From assembly GCA_003024785.1 (NCBI GenBank), contig PUQB01000501.1:26001-90000 (forward strand): 64,000 nt of DNA, given 5' to 3'. Within the stretch, counting starts at the first letter, position 1. Each line of letters starts with the position of its first letter. Positions 1-64,000 of the stretch are shown here, one piece after another. The position numbers were made by a program, and so were the translations under genes. Source of the DNA: Selaginella tamariscina. Lineage: Eukaryota > Streptophyta > Lycopodiopsida > Selaginellales > Selaginellaceae. A model generated the notes under the pieces. That model saw nothing but the letters and a program-made list of their open reading frames with translations. It did no database searches and was not told the DNA's origin.

Positions 1-1036
1 ACGCCTTCTCTTATGGCAGTCCTTCAGCAGCGGAGAACCGAGTTGAACCTTATAAAGGAGGATGCTACGAATCACGACCCCTACAGATGTTTGTTGTTGG
101 ATTCGGAGACTTTATGGGGTACATCACTGCTTGTAGGAAACCGTTTCAATTGTTCGTGATGGATCGGCGGGTGTCAAAAAATCCTTCGACAGACAGGACA
201 CTAGAGGATTTGGTGGAGAAACTTAGCCGTGCAAGCATGTACAAAGAAGGTATTTATTATTGAATTCATACTTGCACTCTTGACTGATATCTACGTTTTC
301 AGGTATTTATTTCTTGATTCTTGCTCATGTCACCGATACTTTGCCTTCTCCTTTGCCAAGAGGAATAAACATCGTTGGACAGGATTTTATATGAATGATG
401 CTGATCCGAAGTGCATTGATTCGGTTGTTCACTTGGTTGTTAGGAATGCGCCAAACAATTTCAAACTTCCAAATGACTGGCCAGGCATCTGTTTGCACTC
501 CAACGGCCCTGAACCTCCATCCGATACACCGATAGGAGAGTGACGTATTCGGCAATGTACGTTATCCAAACATCACAAGTCAAGCGGCACGGAGCATCGT
601 CAACTTGATCAGGGGTCCTCACAGTGATGCGTGGGTTTTTGACTACTGCACTAGGGGGTCCGTCTTGAAGGAGTGTTACCTTCGGCATACATGTGTGTTT
701 GCCGTTGAAAAGGATAAGACCATGGTTGAGGACCTGAACAAGTGGATAGATAGGTTCTCAACTGAGTACCCCAACGAATCCATAAAGGAGTATTTGAGAA
801 AGTTCCCTCCAGATAAGTGCGATAGCTCTGAAGACGAATCTGGTTCAATGTCGGAGTCTGAGGACGAACTTCAATCAGATATTAGACCGGAAGTTATCTC
901 GAGGAGTACAGAACATTCGCACACTCCATTACCCATGGAAACATCAATAGAAGATGCAGAAGATCTTGAACCATCTCACAAGCGGCTTAGACCTTCTTCG
1001 CCTCACTCAGAAGGTAATAGCGAAGAAGAATTGTAA
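1..1036 (+). CDS. Beta-class DNA N4/N6-methyltransferase-like protein, 3' part (5' end outside window)
   Basis: The C-terminal half of a protein is readable in three pieces. Frame 3 runs from base 3 to about 249. A GT-AG intron is likely at 250-302. Two frame changes follow, near 390 and 540. The last open stretch (from about 542) has V-F-D-Y-C-T-R-G-S-V at about 628-657, then a hydrophobic strand ending V-E-K-D. This is the position and spacing of the AdoMet-binding motif (D-x-F-x-G-x-G, then ...E) that closes beta-class N4/N6 DNA methyltransferases. It lines up with the better-preserved motif in the MULE-borne gene at 14084-17252. The usual G-x-G is altered to R-G. The tail (about 830-1036) is acidic and serine-rich and ends at TAA. 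Possible polyadenylation signal AATAAA near 1118. Catalytic competence is doubtful. The family call is inference from one motif plus the comparison inside this window. Confidence 0.5.
250..302 (+). other. Predicted short intron
   Basis: GT...TTTTCAG segment of 53 nt between two pieces of the methyltransferase-like gene. Removing it joins the upstream frame, ending Y-K-E, to G-I-Y-F-L-I-L-A-H-V. Without removal the frame stops within four codons. The size agrees with the other introns seen here. Confidence 0.4.
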
Positions 1037-1299
1037 TGATTCTTAGAGTGACGAATAGTTGTAAATGAGTGTAACATAAGGCATTTTTGTATATTTCGTT
1101 TATATTTGTACAGAAAATAAATTCTCAAGGATTAATGAAGCTTTTAGTTCAAACATGGGTCACACATTAACAAGGTAAATAATATACCTTGATAATTTTA
1201 AGGTCAGCTAATTATCATTTTGCAGATGTAATGAAACAATTGAGAACATGGATTTTCAGCATTGCATGAGGTAAGAGAGGGGTTTGGCGACAATTTCTT

Positions 1300-2498
1300 G
1301 TGCCACATGTCAGAATGACAGAGTTCATGCAGGAAATGGATAATAATGCAGCTCAAAACATCGTTACCATGGGGCCACTTCAGTTTTTTCATCATTTTTT
1401 ATTGGCTTCAGTTCCGAAATCAATTTCTTCAGCGCATGCAATATCTGAATCTTGTAAGGATGATGTACAATTAAATGATGAAGGGATAGGCAACGAGATA
1501 GTGGCAACGGATAAATGTGAAAGGGAGCAAACAAGTGATTTGCAAAGTATTCAAGAGGCAACGCTATCTCATGTTACTCATGGCCATATTGTGTTGTTGG
1601 ATGTCAATGGTGTTCTGCTTCATCGACAAAGGCCCGAGGATAGGAAAAAAGAAATCAAACAAGGAGATTTCATTCCTTGTCATGGTAAATTTCGATATGA
1701 TATTATTTTTCGTCCAGGGTTGGATCGTCTCTTTCAAAAGCTTAAGGAGATGGGTGCGCTTGTGGGGATTTGGTCATGCATGCAGATTCATAACTTAACA
1801 CCGCTGTTGAATTTGCTTAAGAAACATTGTAGTGTTGCAGAAGAGGTGATTCGTAAAGATTGGATTTTTGACCAGCGAATGTGTTATAAACCTCTCGAAT
1901 TTCACAATATAAGAAAGGAAAGCAAGCCATACTTCTTCAAGAATGAAAGAATAATTGGGACTCATGGGAGATCAGTCGCTTAAGGATAATGAAGAATGCA
2001 CATATCTTAGTAGTAGACGACTCTCCTCAGAAGGCTATGCTCAACCAAAACATTGCTTGTATTCATCCAATCACTTTCGATCCATATTCTGATACCGATA
2101 TCATGGATGAGCTAGTGAACTACTTGGATACGTGCCTCAGAAAGAAGAATCTCGAAAATTTTTGTGAGCAGTATCCACCGTATCATACATTTCCTGAAGC
2201 TTTTCTTTCTCGTGATTTGAATTTTATAAAATGAAGGATAGCAACCGGGCGCTTTATAATATTATTCTTAAGGAACGTCAGTTTTTAGATGAGCCTTTAT
2301 GCAGACCTTCTTATTACATCTTATGTATTAACAAGGATGGCAACTCCCAATTGCATTCGTGAGAGTGTTAAGTGGTGGCAACAACATCAAGATATTGACC
2401 AAAATGATTTGATTAATCCGGAGAGTGATGATTTAGACAAAATGAGAGATTTCTTGTATGATAGGAAGAAAGTATTTATAAAAAAATTAACATGTTGA
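1300..2498 (+). CDS. FCP1/NIF-type HAD phosphatase-like protein (frameshifted)
   Basis: Haloacid-dehalogenase superfamily, FCP1-homology type, as in plant SCP/FCP1-like phosphatases. The visible motifs are in family order. L-L-D-V-N-G-V-L-L-H-R (about 1597-1628) is motif I; the second Asp of DxDxT/V is Asn, as in the plant 'DLNGVL' subgroup. F-R-P-G-L follows, then V-G-I-W-S-C-M (motif II), the D-W-I-F-D-Q-R-M-C segment, and L-V-V-D-D-S-P-Q-K-A (motif III, about 2007-2036). A one-base frame change near 1953 separates motif II from motif III. After the stop at 2234 reading can continue in other frames to 2498 (W-W-Q-Q-H... near 2370), probably a C-terminal extension with two more frame changes. 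No introns seen. The ATG at 1300 is the first in frame, but an upstream exon cannot be excluded. Reaction expected for the family: phospho-Ser/Thr dephosphorylation. With the Asp-to-Asn change activity is uncertain. Confidence 0.72.
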
Positions 2499-2769
2499 TA
2501 AGAAAATGATTTCATTTGTAATTATGTTTGATAGTATTTCTTCATTATTGTAAACTATTTTTAGAATAATATGAATATTCTAAGATATTTTAGGAATATT
2601 CCTTACTAAGTAAGGTTATTGAAGGATTAATTAATTAATTAATTAATATTTAAGGCTTAATTACATATTAATTAAATGATTAATTAATAATTAAAACTTA
2701 AGTATTAATTAGTAATTTATTTTATATTCCCATTTTCACGTATCATGCCCACTTTAGTTACAACGTGCA
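2443..2769. repeat. Left copy of a ~325-bp direct repeat flanking block A
   Basis: Matches 6403-6724 with small indels. Shared landmarks are the AGGAAGAAAGTATTTATA start, repeated GGAATATTCC, the TTAATTAATTAATT tract and the end ACAACGTGCA. It overlaps the last codons of the HAD-like gene, so the right-hand copy carries a duplicated scrap of that gene's 3' end. It behaves like a terminal direct repeat around the 3.6-kb block A. No TG...CA ends or target duplication could be fixed. Confidence 0.6.
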
Positions 2770-5700
2770 TATACGCTAATGACTTTGGATCATGATCATC
2801 AAGAAGGGACACCATCTTCTTGAGCTAATTTAATTATTCAATATTGTACTTACAAGGATATTAAACCAAACCCAAGGAACACCATCAAACCTTTAGTCAA
2901 GAAAAGTTCTACTTTTCAACATTCTCGAGGATTGAAGATACATACTTTGTATGTTCTCTGAGTGTCTATATTTGCGACCATGATGCAGAGTCAAGAAAAA
3001 GTTTTGAATAACCATTATTGACTTCAAGATGAAATTGATACTAAAAACCAATATCAACTTCTAAATTTCACTGGTTACCGATTGTCTTAAGGAGGTACAT
3101 GCACTTAAACCTTTAAAATGTATATTCGACTAGCTTCCGCACTAAACATAACTTATCAAACTTAACAAGTTTCCTAACTTAGTAGATAAGATGAGTGGAG
3201 AACCTTTAACTGATGCTCTTGTTAATTAAAGAATCACCTTTTTGTTCAAGAGTTTATCTCCATATTGCAAACAACGTTACATATTTTTACACTTAAAGAG
3301 TTAACAATGAAATTGCACAAGTGTGTGCTAAACACCTTCACTATGCAAGTTCTTCAATAGTCAATAAATTGAAAATGTAAACGTATGTTTTTAATATTTT
3401 TGTTTCTAGTAAATCATGTCATTTACCCCAAAACTATACAATAAAAATGAGAAATCTGTATGCGCTTACAACTAACTAAAGTTTCATGTTATACTTTATT
3501 CAAATCAAGGGATTTGAACTTAGTAAATTATTCTACCTAATGTTATTTCTAACTAGCGTTATTAAAATATTGCAAACATTGGACATTACTTTGATTACAT
3601 TAAATCTTTGAACCAACTACTTAACATATCCATCATATGTTAATATCCGACTTTTCATCATACCATAAGTTCAACACCATAGCCTATTTCTTGATTACAC
3701 TCTCGAAAACATGCACTATAGTGATAATACAATTTGCACTTTCTGTTAGATTGTAGTGTTCATTCTTATGTTTAAATATGGTTTTTTTTCCGAAATCAAA
3801 GACGCACATTTGAATATAACTCTTTCCCCACTTGAACATTATTATCGAAACCGATATTGAATCTTGACATAAGTCAAAATTCAATAGACGTTGTCACATT
3901 CTCAATCATGTGTTTATCCTAATTTCATACACCTTAAAGAAAAAAGAAATTTTTTTAATAATGTATAAACTTGGGATATCACAAGATCCACTTTTATAAG
4001 ACTTGCCAAAATAAACTAACTTGCCATGCCTTGTGGAAATGTATGGTAAAGTAACATGGGCAACCATAAGATAAAGTAACCTGCATACAATTTGAAAATT
4101 ACCTTCCAAATGCTACTTTCGACATTAGAGTCCATAATCCACACCCACTTATTAAGTAAATATGCTCTGAAGATTATAGATCTCAAGACCAACTCTCCAT
4201 ATAAATTTAGACGTGTTAATCAAAAGTGATAGAGTACTTCAAGAATTTAAAACTAACTAACCATGAAACAACTATACATTTAGGCAGTCCCTTTGAGAGA
4301 GTGGTTGCTATTGTCATCTCCCTCCTTTGGTGACTTATGACAAGCCTTACACTAGTAATCCCAAGCCCACTACTCCTCCTTCTCTATCGGGTGAAGTACA
4401 AGAGGCCCTACCCACCATCATTGGTGTGGCAAACCTCGTTATTCAGGGTGAAGTAAAAGAGGCCCTACCCACCATCGCCTCGTTATTCAGGGTGAAGTAC
4501 AAGAGGCCCTACCCACCATTGCTGGTGTGACAAACCTCGTTATTCAATGAGGCAGCTTGGTTTGTGGAGGATTAGCCGCTCACTTGGTGTATAAGTTCAT
4601 AAGCTCTTCCCTTGTGAGAATCGAATTTAAAACTGCTTTGATACCAAATGTCACAACATTTCCTTATACCCTTAAGCTAATAAGGCAAAGAGCCAATTGG
4701 TGTTTATGAGAGGGCCCTTGATTATGATAACCCAATTCCGCTTGGGTCTTTTTTTCTCACATATCCCACAATCTTTACCAATATAATCAACTCACTAGGT
4801 TAGAACTATAACAGGTTTGGTGTTATAAGCATTTCAGTGGAGCCATCAAACGAGGTTTTTTTCAAAAACCACAGTTTCAATGGTCATAAAAGTTTGTATG
4901 TTTGTGGTTGGGAGGAGCAATATCAACAAATGACTAAAAACCTTAGAGTTGCTTGTCATGCATGTGAGGAGTAGTTTCCTCTTTTTGATGTGGTGTCATT
5001 TAAGAAAGACACATCAACATTTTTAGCTGACCGAGAGTTGCTTGCAAACGAGTTGTTAAATTGAAGCATCAACCTCTTGTTTTTTGCAAGCGTGGACCAA
5101 TTCCAACTCCTCAAAAATGGTTCTAGAGTAAACTTCATTGCCTTTATAATGCAATTGATTGATGAGTATGTTAAGATATTTTCTTTAGGGAATGTGAACC
5201 ATTTTACTAATAGTTCTTTAAGTGTGGAGTTGTTTTATCACATACTTTTATCAATAACGTTGAAGATGAAAGTATGTAGATCGAGTGGCTTTGAGGAGAA
5301 TTGCATGGTTTCATTAATTGGTACCTTGGCAAAAGACATTTGAGTGAGTAAGTATATGGTTTTTGCATAAATTAAGTGATGAGAATTGTGATACCTTGGA
5401 GAAGTACATGGAGTTCCCTTGCACTTTCATTCGATGGCCAAGTCAAAAAGTTTCAATTATTGAGCCTTTGTAAACATTTAGTTCTCTAGTTTATTTTAAA
5501 TTAGGACATTTTCTTTATTGTGCTTTTATATATAGATGCTCATTGAATTCCACTTAAAAATTAATAACATAATTAAGATAAAATAAAAAATGATGTGTTC
5601 CAAAGTGATTCACATATTAAGCTCAAGAAATACTTGCAAAGAATGACATCCTTAGCCTTGGACATACAAACCATGGAAAAATCATGCTGAAATTCTTAGT

Positions 5701-6402
5701 TTGTACAAATACTTTCTTATTGAATTTATTTGTGAAGGTCATATAAGAATAAGGATGATGCTTGGACAATGCTGAAATAGGGAGATGAAGATGGTGAATA
5801 TAAGTTGTTTGCTTTTTTATATGAGTTTCTTTTGACATGTGCATATGGGTTTGAAATCATTATTAGTTATTATAAATTCTTAGTTAAAAAATATTATTTA
5901 AATATCAATGTCTTAGTACGGAACTTTGTTAAAATCATGGATAGCCATTTTAAAAAAATTTATTTCTATCTATAGGTTATTTGTGTTTTTTTTTGGAGAC
6001 TATAGTTTGTTTTTGTTTATTACTTCAACAAAACCTTTGTTTTTTCTTAAAAGTTATTATACATAAATGATTATGTCAAAAATATAGTAATGTTTGTACA
6101 AGTCGTACCACTCACCCTTTGTAACTTTTGATATAAACTATATTATTAAATAATGTTACTAAGTTACATATCTAAGTTATGATATTAAACTATAAAACTG
6201 AGTTATAGAACTAAAATTATAATAATAAATAACCATGTGTTTTTATCCCTCTCAACCACCTATACTTAAAAACAAAATGATATTAAAAACTTTTTAATAT
6301 GGTTTTGTTCAGTGCCATGAGGCGCAGTCATTTGTACTAGGAACTCAAAATTAACATTTATCATAGTTAGTTAAGACTAACGTATTGGATGGCATATGCT
6401 AG
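2770..6402. repeat. Dispersed repeat block A, copy 1 (AT-rich, no intact gene)
   Basis: A 3.6-kb AT-rich block that recurs with the same two ends (TATACGCTAA... and ...ATATGCTAG) at 25879-29341. No coding region longer than about 90 codons looks real on either strand. Internal landmarks are a 57-bp minisatellite (4389-4545), a minus-strand initiator-Met-tRNA-like primer site near 4630-4641 (reverse complement TGGTATCAAAGC), and a 140-bp stretch (about 4645-4800) absent from copy 2. It looks like a decayed retroelement or composite. The family is not recognised. Confidence 0.65.
4389..4545 (+). repeat. 57-bp minisatellite, three units
   Basis: Units begin at about 4389, 4446 and 4489 with GGGTGAAGTACAAGAGGCCC. 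The middle unit is shortened. The same array has two units in block A copy 2 (27567-27685), so unit number changed after the copies separated. Confidence 0.75.
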
Positions 6403-6724
6403 AAGATTTCTTTGTACAATTATAGGAAGAAAGTATTTATAAAAAATTAACATGTTGATCATAAAATGATTTTATTTGTAATTATGTTTGATAGTATTTC
6501 TTAATTATAAATTTTTAGAATAATATGAATATTCTAAGATATTTTTAGGAATATTCCTTACTAAATAAGGTTATTGATGAATTAATTTATTAATTAATTA
6601 ATATTTAAGGCTTAATTACATTTAATTAAATAATTAATTAATAATTAAAACTTAAGTATTAATTAATATTTATTTTATATTCCATTTTCACGTATCATGC
6701 CTACTTTAGTTACAACGTGCATTC
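6403..6724. repeat. Right copy of the ~325-bp direct repeat flanking block A
   Basis: Direct-orientation match to 2443-2769. Ends ACAACGTGCA. The following bases (6725-7324) are AT-rich, with no gene or recognised repeat. Confidence 0.6.
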
Positions 6725-7324
6725 ATGTCCAATGGACCAGTAACTTAGAAGATTTTATAGGTTACTAAAATAGGAATTATGCAATAATCGTGATTTGTTT
6801 CTTATGTACAATAGATATTTTGAGTACAAATGAGATAATGTAATTAATGAGTATTGTGTTTAAAAAAGTTGTATTTAATCGATTTATTCAACTAGATTAT
6901 TAGATGAAGGCTAGCAGAAAAGTAATCTCAAGGCACTTGGCATCAAATGCTTTTGTATAGTGAGTTCTCTTACAGTGGTAGCGAGCCAAGAAGGTGACAC
7001 CCAAATCCTTGCTAAAGGAATGCAAGACTCTCTTCAAGCACCACCAATCCACCTACACTAGCTTTGAAGAGGATCTAGAAGAAATTGACAAGTTTTGGTG
7101 AGCCAACAAATACAAGGGGTGAGTTTTCACAATATTGGCATTGAGCATTACGTCAAACTCAACCTTTGCTATAGCTTAGTAATAGAGTTGTCATTAATAT
7201 CAAGAGCAACTTGACCACCTCAATTTTCTCACTGTATAGCATCAACCAAACTTTAGAGGCTTTCTCCAAAAATGTATCGCCAAGAAAGCCAACAAGCAGC
7301 TTCAAACAACTAGAACAAAAGTTG

Positions 7325-9375
7325 AAAGGTTTGGTCTTATGAGCATTTCAAAGGAGTCATCAAACTAGGTTTTTTTCAAGAACCACAGGTTCAATGGTCA
7401 TAAAAGTTTGTATGTTTGTGGTTGGGAGGAGCAATATCAACAAATGACTGAAAACCTTAGAGCTGTTTCATCAAGCATGTGAGGCGTAGTTTCTTATTTT
7501 TTGATGTGGTGTCATTTAAAAAAGGCACATCAACATATTTAGCTGATTGAGAGTTGCTTGCAAACAAGTTGTTAAATGGAAGCATCAAGCCTTTTGTTTT
7601 TTGCAAGAGTGGACCATCCAACTCTTCAAAAATGGTTCTAAAGTAGGTAGCACTACCAACTAGCTTTACTAACAATGCGGCCCTTGCCTACTAGAAAATA
7701 CGTTTGTATGGATTTGAGGCTAACTTCATTGCTTTCCTATGGATGAGCATGTTAAGATATTTTCTTAGGAAATGCAAATCAATGTAGATTGAGTGGCTTC
7801 GAGGAGAATTGCATGGTTTCATTAATTAGTACCTCGGCAAAAAATATATTTGAGTAAGTATATGGTTTTTGCATGGCATCTAGTAATGTGTTTTGCTTGC
7901 TGCATAATACCATAACCTGGTCAAAATGCTTGATTGAGAGTGAACTTGATCCCAAGTTCATTTCCTTACTCCCAAATGATAAAGCGAGAAAGAAAGAACC
8001 AAATGACCATTTATAACATGATTAAAAATAAGTGAAAGAGGTGAGGTATTGCAACTACTATAAGTGCATGTTCTCTTTTTGATGTTCTTAATTTTGCATT
8101 AGGATGATAAAGACACAATGGAGGAGACAAAGTCTAAAGGTCCTGCTATTGAAAAATGTAAAATTGTTGAACATGTATGTAAAACTTTATTCTCTTTTCT
8201 CATTTTAAATTTACATTATTTGCAAAGTCAAAGTAGCTCCGAAGCTACACGAAACAATTATGCTTAGAAAAGAAAAAAAGTTGATGGGTGCATGAAATTT
8301 TGAATTGGACGTTGATAACAATGACACCAATGATATTAAACAATACTAAGTATTCACAAAAAGTGTTTGTTTTAATTCACATTTTGTTTAAAAACTTTTT
8401 TCTTATAGCATAACTAAGGAATGAACTTGATATACAAGGGGTCATAGCCAAATTGATAATACAAGAATTTAAATAAAAACAAAAAGTGTCATAATACATA
8501 CATATATATATATTGTAGATTTCTTTGGCCTTGCTAATTCTAAGGTTTTTAAATTTTCTCCAAGCTACTTGGAAAGGACATATAGTGCTCATCATATATG
8601 TCCTTCATGGTCATGAAAACATTTCGATAAATTGAAGTGATGAGAATGTTACCTTGGAAAAGTACATGGAGTTCCCTTGCACTTTCATTCGATGGCCAAG
8701 GCAAGAAGTTTCAACTATTAAGCCTTTATAAACAGTTAGTTTTCTAGTTAACATTTCTCGATTGTGCTTTTATATATAGATGCTCATGAATTCCACCTAA
8801 AAATTAATAACATAAGCAAGATAGAAACGAAAATGATGTGTTTCAAAGTGATCTTAAGCTCAAGAAATACTTGTAAAGAATGACATCCTTATAACCTTGG
8901 ACATACAAATGATGGAAAAATCATAAAGTTTTAGTTTGTACAAATATTTTCTTATTGAATTATTTATAAAGGTCATATAAGAAGAATAAGGATGATGCTT
9001 AGACAATGTTGGAACAAGGAGATAAAAGATAATGAATATAAATTCTTTGCTTTTTATATTTATTCACTTGCTAATGAGTTTCTTTTGACATGTGCAATAT
9101 GGGTTTGAAATTAGTATTAGTTATTATAAATTCCTAGTTAAACAATATTACTAATATTAATGTCTTGGTATGGAACTTTATTAAAATTATGGATAGCCAT
9201 TTAAAAAAAATATATTATTTTGATTTATAGGTTATTTGTGTATTCTTTTGGAGACTTAGTTGTTTTTGTTTATTACTTTAACAAACCTTAAGATAACTTT
9301 AAGCTAAGGCTATTCAAAAACATTGTAAAGTTATTATACATAAATTATTATGTCAAAAAATAGTAGTGTTTGTAG
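7325..9375. repeat. Diverged relative of the right half of block A
   Basis: Two stretches match block A with substitutions and indels. 7325-7560 resembles 4815-5060, including the phrase GGGAGGAGCAATATCAACAA. 8620-9375 resembles 5380-6100. The intervening bases are unrelated. It is more diverged from block A than the two block A copies are from each other, so it is an older member of the same family. No supported gene inside. Confidence 0.55.
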
Positions 9376-9999
9376 AATCGTACCAGCAAATTACTCATTA
9401 ATGATAAACCTATATAATATCAGTTTAGTATAAGTTTACTTAGACCCTTTATTAAAAATTAAATAAAATAATTTTATTATTATTTTGCTGTGCTGGTAGA
9501 AAAATTAATTAAAATATTTTATTTATTTTATAAAAAATTGTAATGAAATAAAATAAATAAACATATGCCATAATTTTCTATATATCATATTATATTACCA
9601 TATATTTATGTTTAATTGATTGTGTTAAATATCATGCATTACAAGTTACTTACAAAATTAATATTATTTTAAAAAAAATATCTTAGCAAATTTTAAAATT
9701 CAGAAGAATTTTTAAACACTTCAGATTATACAAATTTTTAATATATATGCACTATTTCATATATATAAATATATACACACACGTAAGGCATAGAATCACA
9801 CGTATGCACGAACATTAATGCGACACATCCAGTCTATATATACATGATAGACTGGATGCTTCGCATTTGTGGAGCATCAATGCTCGTGCATACGCGTGCG
9901 TATTCCAGGTGGATTCTATGCCATACGTGCGTGTATATATATTTTTCGCATTTGTGGCAGCATATGCTCGTGCATACGTGTGTCCGCGTGGATCCTAGA
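9376..9999. other. AT-rich intergenic stretch and upstream region of the cysteine-rich peptide gene
   Basis: 9376-9830 is AT-rich, with no gene seen. From 9850 to 10030 two imperfect direct repeats occur, each containing GCATTTGTGG and GCTCGTGCATACG. They lie upstream of the core promoter described separately. The same arrangement lies at 33737-34690, upstream of the duplicated gene. Confidence 0.5.
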
Positions 10000-10049
10000 C
10001 ACGTGTAGATGCACACGCATGAACACGTGTGCAAGAGGCCGTATATAAA
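10000..10049 (+). promoter_or_regulatory. Core promoter: two G-box/ABRE sites and a TATA box
   Basis: Two CACGTG cores within ACACGTGT lie at 10000-10005 and 10024-10029, followed by TATATAAA at 10042-10049, 44 bases before the ATG at 10093. Spacing and all three elements are kept in the duplicated gene (34670-34720). ACACGTGT is the classical plant G-box/ABA-response core. Response to ABA or drought is an inference. Confidence 0.6.
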
Positions 10050-10092
10050 GAGGAGATTCCAAGGGTTTGTTAAACAGGTTAGGACTGGAGAT

Positions 10093-10933
10093 ATGGCAGC
10101 GAAGGTCTTTACAGTATTTCTGCTTGCAGTGGCTCTCCTCTTTTCTACGTATGCTTATGCTCTGGTATGTATATGATATACAGTATATCTCTCTCTTTCT
10201 CTCTCTCTCTAAATTCCCTCTTCCTTTTCGTTTTTTCAGAATGTTGGCTTTGAAGAGGTGTGTACCACTCGGGATGAAGCCTACCTGTGGAAATGCCCGG
10301 CCCCTCTTTTGGTTAATTAAATCTCTTTTAATTCCTTTTTTCTTAAAATAACTTCCCTTCTTTTTCACAGACAGCAACAGAACCCACTCCCATAGTAATT
10401 AAAAACGTTGGCTTTGTTTTTATTCACAACTATAATCAGGGCGGTCATCTACATAACACACAGGTAATTACCCTTTCTTGCTTTGTTTTTTTTTTTTTTT
10501 TAATATAAATAAATATTGTACTATTACAACATTCCTGAGTTGTTATTTGTTATAGTTTTATTTCCCCTTTTCAGGTGAAGCATCATAATTGCTGTACCCT
10601 AAGCAATGCTTTCTGCTGGAAGTGCTACACCAAGGTGATGAACTGCGTGTGTGTGCGCGCGCGTTCTAACTTTAATTTTTACATATTTTATTTGGAGCTC
10701 AGGAGGATATTCAAAGCCTGACTGTGGACTTTGATAATGAGACTTCTAAGGTGTGTGTGTGAGAGAGAGAGTTTTAAAATATAAGATCTGACGTTTTATG
10801 TTTTCCAGGCAACGAAAACTTGCTGCACTGAGGACATGAAGCATTGCTGGGCATGCAAGGTACTCTAGTTATATTATATATACTTACACATTTCTAACAC
10901 TATTGTTTGGTTTTGCAGCAGGGAACTGCTTGA
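10093..10933 (+). CDS. Small secreted cysteine-rich peptide, seven phase-0 exons
   Basis: Splicing seven exons (10093-10164, 10240-10311, 10371-10463, 10575-10634, 10703-10750, 10809-10859, 10919-10933) gives an uninterrupted 136-residue protein ending at TGA. Every exon is a multiple of three and every junction is phase 0 with GT...AG. Exon 1 is a typical signal peptide (M-A-A-K, then a hydrophobic core, then A-Y-A). The mature part has ten cysteines, mostly in three related modules on separate exons: C-T-T-R-D-E-A-Y-L-W-K-C, C-C-T-L-S-N-A-F-C-W-K-C and C-C-T-E-D-M-K-H-C-W-A-C. The pattern is (C)CTx(6-8)WxC. I do not recognise the family. Secretion and disulfide bonding are inferred. A convergent paralogue lies at 12004-12749 and a duplicate at 34762-35571. 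Defence or signalling roles are possible but unproven. Confidence 0.8.
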
Positions 10934-11770
10934 ATCGCGAAGATGGACTTTGTTATTTTGTTTTTGATTTACTTTGAAATATTGTTGAAAATAATATCAC
11001 TGTTCAAAACTCGCTGGCGTGTGTGTTCTTAACAAAAGACTATCTATCCCTCTCTCTCTCTGCAACATCCATGAAGCAAAGTATGTTGCCAGTCCAGAAA
11101 TTTCCATCCTGGATTGCATGCTAACAGCATAATGTATAGAGTTATCCGATCTGCCCGAGAGAAACTGCAACGCTTTCACAATCCAGCCCTTTTATATTAC
11201 TGTTAATTAATTAAAATTTTAATTAAATTAAAAATTAAGAAAAAATGTATTTAAAGAAAACTTATATATACCCAATCATGTATATAGATCAAATGCATTA
11301 GCCGTGAACTTTTTTCTTTATTTATATCATGTGAATGTATATAAATTCATTAAAATCATTAACTTAATTAATTATTATTAAGGGAGGGCACACGCACGCA
11401 CGCACATGCACACACACGCGGGCACGCCCACGCACACAGAGATACACACTTGAGCATAGCCCATCATGCAGATCTCATCAGCTAAGGTTTTCTACCTGAG
11501 TTGCTAGGACTTTGATATTTTGCTTAGGTGTTTAATCCAATTATAAATTATGATGAACATGGTTTCTGTATATGCCAATACTACATTGTGTACATGTAAT
11601 GTACGTACATTGTATTTTACGTATATACTAAGCTATAAAAATAACATTCTTCAAGCTCTACGTATATATGTAATATAAATACGTACTAATTATCACAGAC
11701 AGAAACGTATGTACATATGTATATATATCTTGAGGGGGGGGGCGTGTTGAATATTTTGAATAAATGAGTT
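10934..11770. other. Intergenic region between convergent cysteine-rich genes
   Basis: Contains AT-rich DNA, a (GCAC)n-type low-complexity run near 11390-11440 and a G-run near 11735. No gene supported. The equivalent region after the duplicate gene is 35572-36040. Confidence 0.4.
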
Positions 11771-11844
11771 TATTGAAAGAAAAGAAAAAAATGAAAATGA
11801 AAACAAAATGAAATTATAAACATCTTAACATGCGCTTGATCTCT

Positions 11845-11995
11845 CCCAAGTTTCAGTATCTTCTCTTCTGTACACAAGTTAAACTTTAATACAATAAAGA
11901 TTAAGATAGAATACTCTAATACAAGCTTCAGTATCTTCTCCTCTGTACACACATTAAACTTTCTTTCAATACAATTAAGTGTAAGAAAATTTATA
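11845..11995 (-). repeat. Tandem relics resembling exon 6 of the cysteine-rich gene
   Basis: Two roughly 75-bp direct repeats (about 11849-11916 and 11924-11990) read on the minus strand as C-T-E-E-K-I-L-K-L. They resemble the start of exon 6 of the adjacent gene (C-C-T-E-D-K-R), including its GTACAGAGGA junction. They look like duplicated and decayed copies of that exon. One may supply the final exon of the minus-strand gene, but no clear stop-bearing exon could be chosen. Confidence 0.4.
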
Positions 11996-12003
11996 TATAA
12001 TAC

Positions 12004-12749
12004 CTTGCAAGCCCAGCAGCGCTTGTCCTCTGTACAACAATAATCCTGAAAAACACCATCGTATATATATAAACACCCACCCACTCACTCCCACACACAC
12101 AACCTCGGCAATTTCACTATCCATCTCCGTACTCAGGTTGCCAATGCCATTCTGTGTTAGAAAATAATTTGAGTACTACAAGTTAATAAACAGAGAGAGA
12201 AAGAGGGAACCTTTGGGTAGCAATTCCAGCAGTAAGCATTGTTTAAGGTGCAGCAGTCATGATGTTCTGTCTGCATGCATGGAAGTGTTTAGAACGAGCT
12301 TCTAAACATACTAATGAGAATGTGTGTGCATGTATTACACGCATGCACACACACACACATACATAATGTACCTTCATATTATGCACACCGCGGTTCTCAA
12401 CAAACGAAAGATACACATTCTTGATTGTAGCGGTAGACTTTGGTAGAACCTGTAAAATAAGGATAAAAACGATGAGAGAAATAAAGAATATGTGATAGTG
12501 ACGGAAAGGGAAATGACCTCAAGAGGCCCAGGACAATTCCAAAAGTACGCTCTATCTCGAGTGGAACATAGCTTCTCAAATCCATACTCCTGAAACAAAC
12601 ACAAGCTCGGTTATAAGTCAGATATATATATAACAGACACACACACACACATAGAGAGACAGAGAGATTACCCTTCCTGAACTTGTAGGAGCATGCAGAA
12701 AGAGGATCGTTGTTGTGAGCAAGAACAGAGTGGAGAACTTCAAAGCCAT
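12004..12749 (-). CDS. Small secreted cysteine-rich peptide, paralogue on the opposite strand (3' exon unresolved)
   Basis: Six exons on the minus strand mirror the gene at 10093-10933: 12749-12672 (signal peptide beginning M-A-L-K-F-S-T-L-F-L-L), 12589-12518, 12449-12372, 12270-12211, 12151-12104 and 12045-12004. All are multiples of three with phase-0 GT-AG junctions, 126 codons in total. Exon lengths match the paralogue at exons 2, 4 and 5 (72, 60, 48). The same modules recur: C-S-T-R-D-R-A-Y-F-W-N-C, C-C-T-L-N-N-A-Y-C-W-N-C, C-C-T-E-D-K-R-C-W-A-C. Only the cysteine/tryptophan frame and a few flanking residues are shared, so the paralogues are old. TATA-like TATATAAATA lies upstream on the minus strand (about 12791-12800). 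The terminal exon was not identified. Function unknown, presumably secreted. Confidence 0.75.
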
Positions 12750-12980
12750 ACCTAAAAACCCTAATGCAAAATCCCTTAGAACACCCCCCCTATTTATATG
12801 GGTCCTTGGAGGAAACATTAAAGGAACATGCATACAGCGTGTTAACCAAAAATTAGTATTAATAATTTATATTATTATATTGTGATTACATTAATACCAC
12901 ATTATTCATACGTAATTCGTCGTAGGTACATATTAAATGTATAAACGGATAAATTTAGTTCGGAATATTCATATTTTGTT

Positions 12981-13011
<31 letters not shown>

Positions 13012-13180
13012 TTTAATGTGTGTGTGTGTGTATATTAAATATAGATATATATAATTGTTTGACTATATACTTATTTTTACAGATTTAGCACTGAAAGCAC
13101 AATGTTTGTATGATAAAGTGTGAGGTCTTTCTTTATTGATTAAGGATCTTCATCTAATTAATTGCGTTTTAATACATGTC
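12750..13180. other. AT-rich intergenic DNA with (TA)n microsatellite
   Basis: Contains a (TA)n run at about 12980-13003 and a (TG)n run at 13017-13032. No gene seen apart from the upstream region of the minus-strand peptide gene at its left edge. Confidence 0.5.
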
Positions 13181-13234
13181 TCTGCCAGTCGGTAGAGAGC
13201 AAGGGCTCTTAACCTCGAACCCCATGTGTGGCGA
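13181..13234 (+). pseudogene. Degenerate tRNA-Lys(CUU)-like sequence
   Basis: CAGTCGGTAGAGAGCAAGG resembles the D-arm/A-box side of a plant tRNA-Lys, followed by GGCTCTTAACC, which carries a CTT anticodon in its expected loop, and then TCGAACCCC of the T-arm. About 14 bases between anticodon stem and T-loop are missing and the acceptor ends do not pair well. A broken gene or a tRNA-derived SINE head is more likely than a working tRNA. Confidence 0.45.
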
Positions 13235-13479
13235 ATATTCTTTTGAGAGTTTTATAACAAGAAAGCGCATTATCACATTTATTTTTCTGATCCAACTTAT
13301 ATTCATTATTTTCGAAGATTATTTTAGTAATATTAAGGTGTTACATTAAATAAAACATTATACTGTATTGTTACTCATATGTATGTACAGTCTTGAGTGT
13401 TGCATTAAATAAATCATTATATTATTATTCATATGTATGTATGGACTGTTTCACCGTCCGTCCATACGTATGAATATAA

Positions 13480-13830
13480 CCTCTCTGCCTCAACTCTAGT
13501 TGCTTTTTCTTGCTCATTGTATTAAACCTTAGTTTCAACAATCGGAGAATATGCTTGAAATATTTTCAATATGAAGTTGGAAACACCTTGCACAGGTTGT
13601 ACACCCACACACATAAGCTTGAACCAGCATAAGACTTTCAGACATACCTAGAATCTCACACCAACTCACTAACCAAATGTTTTCCAAAAATTGATAACTC
13701 ACAGGATCAAACTCTTTACGCAGAATACAGACATGTTAACCAAAAGCGATAAAGTACATCAAGAATTTAGAGTTATCTAAACACTAAAACACCCTATGAC
13801 TTAATTCAGTCCTACTGACCATATAAACTT
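13480..13830 (-). mobile_element. Chromovirus remnant: leader and start of gag
   Basis: Reverse complement of 45690-46030 of the full-length chromovirus, with many substitutions. It includes the leader and the gag start region (start codon near 13516). It stops shortly inside gag. It is continuous with the LTR at 21859-22813; the MULE at 13840-21844 separates them. Confidence 0.75.
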
Positions 13831-13839
13831 ACTCTAATA
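13831..13839 (+). repeat. Target-site duplication of the MULE, left copy
   Basis: ACTCTAATA, repeated exactly at 21845-21853. Nine bases is the usual MULE duplication length. Confidence 0.85.
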
Positions 13840-13885
13840 GAGTGCCCGCCATTTTGGAGGCTTGGGGCCCAGGAGGCCTGGGCTC

Positions 13886-13922
13886 GAATATTCAAGAATA
13901 TTCTAGAATATTTTGAATATTC
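13886..13922. promoter_or_regulatory. Heat-shock-element-like array, left end of MULE
   Basis: Alternating GAA and TTC blocks start at 13886, 13891, 13896, 13901 and 13906: five modules at exact 5-bp steps, the canonical HSE geometry (nGAAnnTTCn). Another pair, one base out of phase, follows at 13915-13922. Copy 2 has the same array at 36461-36498, and the right end has another set at 21757-21786. Binding by heat-shock factor is inferred from the motif only. Confidence 0.6.
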
Positions 13923-14083
13923 TTTCTGGTCGGCAGTATTGGCCTCAGTCGGCAAAAAAGAATTCTATAAAACTGTTGTATTTCTATCTTATTTTTTTTA
14001 TATTAGCTTAATTTATTACTCAATATACATTAGCTAAAGTTTCTTCTTCATCTTAAGTAAAGCTGCAGTTCTCGAACCACCAG

Positions 14084-17000
14084 TTACGCTTGGACGTGGA
14101 GGTGTTTGAGTAGGTAATTCTCTGGTCTAATGTTCTCTGCGAGCTTGTTTGTTGCCAACCTAGAGAGTTCGAAACTCTTCTCGGTTCCTATAATATTCCT
14201 TCCGAGCTCGACGGCAGCTAACAATGATGACCCGGTTCCGGAACCAATATCCCAGACTAGGTCGCCAGGTCTACTGAGACGCTCGATCAAAAGCTGCATG
14301 AGTCGAACACTCTTCGGTTGAATCATCATCCTGCACAAACTTCCATTAGGATAAACAAAGCAAAGTACTTCCTTACCAAGCCTCCTGAAAACGGTCGGCG
14401 TGTCGACGAGGATCGTGTTCGTCAACGCCAGAGGGTTTGGCCTCTTCGACTTCTTCTCAGAGCTTTGCAGCACCAAGAGAACTAACAAGTTATCCTGCCA
14501 CATAGACCAAGTTAAACTTGAACTTGAATAGCTAGCTTACCTTAATTTTGTCACGGTATCCCCAGCCTCGTGCACGGTAGACGCTGTAAGTCCCTGCAAC
14601 CTCCAAGTTGATTACTGCAGCCGCCTGAATCACCCGAAACAGAAGGAGAACTCGCGAAGACGACCATGAAACCACTCGCTGCCAAGTGCATTCCACTGAA
14701 CTGCAAGGCCTCCTCCTCAAACTTCACCGGATCTAGCTGCACAATGTCCTTGTTGATGCTAGCACCTCCATATACAAGCTCATTGGGCAAGTCGAGGATG
14801 ATGAGGTTGAAGCCGTATTCACCTACCACTTCCTGGAACACCGTTTGTGACTCAACCGTATGTAGTCTGTCAACCTGTTGTCGGAGCTTGGTGTACACCT
14901 CTGTCTGGGAAGCACCCGGCTCGAAGAAAGACCTGCTCATCTCCTCCATATCGCACACAGCCAGGTCGTAGGATCCACGGGATGCAGCCAGGGTCGGGAT
15001 GAAGGTCATCAGGTCGTCCTTGATGTCCAAACTAGCTACAAGTGGCTGCACCTCATTGATTGTAAAGTCGATTGCCGGCGGAGGTGCTGTAGAAGAGCTT
15101 GGTCCCGCTCCCGATCCCTTTGCAGGTGTAGTTGTCTTCCGCACCGTCTTCTTCATCTTGCTCTTCTTGATAGCCTCTACTTCGTCCGGCTCCCAAACAA
15201 TCGCTGGTAGATCATTGCCTGCACGTCGAATAGTGAGCTCTCCCAAGCTGGTGGCTGTTGCGACGGACAGTCGAGCCAGAATGGAACATGCTCCCGTTCG
15301 AACGGTGTTAGAGCTCCTCTGCTCTTCGACCACATGTGAGGCTCGCTTGTATGATCTGTCCACAGCTTCATCGTCTGAGACGGTGCCATTTTCTTCGCCA
15401 GTATGAACCTGTAACACAAAGTCAGACAGTAGCAATGCTGGAATGAAAGCTTACCTCCCATATCATCCGACACGCAGACTCCTCACGCTCCAGAAACTCA
15501 TTCGGCTCCATCGAATAAGTGAACCGTATGCAGTCATGGAAGGGCTGAAAGACCAGGCACTTGCTCCGAGTTCGCATCTCGTCAAACCAGCTCATGAAGT
15601 CGACATCCGTTCCAACTTCTTCACCATCCTCTCGCAACCCCTTAAGGATCTGAATGGCTTCCTCGCGCACAGCCTTCCAATATAAGTCCAAGGTGAACCA
15701 CTTGATCCACTCTTTGTCCTGCATGCCTGGTAGCCCAAGTGTCTGTTGTTCTGCCTTGGATTCGAGACGGTGAGCTTGTTCAAGTATCGGAGTCGCAGCA
15801 TGTTTGAAATCTTCGCCTTTGACATCGCATACAGCTTCTCAATGCCCATCCAGCGACACTGCTTATGAGAGATGTTCGTCACCTTCTGGAACCACTCCTC
15901 CCCCAACTCTGGGTCTATGAGAGAGGAACTTGTGCATACGCTTGTCATGCTTCTTGTACACTAGCTGCTTCAGGTTCAGCTCAAGCTGTGGATTGCCTTA
16001 GCACTGGTGACTGCTCTGTCGAGATCATCGTCGATCTCGTTCTGCACATAGAATAAGTTAAAAACTTCTTTCCTATAAATCAAATCGGAGGTTACCTTGA
16101 AAAGGATCTTTGCGCAGATCAGGTTTGGAAGAGGATGCCAAGCCGTCTTTCCTGTTGAACTCTCCTTCCACTTCCGCACCTCAAGACGATCAACCTCCGT
16201 GAGTGACTCGAGGATTTTCTGAGTTCCTTCGGTACTAGTGCAGACCGCCTTTACAGCGAGGAGAATATGTGGTAGCGTTGTTTCCACAGATGTTGCTGAA
16301 GATCTGTTCAATGAAACTGTAAGTCTAGACCCTTAACAAAAAGAAAAGAAAATACTCACATGTTATCGATTGGAACATCGAAACCAGTTGAAGATTGTCG
16401 AGGTTCTCCGTGGAGATGAAACTCGATCGAACGCGAATAGCCCATCGCTGGTTGTCCTCTGCATCCTCCCGGTAGAGCTTCTGCAAAGCCTGTAGCCTAT
16501 GGTTCCCGTCCCAGCAGCTGAACTTCCGGTTTGAGAGCCTTGAAGCCCACTGTTTGTACTCCGGCTGAGTAAGAGCTTGCTCGAAAGACCGGTGCTGCTC
16601 GTACTGAATGTGTCCTTCGACAGCTCCGATAGCTCCTCAGCAGTGAGTCGATCTCCGATGGACAGAATGAACAAGGCCGTGTTGCGTAGATAACCAGCCT
16701 TCTTCAACGATGACACCAGCTGTCCAAGTCCCCTGGGTTCACTCGTCGAACCACCTCGTTCGAATGCATTCTACAGATGGGCACATCAGGAGGATCACCA
16801 AGTCCCTTGATAGTAATTTTGTCGAGCAGGTTCGCTGAGCTCTCCAAATGCAGGCTAGCCGGTATGCTGTATAACTCCTTCGGCTCCTTATCGCTCTTCG
16901 CCTTCTTGCCTTTTGGATCAGCTTTCCCGCGGCCTCTCTTTTTGCTGACTGCCTCCTCCAAGTCGTCCTCGCTAGCTTCAACTGCCTCTGTCATCTGCAC

Positions 17001-17252
17001 TTGCTCGTTCAGGACTGCAACCTCAGCGGATGAAGGAGGCAACTGCGACGAGCTCTCCGGGAAATCTGTGATGGTTGATGGAGGCTGCTCCTGCTCAACT
17101 GGTACTACTTCAGACTGAGTCACTGGAGGATCCTCCTTTGCTACATTAGATGGTTCTCCTCTCTTGCCTCGCTTGTGCTTCGATATCCTCTTCTCTTCCC
17201 GTGGCTCTTCATCAGGCGCAGTCTCTAGTAGACGTTTTGAAGCTCTCACCAT
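14084..17252 (-). CDS. ParB-like domain plus beta-class N4/N6 DNA methyltransferase-like protein (five exons)
   Basis: Start ATG at 17252; stop at 14084. Four short introns: 16359-16317, 16095-16042, 15454-15409 and 14540-14495 (43-54 nt). Exon 1 encodes a charged N-terminus rich in Lys/Arg/Glu (nuclear-signal-like K-K-R-G-R-G-K). It then encodes a ParB-like region: I-C-R-M-H-S-N-E-V-V-R-R-V-N, L-K-K-A-G-Y-L, and C-W-D-G-N-H-R-L-Q-A-L, equivalent to the ParB G-E-R-R-x-x-A loop. The middle section is unrecognised. The C-terminal part has N-L-I-I-L-D-L-P-N-E at the motif IV position and V-W-D-I-G-S-G-T-G-S-S (14214-14262) as AdoMet motif I. Catalytic motif first and AdoMet motif last is beta-class order. 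Motif IV is D-L-P-N rather than D-P-P-Y or S-P-P-W, so activity is uncertain. Frame changes near 16713, 16614, 15990, 15770 and 14640. It diverges from the transposase gene. Confidence 0.7.
14772..14812 (-). other. Putative catalytic motif IV of the methyltransferase-like protein
   Basis: Reads L-I-I-L-D-L-P-N-E-L-V-Y. A hydrophobic strand is followed by Asp and Pro, as in [DNS]PP[YFW], but the second Pro and the aromatic residue are replaced. The copy at about 37340-37375 has the same residues, so the change predates the split of the copies. Confidence 0.5.
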
Positions 17253-18489
17253 TTTGTAAACTCTGGAAAGCAAACACACAAGTCAATTGATTAGGAGACA
17301 AAATAAAAAAAAAATCAAAGATGACTAACCTTGTGGCTGCCGACTCAAGCTAGATGGTGCCGACCCTCTCAGTCGGCAAGAGATGTAGAAGAGCAATCCT
17401 GCCGACTGAGACAGTTGGTGCCGACCCTCTCAGACGGCACTGAAGAGATAATGGTGCCGACTGAGCTAGGATGGTGCCGTCCCTCTCAGACGGCACAAAT
17501 GGGAAGACCCATTAACTCTGAAAAAAAGAAATACTTGAGCCGCAAAGCAAAAAATAAACAAATTGAAAATACCTTGTGGCTGCCGACTGAACCAGGATGG
17601 TGCCGTCACTCTCAGTCGGCACAAATGGGAAGACCCTTTATCTCTGGGATTCCGACACAAATGGGAAGACCCATTAACTCTGAAAAAAAAAACATTGTGA
17701 TATGGATACTTGAGCCGCAAAGAAAAAAAATAAACAAATTGAAAATACCTTGTGGCTGCCGACTGAACCAGGATGGTGCCGTCACTCTCAGTCGGCACAA
17801 ATGGGAAGACCCTTTATCTCTGGGATTCGACACAAATGGGAAGACCCATTAACTCTGAAAAAAAAAACATTGTGATACGGATACTTGAGCCGCAAAGAAA
17901 AAATAAACAAATTGAAAATACCTTGTGGCTGCCGACTGAACCAGGATGGTGCCGTCCTCTCAGTCGGCACAAATGGAAGACCCTTTAATCTCTGAAAAAT
18001 AAATTATTTGAGCCGCAAATCATAAAATAAAGAAATTGCACATACCTTGTGGCCGCCGACTGAGCAGGATGGTGCGACAATCTAAATCGGCACAGAAATC
18101 TCGATTGATTTACTTGGGCGCTGCACGAATCGACTCGAAATGGATGGCGCCGCTCCTCTCAAGCCCCTTGGAGGAGATTTCAGAACTCAGATCTGAGATT
18201 GAAAAAACCCTAGCCGCAGTGGAAACAGTAAACCCTATCTACCAAAAAACCCTAGCCGCAATGAAAACAGTGAACCCTACGGAATAAATGTGACATTAAT
18301 ATTTAGGGTTAATATTAAAATATGTGAATAATTGGTAAAGGTGAAGATATTTCAAATCATAAAAGGTAGTAATTAAATTAAATCGGTGATACTAGAGAGG
18401 ACAGCATTAAGAACACTGTGAGCTGGGAGCGTAGAATTAATTATATACAAAAGTGTATTCACGTTTATTATCAACGATTATAATTTTTT
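17253..18489. promoter_or_regulatory. Bidirectional promoter region with ~170-bp tandem repeats rich in GCCGACTG/CAGTCGGC
   Basis: Five imperfect repeats, each starting near CCTTGTGGCTGCCGACTG, begin at about 17330, 17574, 17748, 17921 and 18042. Each holds GCCGACTG followed about 30 bp later by its inverse CAGTCGGC, then an ACAAATGGGAAGACCC phrase and an A-rich stretch. CAGTCGGC also occurs just inside both ends of the element (13941-13948 and 21729-21736). The region lies between the start codons of the two divergent genes. These are candidate binding sites for an element-encoded protein. 18180-18270 has CCCTAGCCGCA repeats. No gene seen here. Confidence 0.65.
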
Positions 18490-21400
18490 TTGGCGAACGA
18501 GAGTGTGTTTAATCTTTTGCTTTGCTTTCCTAAACCACCGAGCTTTCTCCTTGCGTTGTCATGGCCAGATGAAGGCATTGACAAAGATTTCCCAGTCGAT
18601 GAAGATGGAAATGCTTTTGTGTTTGAACATGATCTTCACTTTGCTTTCAACATTCCTTGTTGGTTCAGTATACATGTGGTTCAATTGATGTCAGTTTCTG
18701 CGAGTTCTGGAGAAGATGTGGAGTTGTTACCAGAAGGCAATGCATCAAACCAGTTTGTCTTTTACACATTGTGCCCGGCAAAGGGCCGTTGTTCAGGTTG
18801 CGGACAAAGGAGCGTGAGGAATCCATGCTGGTGTGTCTTCTAAGAGCAGACAAATGTAGGATAGGGAAGGATCTCATTGGTTCGTCTGAAGTTAAACGAG
18901 TCTCTGTACCGCAGATATACAATGGAAATGTCATTTACGAACTTCCCCAAAGAAAGAAAGCACAGAGAAGTACTTGGGGATGAATCGCAAGGATGGCTGC
19001 TACCATTGGACACACCCGAGCACAACACACTGGCATGTTCCGGCGAGTCAGTCGAAGTTCATGTGTCGGACATCTCAAATGCATCAATCCTACCTGCCCC
19101 TACTTGGCTTTTGAGAAGAAAGCAAATGAATGTCACTTCAAGGGTGCTGTGGAGAAGGCAAAGACAACTGAGACAGGCAAAGTAATAGGCATGAAATGTA
19201 AGCATTGTGGAGAGGAGCCATTGCTAGTGCACACTTGTCCGGCTTATGTGTACTACATTCTGCCAGACGACATTTCTTTTACAAGGTTGTTCATTCACAG
19301 AGGTGTTCATCAGCATCCAGTCAGCCCCTCAGTGTCAGCTTCAAACGTTCAGTGCCAGATCTAGTGTCAGCAACGTGGTAAAGAGCAGTCCGAACCAATC
19401 AACGAGTGATTGAGTTTCAAGCTGCGTGAGCTCATCTTTGAAGAACTTTTCAAGGAAGAAGGAGAAGTCTCGTACACTGGTTTACTCTCAAAACTTGAAC
19501 CTCTAACAAACCATCGAAGGTATTTTTCTTTAGATCTCTACACACTGACGTGACCTTTCCTTTAGGACTCGGGACTGGATTACACAATCAAGACAGAAGG
19601 AGACACACTTTAGAGAGGGTTACGAGGGTCTTCTGGAGCTGAAGACAAAGTTGCCAATACCTTTCATTCACGTCATACATGTTCCAGGGATGGAACTGCA
19701 TGGTGCTGAGGAGCAGCCTCTGATCTTCAAAATGACAGTTGAGGGACCGGGTTCAGGAGTTGACTACATCAGAAGGTGTCAAAGTGGAGGAGACCTTCAT
19801 GATCAATGGGTTGTTCTGGACCACACGCACCGTATACCAGACTGGGCGACAATTGGAATACACCTTTATGACCCATTGTAAGTTGTAGAACTCTTCATAA
19901 CACTTTCTAATCTTTGTTATCTAATGCTCTCTTACAGTGTCAGATCCATGGTGACTATAGCTTACGCAGATATGTGCCGCGAAGATAATGTTGCAGTGCT
20001 GAAGTTCTTGAACACAATGCTAGAGGTTTGTAAGCAGGGTTTGGAGAATGTCAACTTTGCTGGTTTCATGTCGGATGAGGCTGGAGCGATATGGATAGCC
20101 TTGCGCCAAGTATTCAACAACGGAGAAAAGATGAAAGGGAGGGAAAGAAGCTGTCTGTTTCACTTTATGCAATCCGTGCGTCAGGTGACAAAGAAATGGA
20201 TCGCAGAAGAACATCGCGAAGAACACATGAAGCTTGCTCGTGCCTGGCCTGCAGCACTGAATGAACAATCTAAGAAAGAACAACTAGCAATTCTCGAGTC
20301 TTTTTGGGAAGGACGAGCGTCAAACATTCGAGCTTTGAAGACATGGCTGTCTTGGGGATCAGGCATGAGGACCACATCTCCTGGCGGAACTGGGAGACAT
20401 GACAGAAAAGGACTCGCGAGCGTTCCAACTACAAACAATGCTGAAGTGATTCATGCGAGAGCAAGAAGAGCAAGATTGGCCAAAAGAGTACCACTGCTGG
20501 AGGCGACAATGTTAGACCTCACCGATGCAGTTATGCAAGTGTGAAGGTGAAACGGCAATAGAAGGGAGGTATACAGGGTCAGGTCCTTCGAAAGGAAACT
20601 CTGTTGAAACGAGTGCAACACAAACTCTCTGAGGGGAAAAGTGTATCTCCATCAACAATTATCAATCTGGTGGAAGGCGAGGAACACTTGACCAGCCCGG
20701 AGTTCACGAGTACCACTAACGTTCGAGTGCAAACTGTTAGGAGAACAGTCACAGGAACAGAACAGTCTGATGCTCGACGTTCACACAGACATGATGTAGA
20801 GTACACAGAGCGGGTGGTCCAAAACAACAGGAGAAAGAGGTTAAGGTTCAAGAGGTTTTGGAGAGAGAGATTGCTCAAACAGAGTGGGCCATCAGACGAA
20901 TCGGAGCATCCAGTAAGGTTAAGTGTTTGGGGATGAATCAGGAAGGAACTGCTCTGTGTGGAAAACCAATCGGTTATCCAAGCAGAGTGCCAGCACCAGG
21001 ATTCTATGGAAAACGAATGTACAGTGATGCCTTGGGGAATGAGGAGTATGTACAACAGATGATGTGGTTCTGCCCAAAAGATTCAGGGTGTTTCATGCGG
21101 CCAAACGGCAAAATTCTTCAGTCACGAATTCCAACACCACCAACGGTTTGGCCTGTGCTCAAGGAAACGAAGCTGACAAGTGAGGAGGTCAAAGAACTAC
21201 AGGATGCAGGCTTTGTTCTGGAAGGTTTACAGGGACGGCAGGAAGAGTAGATGAGGGTCAGAAGGACAAAACACCATCGCCACCACGTGGAGCTGGATCT
21301 ACAACAATTCCACCTTTCGAAGGACGTATGGTCCGGACTCCAACAAAAATGTCTAAGGAACAAGAGAAGAATTTCCACAAGGCCAAGACGTTTTTAGGTC

Positions 21401-21726
21401 GTGTGAGAAATGTTGAAGTGACAGTTAGAGGACGGAAGGAGGCTTTCGTTGTGTCGGCAGGAAATGACTCTGCAAAGGTGACTATTAGTACTTATCCTAC
21501 ATGCAGTTGTTCTACCTTTCAGAAGAGCAAAAGTTGGAGCCCATGTGTACACATGTACTTCGTCTACAGCCGTGTGCTTGGCTTGAACCCGGACATCACA
21601 TATTTTCTACAAAGGCGATCACTCAGTGAGATGGAGGTCCACCGTTTGCTGGTGAATTGCAGCAGAGTTCATGACCCACCGTGCTACAAGGATAAATGGT
21701 TTAGGGTTAGGATAATGCTTTATTAA
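18490..21726 (+). CDS. MULE-type transposase with zinc-binding N-terminus and SWIM finger (frameshifted)
   Basis: Two short introns, 19520-19565 (46 nt) and 19878-19937 (60 nt), join the main frames. The N-terminal part has a cysteine/histidine-rich DNA-binding-like region: H-L-K-C-I-N-P-T-C-P-Y-L, M-K-C-K-H-C-G-E, H-T-C-P-A-Y and H-Q-H-P, about 19068-19320. The RNase-H-like core follows, with V-V-L-D-H-T-H-R (first Asp), G-F-M-S-D-E-A-G-A (second Asp), C-L-F-H-F (MULE CxxH) and T-T-N-N-A-E-V-I-H (catalytic Glu). A linker with four cysteines is next, then the SWIM finger C-S-C...C-V-H (21505-21555). Frame changes near 18830, 18950, 19350, 20545 and 21250. The true start codon is uncertain; the first in-frame ATG is at 18688. 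Role: element excision and insertion in the nucleus. Confidence 0.8.
19520..19565 (+). other. Transposase intron 1 (46 nt)
   Basis: GTATTTTTC...TTTAG. Its removal continues the frame ...N-H-R-R-T-R-D-W-I. The same intron is at about 40332-40374 in copy 2. Confidence 0.7.
19878..19937 (+). other. Transposase intron 2 (60 nt)
   Basis: GTAAGTTGT...CTTACAG between Y-D-P and F-V-R-S-M-V. The intron is retained in copy 2 (about 40683-40742). Confidence 0.8.
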
Positions 21727-21756
21727 GCCAGTCGGCATATTAAAAAAACTTATATA

Positions 21757-21786
21757 TTCTAGAATATTCTTGAGAATATTCTAGAA
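21757..21786. promoter_or_regulatory. Heat-shock-element-like array, right end of MULE
   Basis: TTC-GAA-TTC at 21757-21769 and GAA-TTC-GAA at 21774-21786, each at 5-bp steps. Partial GAATAT phrases continue to about 21820. Confidence 0.5.
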
Positions 21787-21844
21787 TATACCTGGAATAT
21801 CTGCGAATATACTAGAATAATATGCCTCCTTTTCGCCGAGACCC

Positions 21845-21853
21845 ACTCTAATA
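21845..21853 (+). repeat. Target-site duplication of the MULE, right copy
   Basis: ACTCTAATA, identical to 13831-13839. Confidence 0.85.
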
Positions 21854-21858
21854 CCAAT

Positions 21859-22813
21859 TGTCAGAGTTTTTACCTAGTCCACAAAGGTGGCTTGCCAAAT
21901 ACCAACCCTAGAATCCCCTCTCTAGAAAACCCACAAAATCTAGTAAAGTAACCCACATTATGAACCCATGCCCTAGGAACTTAAACCCCTAACTAACTGA
22001 GTCCACAAACGTGGCTCACCTTGTGAATCAGGATATACAGACTATGTGAGTTATATTTATTGTTCCTAGCTTGGAATGGTTGAGGCGGCCCGGAGCATGG
22101 CCTCAACCACTAGTTCTACAAAACGTGAACTCAAGCAATGCCTTTGAGCTTGCGAGTAGGTTTTTGGACCAAGGAATTTGAGTAACTCCTTGGAAGTGAC
22201 ATACCCGGTCAGAAAGGTGAGATCCCACCAACGATAAGAATATTCTAACCCAAAGGGGGATGTACCCATGTCATGTGGAAGTTAGGTGGCACAACAGAGG
22301 GTTGCACCTTGATGACACAAGTTGAGCTTGCACCAATAGGAGGTTAACAAGCTCTCTTTTGAATCCAGAAAGCCTCACTACATACACTCTACTTTAATTT
22401 TGTGATGGAGGCCCCCCCCCCTTTGTTTTCTTAAATGAGTAAGTGGGTTGGCATGGAAATGCCAGCCCTTAATGAAAAGGGATGCCTAACCTAACCCTAA
22501 ACCTAACCCCTAGGGGGCGTATTAGGGCGTGGGTTAGGTCAGCCCTAGGGGTGTCCCTAACCTTTTTGACAAGCTATACTTTGCAAAAAAAAACTATCTT
22601 GGAACGTCAAACCGGGAGAGTTTTTTAGAAGGTAAGTACTACCTTCGCCTAGTTTTCTCGAAGTATCTAGTGACAAACCGGTCGGACTACCCCTAAACAC
22701 TTAAGTGCACTAAGTGGGGTTTCTCACTACATCTAGGGTTCGTCACATAACTCAATAGGTAACAACAATCAAACCCCAAAGTAAAGAGTCATGTCATAAT
22801 AAAAACTATGACA
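21859..22813 (-). repeat. Chromovirus LTR (5' LTR of the element split by the MULE)
   Basis: Reverse complement of the 44713-45676 LTR with many substitutions, ends TGTCAGAG...ACTATGACA. Includes the telomere-like CCTAACCCTAAACC tract (about 22490-22510). The primer-binding complement begins just left of it and continues on the far side of the MULE. Confidence 0.85.
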
Positions 22814-23009
22814 CCTCCCTTGAGTTGATGCCCAAGGCTTAGCACCCTGGTGCAAGCACCTACTTGCTAGAGTATCCAACCCCTTGGCAACAAACCCATG
22901 ACACAACCCCAAAGGGCGTGCCTCGAGCGTTGTTTCGTGCATCGTCTAGCCTAGTGTCACATCTTTATGTGACACTATCTCTCATGATGTGGCTACCATG
23001 TCATAGCCC
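22814..23009. other. Spacer between two chromovirus LTRs
   Basis: About 200 bp beginning CCTCCCTTGAGTTGATG. No gene. It resembles neither the chromovirus LTR nor its internal 3' region. Confidence 0.4.
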
Positions 23010-24260
23010 CTTAAATTCAAGAGTTACACCAAGTGCCACGAATGTGGCTCCTAAATGCCAACTCTAGAACCCCTTTAGAACCTGGTAACGAAAATTCATG
23101 AACCAAGATCCCACACTCATAATTGAACATGGACACGAATGTGCCTTGCTTAGTTGTGAGTGCTACCCTAGCTTGACATGGAGGAAGAGGTTGGAAACAT
23201 GCCTCACCTCTGACCCTTGGAACGTGCATTCAAACAAGACCTTCCAGTCATGGATTTGCTAATGTTAAGGGTAGGCTACTCTGAAGGTGAGATGTACCCC
23301 TATTGGCTGGAAGTTAGGCGGCACAATAGAGGGTTGTACCTTAACGACATAAATTAGAGTTTGCACCGGTAGAAAAATAACGAGCTCTATCAGGAAACCT
23401 TGGAACTCTCTTACTACATACTTATGTGACGGAGCAGCCCCCCTCTTTTCCTATATGTGTAAGTGGGCTGGTTTAGGGTTTAGGGCACAAATTCTAGCTC
23501 TTAGTTAATGAGATGACCTAACCTAACTCCTACCCCTAAACCCTACTCAAGGGGGTGGGAATTTTAGGACTTGGGTTAGGTGAGCCTAGGGGTGTTCCTA
23601 ACCCTATTTAACATGTTGAACCATCTACATTAATTGATAAACTTAACTGGGACGTCAGAATTGGGAAGAGTTTGTTAAAAAGGTAAGTGCTACTTTGTTT
23701 AGAGTTTCTCATGGATAATCGGCCAAATTACCCTTAAAACACCTAAGTGTACTAAACAGGGTTGTTTTTCACTATTTTAGGGTTCATCACACAATCCAAT
23801 AGGTAACAACAATCAACCTTCAAAGTAAAGGGTCAAGTCGTAATAAAAACTATGACACACTCCCCGTCTTTTAAAATGTCAATGTCCTCGTTGACATCTA
23901 ACTCCAAAACTAGATAATGTTAGAGAAAATTAATCAAAAACTAACATTATCACTCTATGCAGAGTCAATTTAAAAGTTCACAAATTTTCCTTACCCCTTG
24001 CATTACGCGAAACCAAGTACTTTAGAACCATCGTTCATTGAGTAAGAACTTAGCGTGCCGAAGGCACCACCTGCGACATGAAATCACTTGGAAACCTTTT
24101 GCACGTTTGCAAAGTTTATCACCCGACACAGATAATAAATTAGTTAATTTCTTTTAATTTAATTAGAATTTATATCGGAGGTTTCTAATTAAATATTGTT
24201 TGTCGGCCCCTAGGTTAAGAAGAAATAAAGCCTTTGCCTTATTCCTTAATTTTTAAACAT
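23010..24260 (-). mobile_element. Second chromovirus remnant: 3' LTR and 3' untranslated internal region
   Basis: 23010-23857 is an old LTR on the minus strand ending ACTATGACA. It is followed by the complement of the polypurine tract (CACTCCCCGTC, 23858-23868), then by the complement of 50700-51080 of the intact chromovirus to about 24260. Coding sequence is absent. It is much more diverged than the element at 44713-52056. Confidence 0.75.
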
Positions 24261-25878
24261 ACTTGACAACCTTGTCATCAAAGCGCACAATAAGCAATTT
24301 AAGCCATCTCAAATGCTTCACCCAACGCATTTGTGTTCTTGGATTTTCTAATGATTTCACATCTCCACATGTTACGGTATATAGCCTTATATTTCAACAT
24401 CCCCTCTGTGTTTCTCATTACCCCTTACATAAGGGTCTGCTACTATACCTATCCGTTGTTAGTGTATAACTACGTCAAACTAGGTATAGACATTTATTGA
24501 AATTAAGCTCTTTTTCAATATAAGAGTACTATTTTTAAAACCTTGGTCTTTGTAAACAGCAAGGTCCCGCCAATCCTAAAATTAGCCCATCCACTTGATG
24601 TGTTTTTGACATAACTTCATTCCCGAGGGAACCTCAAATTTACGATCAAGTGTCATAAGCACTAATATTCACTTTTTGCAACCGATGTTGTACTTTTTAT
24701 AACACAGACTAATTCATGGAACAGATATAAGCTAACATACATTTTTATCAATATTATGTGGAAACCAAAAAGCTCAACTTATATCTAGTGCCTTAATTAG
24801 CGATCTCTAGATACCACAAGTCTCAACTGACCTGTTCTTATTGTACTCATTTCCAAAAAGCACAACAACTAGATGCATTCAATAATTCCTAACTTCTTAT
24901 CTCACTAAAATCAAATATCAAATTTCAAAACTTAGTTCCCACGGTAAAAAGTCTCTTTAAACTCAGAAATACTACATGCCTTCATAACATTATATCCATT
25001 TTCATCTCTCAAACTGATTATGTAAATGTCCCCTAACACTATATAAAAGTATAATATTTTCACTAAATCAAGCATTAGTGTTTGACAAGCATCTTTTTAA
25101 ACTAATTCTTATTCCATAAACAGTTGCAATTTCGATATTGATACTCTAACATCGTCTTAACGTTCAAATCCCAATTTACTAACTAGTTTTCACATTAGTG
25201 GATATAACCTTACAATCGTATTAATTTACCAAATGGAAGAACTATAATATGGACAGGGACTTAGTTGAAACAACAATTTTGAGATGGAAAAAATGTTACT
25301 TCAGTATTTTGAGGAAACCTTCAAAAACTAAGAAGAATCATGAACTAAAGTTTGATTCATCTAGTTGATTTATTAAAATACTATCTTCTACACTAACGTT
25401 ATCATAACACTGAAGTACCACACTAACTTTATGTTCTCATAATTCAGCGGATTTCTTCAAACATGAATAAGATATCTAGTTCAATACGTCGAACTAAGAT
25501 AGACTATTCATTCTAGACACCTAATAATCCACAAAGTACCACATTGCTCATTAAGTAATATATTGAGAAAATGCCTCATTTCTAACTAGCTTGAAAATAC
25601 GTTTCAAGTTACTACACTAGGTACTGCTTTACCAAAGTGTCGGATTCAAATCCGCTTGAGTCTTTATATTCCATGATTATGACCAACTCATGTGATCATA
25701 ACCAAGTCTCAATATTAAGCGTTCCAAACTTAATATTAAGAGATATTATACCATACTTTACCAGGTTATTTATAACCAATCTTAAAAGACTATCACAAAT
25801 ACTTTCAAAGTTTAAAGTATAAATATTTTAGCAAATGAGGTGATAAAAAACCTTATCTTTTTGAATCAAATATTGGAC
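24261..25878. other. AT-rich region without recognisable gene
   Basis: About 1.6 kb. Short open stretches on both strands lack codon structure or motifs. It lies between the chromovirus remnant and block A copy 2, and no repeat partner was noticed elsewhere in the window. Confidence 0.5.
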
Positions 25879-28800
25879 TATACGCTAAGGACTTTGGATC
25901 ATGATCATCAAGAAGGGATACCATCTTCTTGAGCTAATTTTAATTATTTAATATTGTACTTACAAGGATATTGAACCAAACTTAAGGAACACCATCAAAC
26001 CTTGAGTCAAGAAAAGTTTTACTTTTCAACATTTCCCGAGGATTGAAGATACATACTTTGTATGTTCTTTGAGTGTCTATATTTGCGACCATGATGCAGA
26101 GTCAAGAAACTAAGTTTCGAATAACCATTTTTGACTTCAAGATGAAATTGATACTAAAAACCAATACCAACTTCTAAATTTCACTGGTTACTAACTGTTT
26201 TAAGGAGGTACATGCACTTAAACCTTCAAATGTATATTCCGCACCAAACATAACTTATGAAACTTAGCAAGTTTCCTTAACTTAGATAAAATGAGTGAGA
26301 ACCTTTAATTGATGCTCTTGTTAATTAAAGAATCACCTTTTTGTTCAAGAGCTTATCTCCATATTGCAACAAGGTTACAGATTTTTACACTTAAAGAGTT
26401 AACAATGAAATTGCACAAGTGTGTGCTAAACACCTTCACTATGCAAGTTCTTCAATAGTCAATAAAACTGAAAATGTAACATATGTTTTTAATATTTTTG
26501 TTTCTGGTAAATCATGTCATCCCCCAAAACTATACAATAAAAATGAGAAATCCTTAAGCTATCATCCCCAAGTCATTATCACTCATATGAGATACAACTT
26601 TAAATGTTAACTAAATTGAACACAAAGTGTGCGCTTACAACTAACTAAGGTTTCATGTTATACTTTATTCCAAATCAAGAGGCTTGAACTTAGTAAACTA
26701 TTCTTACCTAATGTTATTTCTAGCTAGCGTTATTAAAAATTTGATGAACATTAGACAATATTTTGATTATATTAGATCTTTGAACCAACTGCTTAACATA
26801 TCCATCATAGTTAATATTCGACTTTTTCATATCATAAGTTCAACACCTTAGCCTATTTCTTGAGTTACACTCTCAAAAACATGCAATAGTGTAATACAAT
26901 TTTGCACTTTCTGTCAGATTGTAGTGTTCATTCTTATGTTCGAATATGGTTTTTTTTCACAAAATCAAATACGCACATTTGAACATAACTCTTTCCCCAC
27001 TTGAACATTATTACCAAAACCGATATTGAATCTTGACATAAGTTAAAATTCAATAGACGTTGTCACATTCTCAATCATGTGTTATCCAATTTCATACTTC
27101 TTAAAAAATAAAAAAAATAAAAAAATTCAATAATGTATAAACTTGGGATATCACAAGATCCACTTTTCACAAACTTGGTTGTAAGCCAAAATAAACTAGC
27201 TTGTCATGCCTCATGGAAGTGTATGGTAAAATAACATGGACAACTATAAAGTAAAGTAACCTAACATACAACTTGAAAGTTACCTTCCAAATGCTACCTT
27301 CGACATTAAAGTCCATAACCCACACCCACTTATTAAGTAAATATTCTCTGAAGATTATAGATCTCAAGACCAACTCTTCATATAAAATTCAGACGTGTTA
27401 GCCAAAAGTGATAGAGTACTTTAAGAATTTAGAACTAACTAAACCATGAAAACACTATATCTTTAGGCAATCCCTTTGAGAGAGTGGTTGCTATTGTGTC
27501 TCCCTCCCTTTTGATGACTTATGACAGGCCTTACACTGGTAATCCCAAGCCCACTACTCCTCTATCGGGTGAAGTATAAGAGGCCCTACCCACCATCATT
27601 GGTGTGGCAAACCTCGTTATTCATGGTGAAGTACAAGAGGCCTTACCCACCATCGCTAGTGTGACAAACCTTATTATTCAACAAGGCGGCTTGGTTGGTG
27701 AGGATTAGCCCGCTCACTTGTGTATGAGTTCATAAGCTCGTCCCTTGTGAGAATCGAATTTAAAACTACTCTGATACCAAGTTAGAACTATAACATGTTT
27801 GGTTTATAGGCATTTCAGAGGAGCCATTTTTTTCAAAGAACCACAGTTTCAATGTCATAAAAGTTGTAATGTTTGTTGTTGGGAGGAGCAATATCAACAA
27901 ATGACTAAAAACTTTAAGCTGCTCGTCAGGCATGTGAGGAGTAGTTTCCTCTTTTGATGTGGTGTCATTTAATAAAGACACATCAACATTTTTAGCTGGC
28001 CAAGAGTTGCTTGCAAACGAGTTGTTAAATTGAAGCATCAAACCTCTTATTTTTTGCAAGCATGGACCCAATTCCAACTCCTCAAAAATGGTTTAGAGTA
28101 AACTTCATTGCCTTTACAATGCAATTGATTGATGAGCATGTTAAGATATTTTCTTTAGGGAATGCGAATCATTTTACTAATAGTTCTTGGAGTTGTTTTA
28201 TCACATACTTTTGTCAATGATGTTGGAGATGAAAGTATGTAGATCGAGTGTCTTTGGGGAGAATTGCAAGGTTTCATTAATTGGTACCTTGGCAAAAGAC
28301 ATTTGAGTGAGTAAGTATATGGTTTTTGAAGTGATGAGAATGTGATACCTTAGAGAAGTACATGGAGTTCCCTTGCACTTTCATTCGATGGCCAAGGCAA
28401 AAAGTTTCAACTATTGAGCCTTTGTAAACAGTTAGTTCTCTAGTTTATTTAAATTAGGCATTTCTTATTGTGCTTTTATATATAGATGCTCATTGAATTC
28501 ACTTAAAAATTAATAACATAATCAAGATAAAAATGAAAATGATGTGTTCCAAAGTGATTCACATATTAAACTCAAGAAATACTTACAAAGAATGACATCT
28601 TTAGCCTTGGACATACAAACCGTGGAAAAATCATGTTGAAGTTCTTAATTTATACAATATTTTTCTTATTGAATTTATTGTGAAGGTCCATATAAGAATA
28701 AGGGATGATGCTTGGACAATGCTGAAATAGGGAGATGAAGATGGTGAATATAAGTTTCTTTGCTTTTTATATGAGTTTCTTTTGACATGTGCATATGGGT

Positions 28801-29341
28801 TTGAAATCATTATTATTTATTATAAATTTTTAGTTAAAAAATATTATTAAATATCAATGTCTTAGTACGGAACTTTGTTAAAATCACAGATAGCCATTTA
28901 AAAAAAAAAATTATTTCTATCTATAGGTTATTTGTGTTTTTTTGGAGACTATAGTTTGTTTGTTTATTACTTCAACAAACCTTTGTTATTTTCTTAAAAG
29001 TTATTATACATAAATGATTATGTCAAAATATGTAATGTTTGTACAAGTCGTACCACTCACCCTTTGTACTTTTGATATAAACTATATTATTAAATAATGT
29101 TACTAAGTTACATATCTAAGTTATGATATTAAACTATAAACTAAGTTATAGAACTAAATTATAATAATAAATAACTGTGTGTTTTTATCCTCTCAACCAC
29201 CTATACTTAAAAACAAAACAATATTAAAAACTTTTTAATATGGTTTTGTTCAGTGCAATGAGGGCAGTCATTTGTACTAGGAATTCAAAATTAACATTTA
29301 TCATAGTTAGTTAAGACTAACTTATTGGATGGATATGCTAG
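25879..29341. repeat. Dispersed repeat block A, copy 2
   Basis: Same two ends as 2770-6402. Differences are mainly small indels, two instead of three minisatellite units, and a missing 140-bp stretch after the primer-like site (about 27773-27784, reverse complement TGGTATCAGAGT). The 325-bp flanking direct repeats of copy 1 are absent here. No supported gene. Confidence 0.65.
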
Positions 29342-29808
29342 CGGTTTTACATTATAATTGCTAATTAAATTCATTACATATAATTATATAATTACTATGT
29401 AGGTAATTTGGTAACAATCACTGTTTGTAACCAATAATTTCTGCATCTAGTTTTGTTGGTTTTTGTTTTAAGTATAGGTGGCTGAGAGGGATGGTTTCAT
29501 GAAGAAAACCAATAAATGCCATTTTGGGTCCCTATGCCTACAACGAACATGGAGAGCTTGGCAAAAGCAAGGTAAAGTCATTCGTGCAGCGGAAGCTGCT
29601 TAGCGACTTAGCCTCCCTAGTTAGGGACTTCAGGTGTACAAAATCAATAGATCGGCATCAAGAATAGCATTCACCAACCTCCACTCGTACGTTCAGCCCT
29701 GTTGGACATGTACAGGTCGCATTGTTGTTCTCTCACCTTTTTCTTTTGTGACTCCATCCCTCTGCCGCAGCTCCTCTTCCCATTCCAAAACCCTACGAAC
29801 CCTATTTA
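29342..29808. other. Unique sequence receiving the deleted gypsy element
   Basis: Less AT-rich than the surroundings and without a convincing gene; short open stretches on both strands. It continues at 33466 after the insertion (attta target duplication) to about 33736. Confidence 0.4.
29804..29808 (+). repeat. Target-site duplication ATTTA, left
   Basis: ATTTA precedes the left LTR and is repeated at 33466-33470 after the right LTR. Confidence 0.8.
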
Positions 29809-30001
29809 TGTTAGGCACCACTAGTACAACTAGAGACCCTCACAAACCACCCGACTCCCCTAGCTGTCTCTAGTCTCCCACGCTGCTCTCAGAAAGGCTT
29901 CCAATATTTGTGCCCTTAATTCTCTTAGATTTAGGTATAGCTCTTTAGGAACTTATACCTTTCTAGGGAATATTCTTTGATTCGTTATACGGGTCGTAAC
30001 A
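29809..30001 (-). repeat. 3' LTR of deleted gypsy copy A
   Basis: 193 bp, TGTTAGGCACC...GGGTCGTAACA. Matches 33265-33465, 55454-55652 and 59132-59332. Confidence 0.85.
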
Positions 30002-30306
30002 ATCCTCCCCCTTAGCAAGTCCTTGTCCTCAAGGGCAGTATAACTTACTCAACTGGTCCTATATCATTAGCCTTGTACATCCATAAAGAATCTACCCGGG
30101 ACTCATTCTTGTGAGTACTCTCTTTAATTGGCTAATATGAAACACTGGGTGCACCCTCACTCCTTCTGGCAGCCGTAGTCGATATGTCACCTTATCGATA
30201 CACTCCAGAATCTCATAAGGACCTGAGTACCTGGAAACAACTTATCATTGTGTCCCTTCCGTAAGGCCACAATAGTGTTCCGCCTTACATGTGTGGTAAA
30301 TACCAC

Positions 30307-33030
30307 TTAGAGATATACATAATCTCCCACCTGGAACTCTTGGAAGCTTCTGTGCTCATTAACAAACTTGATAGCTCGGCTCTGAGCTACTTGTAAGTTC
30401 TTCTTGCACAAACTCTGAATGTTTCTAAGCTCAACACTCAGATCTTTAGCTTCCTCATCCATGTTGCCTTGAGCTTTCTTACTTGCTAAACCCAGCTCAA
30501 AAGCTGTCTTGGAATGCCGTCCAAACATAGCATAATATGGACTCATTCCAATGCCACTGTGTCCTTGGCAAATGGGTGACAAAGTCCATAGAGATACTGC
30601 CCCATCGCCTGTCTGGAATAGGCAATGGTACTAATAGCCCACTTGGTTTTTCCCTGGGCACCTTTACTTGCTGACACTTGTCACAAGTCCTGCAGTACTC
30701 TATGATATTAGCTTTCATATTCCTCCAATAGAACCTTCTCTTGATCAACTCATACGTTTTCCTCCCCAAAATGACCAGCCTCCGGGTGATCATGATGGAA
30801 ATATAGTACCTGGTTGATCAAATGGTCCACACGAGAAGATACACACGGCCATTGTAGTACAAAACTCCATCCTAAAATGAGAATGGTGGCTCTAGCCCTA
30901 GCTCCTGCACCTCAGCGTCTTGTGCTTGAGCATGTTGAACTACCTGGCTAAACTCACTGACCGTCCTTGTTAATGCATTACATAAGCGTGTTTGGAATTC
31001 TCTAACCATGTGGCTCTCCTAACGCACAAAGCATATACCACCACGTTAGCCTTTCCCACGCAATGCTCAATAGGAAATTTGCCAAACTCCATGAGCTTAA
31101 CCATCCAGCGAGCTTGCTGAGAGTTTAACTCTTTCTGTTTGAACAGATACACCAAAGTCTTGTGATCTGTAAACACTTTGAAACTTGCACCATAAAGATA
31201 GTGCCTCCAAACTCATAATGCATTAACAATAGCCAGTAGTTCTTGCTCATACGTTGAGTATTGTTGCTCTGCAGGATTCAAGTACGACTCTTATAAGCAA
31301 TAGGCCTTCCCTCTTGCATAAGTACAACTCCAATGGCCACTCCACTTGCATCACACGATACCTCATAAGGCTTAGAGGGATCTGCAATACATAAAACTGG
31401 TGCACGTACCAAAGCTTGTTTCAAAGCTTGGAAACTGCTCTTCTCTGAAGCACTTCATGCAAAGGGAACGTCCTTCCTCAGCAACCTAGTTAACGGAGAA
31501 GCTTTCTTGGCATAATCCTTGACATACCGGGTAATAACCAGCCATGCCCAAGAAACTCCGTAACTCTTCTGCATTGCTAGGAACTGGCCATTGCTCCACC
31601 ACTGCCACCTTTGTGGATCAGTCTTCACTCCACTTGGCGTCACAATGTGACCCAAATACTCCACTTTGCACTGAGCAAATGCACATTTGCTCTTCTTTGC
31701 ATAGAGCTTGTTCTCCCTCAACAACTGAAGAACTCTTCGCAAATGCTGCACATGCTCCTTCATATTCTTACTGTAAATAAGAATATCGTTGAGGAAGATC
31801 TCCACAAAGTCGTGCAAGTAGTCACCAAACACCTCAGTCGTCAACCGAGTGAATGTGATGGGGCATTTGTTAAGCCGAATGGCATAACAGTGAACTCGAA
31901 ATGCCCAACTATCTTGGTGAACACTCTGGCTCCACCGAGATGATCCATGATAGTATCCACACATGGCATGGGCATCCTGTCCTTCACTGTTTGCTTGTTG
32001 AGAGCTCTGTAGTCTATGCACATCCTCATGGTGCCATTTTTCTTCTGACAAGCAATACTGGTGCACCAAATGGAGACTTGCTCAGTTGTATGAAGCCATA
32101 TTCCAATAGCTCCATCACTTGTCTCTTAACCTCTTGCTCCTTAGCATGGCTCAGTCGGAATGGCTTACGGTAAATGGCTTTTACCCTATTCCAGCTCCAC
32201 ACCTCTTGCATGTGGTAGCCATGAGGTAGCTCGGAGGGAAGACGTCAGCAAACTCCTCGCACAACAGCTTTGCTCAAGGTGACAGTAAAAGAACTTGTTT
32301 GAGACTCAAGCTTTGTTCCAAACCAAGTGTCTTTCACTTCACTATACTCAAGCTTCATGTGCTTGGTGCTCCACTAGATCTTAGGATCCACACGCACTAG
32401 CTTCAAGAAAGAAAGTCTCCACCAGCTGGGTTTTGCCAACCTCTAGCTGTAACTCCTCCACACAAGCAATTTAGCTCTGTGTGACAACTAAGCCCTCAAT
32501 CTCGTATTGAGGCACAGTCTTCGTTCAGCTCCACCAGCTGGGTTTTGCCAACCTACAGCTGTAACTCTCCACACAAGCACTGTAGCTCTGTGTGATAGCT
32601 GAGCCCTCAATCTCGTATTGAGGCAGTCTTCGTGCAGCTCCACCAGCTGGGTTTTGCCAACCTATAGCTGTAACTCCTCCACACAAGCAATGTAGCTCTG
32701 TGTGATAGCTGAGCCCTCAATCTCGTATTGAGGCTCTTCTTGTGCAGCTCCACCAGCTGGGTTTTGCCAACCAACTGTAACTCCTCCACACAAGCAATGT
32801 AGCTCTGTGTGATAGCTGAGCCCTCAATCTCGTATTGAGGCTCTTGCAGCTCCACCAGCTGGGTTTTGCCAACCTCCAGCTGTAACTCCTCCACAAGCAC
32901 TGTAGCTCTGTGTGATAGTTGAGCCTTCAAATTCGTATTGAGGCACAATCTTTGTGGGCTAGCTACTCCTCCACTAACAAGTTGTCCCTCCACCACAATA
33001 GCACATGTGTGTGGCTCCTCCCGTGCCATG
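30307..33030 (-). pseudogene. Protease-RT-RNase H-integrase remnant of deleted gypsy copy A
   Basis: Read right to left: a protease relic near the start (33030-32945; the active-site region seen in copy B is lost here), a 36-residue tandem repeat (32944-32417), then reverse transcriptase pieces (32211-31500) with [23 protein letters not shown] and I-F-L-N-D-I-L-I-Y-S. The canonical L-D-D is L-N-D. An RNase H piece (T-D-H-K-T-L-V-Y-L, about 31160) follows, then an integrase zinc region (C-R-T-C-D-K-C-Q-Q-V-K). The text goes from the first part of the integrase core (S-M-D-F-V-T-H-L-P, about 30580) straight to M-S-P-Y-Y-A-M-F-G-R-H, so the catalytic core is missing. Several single-base frame changes. 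Not functional. Confidence 0.8.
32417..32944 (-). repeat. ~108-bp coding tandem repeat, five units (copy A)
   Basis: Units begin (plus strand CTCCACCAGCTGGG) at 32417, 32529, 32638, 32748 and 32850. On the coding strand the 36-residue unit contains P-Q-Y-E-I-E-G-S-A-I-T-Q-S-Y and V-G-K-T-Q-L-V-E-L. The unit length is a multiple of three. Copy B has six units. Confidence 0.85.
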
Positions 33031-33264
33031 TAGTTTACCTATTGAGCAAGAACAAATAGAAATTTACCTTGTGGTAAAAGTCTCGTTTGTGCTCCTCTCC
33101 ACGCTCCATCTCCTAAAGCTTCTTAGGCGTTTACTTGTCCTTGGCCATTGAAACTTTTACCGCTTCTCCTTGGACAATTTGCCTTTTAGTGTCCAACGTC
33201 TCCATACAGGTGGTATTATCCCTTCCCACCAGGCACTCATCTCGAACCTTGCTCTGATACTAAT

Positions 33265-33465
33265 TGTTAACCACTACGTACAAACTAGAGACCCTCACAA
33301 AACCACCCGACCTCCCCGAGCTGTCTCTAGTCTCACACGCTGCTCTCCAAAAAGGCTTCCAATATTAATGTGCCCTTAATTCTCTAGATCTAAGTATAGC
33401 TCTTTAGAATATTCTAACTTATACCTTTTAGAAAATATTTTTGATTTGTTATACGAGTCATAACA
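33265..33465 (-). repeat. 5' LTR of deleted gypsy copy A
   Basis: 201 bp, TGTTAACC...CATAACA. Primer-binding complement directly to its left. Confidence 0.85.
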
Positions 33466-33470
33466 ATTTA

Positions 33471-34445
33471 GCGCTAATTTCCCAGAGCTCTAGGACACAA
33501 AGATGAAAATGTGGCATTGGCACCTGCAGCCTGGTACAAAAATTGCTGGAGTAAGCACACAAAAGCAACAGCTTTCTCGCTCAAAAAATCAAATACAAAT
33601 GCGCGCCATTTGAAAATCACACTTGCATAAGTGCCGAGTAAGACATATGTTGATATTTAAATAAGACTGAATGAACACACACAAAAAATTGGACATTGGT
33701 TGAATCAAATTCCAAGTCAACTCTATGTTCAAAGTTAGTCAGCAAATTAACTCATAATGATAAACCTATATAATTATATGGTTGTTTTGCATTATCAGTA
33801 AACAGTGTTTTATATATATATATATATACACACACACTAAAAAAAAAAATTACATATAAATATTGTATACATATTTCTATAAATTTTGTATTCTATTTGT
33901 ATACATTAAAAATTACATTTGGACCTTAAAAATTTTATATACATCAAACTGGACTACACACACTTCCACGTTGGACAAATCCGAAATACATCGTCCTTCC
34001 TGTCCTGCAAACTTAACATATCGTCCTTTTTGTCCTGCAAACTTAAGATAGTACGATAACAATTATCTAAACTAAAATATGTTTAATAAAATAAATTAAA
34101 ATACAATAAACTTGATTTTAACATTCACATTAATAATATTAACCATATCAAACAGTTGGAAAAAGAGTTTATGTAGATAATAATTTAAATAAATTGAAAA
34201 TACGAATTTATTAAAATAAAACAAATTTCTTTTAAAAAACATTTCTAACTGTTACATTGTTTAGTATAAGTTTACTTTATTCAAAAATAAATAAAATAAT
34301 TTCATTATTATTGTGCTGGTAAAAAATTAATTAAATATTTATTATTTTATAAAAAATTGGAATGAAATAAATAAAAACGTATGCCATAATTTATATATAA
34401 CTCAGATATATATTCAAATAAAATTATTTTAAAGATATAAATACA

Positions 34446-34488
<43 letters not shown>

Positions 34489-34669
34489 GTATGATAAAAT
34501 CACACGTATGCACGAACAGTCTTATATACACGATAGACTGGATGCTTTGCATTTGTGGAGCATCAATGCCCGTGCATAAGTGTGCATATCCACGTGGATT
34601 CTATGCCATACGTGTTCGCATTTGTGGCAGCATATGCTCGTGCATACATGTGTCCGCGTGGATCTTAGA
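33471..34669. other. AT-rich sequence upstream of the duplicated peptide gene
   Basis: 33737 onward is related to 9390 onward. Contains (TA)n runs at about 33818 and 34450-34480 and a 28-bp direct repeat (CATCGTCCTT...CTGCAAACTTAA) at about 33990-34050. No gene seen. Confidence 0.45.
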
Positions 34670-34720
34670 CACGTGTAGAAGCACACGCATGAACACGTGT
34701 GCAAGAGGCCCTATATAAAT
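34670..34720 (+). promoter_or_regulatory. Core promoter of duplicated peptide gene: two G-boxes and TATA
   Basis: CACGTG at 34670-34675 and 34694-34699; TATATAAAT at about 34712. Same order and spacing as upstream of 10093. Confidence 0.6.
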
Positions 34721-34761
34721 AGGAGATCCTAAGGGTTTGTTAAACAATTAGGATTGGAGAT

Positions 34762-35571
34762 ATGGCTGCGAAGGTCTTTACAGTCTTTCTTCTTACAGTG
34801 GCTGTCCTCTTTTCTACATATGCTTATGCTTTGGTATGTATATATCTCTCTTTCTTTCTCCCTCTAAATTCTCTTTTCCTCGTTTTTTCAGAATGTTGGC
34901 TTTGAGGAGGTGTGTACCACTAGGGACGAAGCCTACCTATGGAAATGCCCGGCCCCTCTTTTGGTTAACTAATCTCTTTAATTCCCATTTTTAAAAAATA
35001 ATTTCCCCTTTTTTTCACAGACAACAACAGAACCCAGTCCCATAATAATTAAAAACGTTGGCTTGTTTTTATTCACAACTATAATCAGGGCGGCCATCTA
35101 CATAACACACAGGTAATTACCTTTTTTTCTTTTTTTAATATAAATAATTATTATAATATTACAACATTCCTGAGTTGTTATCTGTATAGTTTATTTTTCT
35201 TTTTCAGGTGAAGCATCATAATTGTTTACCCTAAGTAATGCTTTCTGCTGGAAGTGCTACACCAAGGTGATTAACTGCATGTGTGTGTGCACGTTCTAAC
35301 TTCAATTTTTACATATTTTATTTGGAGCTCAGGACGATATTCAAAGCCTGACTGTGGACTTTGATAATGAGACTTCTAAGGTGTGTGTGTGTGAGAGAGA
35401 GAGAGAGATATTTAAAGTATAAGATCTGACGTTTTACGTTTTCCAGGCAACGAAAACTTGTTGCACTGAGGACATGAAGCATTGCTGGGCATGTAAGGTA
35501 CTCTAGCTATATTATATATACTTACACATTTCTAACACTATTGTTTGGTTTTGCAGCAGGGAACTGCTTGA
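34762..35571 (+). CDS. Duplicate of the cysteine-rich peptide gene, with two exon indels
   Basis: Exons correspond to those of 10093-10933: 34762-34833, 34892-34963, 35021-35112, 35208-35266, 35333-35380, 35447-35497 and 35557-35571. All splice sites are kept. Exon 3 is 92 nt instead of 93 (one T missing in the G-G-F-V-F run) and exon 4 is 59 instead of 60 (one base missing in the C-C-T codons). As written the frame breaks. Both are single-base losses, and such errors are frequent throughout this window, so a functional gene is possible. Signal peptide and exon 6 cysteine module (C-C-T-E-D-M-K-H-C-W-A-C) intact. Most differences from the first copy lie in introns. Confidence 0.7.
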
Positions 35572-36287
35572 ATGCGAAGATGGACTTTGTTATTTTGTTT
35601 TTGATTTCCTTTGAAATATTGTTAAAAATAATATCACTATATATGTCATGTGAATGCGTATCAAATCATTAAAATAATTAACTTAATTAATTATGATTAA
35701 GGGGGGGAAAACCAGCTGAGAGACTCGTGTGGTGTACATAATGCATGAGAAAGACACGGTATATATCATGGGTTATCTCTCCTCAGAGTAACATGTGTAA
35801 TCCAACTATAAATTATGATGAACATGGTTTCGTACTGGGCATACCCATAGATAGATACACTGCCTACATTTTGTACATGTAATGTACGTACATTGTGTTT
35901 TACGTATATACTAAGTTATAAAATAACATTCCTCAAGTTCTACGTAATATAAATATGTACTCTACATAATTATCACATACAGGAACATATGTACATATTA
36001 TATATATCTCCAAGGGGGGGGTGTGTTGAATATTTTTAATAAATCAGTTTATTGGAAAAGAAAGAAATGAAGATGAAAATGAAAACAAAATGAAGATTAT
36101 AAACATCTTAACATCCGCTTGATCTCTTCCAAGTTTCAATATCTTCTCTTCTGTACACAAGTTAAACTTTAATACCTTTAATACAATAAAGTTTAAGATA
36201 GAGTACTTTAATACAAGTTTCAATATCTTCTCAATAAACTTTAATATCTTCAATATAATAAAGTGTAAGAAAATTTATATATAATAC

Positions 36288-36415
36288 CTTGCAAGCCCAG
36301 CAGCGCTTGTCCTCTGTACTATATATATATATATAACACCCACCCACTCACCCTACACACACAACCTCGGCAATTTCACTATCCATTTCCGTACTCAGGT
36401 TGCCAATGCCATTAT
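36288..36415 (-). pseudogene. Truncated duplicate of the minus-strand cysteine-rich gene
   Basis: Only the last part of exon 6 (about 36288-36319) and most of exon 5 (36366-36415) remain, equivalent to 12004-12045 and 12104-12151. The MULE copy 2 begins exactly inside exon 5 at 36416; the upstream exons are not found in the window. The downstream exon-6-like relics are also present at about 36125-36270. Confidence 0.7.
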
Positions 36416-36460
36416 GAGTGTTGCCATTTTGGAGGCTTGGGTCCCAGGAGGCCTGGGCTC

Positions 36461-36498
36461 GAATATTCTAGAATATTCTAGAATATTTTAGAATATTC
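36461..36498. promoter_or_regulatory. Heat-shock-element-like array, left end of MULE copy 2
   Basis: Eight GAA/TTC modules at exact 5-bp steps from 36461 to 36498, with a single mismatch (TTT at 36486-36488). More regular than in copy 1. Confidence 0.6.
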
Positions 36499-36649
36499 TT
36501 TTTGGTAGCAGTATTGGCCTCAGTCGGCAAAACAATTCTAGTAAAACTGTTGTATTTCTACCTTATTCTTTTTTATATTAGCTTAATTTATTACTCAATA
36601 CACATTAGTTAAAGTTTCTTCTTAAGTAAAGCTGCAGTTCTTGAACCAC

Positions 36650-38470
36650 CAGCTAGGCTTGGACGTGGAGGTGTCTGAGTAGGTATTTCCTTAGTCTAAT
36701 GTTCTCTGCGAGCTTGTTTGTTGCCAACCTAGAGAGTTCGAACTCTTCTTTTCCTATAATATTCCTTCCGAGCTCGACAGCTAACAACGATGATCCGGTT
36801 CCAGAACCAATATCCCAGACTAGGTCATCAGGTCTACTGAGACGCTCTATCAAAAGCTGCATGAGTCGAACACTCTTCGGTTGAATCATCATCCTGCACA
36901 AACTTCCATTAGGATAAACAAAGTAAAGTACTTCCTTACCAAGCCTCCTGAAACGATCGGCAGTGTCACGAGGATCGTGTTCATCAACCCAGAGGGTTTG
37001 GCCTCTTCGACTTCTTCTCATAGCTTTGCAGCACCAAGAGAACCAACAAGTTGTCCTACCACATAGACCAAGTTAAACTTGAACTTGAATAGCTAGCTTG
37101 CTAGCTTACCTTAATTTTGTCACGGTATCCCCAGCCTCGTGCACGGTAGACGCTGTAAGTCCTACAACCTCCAAGCTGATTACTGCAGCCGCCTGAATCA
37201 CCGCCGAAACAGAAGGAGAACTTGCAAAGATGACCATGAAACCACTCGTTGCCAAGTGCATTCCACTAACTGCAAGGCCTCCTCAAACTTCACCGGATCT
37301 AGCTGCACAATGTCCTTGTTGATGCTAGCCACCTCCATATACAAGCTCATTGGGCAAGTCGAGGATGATGAGGTTGAAGCCGTATTCACCTACCACTTTC
37401 TGAACACCGTTTGTGACTCAGCCGTATGTAGTTGTCAACCTGTTGTCGGAGCTTGGTGTACACTCTGTTGGGAAGCACCCGGCTCGAAGAAAGACCTGCT
37501 CATCTCCTCCATATCGCACACAGCCAGGTCGTAGGATCCACAGGATGTAGCCAGTGTCGGGATGAAGGTCATCAGGTCGTCCTTGATGTCCAAACCAGCT
37601 ACAAGTGGCTGCACCTCATTGATTGTAAAGTCGATTGCCGGCGAGAGGTTGTAGAAGAGCTTGGTCCCGCTCCCGATCCCTTTGCAGGTGTAGTTGTCTT
37701 CCGCACCGTCTTCTTCATCTTGCTCTTCTTGATAGCCTCTACTACATCCGGCTCCCAAACAATCGCTAGACGAGATCATTGCTATGCATGTCGAACAGGA
37801 CCTCTCCCAAGCTGGTGGCTGTTGTGACAGACAGTCGAGCCAGAATGGAACATGCTCCCATTCGAATGGTGTTAGAGCTCCTCTGCTCTTTGACCACATG
37901 TGAGGCTCTTGTATGATCTGTCACAGCTTCATCATCTGAGACGGTGCCATTTTCTTCACCAGTATGAACCTGTAACACAAAGTTAGTCAGTAGCAATGCT
38001 GGAATGAAAGCTTACCTCCATATCATCTGACACGCAGACTCCTCATGCTCCAGAAACTCATTCGGCTCCATCGAATAAGTGAACCGTATGCAGTCATGGA
38101 AGGGCTGAAAGACCAGGCACTTGCTCCGAGTTCGCATCTTGTCAAATCAACTCATGAAGTCGACATCCGTTCCAACTTCTTCACCATCCTCTCGCAATCC
38201 CTTAAGGATCTTAATGGCTTCCTCGCACACAACCTTCCAATATAAGTCCAAGGTGAACCACTTGATCCACTCTTTGTCCTGCATGCCTGGTAGCCCAAGT
38301 GTCTGTTGTTCTGCCTTGGATTCGAGATGAGTGAGCTTGTTCAAGTATCGGAGTCGCAGCATGTTTGAAATTTTCGCCTTTGACATCGCGTACAACTTCT
38401 CAATGCCCATCCAGTGACACTGCTTATGAGAGATGTTCGTCACCTTCTGGAACCTCCTCCCCAACTTTGG
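36650..38470 (-). pseudogene. Methyltransferase-like gene of MULE copy 2, ParB-like half deleted
   Basis: Corresponds to 14084 to about 15905 of copy 1. Keeps the AdoMet motif (V-W-D-I-G-S-G-T-G-S-S, about 36780-36830), the D-L-P-N-E motif and the middle section up to E-E-W-F-Q-K-V. At about 38470 the sequence jumps to the promoter repeats, so exons 1-2 with start codon, charged region and ParB-like region are absent. Extra single-base frame changes throughout. Probably non-functional. Confidence 0.75.
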
Positions 38471-38479
38471 GCTGAAATA

Positions 38480-39000
38480 AACAAATTAAAAATACCTTGT
38501 GGCGCCGACTGAACCAGGATGGTGCCGTCACTCTCAGTCAGCACAAATGGGAAGAACCTTAATCGACACAAATGGAAGACCCATTAACTCTAAAAAAAAA
38601 AAACATTGTGATATGGATACTTGAGCCGCAAATCATAAAATAAAGAAATTGAAAATACCTTGTGGCTGCCAACTGAGCAGGAAGGCCGTCACTCTTAATC
38701 GGCACAAATGGGAAGACCCTTTATCTCTGGGATTCCGACACAAATGGGAAGACCCATTAACTCTAAAAAAAAAACATTGTGATACGGATACTTGAGCCGC
38801 AAAGCAAAAAATAAACAAATTGAAAATACCTTGTGGCTGCCGACTGAACCAGGATGGTGCCGTCTCTCTCACACGGCACAAATTCTAAGACCCTTTAATT
38901 CTCAAAAATAAATTATTTGAGCTGCAAATCATAAAATAAGAAATTGCACATACATTGTGGCCACCGACTAAGCAGGATGGTGTCGACAATCTAAATTGAC
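38480..39000. repeat. Promoter tandem repeats of MULE copy 2
   Basis: Four repeats beginning near 38499, 38659, 38829 and 38949, matching 17330-18060. Several of the GCCGACTG/CAGTCGGC pairs have decayed. Confidence 0.65.
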
Positions 39001-39360
39001 ACAACAAAATCTCGATTGATTTACTTGGGCGCTGCACGACGACTCGAAATGGATGGCGCCGCTCCTCTCAAGCCCCTTGGAGGAGATTTCAGATATCAAA
39101 TCTGAGATTAAAAAAACCCTAACCACAGTGGAAACAGTAAACCCTATCTACTAGTGAACCCTACGGAATAAATGTAACATTGATATTCAGGGTTAATATT
39201 AAAATATGTGTATTGGTAAGGTGAAGATATTTCAAATCATAAAAGGTAATAATTAAATTAAATCGGTGATACTAGAGAGGATAGCATTAAGAACACTGTG
39301 AGCTGGGCAGCGTAGAATAATTATATACAAAAGTGTATTCACGTTTATTATCAACGATTA

Positions 39361-42173
39361 TAATTTTTTTTGGGAACGAGAGTGTGTTTAATCTTTGCTT
39401 TGCTTTCCTAAACCACCGAGCTTTCTCCTTGCGTTGTCATGGCCAGAGTTACTATAAAGCATTGACAAAGATTTCCCAGCTTGTGTACATGTGGTTCAAT
39501 TGATGTCAGTTTCTGCGAGTTCTGGAGAAGATGTGGAGTTGTTACCAGAAGGCAATGCATAAAACCAGTTTGTCTTTTACACATTGTTGCCCGGCTAAGG
39601 GACGTTGTTCAGGTTGCGGACAAGGAGTGAGGAATCCATGCTGGTGTGTCTTCTAAGTGCAGACAATGTAGGATAGTGAAGGATCTCATTGGTTCGTCTG
39701 AAGTTAAACGAGTCTCTAAACTACCACATAATACAATGGAAATGTCATTTACGAACTTCCTCCAAAGAAAGAAAGCACAGAGAAGTACTTGGGATGAATG
39801 CAAGGATGGTTGCTACCATTGGACACACCCGAGCCAAACACACTGGCATGTTCCGGTGCGAGTTAGTCGAAGTTCTGTTCAGACATCTCAAATGCATCAA
39901 TCCTACCTGCCCCTACTTGGCTTTTGAGAAAAAAGCAAATGAATGTCACTTTAACGGTGTTGTGGAGAAGGCAAAGACAACTGAGACAGGACAAAGTAAT
40001 AGGCATTAAATGTAAGCATTGTGGAGAGGAGCCATTGCAGTGCACACTGTCTGGCTATGTGTACTACTCGTGCCAGACGACATTTCTTTTACAAGTTCAT
40101 TCACAGAGGTGTCATCAGCATCTAGTCAGCCCCTTAGTGTCAGCTTCAAACGTTCAACGTGCCAGATCTAGTGTCAGCAACGTGGTAAAGAGTAGTTCGC
40201 AAACCAATTAATGATGATTGAGTTTCAAGCTACACGTGAGAGCTCATCTTTGAAGAACTTTTCAAGGAAGAAGGAGAAGTCTCGTACACTGGTTTAACTC
40301 TCAAACTTGAACCTTTAACAAACCATCGAAGGTATTTTTCTTTAGATCTCTACACACTGACGACCTTTCTTTAGGACTCGGGACTGGATTACACAATCAA
40401 GACAGAAGGAGACACACTTTAGAGAGGGTTACGAGGGTCTTCTGGAGCTGAAGACAAAGTTGCCAATACCTTTCATTCACGTCATACATGTTCCAGATGG
40501 AACTGCATGGTGCTGAGGAAGCAACCTCTGATCTTCAAAATGACAGTTGAGGGACCGGGTTCAGAGTTGACTACATCAGAAGGTGTCAAAGTGGAGGAGA
40601 CCTTCATGATCAATGGGTTGTTTGGACCACACGCACGTATACCAGACTGGGTGACAATTGGAATACACCTTTATGACCCATTGTAAGTTGTAGAACTCTT
40701 CATAACACTTTCTAATCTTTGTTATCTAATGCTCTCTTACAGTGTCAGATCCATGGTGACTATAGCTTACGCAGATATGTGCCGCAAGATAATGTTGCAG
40801 TGCTGAAGTTCTTGAACACAATGCTAGAGGTTTGTAAGAAACAGGGTTTGGAGAATGTCAACTTTGCTGGTTTCATGTCGGATGAGGCTGGAGCGATATG
40901 GATAGCCTTGCGCCAAGTATTCAACAACGGAGAAAAGATGAAAGGGAGGGAAAGAAGCTGTCTGTTTCACTTTATGCAATCCTGTGCGTCAGGTGACAAA
41001 GAAATGATCGCAAAGAACATCAAAAGAACACATGAAGCTTGCTCGTGCCTGGCCTGCAACACTGAATGAACAATCTAAGAAAGAACAACTAGCAATTCTC
41101 GAGTCTTTTGGGAAGGACGAGCGTCAAACATTCGAGCTTTGAAGACATGGCTGTCTTGGTGGATCAGGCATGAGGACCACATCTCCATGACGGAACTGGG
41201 AGACATGACAGAAGAAGGACTCGCGAGCGTTCCAACTACAAACAATGCTGAAGTGATTCACGCGAGAGCAAGAAGAGCAAGATTGGCCAAAAGAGTACCA
41301 CTACTGGAGGCGACAATGTTAGACCTCACCGATGCAGTTATGTAGAGTGCGAAGGTGAAAGAGGCAATAGAAGGGAGGTATACAGGGTCAGGTCCTTCGA
41401 AGGAAACTCTGTTGAAACGAGTGCAACGCAAACACTCTGAGGGGTGTATCTCCATCAACAATTATCAATCTGGTGGAAGATGAGGAACACTTGACCAGCC
41501 CGGAGTTCACAAGTACCACTAACGTTCGAGTGCAAACTGTTAGGAGAACAGTCACAGGAACAAAACAGTCTGATGCTCGACGTTCACACAGACATGATGT
41601 AGAGTACACAGAGCGGTGGTCCAAAACAACAGGAGAAAGACGTTAAGGTTCGAAGAGGTTTTGGAGAGAGAGATTGCAACAAATAGAGTGGGCCATCAGA
41701 CGAATTGGAGCATCCAGTAAGGTTAAGTGTTTGGGATGAATCAGGAAGGAACTGCTCTGTGTGGAAAACCAATCGGTTATCCAAGCAGAGTGCCAACAAG
41801 ATTGTATGGAAAACGAATGTACAGATGCCTTGGGGAATGAGGAGTATGTACAACAGATGATGTGGTTCTGCCCAAAAGATTCAGGGTGTTTCACGCGGCC
41901 AAACGGCAAAATTCTTCAGTCACGAATTCCAACACCACCAACGGTTTGGCCTGTGCTTAAGGAAACGAAGCTGACAAGTGAGGAGGTCAGAGAACTACAG
42001 GATGCAGGCTTTGTTCTGGAAGGTTTACAAGGGACGGCAGGAAGAGTAGATGAGGTTCAGAAGGACAAAACACCATCGCCACCACATGGAGCTGGATCTA
42101 CAACAATTCCACATTTCGAAGGACGTATGGTCCGGACTTCAACAAAAATGTCTGAGGAACAAGAGAAGAATTT
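39361..42173 (+). pseudogene. Transposase gene of MULE copy 2, 3' truncated
   Basis: Matches 18480-21370 of copy 1. The zinc region, both introns, G-F-M-S-D-E-A-G-A and T-T-N-N-A-E-V-I-H are present, with a shortened N-terminus and many single-base frame changes. The sequence stops at E-Q-E-K-N, before the SWIM finger, where another element is inserted. Confidence 0.75.
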
Positions 42174-42760
42174 ATGCAAGTTGTAACTAAAATGGGCATG
42201 GCTATAGTCCCATTTCCTAATAATTAGCAATTTTAGCTATTTAATTAGCATTTTCTAATATTAAAGGAATATCTTTAGAATTTATGTTTGAAAATAGAAT
42301 ATTCTTTAGAATATTCTATTTTGTATTCTACCTTTAATAAATTATAGCATTCATTGAACAAAAATTAATAACATTAGAAAAGTAGAAGGTATTAAATTAT
42401 ATAATATATTGCCTAATATAACAATTAAGGAAGAACATAAGAGGTACATTATATAAATATTGATGTTGTTATTAAAATATTAATATTTAAATATAACATT
42501 ATTAATTAAAAATTTGTAGTAATAATAATATATATATAAATCCTATAATAATATAGTCAATCTTCCATATCATTTTTTAAATTTATATAGTTAAGTAAAC
42601 AATTCGGTACTATTATTAAAGAGTTTATAATAATTATGAATATTAAATATATGATATTTTATAATTTTGTAATTGCTTTAAGCTTTAGAAAACATACATT
42701 CCCTTGCAGTTTTGTTAATCGTGACTTTATCAACGCTTCTTGACATCCACCATATCGAAT
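42174..42760. other. AT-rich left end of the palindrome-array element
   Basis: About 590 bp, with GAATATTC repeats near 42295-42320 and long A/T runs. No gene. Matches 59340-59940. Confidence 0.6.
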
Positions 42761-42764
42761 GGAT

Positions 42765-45700
42765 TTAACATTTATAAACATGCTGGGTCTTTTGATTGGG
42801 AGACCATGTTTTCTCTAGGCATCCATTATATCTTTCGCTCTCCTTCTCGTGTCGCCTTTTTTGTGGTTTGAACCATGCAACCTTAACAATACTAGTTTTT
42901 GTGATTACTTCAGGTGTGTCGATAATTTGACCCATCCAAATAGGCTGATTATATGACGCATCTGGAGTAATGAGAACCATCATTAGTTTTTGAAGATCCT
43001 GGCAGCAATCAAAGTATGCTTTAGGTTTTTGGTTCCTTTGTCCAACAAAGTGTGGGGTTTGCACTTCCACATCACTACTGGCTTCTATGTCATATGTGCT
43101 CAGTGATGTCATTTCAATCTCCTCTCGCCACCTTGATTTAGGCCAAAAAAGGTGTTGCAATTGTACTTGTGACAGTAGACCTTCCAACTCTCGAACAACA
43201 GTCTCCCAATAGTTAACCACATGCTTATATAGTTCTGAGTAACCAGTTGCCTTATCAGAATTCTTTGGCATCGATTTTTGAACCCATGCCACATATTTTT
43301 TGATGCCATCAATAATAACCTCTTGTTCCTTGAGCTGGGCACTCAATGGAATAGGGTCTGTTTGTCTTCTGGGAGAAGTGGCTTTCCATTCTCTCCACTT
43401 TTGAAGAGCATTAACCCTCTTTCGGTAACCACTCCTGCTCTGATGGCCGTAACTTGTACTGCATAATAGGTATAACATCTCGTATGGAGAAAAAGATTGT
43501 AGCGGCACAAGGTGACCAACTAAAGAATCACTCCCCTCTTTTATATACTCTTTGAGAAATTTTTGAAGTCTGGCACCTCAGTCACAAGCAAAGCACAACT
43601 TTTTTTGAAGATGCAATTTTCAAAAAGATTCATCATATGCGGTAAGGTAAGTGCACTTGTCCTTTTTGTAGAGTTGGAGACCTTGCTGAAGAACGCATCA
43701 ATATCTTCATAAGTGTGACCAACCATAAGAAAACTGAGCGTGATTGTTTCAAACACACCTTTGGCAACAAGCATTGACAAGTATGCTAGCACATATCTAG
43801 AAAATAAAAGTAAGTATGAGCTTGAGAAACCCTTAAGTAAAATGATTTACCTATTTTGTTCTCGCCTGCACAATTATCCATTTGTAAAAGCAAATGACGA
43901 GGAAGCTTATTTGATGTTGAGGACACATGTACACTATTTGAACTAGATCCCTCCACTGAACCTGAACTCTCAACAGGGCCATCTGTTTTTTGTGCAGGTT
44001 GTTCACAATGCCTCTTATTCCAAGTAGCCTCAAGTGCAGACGTGTTCATGAGAGCATTATGTAAATGTTGAAGGTGTTGTTTCTTCACTTTGAGATCACC
44101 GATAGGACTTGTCTGTGAGTGGGCTTCAAGGTTTCTGAAACACATGGCCAACGACCCAATAGTGAAATTGGAGTCGCTAGACCAATGTGGAAGTGAAAAG
44201 TGTCCATATGATTCACAACCATGTCCATGTGTTAGCACACCTGTCAATGAAATCGGAAGTTTCATGACATTTCCAAGGCACTTTGGTGTTGCAACGAGCT
44301 TTGGAATGCTGGTCTTTGAATGATCCATCTTGTCATGGATCAAGCACAGGTACTCTGATGGGTATGACACAAAAGCATGCGGTGTGCATAGTACTGAGAC
44401 CGGCAAGTTTGTTGCGCAATCATGTGGGCCTCCATCTTCTTTTGAATGGCATGTACAAGTGTCACACTTGGAAAAGCTAGAGTGTTTGCAATCTCCACAT
44501 CCTTAAAATGAGTATTCCATATGTTGTTGAAGGTACCAGTGCAGATTGCTTGCAGCCCCATCAAGCTAAGGCACTTGTTCACATGTTCACACAACTTCAA
44601 TTGAGTGTAGATCGAAGGCAAAACCTTGAGATTTTCCCTGACCCCTGCATTTGTGGTTCGGCATTTGTGAGGCATCCTGTCTGCATTTGCTTCCATAAAA
44701 GCCTTGAGTATCTGTCATAGTTTTTACTATGACTCAACCCTTTACTTTGGGGTTTGACTGTTGTTACCTACCGAGTTGTGTGACGAACCCTAGATGTAGT
44801 AGGAAACAGGCCCACTTAGTGCACTTGGGTATCTGGTGATGGTCCGGCCGGGTGTCATTAGGTATTTGCAGGAAACTCTAGGTGAAGCTAGAACTTACCT
44901 TCTAGAAACTCTCCCCCGGTTTGACGTGGTTTTCCGTTAAATATAGCTTGTCAAAAAGGGTTAGGGACACCCCTAGGGTTGACCTAACCCTAGGGTTGCC
45001 CTAACCCCACGCCCTAATACCCCCCCCTAGGGGTTAGGTTTAGGGTTAGGTTAGGACAACCATTTTCTCTAAGGGCTGGCATTTCCGTGCCAGCCCACTT
45101 ACTCATTTAGGTAAACAGGGGGGGGGGGGTCCGTCACATAAATAAGGTAGAGTATATGTAGTGAGGCTTCCTGGGTTCAAAAGAGAGCTCGTTAACCTCC
45201 TACCGGTGCAAGCTAAGCTTGTGTCGTCAAGGTGCAACCCTCTGTTGCCGCCCAAACTTCCACACGACAGGGGTACAACCCACCCTAGGGTTAGACTATC
45301 CTTATCGTTGGCAGGATCTTGCCTTTGAGACAAGGGCACGTCACTTCCAAGGAGTTAGCCAGATTCCTTGGTCCGAAAACCTGCTCGCAAGCTCAAAGGT
45401 ATTGCCCGAGTTCACGTTCCGCAGAACTAGTGGTTGAGGCCTTGCTCCGGCCGCCTCAACCACGCCAAGCTAGGAACACACCTAAACTCGGCTAGTCCGT
45501 GTATCCTGATTCACAAGGTGAGTCTCGTTCGTGGACTTGTCAGTTAGGGTTTAGTTCCTAAGGCTTGGGTTCCTAATACGGGTTACTTTACCAGATTCCG
45601 TGGGGTTTCCAGAGAGGGGATTCCAGGGTTGGCACCTGGCAAGCCGCCTTTGTGGCACCAGGTAAAAACTCTGACAATTGGTATCGGAGCAAGTTCTCTG

Positions 45701-48700
45701 CGGTCAGTAGGACTGCCTTAAGTTATAGGGTGTTTCAATGTTTAGATAACTCTAAATTCTTGTTATACTCTATTGCTTTCGGTTGACATGTCTGTATTCT
45801 GCGCAGAGAGTTTGATCCTGTGAGTTGTCAAACTTCGGAGAACACTTGCTCAGTGAGTCGGCGTGAGATTCTAGGTATGTCCGAAAGTCTTATGCTAGTT
45901 TAAGCTGATGTGTGTGGGTGTACAACCTGTGCAGGGTGTTTCCAGTTTCACATTGGGAATATTCCAAGCATATTCTCCGAGTGTTGACACTAGGGTTCAA
46001 TACGATGAGCAAGAGAAAGCAACCAGAGCCTGAGGCAGAGAGGGCTGTCGCAGAGGCTCAAAATGAGGAGATGGATGAGGCTGATCCAGGTCGACCCCCT
46101 AGGGTTAGACAACGACCTGGTTGGCGAGAAATAATGATGGATGCCCTAAATGAACTTCGAGGGGATGTTCTGGGGTTGAACGACCGAATCGATAATGTTG
46201 CCGTTCGGATTCCAACGAATACAGCAGTGCCGATGTTCCGCAACCAGACACACGGAAAAGAAGAAGAAGCATGACTCAGAGTCAGGTTCCTCTGAATCAG
46301 ATTCTTCGACGGAAGTAGTTGGTGGAGGTCCCAGTAAATTCAAACCGGTAAAGCCTTCGAATTTCATGGGTTCAAAGGATTACAAGGTTTTGGATGACTG
46401 GTTGTATGATATGGAAAGCTATTTCGAGGCTGCTTCCGTGAGAAAGACAGAAAAGGTTGCATGTGCCAAGCAGTTTCTTAAAGAAGAAGCTAAGACTTGG
46501 TGGCGAATTGTTGAAGGTGAACGTGGATACCGAAACAGCTGGAAGCACATGAAAAAGGAGATCAAAAAGCAGTATATGCCGGATGATCTCGGTTTGCGAT
46601 TGCGTGCTGACCTGGCACTTTGTCAACAGGGTTCGGGGAAGTCCAATGGACCACGTTTATCGATTCGAAAGTGTACGGCGATTGGTGCCAAATATGAGCG
46701 ATGATGAAGCTCGAAGTTGCTTCATGGCTAGCTTGAATGAGAAAACGCGAAGGGAGATCTTAAGGTACAAGCCCACAAGCTATCGGGAATGTCAAGAGGC
46801 AGCTCAAAAGGTTGCTTATGGCATGTCGTTAGAAGACTTGTACAAAGGGGAGGAAGCAAAACCTAAATCGAGGAGGTTTTCTCCAAAGTCTGGGTTTAGA
46901 AGGTTTGATGGAAGACCAACTCATCACCATCGAAACGAAGTGCAAGTCCCTTTGTCGTAGTTCCAAGTTTTCGGACACATCAAGACCCACCGGATTTCGG
47001 AAACCATTGGCGTTACCACCTCCTCAGCAGACCAAAGGATCGGCTCCAAAGTCTGCTCCCCCGTTCTCAGGCGGGGTCGTGAAATGTTATAATTGTAACA
47101 AGCCTGGTCATTTTGCTAAAGAGTGTCCGGCACCCTCACAACAATCAGGACATTTCAAGGCGATGGTAGAAGAGGAAGTTGCTGAACCAGAAACGCTTGA
47201 AGATCCGGAAGATGAGTCAGAAGAGGTAATGTTGTGCCAGACACAACCTGCCTTATTCGCTATTCAAGACAAAACTGACCCTTTGCTATATTTGACAGGA
47301 AGGATACGAGGGGACCGAGTCCGAATGATGATCGATACTGGAGCAACATACAACTTCATATCGACTAGTCTAGCTCGTCGATTGAATTTGGATGTAATAA
47401 AGATGTGTGAAATAAAGATCAATTTTGGCAAAGGTTCTCAAAATACTAATAATATAGCAAGGGCAGTTCCTGTCCAAATCAAAGATTGGAAGGCTAAGCT
47501 AGACTTAGTTGTCTTGAATATGACGGGGTTTGACTTTGTTCTGGGTATGGAATGGTTCCATAAACATGTAATCGAAATGAGGGGTTCCGGAGATAATCGA
47601 ATCACGCTTGCAGCAGATAAAGAAGCCATTAGAAAAACGACGCTCAGAATGGAAACGCTAACTGATAAGGATTGGAATCCTATGTTCCTTACCTTGACTC
47701 AGTTGCGTAAAGCAGTTAGACATCGGGAACGTGTGTTTCTTGCAATGGTTTTGGATACTGGTGAAGTCAAAATAGGAGATGGTCAAGAACATGTTCCCGA
47801 ACCTATTTTGGAAGTCTTGAACATGTTTAGGGATGTGTTACCGAAGATTTGCCGCCTGAGTTACCTCCACGTCGAGCTGTGGACCACAGAATAGAGGTTT
47901 TGCCGGGTTCGTCTCCACCGGCAAGAGCCCCATATCGGTTAAATCCTCAAGAGTTGATTGAATTGAAGAGACAGCTGACGGAATTGGTTGGTCGAGGACA
48001 CATTCGACCTAGTCGATCACCATATGGTGCACCGATCTTGTTTGTAATGAAAAAGGATGGTACGATGCGAATGTGTGTGGACTATCGAGCACTGAACGCG
48101 ATAACTATCAAAAAAGTATCCTCTTCCGCGAGTGGACGACTTGTTTGATAGACTATCAAAAGCAAAGTACTTTTCAAGAATAGACTTGAGGTCTGGACCA
48201 TCAGATTCGGGTAGCAGAGAATGACATTGAGAAGACCGCTTTTCGAACGCGTTATGGATCATTTGAGTTTCTAGTCTTGCCATTCGGGTTGTGCAATGCT
48301 CCAGCAACTTTTTGCACAATGATGGATGATGTGTTTAGAGACTATCTAGACGAGTTCGTGTGGTGTATATTGATGACATTCTGATTTTCAGTTCGACAAT
48401 TGAAGAACATGTGGAACACTTAGAAAAAGTGTTTCAGAGGTTGAGAGAGAACCAGTTGTATGCTAAAGAAAGCAAGTGCGCATTTGGTCAAACCAAGATA
48501 GATTTCTTGGGACACTTGATCTCAGGTGGGGAGGTTGCCATGGACCCAAAGAAAATTCAAGCTATTACTGAGTGGATGACTTAAAAGACGTGCATGAAGT
48601 TAGATCATTTCTTGGTCTGACAGGGTATTACCGAAGATTCATAAAGGGTTACTCGAAATAGCGGCCCCATTGACAGATCTTACGAAGAACATTCCATGGC

Positions 48701-51700
48701 ATTGGACTCCAGAGTGCCAACGTGCATTCGTCAAACTCAAAGAGGCTATCTCTTCTGAGCCAGTTTTGCAGTTGCCCATCTTTGAAGATCCCTTTGAAGT
48801 AGAATGTGACGCTTCCGACTTTGCAATTGGTGGTGTATTGCAACAAAAGGACATCCAGTGTCCTTTTCTCGAAGAAGTTAGATGCCGCGCAAACTCGATG
48901 GCCTACTCACGAAAAGGAGATGTATGCTATTGTTGCTTCCTTGGAGTATTGGCGTCATTATCTTCCAAGTCATGGCACTGTGGTTTGGACAGATAGTGTA
49001 ACTCTAAGGTATTTTGAAACGCAGCCGAAGCTATCACCAAAGTATGCTAGATGGCAGCAGAAGTTGGCACGATTTCAGCCTGAAATCAGACATAAGGCGG
49101 GAAAGGACAATGTGGTAGCTGATGCACTCAGTAGAAAGGGTCATCTTCGTATTATGTCAGCACCCGTGTCAACTTTGGTGGATGAATTTGTGACGGCGTA
49201 TCCTCAGGACAAGTTTGCCAAGGAAGCTTTGAGCCTGGTGGCAAAGAGGAAACAAGTTCATCAATTACGAAGAGATGGTAATATTCCAGCAGGAATAGAA
49301 AGTCGAATGGATGCACTCAAACAGGCCCATTTTGCAGTACGAGATGGAGTTCTTTATTATAAAGAAAAGAGACTCTATGTTCCAGAAGGGACATGGAGGG
49401 AGAGGCTATTAAGAGAGCATCACGACGTTCCTTTGGCAGGGCATGGTGGAAGGCACAAGACATTGGCTTTGTTGAAACAGGGATTCTATTGGCCGGGTAT
49501 GATAGACGATGTTGCCAAGTATGTCAAGACATGCCCCACATGTCAACAAGTGAAAAGTCGTTCGCAAAAACGAGCTGGGAAGTTACAATGTATACCGATT
49601 CCAGAGCGGCCATTTCAAAGTGTTACTTTGGACTTTATCATGGGATTGCCAAAATCTTGTGGTTTCAATGCTCTTATGGTGGTGGTCGATCGATTTTCAA
49701 AGGTTGCTCATTTCATTCCAACTGTAGAGACAGTGAATGCAAAACAAGCAGCAAAGTTGTTCTTCCACGAAGTCGTAAGAGTGCGAGGGCTACCGGAAAC
49801 GATGATCTCAGATCGGGATCCTCGATTTACTGGCAAGTTTTGGGGAACGTTGTTCAAGCAATTTGGGACGATGCTGAGGTTTAGTACGGCTTATCATCCA
49901 CAAACGGATGGTCAGACGGAGAGGGTAAACCGACAAGTCGAGGACTATCTCAGATGCTATGTTCAAGGTGATCAACTTGATTGGGCTGAACACTTAGATA
50001 TGGCTGAGATATGTTACAATAACTCGATGCACACTGCAATCGGATGTAGCCCGATGGAAGTGTTAACTGGGAATAAGGGTGGTATTCCTCAGAGTATGGT
50101 GTTACCGAAAGACGATAGCAATCGAGTTCCATCTGTAGCAGAGTTCACGGGACAATTGTATCGAACATGGGAAGCTGCTCGTCAAGCGATGGCTGCAGCA
50201 CAGGAAAGGTATCGTCAGCAGTACGATAAACATCGACGGGATGTAGAGTATCAGGTTGGGGATATGGTATTGTTGAGTACCAAAAACCTGAGGTTCCAAC
50301 GACTCTTTCGAGGAAGTTTCTATCGCACTACATAGGTCCATACAAGGTGGTGAAGCAAGTAGGGAAAGTGGCTTATGGGTTAGATCTTCCTCCAGAGTTG
50401 GAAGGAATACACAATGTGTTTCATGTCAGTTTACTCGAGCCATTCCACAAGGATGAGAAACATCCGGATAGATATCGTAGTTTACGTCCGCCGCCAGAAT
50501 TAGTTGGTGAGGAAAAAGAATTTGAAGTTGAGGCGATATTAAAGGGGAGGAACATTCATGGACGACGAAAACGTAAACGTGAATATCTTGTTAAGTGGAA
50601 AGGTTACCCGGCATGCGAGTCGACATGGGAACCATTGGAGAATCTGCAGAACGCGATGGAGGTAGTGAATGAGTTTGAGGCGAGGTCTCAAACTGTGGTA
50701 ATGATGATCAGAAATAAAGTGAACCTTTATTTCTTATTAACCAAGGGGCCGGCAACAACACTAACTAGAGGCCTCCAATATAAATTCTAGTTACGTAAAG
50801 AAATTAACCACTGTGTTGTGTGCGTCGGGTGACAGACTTTGCAGACGTGCAAAAGGTCTCCAGGTGACTTCATGTCGCAGGTGGTGCCTCCGGCAGCTGG
50901 GTCTACGACTCGTGAACGACGGTTCTGAAGTACTTGGCTTCGCGTAATGCAAGGGGGGTAATAAAACTTGTGAACTTTTGGCTGACTCCGCATAGAGTGA
51001 TATGTTAGTTTTGGTTAGTTTTCTCTAACATTATCTAGTCTTGGAGTTAGACGTCAACGAGGACGTTGACATTTTCAAAGGCGGGGAGTGTGTCATAGTT
51101 TTTACTATGACTCACCCTTTACTTTGGGGTTTGACTGTTGTTACCTACCGAGTTGTGTGACGAACCCTAGATGTAGTAGGAAACAGGCCCACTTAGTGCA
51201 CTTGGGTATCTGGTGATGGTCCGGCCGGGTGTCATTAGGTATTTGCAGGAAACTCTAGGTGAAGCTAGAACTTACCTTCTAGAAACTCTCCCCCGGTTTG
51301 ACGTAGGTTTTCCGTTAAATATAGCTTGTCAAAAAGGGTTAGGGACACCCTAGGGTTGACCTAACCCTAGGGTTGCCCTAACCCCACGCCCTAATACCCC
51401 CCCCTAGGGGTTAGGTTTAGGGTTAGGTTAGGACAACCATTTTCTCTAAGGGCTGGCATTTTGTGCCAGCCCACTTACTCATTTAGGTAAACAGGGGGGG
51501 GGGGTCCGTCACATAAATAAGGTAGAGTATATGTAGTGAGGCTTCCTGGGTTCAAAAGAGAGCTCGTTAACCTCCTACCGGTGCAAGCTAAGCTTGTGTC
51601 GTCAAGGTGCAACCCTCTGTTGTGCCGCCCAAACTTCCACACGACAGGGGTACAACCCACCCTAGGGTTAGACTATCCTTATCGTTGGCAGGATCTTGCC

Positions 51701-53075
51701 TTTGAGACAAGGGCACGTCACTTCCAAGGAGTTAGCCAGATTCCTTGGTCCGAAAACCTGCTCGCAAGCTCAAAGGTATTGCCCGAGTTCACGTTCCGCA
51801 GAACTAGTGGTTGAGGCCTTGCTCCGGCCGCCTCAACCACGCCAAGCTAGGAACAACACCTATAACTCGGCCAGTCCGTGCATCCTGATTCACAAGGTGA
51901 GTCTCGTTCGTGGACTTGGTCAGTTAGGGTTTAGTTCCTAAGGGTTGGGTTCCTAATACGGGTTACTTTACCAGATTCCGTGGGGTTTCCAGAGAGGGGA
52001 TTCCAGGGTTGGCACCTGGCAAGCCGCCTTTGTGGCACCAGGTAAAAACTCTGACAGTATCTCTATGGCTGCCATATGTGAGAGCGGGTTTTGACCAAGC
52101 CAGTGTTCCCATGTACTGAGGTTGCGCTCCATCTAACCACTCATCCCTCGACGGTAGAACGTGGTCTTTGGAATCCCATATATACTGTACCAAGCTTTGA
52201 AGCAGATGGCCACCTTATTAAATACCATGGATGTACTCTGATAACCTGTGTCCGAAGTCATTCCATCATACACCCAGTTAGTGCAGCATATACAAACTCA
52301 TGCCTTTGCTTTTGGGTGAGCATACGAAAGACATGTCTACATTGGGTAATTTCATTCCGGTCTGCCATCTGACAACACTCTTTCTTGCAGCAGTCAATCG
52401 TGGAAATGCTCGTAACACTTTCGGAAGATGTAGGATCCTTTCATCCTCTTGCTGAACATGTAGGGAAGATCTGCAACTCATGAATTGCCTTTATCTTACA
52501 ATAGGACCAATGCATGGAACTCTTCAAATATGGGTTGTTCTTCCGAGTTGTTATTATTGATATCCAACCCATAATATGTTGAACCATCTTGCCGTCTTAA
52601 TTCAGATATTCGCCACCTCACGAGGGATCCAGGATGCAAAGTGCCATTAGGTGAAACCTCTGTCACAACTACACCCACGAAGTCGGACCCTAGTTTCTCT
52701 TCTGACACTACTTCCATTGGATTTATAGCTGTGATGATGCTTCTCCCAACCTCAATCTCATGAAGAAAGAGAATCACCTCATCCATACAGCAAGCAAGCC
52801 ATCATTTGGAAAACTCGTGTTACTGTTTGTTTGTGACTCTGTATATTCTGTGTCAGCCTTGACTTCATCCAAATTCCACAATACAGGAAAACCCTCCTGA
52901 AATTCCATTCCAGGAACCTCAACATGCTTGAAAATGGTGTTCACCCATACGTACACACAAGATCCTTGGGCAATATTGTGACATGATGCATTATCATCTC
53001 GACTTCCACAGTTCCAGTGCCAACTATCTCGTTGTTCCGAAGAAGACATACTTTATCTCCAGTATTATACATATG
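42765..53075 (-). CDS. DUF7869-type (RNase-H-like) transposase gene, copy 1, split by a chromovirus
   Basis: Two halves on the minus strand: 53075-52057 (N-terminal) and 44712-42765 (C-terminal), separated by the 7.3-kb retrotransposon. The N-terminal half has a Y-N-T-G-D-K-V-type start and a domain with V-Y-V-W-V-N. The C-terminal half has [34 protein letters not shown] and V-G-H-T-Y-E-D-I-D. These are the hallmark phrases of a large plant/fungal transposase-like family labelled DUF7869 (recalled, not searched). A 54-nt intron (43850-43797) falls right after G-E-N-K. Several frame changes. Copy 2 is uninterrupted. Confidence 0.7.
44708..44712 (+). repeat. Target-site duplication GTATC, left
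   Basis: GTATC directly before the 5' LTR; repeated at 52057-52061. Confidence 0.9.
44713..45676 (+). repeat. 5' LTR of the chromovirus
   Basis: 964 bp, TGTCATAG...CTCTGACA. Contains telomere-like GGTTAGGTTTAGGGTTAGG (about 45033-45051) and a 13-G run near 45118. Confidence 0.95.
45679..45690 (+). other. Primer-binding site (initiator Met tRNA)
   Basis: TGGTATCGGAGC, two bases after the LTR. One mismatch from the plant initiator-Met complement TGGTATCAGAGC. Confidence 0.9.
46005..47894 (+). CDS. Chromovirus gag and protease (several frame changes)
   Basis: Start M-S-K-R-K-Q-P at 46005. Frame changes near 46240, 46630 and 46900 separate the capsid-like segment ([14 protein letters not shown]) from the zinc knuckle [14 protein letters not shown] (47085-47128). 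The aspartic protease motif [11 protein letters not shown] is at about 47328-47360. The stop at 47894 follows another one-base shift near 47850, after which the frame continues into reverse transcriptase. With the two LTRs almost identical, several of these shifts could be sequence errors. Confidence 0.85.
47849..48670 (+). CDS. Chromovirus reverse transcriptase (frame changes)
   Basis: [20 protein letters not shown] and [11 protein letters not shown] lie before about 48100. [10 protein letters not shown] type text is near 48280-48310, Y-I-D-D-I-L-I-F-S at 48366-48392, and L-G-H-L-I-S-G near 48510. One-base shifts near 48115, 48195, 48355, 48580 and 48650. The YxDD catalytic motif is intact. 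Confidence 0.85.
48670..50335 (+). CDS. Chromovirus RNase H and integrase
   Basis: RNase H begins near [10 protein letters not shown] (about 48809). After a shift near 48860 the frame stays open for over 480 codons, with H-E-K-E-M-Y-A-I and A-D-A-L-S-R. The integrase zinc region (H-x3-H-type residues near 49420-49450, then C-P-T-C-Q-Q-V-K) is followed by the D,D-35-E core: [17 protein letters not shown] and [12 protein letters not shown] shift at about 50305 leads into the C-terminal part. Confidence 0.92.
50340..50790 (+). CDS. Chromovirus integrase C-terminus with chromodomain
   Basis: [14 protein letters not shown] and [11 protein letters not shown] are the conserved GPY/F-module end. They are followed at about 50520-50690 by a chromodomain: F-E-V-E-A-I-L, then [10 protein letters not shown] and S-T-W-E-P-L-E-N-L. 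The aromatic residues expected for a methyl-lysine cage (Y, W, W) are visible. Chromodomains of this group direct integration to heterochromatin (family knowledge). Stop at 50790. Confidence 0.92.
51077..51090 (+). other. Polypurine tract
   Basis: AAAGGCGGGGAGTG immediately upstream of the 3' LTR. Confidence 0.85.
51091..52056 (+). repeat. 3' LTR of the chromovirus
   Basis: 966 bp, near-identical to 44713-45676. Followed by target duplication GTATC (52057-52061) and the resumed transposase gene. Confidence 0.95.
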
Positions 53076-53216
53076 TCCTACACATAAATAATTGTGTTAT
53101 TATAATATCTGTTTATGCAATATTGTAAAAAATCATAACTGCAGTTGCTTATAATATGCATGTGCAATAATACATATTATATATAAAAATAATATCATGC
53201 TTTATTAATATAACTG

Positions 53217-53870
53217 ATGGGCGGGATTAATCCGCCGCCGACTCTACCCCGTCGGAGAGAGGCGGCGGGATTAATCCACCGCCGAATCATCCTCGTCAGA
53301 GAGAAGCGGCGGGATTAATCCCGCCGCGGGCTCCCTCCGACTAGGAAGTACCGGCGGGATTAATCCCGCCGCGGATCTTCCTCGTCTGTGAGAGTCAGCG
53401 GGATTATTCTGTCGCAAATTCCTCGACGAGGAAGAGGGGGCGGGGATTAATCCGCCCAAACACTGACGACGGAGAATAGGCGGCGGGATTAATCCGCCAC
53501 AACTCTGACGACGGGGAATAGCGGCGGGATTAATCCGCCCACAACTCTCTCCGAAACTTGATTTCAAAGAGATTCGGAATGAATTCTGCCCAAATATTTA
53601 AAACAGGGATGGCGAGATTAATCCCGCCACTCCTTCTCTGCTCTTAAAATGGTTGGCGAGATTATCCCGCCGACAACTCTTTCTAATAAATTCAAGTAAA
53701 TCATTATCAGTTGAGAGTTATCGACGGGATTAACTCGCCGCTCTTTTAAGAGGGAGAAGAATTGCCCGAACTAATTCTGCCATAGCTATGAAAGAGATGG
53801 TGGCGGATTAATCCCGCCACTCTTCAAAGAGGCGAAAAAAAAATGGCCGGATAATCCCGCCGCCCCGACT
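53217..53870. repeat. Palindrome array, copy 1
   Basis: About 15 imperfect copies of the 18-nt palindrome GGCGGGATTAATCCCGCC, spaced about 40-65 bp, each followed by a unit-specific spacer (for example ACAACTCTGACGACGG). Two copies are degenerate (near 53575 and 53765). It lies 150 bp upstream of the transposase start. The spacers correspond one-to-one with those at 63106-63716. Confidence 0.9.
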
Positions 53871-54130
53871 AACCGAGAATACTAATGCATTCCTAAATCC
53901 CTAAATTTAAAATTTAAGAAGGAACAGGACAGAAATAGGAACTCAGGAGTAGCAAGGTGCAATATAAGAATTAGGAACAGACAAGAGCAGAATGTAAGAG
54001 AGTGAATCTTTATAAATATATCTAAAATTTGTTTATAATACTTACTTTAAATAGACTGAAGGGCCGTGCTTTCCTATAAACAATAGCGCACCCAATTTAA
54101 TGTCGCCTGAGCTGATCACTAAGAAGAAAA

Positions 54131-55453
54131 AAGAAAATCTGAAAAGTGAAAAGAAAACCCTTGCGGAGAAAGAACCAAATCTGAATTTGAGTGGGAAATT
54201 AAATGTATTTTCAAATTTACATGTCAGACTGATAATACTTATGTCAGAAATTCAAAATTTTTGAAATAACAGAAAAGAAAATTTAAGATGAGTTGAAACA
54301 ATAACCGACAGTCTGACATATACTCTCAATTCCAATGAGTGTTTTAAAATTGCATTTAATGTCATTCAAGTGCTTCAAGCTGTTTAATATTACGAAATTT
54401 TTGTAATTATTCTACATTCTTAATATTCAAGTATATATTATTAAGTTTTATTATTATATATATACACTAATACAATAAATAAATTGATATATTATTATGT
54501 ATCATTTAAAATATATTCATAGTCTGTTTATTATTATTATTCTTAATTACTCGAGTAATTAATTTACATTTCTACTATTAAGGGATTCTTTTTTATTTTC
54601 TTAATATTCAAGATATTTCCAATATTAAACATGATTATCATAATTAAATTAGTCTTATTCTTAATTATCTCAGTAATTATTTACATTTGTATATATTAAT
54701 TGGATTTCTCAATTAATTTGTTATATTTCAAGAATATTCTAGTGTTAAACCTTATTTCAATATTAAATTAATATATTATATTAAAACTATATATGGCTAT
54801 ATATTAGATAAAATCATATATTATTGTAATTTAAAATATGTTCATAGTATGTATATTAATATTCTTATTATTCGATGTTTGTTTTGCACATATTATATAT
54901 AAACACAATCATAAATTTAATATACATGTGCACACGCATTAGAAGCACTTACAGAGACACATATGCACACACATGCACATTGCCCTAAACCAAACTTGAG
55001 AAATTATATGTTGCTTCTTTATGAAAAACATCATGTTCAACGCGTGTATGATCTATATGTACTCAGTGTGTGTTGTATTGTAACACATTGAATTTACACA
55101 TGTAATATATATGTATGTCTGTGTGTATACACGTGTGTATGTATATATGTGTACTAACAATGTGTACGATTTTCATTTGTTAACACTCTATCTCTTCTCT
55201 CATACATACACAGTGTCACCATGCATAATCCCTTCTCTCATACATACACACCATGCATGATCATGATCCATAATATGTACCTGTCTCTTCTCTCATACAT
55301 ACAGACCATGCATGATCATGATTCATAATATGTAGCCTGTCTCTTCTCTCATACATACACACCATGCATGATCCATAATATGTACTGATGTTACAATATT
55401 ATGTAATATGTATAATGTAATATCTGTGTATAACACTCATTCCTCTCATACAT
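54131..55453. other. AT-rich region with ~55-bp tandem repeats
   Basis: 54131-55180 is AT-rich without a gene. From about 55190 to 55400, three to four repeats of CTCTCATACATACA...CCATGCATGATC occur, with CATGCATG (RY-type) in most units. The gypsy copy B is inserted at the end of this array. Confidence 0.55.
55449..55453 (+). repeat. Target-site duplication TACAT, left
   Basis: Repeated at 59333-59337 after the right LTR. Confidence 0.75.
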
Positions 55454-55999
55454 TGTTAGGCACCACTACGTACAAACTAGAGACCCTCACAAAACCACCC
55501 GACCTCCCCCGAACTGTCTCTAGCTGCTCTCCAAAAAGGCTTCCAATCTTAATGTGCCCTTAATTCTCTTGATCTAGGTATAGCTTTTTAGGAATATTCT
55601 AGCTTATACCTTTCTAGAGAATATTCTTTGATTCATTATACGGGTCGTAACAATCCTCCCCCCATTAGCAAGTCCTTGTCCTCAAGGGCAGTATAACTTA
55701 CTCAACCGGTCTGTATCATTAGCCTTGTACATCCACAAAGAATCTACCCGGGACTTGTTCCTTGTGAGTACTCTCTTTAACTGGCTAACATGAAACACTG
55801 GGTGCACCCTCACTCCTCCTGGTAGCCGTAGTCAATATGCCACCTTATCGATACGCTCCAGAATCTCATAAGGACCTGAGTACCTAGGAGACAACTTATC
55901 ATTATGTCCCTTCCGTAAGGCCACAACAGTGTTCCACCTTACATGTGTGGCAAATACCACTTGGAGATATACATAGTCTCCCACCTGGAACTCTTGGAA

Positions 56000-58878
56000 G
56001 CTTATGTGTTCATTAGCAACTTAATAGCTCGGCTTTGAGCTGCTTGTAAGTTCTTCTTGCATAAACTCTAAATGTTTCTAAACTCAACACTCAAGATCTT
56101 TAGCTTCCTCATCCATGTTGCCTTGAGATTTCTTACTTGCTAAACCCAGCTCAAAAGCTGTCTTGGAATGCCGTCCAAACATAGCATAATATGGACTCAT
56201 TCCAATGCCACTGTGTCCTTGGCAAATGGGTGACAAAGTCCATAGAGATTACTACCCCATCGCCTGTCTTGAATAGGCCAATGGTACTAATAGCCCACTT
56301 GGTTTTTTCCTGGGCACCTTTACTTGCTGACACTTGTCACAAGTCTTGCAGTACTCTATGATATTAACTTTATATTCCTCCAATAGAACCTTCTCTTGAT
56401 CAACTCATACGTTTTCCTCCCCCAAAATGACTAGCCTCCAGGTGATCATGATGGAAATATAGTACCTGGTTGATCAAATGGTCCACACGAGGAAGATACA
56501 CACGGCCATTGTAGTACAAAACTCCATCCTAAAATGAGAATGGTGGCTCTAACTGTCCTCTGAGCTCCTGCACCTCAGCATCTTGTGCTGAGCATGTTGA
56601 ACTACCTGGCTAAATCATTGACCGTCCTTGTTAATGCATTACATAAGCGTGTTTGGAATTCTTTAACCACTGTGGCTCTCCTAACGCGTGACAAAGCATT
56701 CTACCACCACGTTAGCCTTTCCCACACAATGCTTAATAGGAAATTTGCCAAACTCCATGAGCTTAACCATCCAGCAAGCTTGCTGAGGGTTTAACTCTTT
56801 CTGTTTGAACAGATACACCAAAGTCTTGTGATTTGTAAACACTTTGGAAATTGCACCATAAAGATAGTGCCTCCAAACTCATATGCATTAACAATAGCAA
56901 GTAGTTCTTGCTCATACGTTGAGTATTGTTGCTCTGCAGGATTCAAGTACGGCTCTTATAAGCAATAGGCCTTCCCTCTTGCATAAGTACAACTCCAATG
57001 GCCATTTCACTTGCATCACACGATACCTCATAAGGCTTAGAGGGATCTGCAATACATAAAACTAGTGCACGTACCAAAGCTTGTTTCAAAGCTTGGAAAA
57101 TGCTCTTCTCTGAAGCACTTCATGCAAAGGGAACGTCCTTCCTCAGCAACCTAGTTAATGGAGAAGCTTTCTTGGCATAATCCTTAACATATCGCCGGTA
57201 ATAACCAGCCATTCCCAAGAAACTCCGTAACTCTTCTGCATTGCTAGGAAACTAGCCATTGCTCCACCACTGCCACCTTCTGTGGATCAATCTTCACTCC
57301 ACTTGGATCACAATGTGACCCAATACTCCACTTTGCACTGAGCAATACACATTTGCTTTTTCTTTGCATAGAGCTTGTTCTCCCTCAACAACTGAAGAAC
57401 TTTTCGCAAATGCTGCACATGCTCCTTCAATATTCTACTGTAAATAAGAATATCGTTGAGAAGATCTTCACAAAGTCGTGCAAGTAGTCACCAAACACCT
57501 CAGTCGTCAACCGAGTGAATGTGACTGGCATTTGTTAAGCCGAATGGCATAACAGTGAACTCAAAATGCCAACTATCTTGGTGAACACTCTGGCTCTACT
57601 GAGATGATCCATGGATAGTATCCACGCATGGCATGGGCATCCTGTCCTTCACTATTTGCTTGTTGAGAGCTCTGTAGTCTATGCACATCCTCATGGTGCC
57701 ATTTTTCTTCCTAACAAGCAATACTGGTGCACCAAATAGAGACTTGCTCAGTTGTATTGAAGCCATATTCCAATAGCTCCATCACTTGTCTCTTAACCTC
57801 TTGCTCCTTAACATGGCTCAGTCGGAATGTCTTACAGTAAATGGCTTTCGTACCCTATTCCAACTCCACACCTCTTGCATGTGGTAGCCATGAGGTAGCT
57901 CAGGAGGGAAGACGTCAGCAAACTCCTTGCACAACAGCTTTGCTCAAGGTGATAGTAAAAAACTTGTTTGAAGACTCAAGTTTTGTTCCAAACCAAGTGT
58001 CTTTCACTTCACTATACTCAGGGCTTCATGTGCTTGGTGCTCCACTAGATTTTAGGGATCCACATGCACTAGCTTCGCAAGAAAGAAAGTCTCCACCAGC
58101 TGGGTTTTGCCAACCTCTAGCTGTAACTCCTCCACACAAGCAATTTAGCTCTGTGTGACAACTAAGCCCTCAATCTCGTATTGAAGCATAGTCTTCGTTC
58201 AGCTCCACCAACTGGTTTTGCCAACCTACAGCTGTAACTCCCCCACACAAGCACTGTAGCTCTATGTGATAGCTGAGTCCTCAATCTCGTATTGAGGCTC
58301 TTCGCAACAGCTCCACCAGCTGGGTTTTTGCCAACCTTCAGCTGTAACTCCTCCACACAAGCAATGTAGCTTTGTGTGATAGCTGAGCCCTCAATCTCGT
58401 ATTAAGCTCTTCGTGCAGCTCCACCAGCTGGGTTTTGCCAACCTCCAGCTGTAACTCCTCCACACAAGCAGTGTAGCTCAATGTGATAGCTGAGCCCTCA
58501 ATCTCTTATTGAGGCTCTTCGTGCAGCTCCACCAGCTGGGTTTTGCCAATCTCCAGCTGTAACTCCTCCACACAAGCAATGTAGCTCTGTGTGATAAGAT
58601 GCCCTCAATCTCGTATTGAGGCTCTTCGTGCAGCTCCACCAGCTGGGTTTTGCCAACCTCCAGCTGTAACTCTCCACACAAGCAATGTAGCTCTGTGTGA
58701 TAGCTGAGCCTTCAAATTCGTATTGAGGCACAGTCTTCGTGGGCAAGCTGCACTCCTCCACTAACTTTGTTGACACAAAGTTATCGCTACTCATGCTATC
58801 CACAAGGACTTGCACTGGACGCTCACCAAGTCGTCCCTCCACCACAATAGCACGTGTGTGTGGCTCCTCTCGTGCCAT
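56000..58878 (-). pseudogene. Protease-RT-RNase H-integrase remnant of deleted gypsy copy B
   Basis: Starts near 58878 (M-A-R-E-E-P-H-T). The protease region has V-L-V-D-S-M-S-S-D-N-F; the usual Gly after D-S/T is Met. The 36-residue tandem repeat follows (58730-58091), then reverse transcriptase text to about 57100, with L-N-D at the YxDD position as in copy A. RNase H follows, then an integrase zinc region that jumps from S-M-D-F-V-T-H-L-P to the C-terminal M-S-P-Y-Y-A-M-F-G (about 56190-56245). Many single-base frame changes. Not functional. Confidence 0.8.
58091..58730 (-). repeat. ~108-bp coding tandem repeat, six units (copy B)
   Basis: Units begin at 58091, 58203, 58311, 58419, 58527 and 58634 (plus strand CTCCACCAGCTGGG). 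Same unit as 32417-32944, one unit more. Confidence 0.85.
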
Positions 58879-59944
58879 GTAGTTTACCTATTGAGCAAGA
58901 ACAAATAAAAAATTTACCTTATGGTTTTAGAGAAGTCTCCTTTGTGCTCCTCTCCACACTCCATCTCCTAAAGCTTCTTAGGCGTTTACTTGTCCTTGCT
59001 GCCATTGAAACTTTTATCCTTGGGCTTGCTTCTCCTTGGACAATTTGCCTTTTAGTGTCCAACGTCTCCACACAGGTGGTATTATCCCTTCCCACCAGGC
59101 ACTCATCTCGAACCTTGCCTCCGATACCAATTGTTAGGCACCACTACGTACAAACTAGAGACCCTCACAAAACCACCCGACCTCCCCCGAACTGTCTCTA
59201 GCTACTCTCCAAAAAGGCTTCCAATCTTAGTGTGCCCTTAATTCTCTTAGATCTAGGTATAGCTTTTTAGGAATATTCTAGCTTATACCTTTCTAAAGAA
59301 TATTCTTTTGATTCGTTATACGGGTCGTAACATACATAAATGCAAGTTGTAACTAAAATGGGCATGGCTATAGTCCCATTTCCTAATAATTAGCAATTTT
59401 GCTATTTAATTAGCATTTTCTAATATTTAAAGGAATATTCTTTAGAATTTATGTTTGAAAATAGAATATTCTTTAGAATATTCTATTTTGTATTCTACCC
59501 TTTAATAAATTATAGCATTCATTGAACAAAAATTAATAACATTAGAAAAGTAGAACGTATTAAATTATATATATATTGCCTAAATAAACAATTAAGGAAG
59601 AACATAAGAGGTACATTATATAATATTGATGTTGTTATTAAAATTTAATATTTAAATATAACATTATTAATTAAAAATTTGTAGTAGTAATAATATTATA
59701 ATAAATCCTATAATAATATAGTCAATCTTCCATATCATTTTTTAAATTTATATAGTTAAGTAAACAATTCGGTACTATTATTAAAGAGTTTATAATAATT
59801 ATGAATATTAAATATATGATATTTTATAATTTTGTAATTGCTTTAAGCTTTAGAAAACATACATTCCCTGCAGTTTTGTTAATCGTGACTTTATCAACGC
59901 TTCTTGACATCCACCCATATCGAATGGATTTAACATTTATAAAA

Positions 59945-62900
59945 CATGCTGGGTCTTTGATTGGGAGACCATGTTTTCTCTAGGCATCCATTATATTCTT
60001 TCGCTCTCCTTCTCGTGTCGCCTTTTTTGTGGTTTGAACCATGCAACCTTAACAATACTAGTTTTTGTGATTACTTCAGGTGTGTCGATAATTGACCCAT
60101 CCAAATAGGCTGATTATATGACGCATCTAGAGTAATGAGAACCATCATTAGTTTTTGAAGATCCTGGCAGCAATCAAAGTATGCTTTAGGTTTTTGGTTC
60201 CTTTGTCCAACAAAGTGTGGGGTTTGCACTTCCACATCACTACTGGCTTCTATGTCATATGTGCTCAGTGATGTCATTTCAATCTCCTCTCGCCACCTTG
60301 TTTTAGGCCAAAAAAGGTGTTGCAATTCTGTACTTGTGATAGTAGACCCTTCCAACTCTCGAACAACAGTCTCTCAATAGTCAACCATATGCTTATATAG
60401 TTCTTGAGTAACCAGTTGCCTTATCAGGAATTCTTTGGGCATCGATTTTTGAACCCATGCCACATATTTTTTGATGCCATCAATAATAACCTCTTGTCCT
60501 TGAGCTGGGCACTCAATGGATAGGGTCTGTTTGTCCTTCTGGGAGAAGTGGCTTTCCATTCTCTCCACTTTTGAAGAGCATTAACCCCTCTTTTGGTAAC
60601 CACTCCTGCTCTGATGGCCGTAACTTGTACTGCATAATAGGTATAACATCTCGTATGGAGAAAAAGAATTGTAGCGGCACAAGGTGACCAACTAAAGAAT
60701 CACTCCCCTCTTTTATATACTCTTTGAGAAATTTTTTGAAGTCTGGCACCTCAGTCACAAGCAAAGCACAACTTTTTTTGAAGATGCAATTTTCAAAAAG
60801 ATTCATCATATGCGGTAAGGTAAGTGCACTTGTCCTTTTTGTAGAGTTGGAGACCTTGCTGAAGAACGCATCAATATCTTCATAAGTGTGACCAACCATA
60901 AGAAAACTGAGCGTGATTGTTTCAAACACACCTTGGCAACAAGCATTGACAAGTATGCTAGCACATATCTTAGAAAATAAAAGTAAGTATGAGCTTGAGA
61001 AACCCTTAAGTTAAATGATTTACCTATTTTTGTTCTCGCCTACACATTATCCATCTGTAAAAGCAAATGACGAGGAAGTTTATTTGATGTTGAGGACACA
61101 TGTACACTATTTGAGCTAGATCCCTCCACTGAACCTGAACTCACAGGGCCATCTGTTTTTTGTGCAGGTTGCTGACAATGCCTCTCATATTCCCAAGTAG
61201 CCTCAAGTGCAGACGTGTTCATGAGAGCATTATGTAAAATGTTGAAGGTGTTTGTTTCTTTACTTTGAGATCACCGATAGGACTTGTTTGTGAGTGGGCT
61301 TCAAGGTTTCTGAAACACATGGCCAACGACCCAATAGTGAAATTGGAGTCGCTAGACCATTGTGGAAGTGAAAAGTGTCCATATGATTCACAACCGTGTC
61401 CATGTGTTAGCACACCTGTCAATGAAATCGGAAGTTTCATGACATTTCCAAGGCACTTTGGTGTTGCAATGAGCTTTGGAATGCTGGTCTTTGAATGATC
61501 CATCTTGTCATGGATCAAGCACAGGTACTCTGATGGGCATGACACAGAAAGCATGCAGTGTGCATAGTACTGAGACCGGCAAGTTTGTTGCGCAATCATG
61601 TGGGCCTCCATCTTCTTTTGAATGGCAGTGATCTCCACCAAGGTTTTTGCACAAGCCCTCTGCAGCCTTCAATGATGTACAAGTGTCACACTTGGAAAAG
61701 CTAGAGTGTTTTGCAATCTCCACATCCTTAAAATGAGTATTCCATATGTTGTTGAAGGTACCAGTGCAGATTGCTTGAGCCCCATCAAACTGAGGCACTT
61801 GTTCACATGTTCACACAGCTTCAATTGAGTGTAGATTGAAGGCAAAACCTTGAGATTTTCCCTGACCCCTGCATTTGTGGTTCGGCATTTGTGAGGCATC
61901 CTGTCTGCATTTGCTTCCACAAAAGCCTTGAGTATCTCTATGGCTGCCATAATGTGAGAGCGGGTTTTGACCAAGCAGTGTTCCCATGTACTGAGGTTCG
62001 CGCTCCATCTAGCCACTCATCCCTCCGACGGTAGAACGTGGTCTTTGGGATCCCGTATATACTGTACCAAGCTTTGAAGCAGATGGCCACCTTATTAAAT
62101 ACCATGGATGTACTCTGATAACCTGTGTCCGAGGCCATTCCATCAATACACCCAGTTAGTGCAGCATATACAAACTCATGCCTTTGCTTTTGGGTGAGCA
62201 TACGAAAGACATGTCTACATTGGGTAATTTCATTCCGGTCTGCCATCTGACAACACTTCTTCTTGCAACAGTCAATCGTGGAAATGCTCGTAACACTTTC
62301 GGAAGATGTAGGATCCATCTTACCCTCTTGCTGAAACTTGCAGGGGAAGATCTACAACCCATGAATCGCCTTTTTCTTACAATAGGACCAATGCAAGGAA
62401 CCTCTTCAAATATGAGTTGTTCTTCCGGGTTGTTATTATTGAAATCCAACCCAGAATATGTTGAACCATTTTGCCGTTCTTAATTCAGATGTTCGCCACC
62501 TCACGAGGGATCCAGGATGCAAAGTGCCATTAGGTGAAACCTCTGTCACAACTACACCCACGAAGTCGGACCCTAGTTTCTCTTCTGACACTGCTTCCAT
62601 TGGATTTATAGCTGTGATGATGCCTCTCCCAACCTCAATCTCATGAAGAAAGAGAATCACCTCATCCATCACAGCAGGCAAGCCATCATCTGGAAAACTC
62701 GTGCTACTGTTTGTTTGTGACTCTGTATATTCTGTGTCAGCCTTGACTTCATCCAAATTCCACAATACAGGAGAACCCTCCTCAAATTCCATTCCAGGAA
62801 CCTCAACATGCTTGAAAATGGTGTTCACCCATACGTACACACAAGATCCTTGGGCAATATTGTGACATGATGCATTATCATCTCGAACTTCCACAGTTCC

Positions 62901-62969
62901 AGTGCCAACTATCTCGTTGTTCCGAAGAAGACATACTTTATCTCCAGTATTATACATATTGTCCTGCAC
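59945..62969 (-). CDS. DUF7869-type (RNase-H-like) transposase, copy 2 (uninterrupted but frameshifted)
   Basis: Start [12 protein letters not shown] at 62969. The N-terminal domain contains V-Y-V-W-V-N and a V-R-W-R-T-S-E-L segment. A cysteine-rich stretch, D-C-C-K-K-K-C-C-Q-M, at about 62265, is followed by Y-G-I-P-K-T-T-F-Y (helix-turn-helix-like). Next is a C-D-T-C-T-type pair (about 61690), then [21 protein letters not shown] and the D-N-C-A-G-E-N-K ... [12 protein letters not shown] core, interrupted by one short intron (about 61023-60969). The tail has D-C-C-Q-D-L and K-V-A-W-F-K-type text. Frame changes near 62490, 62330, 61960, 61790, 61640, 60930 and 60540. Transposition is the presumed role: acidic residues in an RNase-H-like layout are suggested but unproven. 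Confidence 0.7.
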
Positions 62970-63105
62970 ATAAATAATTGTGTTATTTATGATATCTGTT
63001 TATGCAATATTTGTAAGAAATCATAACTGCAGTTGCTTAATAATATGCATGTGCAATAATACATAATTATATATAAAAATAAATAATCTCTTCTTATTAA
63101 ATAAC

Positions 63106-63716
63106 TGATGGGCGGGATTAATCCCCGCCGACTCTACCCCGTCGGAGAGAGCGGCGGGATTAATCCCGCCGCGCTCCCTTAGACGAGGAAGTCGGCGGGA
63201 TTAATCCCGCCGCCGGATCTTCCTCGTCTGGAGAGTCGGCGGGATTAATCCCGCCGCAAATTCCTCCGACGAGGAAGAGGGCGGGATTAATCCCGCCACA
63301 ACACTGACGAAGAATAGGCGGCGGGATTAATCCCGCCCACAACTCTGACGACGGGAATAAGCGGGGATTAATCCCGCCCACAACTCTCTCCGAAACTATG
63401 ATTTCAAAGAGATTCGGGATGAATTCTGCCCACAAATATTTAAAACAGGGAAGTAGTGGCGAGATTAATCCCGCCACCCCTTCTCTGCCTCCTAAAATGG
63501 TTGGCGAGATTAATCCCGCCGAAACTCTTTCTAATAAATTCAAGTAATTATCAGTTGAGAGAGTTATCGGCGGGATTAATCTCGCCGCTCTTTTTAAGAG
63601 GCGGAAGAAGCATTGCCCGAACTAATTCTGCCATAGCTATGAAAGAGATGGTGGCGGATTAATCCCGCCACCTCTTCAAAGAGGCGAAAAAAAATGGCCG
63701 GATTAATTCCGCCGCC
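63106..63716. repeat. Palindrome array, copy 2
   Basis: Fourteen units. Perfect or near-perfect GGCGGGATTAATCCCGCC copies lie near 63110, 63150, 63192, 63236, 63280, 63318, 63362, 63458, 63502, 63568, 63653 and 63695, with degenerate ones near 63412 and 63616. Spacing is 38-66 bp. The unit centre is ATTAAT and the arms GGCGGG/CCCGCC. More units are perfect than in copy 1. It is located 137-747 bp upstream of the transposase start codon. Confidence 0.92.
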
Positions 63717-64000
63717 CCGGCTAACCGAGAATACTAAGTTAAAAGTATATTTAAACGGGATAAATCCCTAACAGAATATATTGTAATCCTAATGCATTCT
63801 AAATCCCTAAATTCTAAAATTTAAGAGAGAATGTAAGAGAGTGAATCTTTATAAATATATCTAAATTTGTTTATAATACTTACTTGTAAACAGCACTGAA
63901 GGCGCCGTGCTTTCCTATAAACAATAGCGCACCCAATTTAATGTCGCTCCTGAGCTAATCACTAAGAAGAAAAAAGAAAATCTGAAGAGTGAAAATGAAG
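63717..64000. other. Sequence upstream of palindrome array, to window end
   Basis: Matches 53871-54130, including ...CACTAAGAAGAAAAAAGAAA at the edge. No gene. The true right end of the element lies beyond the window. Confidence 0.6.

What the first reader, a model, noticed from the sequence alone, without database searches (positions are those of the whole stretch)
14084..17252. A eukaryotic MULE carries a ParB-like plus N4/N6-methyltransferase-like protein
The protein divergent from the transposase has a ParB-like region (C-W-D-G-N-H-R-L-Q-A-L) upstream of a beta-class methyltransferase fold (D-L-P-N motif, then D-I-G-S-G-T-G-S-S). ParB-methyltransferase fusions are familiar from phages and bacterial mobile elements, not from plant MULEs. 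The gene has introns and lies inside a target-duplication-bounded element, so it is not contamination. It may mark element DNA, protect it, or mimic host methylation.
Basis: partly seen in the sequence, partly recalled or inferred. Interest (0 to 1): 0.88.

Follow-up and report, generated by a model that had tools for sequence, protein, structure and literature searches.

The report
Jumping gene carrying a DNA-methylase protein
A very abundant and recently active jumping gene in this eukaryotic genome carries, beside its own transposase, a gene for a bacterial-looking ParB-plus-DNA-methylase protein, and between the two genes lies an array of one conserved inverted DNA word that may be that protein's docking site.

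Summary
Confirmed with corrections. Window 13840-21844 is an 8-kb DNA transposon with a 9-bp target duplication (the paralogous empty site is in the window). A SWIM-type, MULE-like transposase faces a gene whose product (992 codons in sister copy L044) has a ParB-like N-terminal part and a C-terminal N4/N6-type methyltransferase (PF01555 above cut-off). The genome (300.7 Mb, host unnamed) holds at least 150 ParB exons, the cap; 75 of these share the top score without a difference. Two subfamilies differ with dN/dS 0.26. Frameshifts in the window copy are probably mostly assembly errors. A second family keeps the same gene order. ParB-methyltransferase proteins on algal transposons are already in print (PMC12477816), so this is a new variant of a known kind. 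Binding and methylation are untested.

The parts
13831..13839 (.). left copy of the 9-bp target site duplication ACTCTAATA
   Evidence: empty site
21845..21853 (.). right copy of the 9-bp target site duplication
13840..21844 (.). the transposon, 8005 bp, with short imperfect terminal inverted repeats (GAGTGCCCGCC... / GGGTCTCGGCG...)
14034..17252 (-). ParB-like/methyltransferase gene; exons in this copy about 17252-16360, 16303-16096, 16041-15455, 15408-14541, 14494-14377, 14330-14034 (frameshifted here)
   Evidence: splice model on copy L044, carried to the window by hand from the same splice sites
16360..16886 (-). ParB-like region: box I (PICRxxxNExVRRVNPxDLxxLxxSxKKAGYLRNT) and GNHR box, separated by an insert of about 50 residues
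   Evidence: limits approximate
14034..14900 (-). amino-methyltransferase region; DLPN at 14782-14793 (place of motif IV), DIGSGTG at 14231-14251 (motif I); limits approximate
17306..18094 (.). intergenic repeat array with 10 AGTCGGCA words, 8 of them in 4 inverted pairs 32-33 bp apart; array length varies between copies
13947..13954 (+). AGTCGGCA word near the left end
21730..21737 (+). AGTCGGCA word near the right end
18561..21726 (+). MULE-like transposase gene (end approximate, frameshifted here): DHTH, MSDEAG, CLFH, NNAEVIH and SWIM-like stretches
36416..42173 (.). second copy of the element at another site, lacking the ParB exon and the right end
45600..45800 (-). paralogous empty site at an LTR-leader junction of a Gypsy element

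Best explanation
The feature is the second gene of a recently amplified MULE-like DNA transposon. Shown: the element was inserted with a 9-bp duplication; the gene codes for a ParB-like part followed by an N4/N6-type methyltransferase; the protein was kept by selection between two subfamilies, and the same gene order is found in a second family. Inferred: the protein docks through its ParB-like part on the inverted CAGTCGGCA words between the two genes and near the ends, and its methyltransferase part acts on the element's own DNA (methylation, or SAM-dependent binding if DLPN is inactive). This would keep the divergent promoters active or bring the ends together for the transposase.
For: TSD and empty site; exact 9-bp TSDs in 7 of 20 further copies, one mismatch in 9 in 2 more (no chance control). 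PF01555 above cut-off; profile comparison with 11 phage enzymes, P 1e-13, for the SAM-binding half, with swapped controls at scores 12.4 and 11.6 against 92.7. ParB box I: score 29.9, P 2.3e-4, shuffles at most 16.3. dN/dS 0.26 between subfamily consensuses (25 synonymous, 22 non-synonymous changes; 20 rows, one fetched copy left out), one-sided p 4.7e-6. Second family: 55% identity of the aligned protein, 58% in the ParB part, 61% in the methyltransferase part, GNHR, DLPN and DIGSGTGSS invariant. CAGTCGGC and AGTCGGCA are the only 8-mers present more than twice in both arrays; 12 words in the window element, none in the window outside the two copies.
Against: No library finds ParB; hhalign probability is 31-75%; the GNHR half is not significant; the structure attempt failed, pLDDT 43. 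DLPN lacks the second proline and the aromatic residue of (D/N/S)PP(Y/F) (recalled motif), so catalysis is doubtful. Only a weak alignment (P 0.63) puts DLPN opposite DPPY. The word control shuffles letters and does not keep the repeat structure: one word shared by chance between two units is multiplied by the unit number; by a hand estimate two such units share some 9-mer by chance about once in 25, and the word was chosen after the fact. It could equally be the transposase's site or a promoter element. No PF10551 match. No expression, binding or methylation data.
Confidence: 0.5

Rival explanations
1. The protein is a SAM-binding DNA clamp or reader that no longer methylates: its role is architectural or regulatory.
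For: Motif I is intact, but DLPN stands in the place of DPPY in both families and in the copies whose translation was printed.
Against: The whole methyltransferase region stays conserved (61% between families); active enzymes with an unusual motif IV cannot be excluded.
Confidence: 0.25
2. The inverted words are binding sites of the transposase, and the ParB-methyltransferase acts elsewhere, for instance as an anti-silencing factor as reported for vanC of the Arabidopsis Hiun MULE (PMC6446971, passage seen).
For: Words sit near both ends as well as in the array; transposases commonly bind near ends (recalled).
Against: 10 of the 12 words are in the middle array between the genes.
Confidence: 0.2
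3. A host or bacterial gene fragment caught by the element (Pack-MULE style) without function for it.
For: MULEs often take up extra reading frames (PMC6446971, passages seen). Between the two window copies alone there is no third-position bias.
Against: dN/dS 0.26 with p 4.7e-6, the same gene in the same place in a second family, a six-exon open gene.
Confidence: 0.04

Closest known systems
ParB-methyltransferase accessory protein of Ectocarpus Sola1-1_Ec32 (PMC12477816, passages seen) and the green/red algal cases cited there
   Same: ParB-like plus N4/N6 methyltransferase, about 1000 aa, on the strand opposite the transposase
   Different: There a 21.5-kb Sola1 element in a brown alga; here an 8-kb MULE-like element with 9-bp TSD, high copy number, two families, DLPN motif and a word array.
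Phage ParB-N6_N4_Mtase fusions (PMC12704722, passages seen; phages Javan117, Javan95, T280 and Mel-JY34 fetched here)
   Same: domain order ParB then methyltransferase
   Different: phage proteins of 388-431 aa with DPPY; here 992 aa, introns, a long middle region, DLPN
MULEs with a second gene (mudrB, vanC, mutB; PMC6446971, passages seen)
   Same: 9-bp TSD, SWIM-type transposase, extra gene
   Different: the words 'methyltransferase' and 'methylase' do not occur in the main text of that survey
Retrotransposons with C5 DNMTs (PMC5890265, passages seen)
   Same: element-borne DNA methyltransferase
   Different: C5 enzymes, retrotransposons; 'ParB' does not occur in the text
Eukaryotic DNA cytosine-N4 methyltransferase, PDB 8s9m (bdelloid origin recalled)
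   Same: amino-methyltransferase; weak hit, E 0.039, 0.55
   Different: no ParB part known to me (recalled)

Membership tests
N6_N4_Mtase (PF01555) | profile score above curated cut-off | tested here: met
   38.4 bits vs 26.7; genome-wide the 150 scored places, of 739 candidates, are all over the cut-off
N6_N4_Mtase (PF01555) | catalytic motif (D/N/S)PP(Y/F) (recalled) | tested here: not met
   DLPN in both families; a weak alignment, P 0.63, puts it opposite DPPY
ParB-CTPase fold | Pfam/NCBIfam ParB profile match | tested here: not met
   only ddrB-ParB at E 0.16 for one piece
ParB-CTPase fold | box I and box II (GxxR with arginine) in order | tested here: inconclusive
   box I significant, GNHR in register but not significant
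ParB-CTPase fold | three-dimensional fold | tested here: inconclusive
   single-sequence model of half the domain, pLDDT 43
Mutator-like elements (MULE) | 8-11 bp TSD | tested here: met
   9 bp in the window copy, exact in 7 of 20 other copies
Mutator-like elements (MULE) | MULE transposase profile PF10551 | tested here: not met
   no hit for transposase pieces or a 405-aa joined core at E up to 5, nor for two distant relatives at E up to 1; the whole-genome PF10551 search did not complete
Mutator-like elements (MULE) | D..D..CxxH..E plus SWIM (recalled) | tested here: inconclusive
   second D, CxxH and E invariant in a 3-sequence alignment that lacks the first D; SWIM 18.1 bits vs 19.6 cut-off
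Mutator-like elements (MULE) | long terminal inverted repeats | tested here: inconclusive
   about 20 bp, imperfect
algal ParB-MTase transposon accessory proteins | ParB-like plus 4mC/6mA methyltransferase gene antisense to a transposase | tested here: met
   with the limits stated for the ParB part
algal ParB-MTase transposon accessory proteins | sequence homology to the algal proteins | not tested
   their sequences were not at hand

The most novel reading that the evidence does not exclude
A eukaryotic transposon carries its own parS-like system: a ParB-like clamp that docks on an inverted array (palindrome CAGTCGGCATGCCGACTG in family 2, inverted CAGTCGGCA pairs in family 1) and brings a divergent amino-methyltransferase (DLPN) to mark only element copies.
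Probability: 0.3. Interest if true: 0.88.

Novelty: new variant of a known kind. Interest (0 to 1): 0.7.

Why it matters
Accessory proteins of this type have been noticed in algal transposons; in the passages seen here no binding site and no test of selection is given for them. Here there is a high-copy young family, a readable gene, purifying selection, a second family for comparison, and one shared DNA word to test. That makes the question whether transposons write 4mC or 6mA on themselves, and why, directly testable.

Tried and rejected
Protein database searches: the 979-aa read-through (7991 candidates scored) and the 357-aa C-terminal part (6597 candidates) found nothing at their limits; the transposase core found two distant proteins. 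Scans of viral contigs and one of prokaryote genomes found no confirmed relative. Rfam and bacterial-code tRNA scans of the window were empty. Single-sequence AlphaFold of the ParB piece was uninformative; the second structure job was not used. A first TSD scan with a wrong right-end probe gave no exact duplication and was replaced. First idea that the second copy (36.4 kb) is only part of the segmental duplication: rejected, since its left flank is a different site; its right end is lost, so no TSD could be shown. First idea that frameshifts mean decay: doubted. Deletions private or shared with at most one other copy exceed private substitutions in 8 of 11 rows of the older subgroup (window copy 9 to 2, L032 11 to 0), but not in L029, L030 and L035 (10 to 13, 13 to 32, 6 to 13). 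A young LTR pair differs by 4 substitutions and 9 indels of 1-2 bp, but other repeat pairs in the window have lower ratios, 0.23 to 0.85 indels per mismatch. Real decay of some copies is therefore not excluded. Between the two window copies there is no third-position bias (18/28/29 and 13/19/19 mismatches at codon positions 1/2/3). Host identity: the PF00504 search did not complete. Reading the last part as one long exon was replaced by two exons with a 46-nt intron. On checking, the probability of the novel case was lowered from 0.35 to 0.30, because the word control does not keep repeat structure.

Full report
What is there. Positions 13840-21844 form a transposon. The nine bases ACTCTAATA stand directly outside both ends. 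When the flanks are joined they align with a stretch at the LTR-leader junction of a Gypsy element in the same window (near 45.69 kb, reverse strand) that has no insertion and one diverged copy of the nine bases, GCTCCGATA. So the insertion is real and precise. A second, truncated copy starts near 36416; its left flank is a different site, so it is probably an independent insertion, though its right end is lost.

Copies. A 900-base piece of the gene found 40 scored places of 548 candidates: the window itself and 39 at 97-99% identity. The ParB-like exon found 150 scored places, the cap, of 1550 candidates; 75 of them share the top score with 100% identity over 174 residues. PF01555 found 150 scored places of 739 candidates, all over the cut-off; among the 6 loci whose translations I printed there are two families. 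Twenty copies were fetched. Of these 20, 7 have an exact 9-bp duplication at the ends, 2 have one mismatch in nine, one had no right end held, and 10 gave no convincing duplication, the right end not being recovered in four of those ten (offsets of up to 3 bases were allowed and no chance control was run). Nine of the 20 form a young subgroup with 0.2% mean divergence; the others with the window copy average 1.2%, and the groups differ by 1.9% (L031 left out).

The gene. In the window copy the reading frame is broken several times. In 8 of 11 rows of the older subgroup near-private deletions exceed private substitutions, in 3 they do not, and a young LTR pair in the window shows a similar excess. 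This points to assembly errors for many of the breaks, the window's included, but does not exclude real decay in some copies. Two of 20 copies have the first three long reading blocks open, and six of 20 have an open ParB block of at least 309 residues. In L044 the gene has six exons, five GT-AG introns of 46-56 nt and 992 codons. Between the two subfamily consensuses there are 25 synonymous and 22 non-synonymous changes over 670 and 2306 sites, dN/dS 0.26, one-sided p 4.7e-6. The transposase gene has a T-run of 4 in five and of 5 in twelve of the 17 rows where it was found, of 22 rows looked at, so some copies, L044 included, may lack an intact transposase.

Domains. The C-terminal half is an amino-methyltransferase of beta order (motif IV before motif I): PF01555 above cut-off, PHROG DNA methyltransferases to 9e-11, MboIIA, DpnA and CcrM in the PDB at 1e-4 to 6e-4, and P 1e-13 in profile comparison with 11 phage enzymes. 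These matches cover the SAM-binding part; the motif IV part is matched only weakly. Motif IV reads DLPN. A weak alignment (P 0.63) puts it opposite DPPY; it is invariant between the two families. The N-terminal part resembles ParB: box I aligns to 14 phage ParB domains with score 29.9 (P 2.3e-4, probability 45%), against at most 16.3 in 60 shuffles and 8.9 and 13.6 for two other exons. After an insert of about 50 residues CWDGNHR falls opposite the GHxR box, with a score no better than shuffles (16.7 against 17.6). Pfam, NCBIfam and PDB searches give no ParB. I call it ParB-like.

Second family. One region (L069) has the same plan: ParB-methyltransferase gene, repeat array, divergent transposase. 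The proteins align at 49-51% in translated pieces and at 55% overall, with a family-2 protein joined by eye from two copies; transposase pieces are 34-85% identical. So the link of this gene to this transposase holds in both families looked at.

The array. The two arrays differ in unit length and sequence. The only 8-mers found more than twice in both are CAGTCGGC and AGTCGGCA, at least 10 times each. In family 2 the word forms the palindrome CAGTCGGCATGCCGACTG, 11 times about 39 bp apart, and once an inverted pair 32 bp apart, the arrangement that family 1 has four times (32-33 bp). In the window element there are 10 words in the array, one near the left end and one near the right end; outside the two copies the window has none; the truncated copy has two. 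Three other copies (L030, L044, L045) show the same placing. Limits: 200 letter shuffles of one array give at most 2 shared, but this control breaks the repeats, and a single chance word would be multiplied by the number of units; by hand I estimate about 1 in 25 for some shared 9-mer between two such units, before counting the inverted arrangement and the copies at both ends. Common descent of the two arrays could also keep a word. This is what a ParB docking site could look like, but a transposase site is possible too.

Transposase. It has no PF10551 match, a SWIM match just under the cut-off, and two distant relatives in 5.8 billion proteins (E 2.3e-19, 39% identity over 34%; E 3e-3, 28% over 40%) with invariant second D, CxxH and E. 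With the 9-bp duplications I call the element MULE-like, not a proven MULE.

Literature. PMC12477816 (passages seen) describes the same protein type in an Ectocarpus Sola1 element and cites green and red algal cases (Iyer 2011 and Petroll 2025, neither held; nothing read). PMC12704722 (passages) gives ParB-N6_N4_Mtase fusions in phages. PMC6446971 (passages) surveys MULEs without the word methyltransferase. PMC5890265 (passages) covers C5 enzymes in retrotransposons. Full-text searches (listings with titles and abstract starts, at most 25 shown each) showed no other paper on a ParB-methyltransferase in a eukaryotic transposon; most subscription papers are not held.

Mechanism. Shown: insertion with 9-bp duplication, conserved two-part gene, shared word in both arrays. 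Inferred: docking of the ParB-like part on the array and ends, and a methyltransferase action or SAM-dependent binding on element DNA, helping expression or transposition. DLPN leaves open whether it methylates.

Noticed in passing
window 44713-52056: Young Gypsy-type LTR retrotransposon (chromodomain-like C-terminus by eye); LTRs 44713-45676 and 51091-52056 differ by 4 substitutions and 9 short indels.
   Followed up: partly
window 42174-44713, 52056-54152 and 59340-63995: Two copies of another element (95% identical in the first part, 89% in the second), one interrupted by the Gypsy element, coding for a protein with [13 protein letters not shown] and [15 protein letters not shown] stretches; class not determined. 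It abuts the broken right end of the second transposon copy.
   Followed up: no
window 2770-12157 and 25879-36419: Segmental duplication with an offset of about 23-25 kb; short ORFs near 12.2-12.8 kb look by eye like secreted cysteine-rich peptides.
   Followed up: no
window 32417-32944 and 58091-58741: Tandem repeats of about 110-bp units near retroelement-like coding stretches.
   Followed up: no
L040, L042, L044, L045 and window copy 2, transposase T-run: T-run of 4 instead of 5 shifts the transposase frame in some copies; homopolymer error or mobilisation in trans.
   Followed up: partly
repeat pairs in the window and copies of G000: Many 1-2 base deletions between near-identical repeats suggest assembly errors; gene calls in repeats of this genome should be read with care.
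   Followed up: partly
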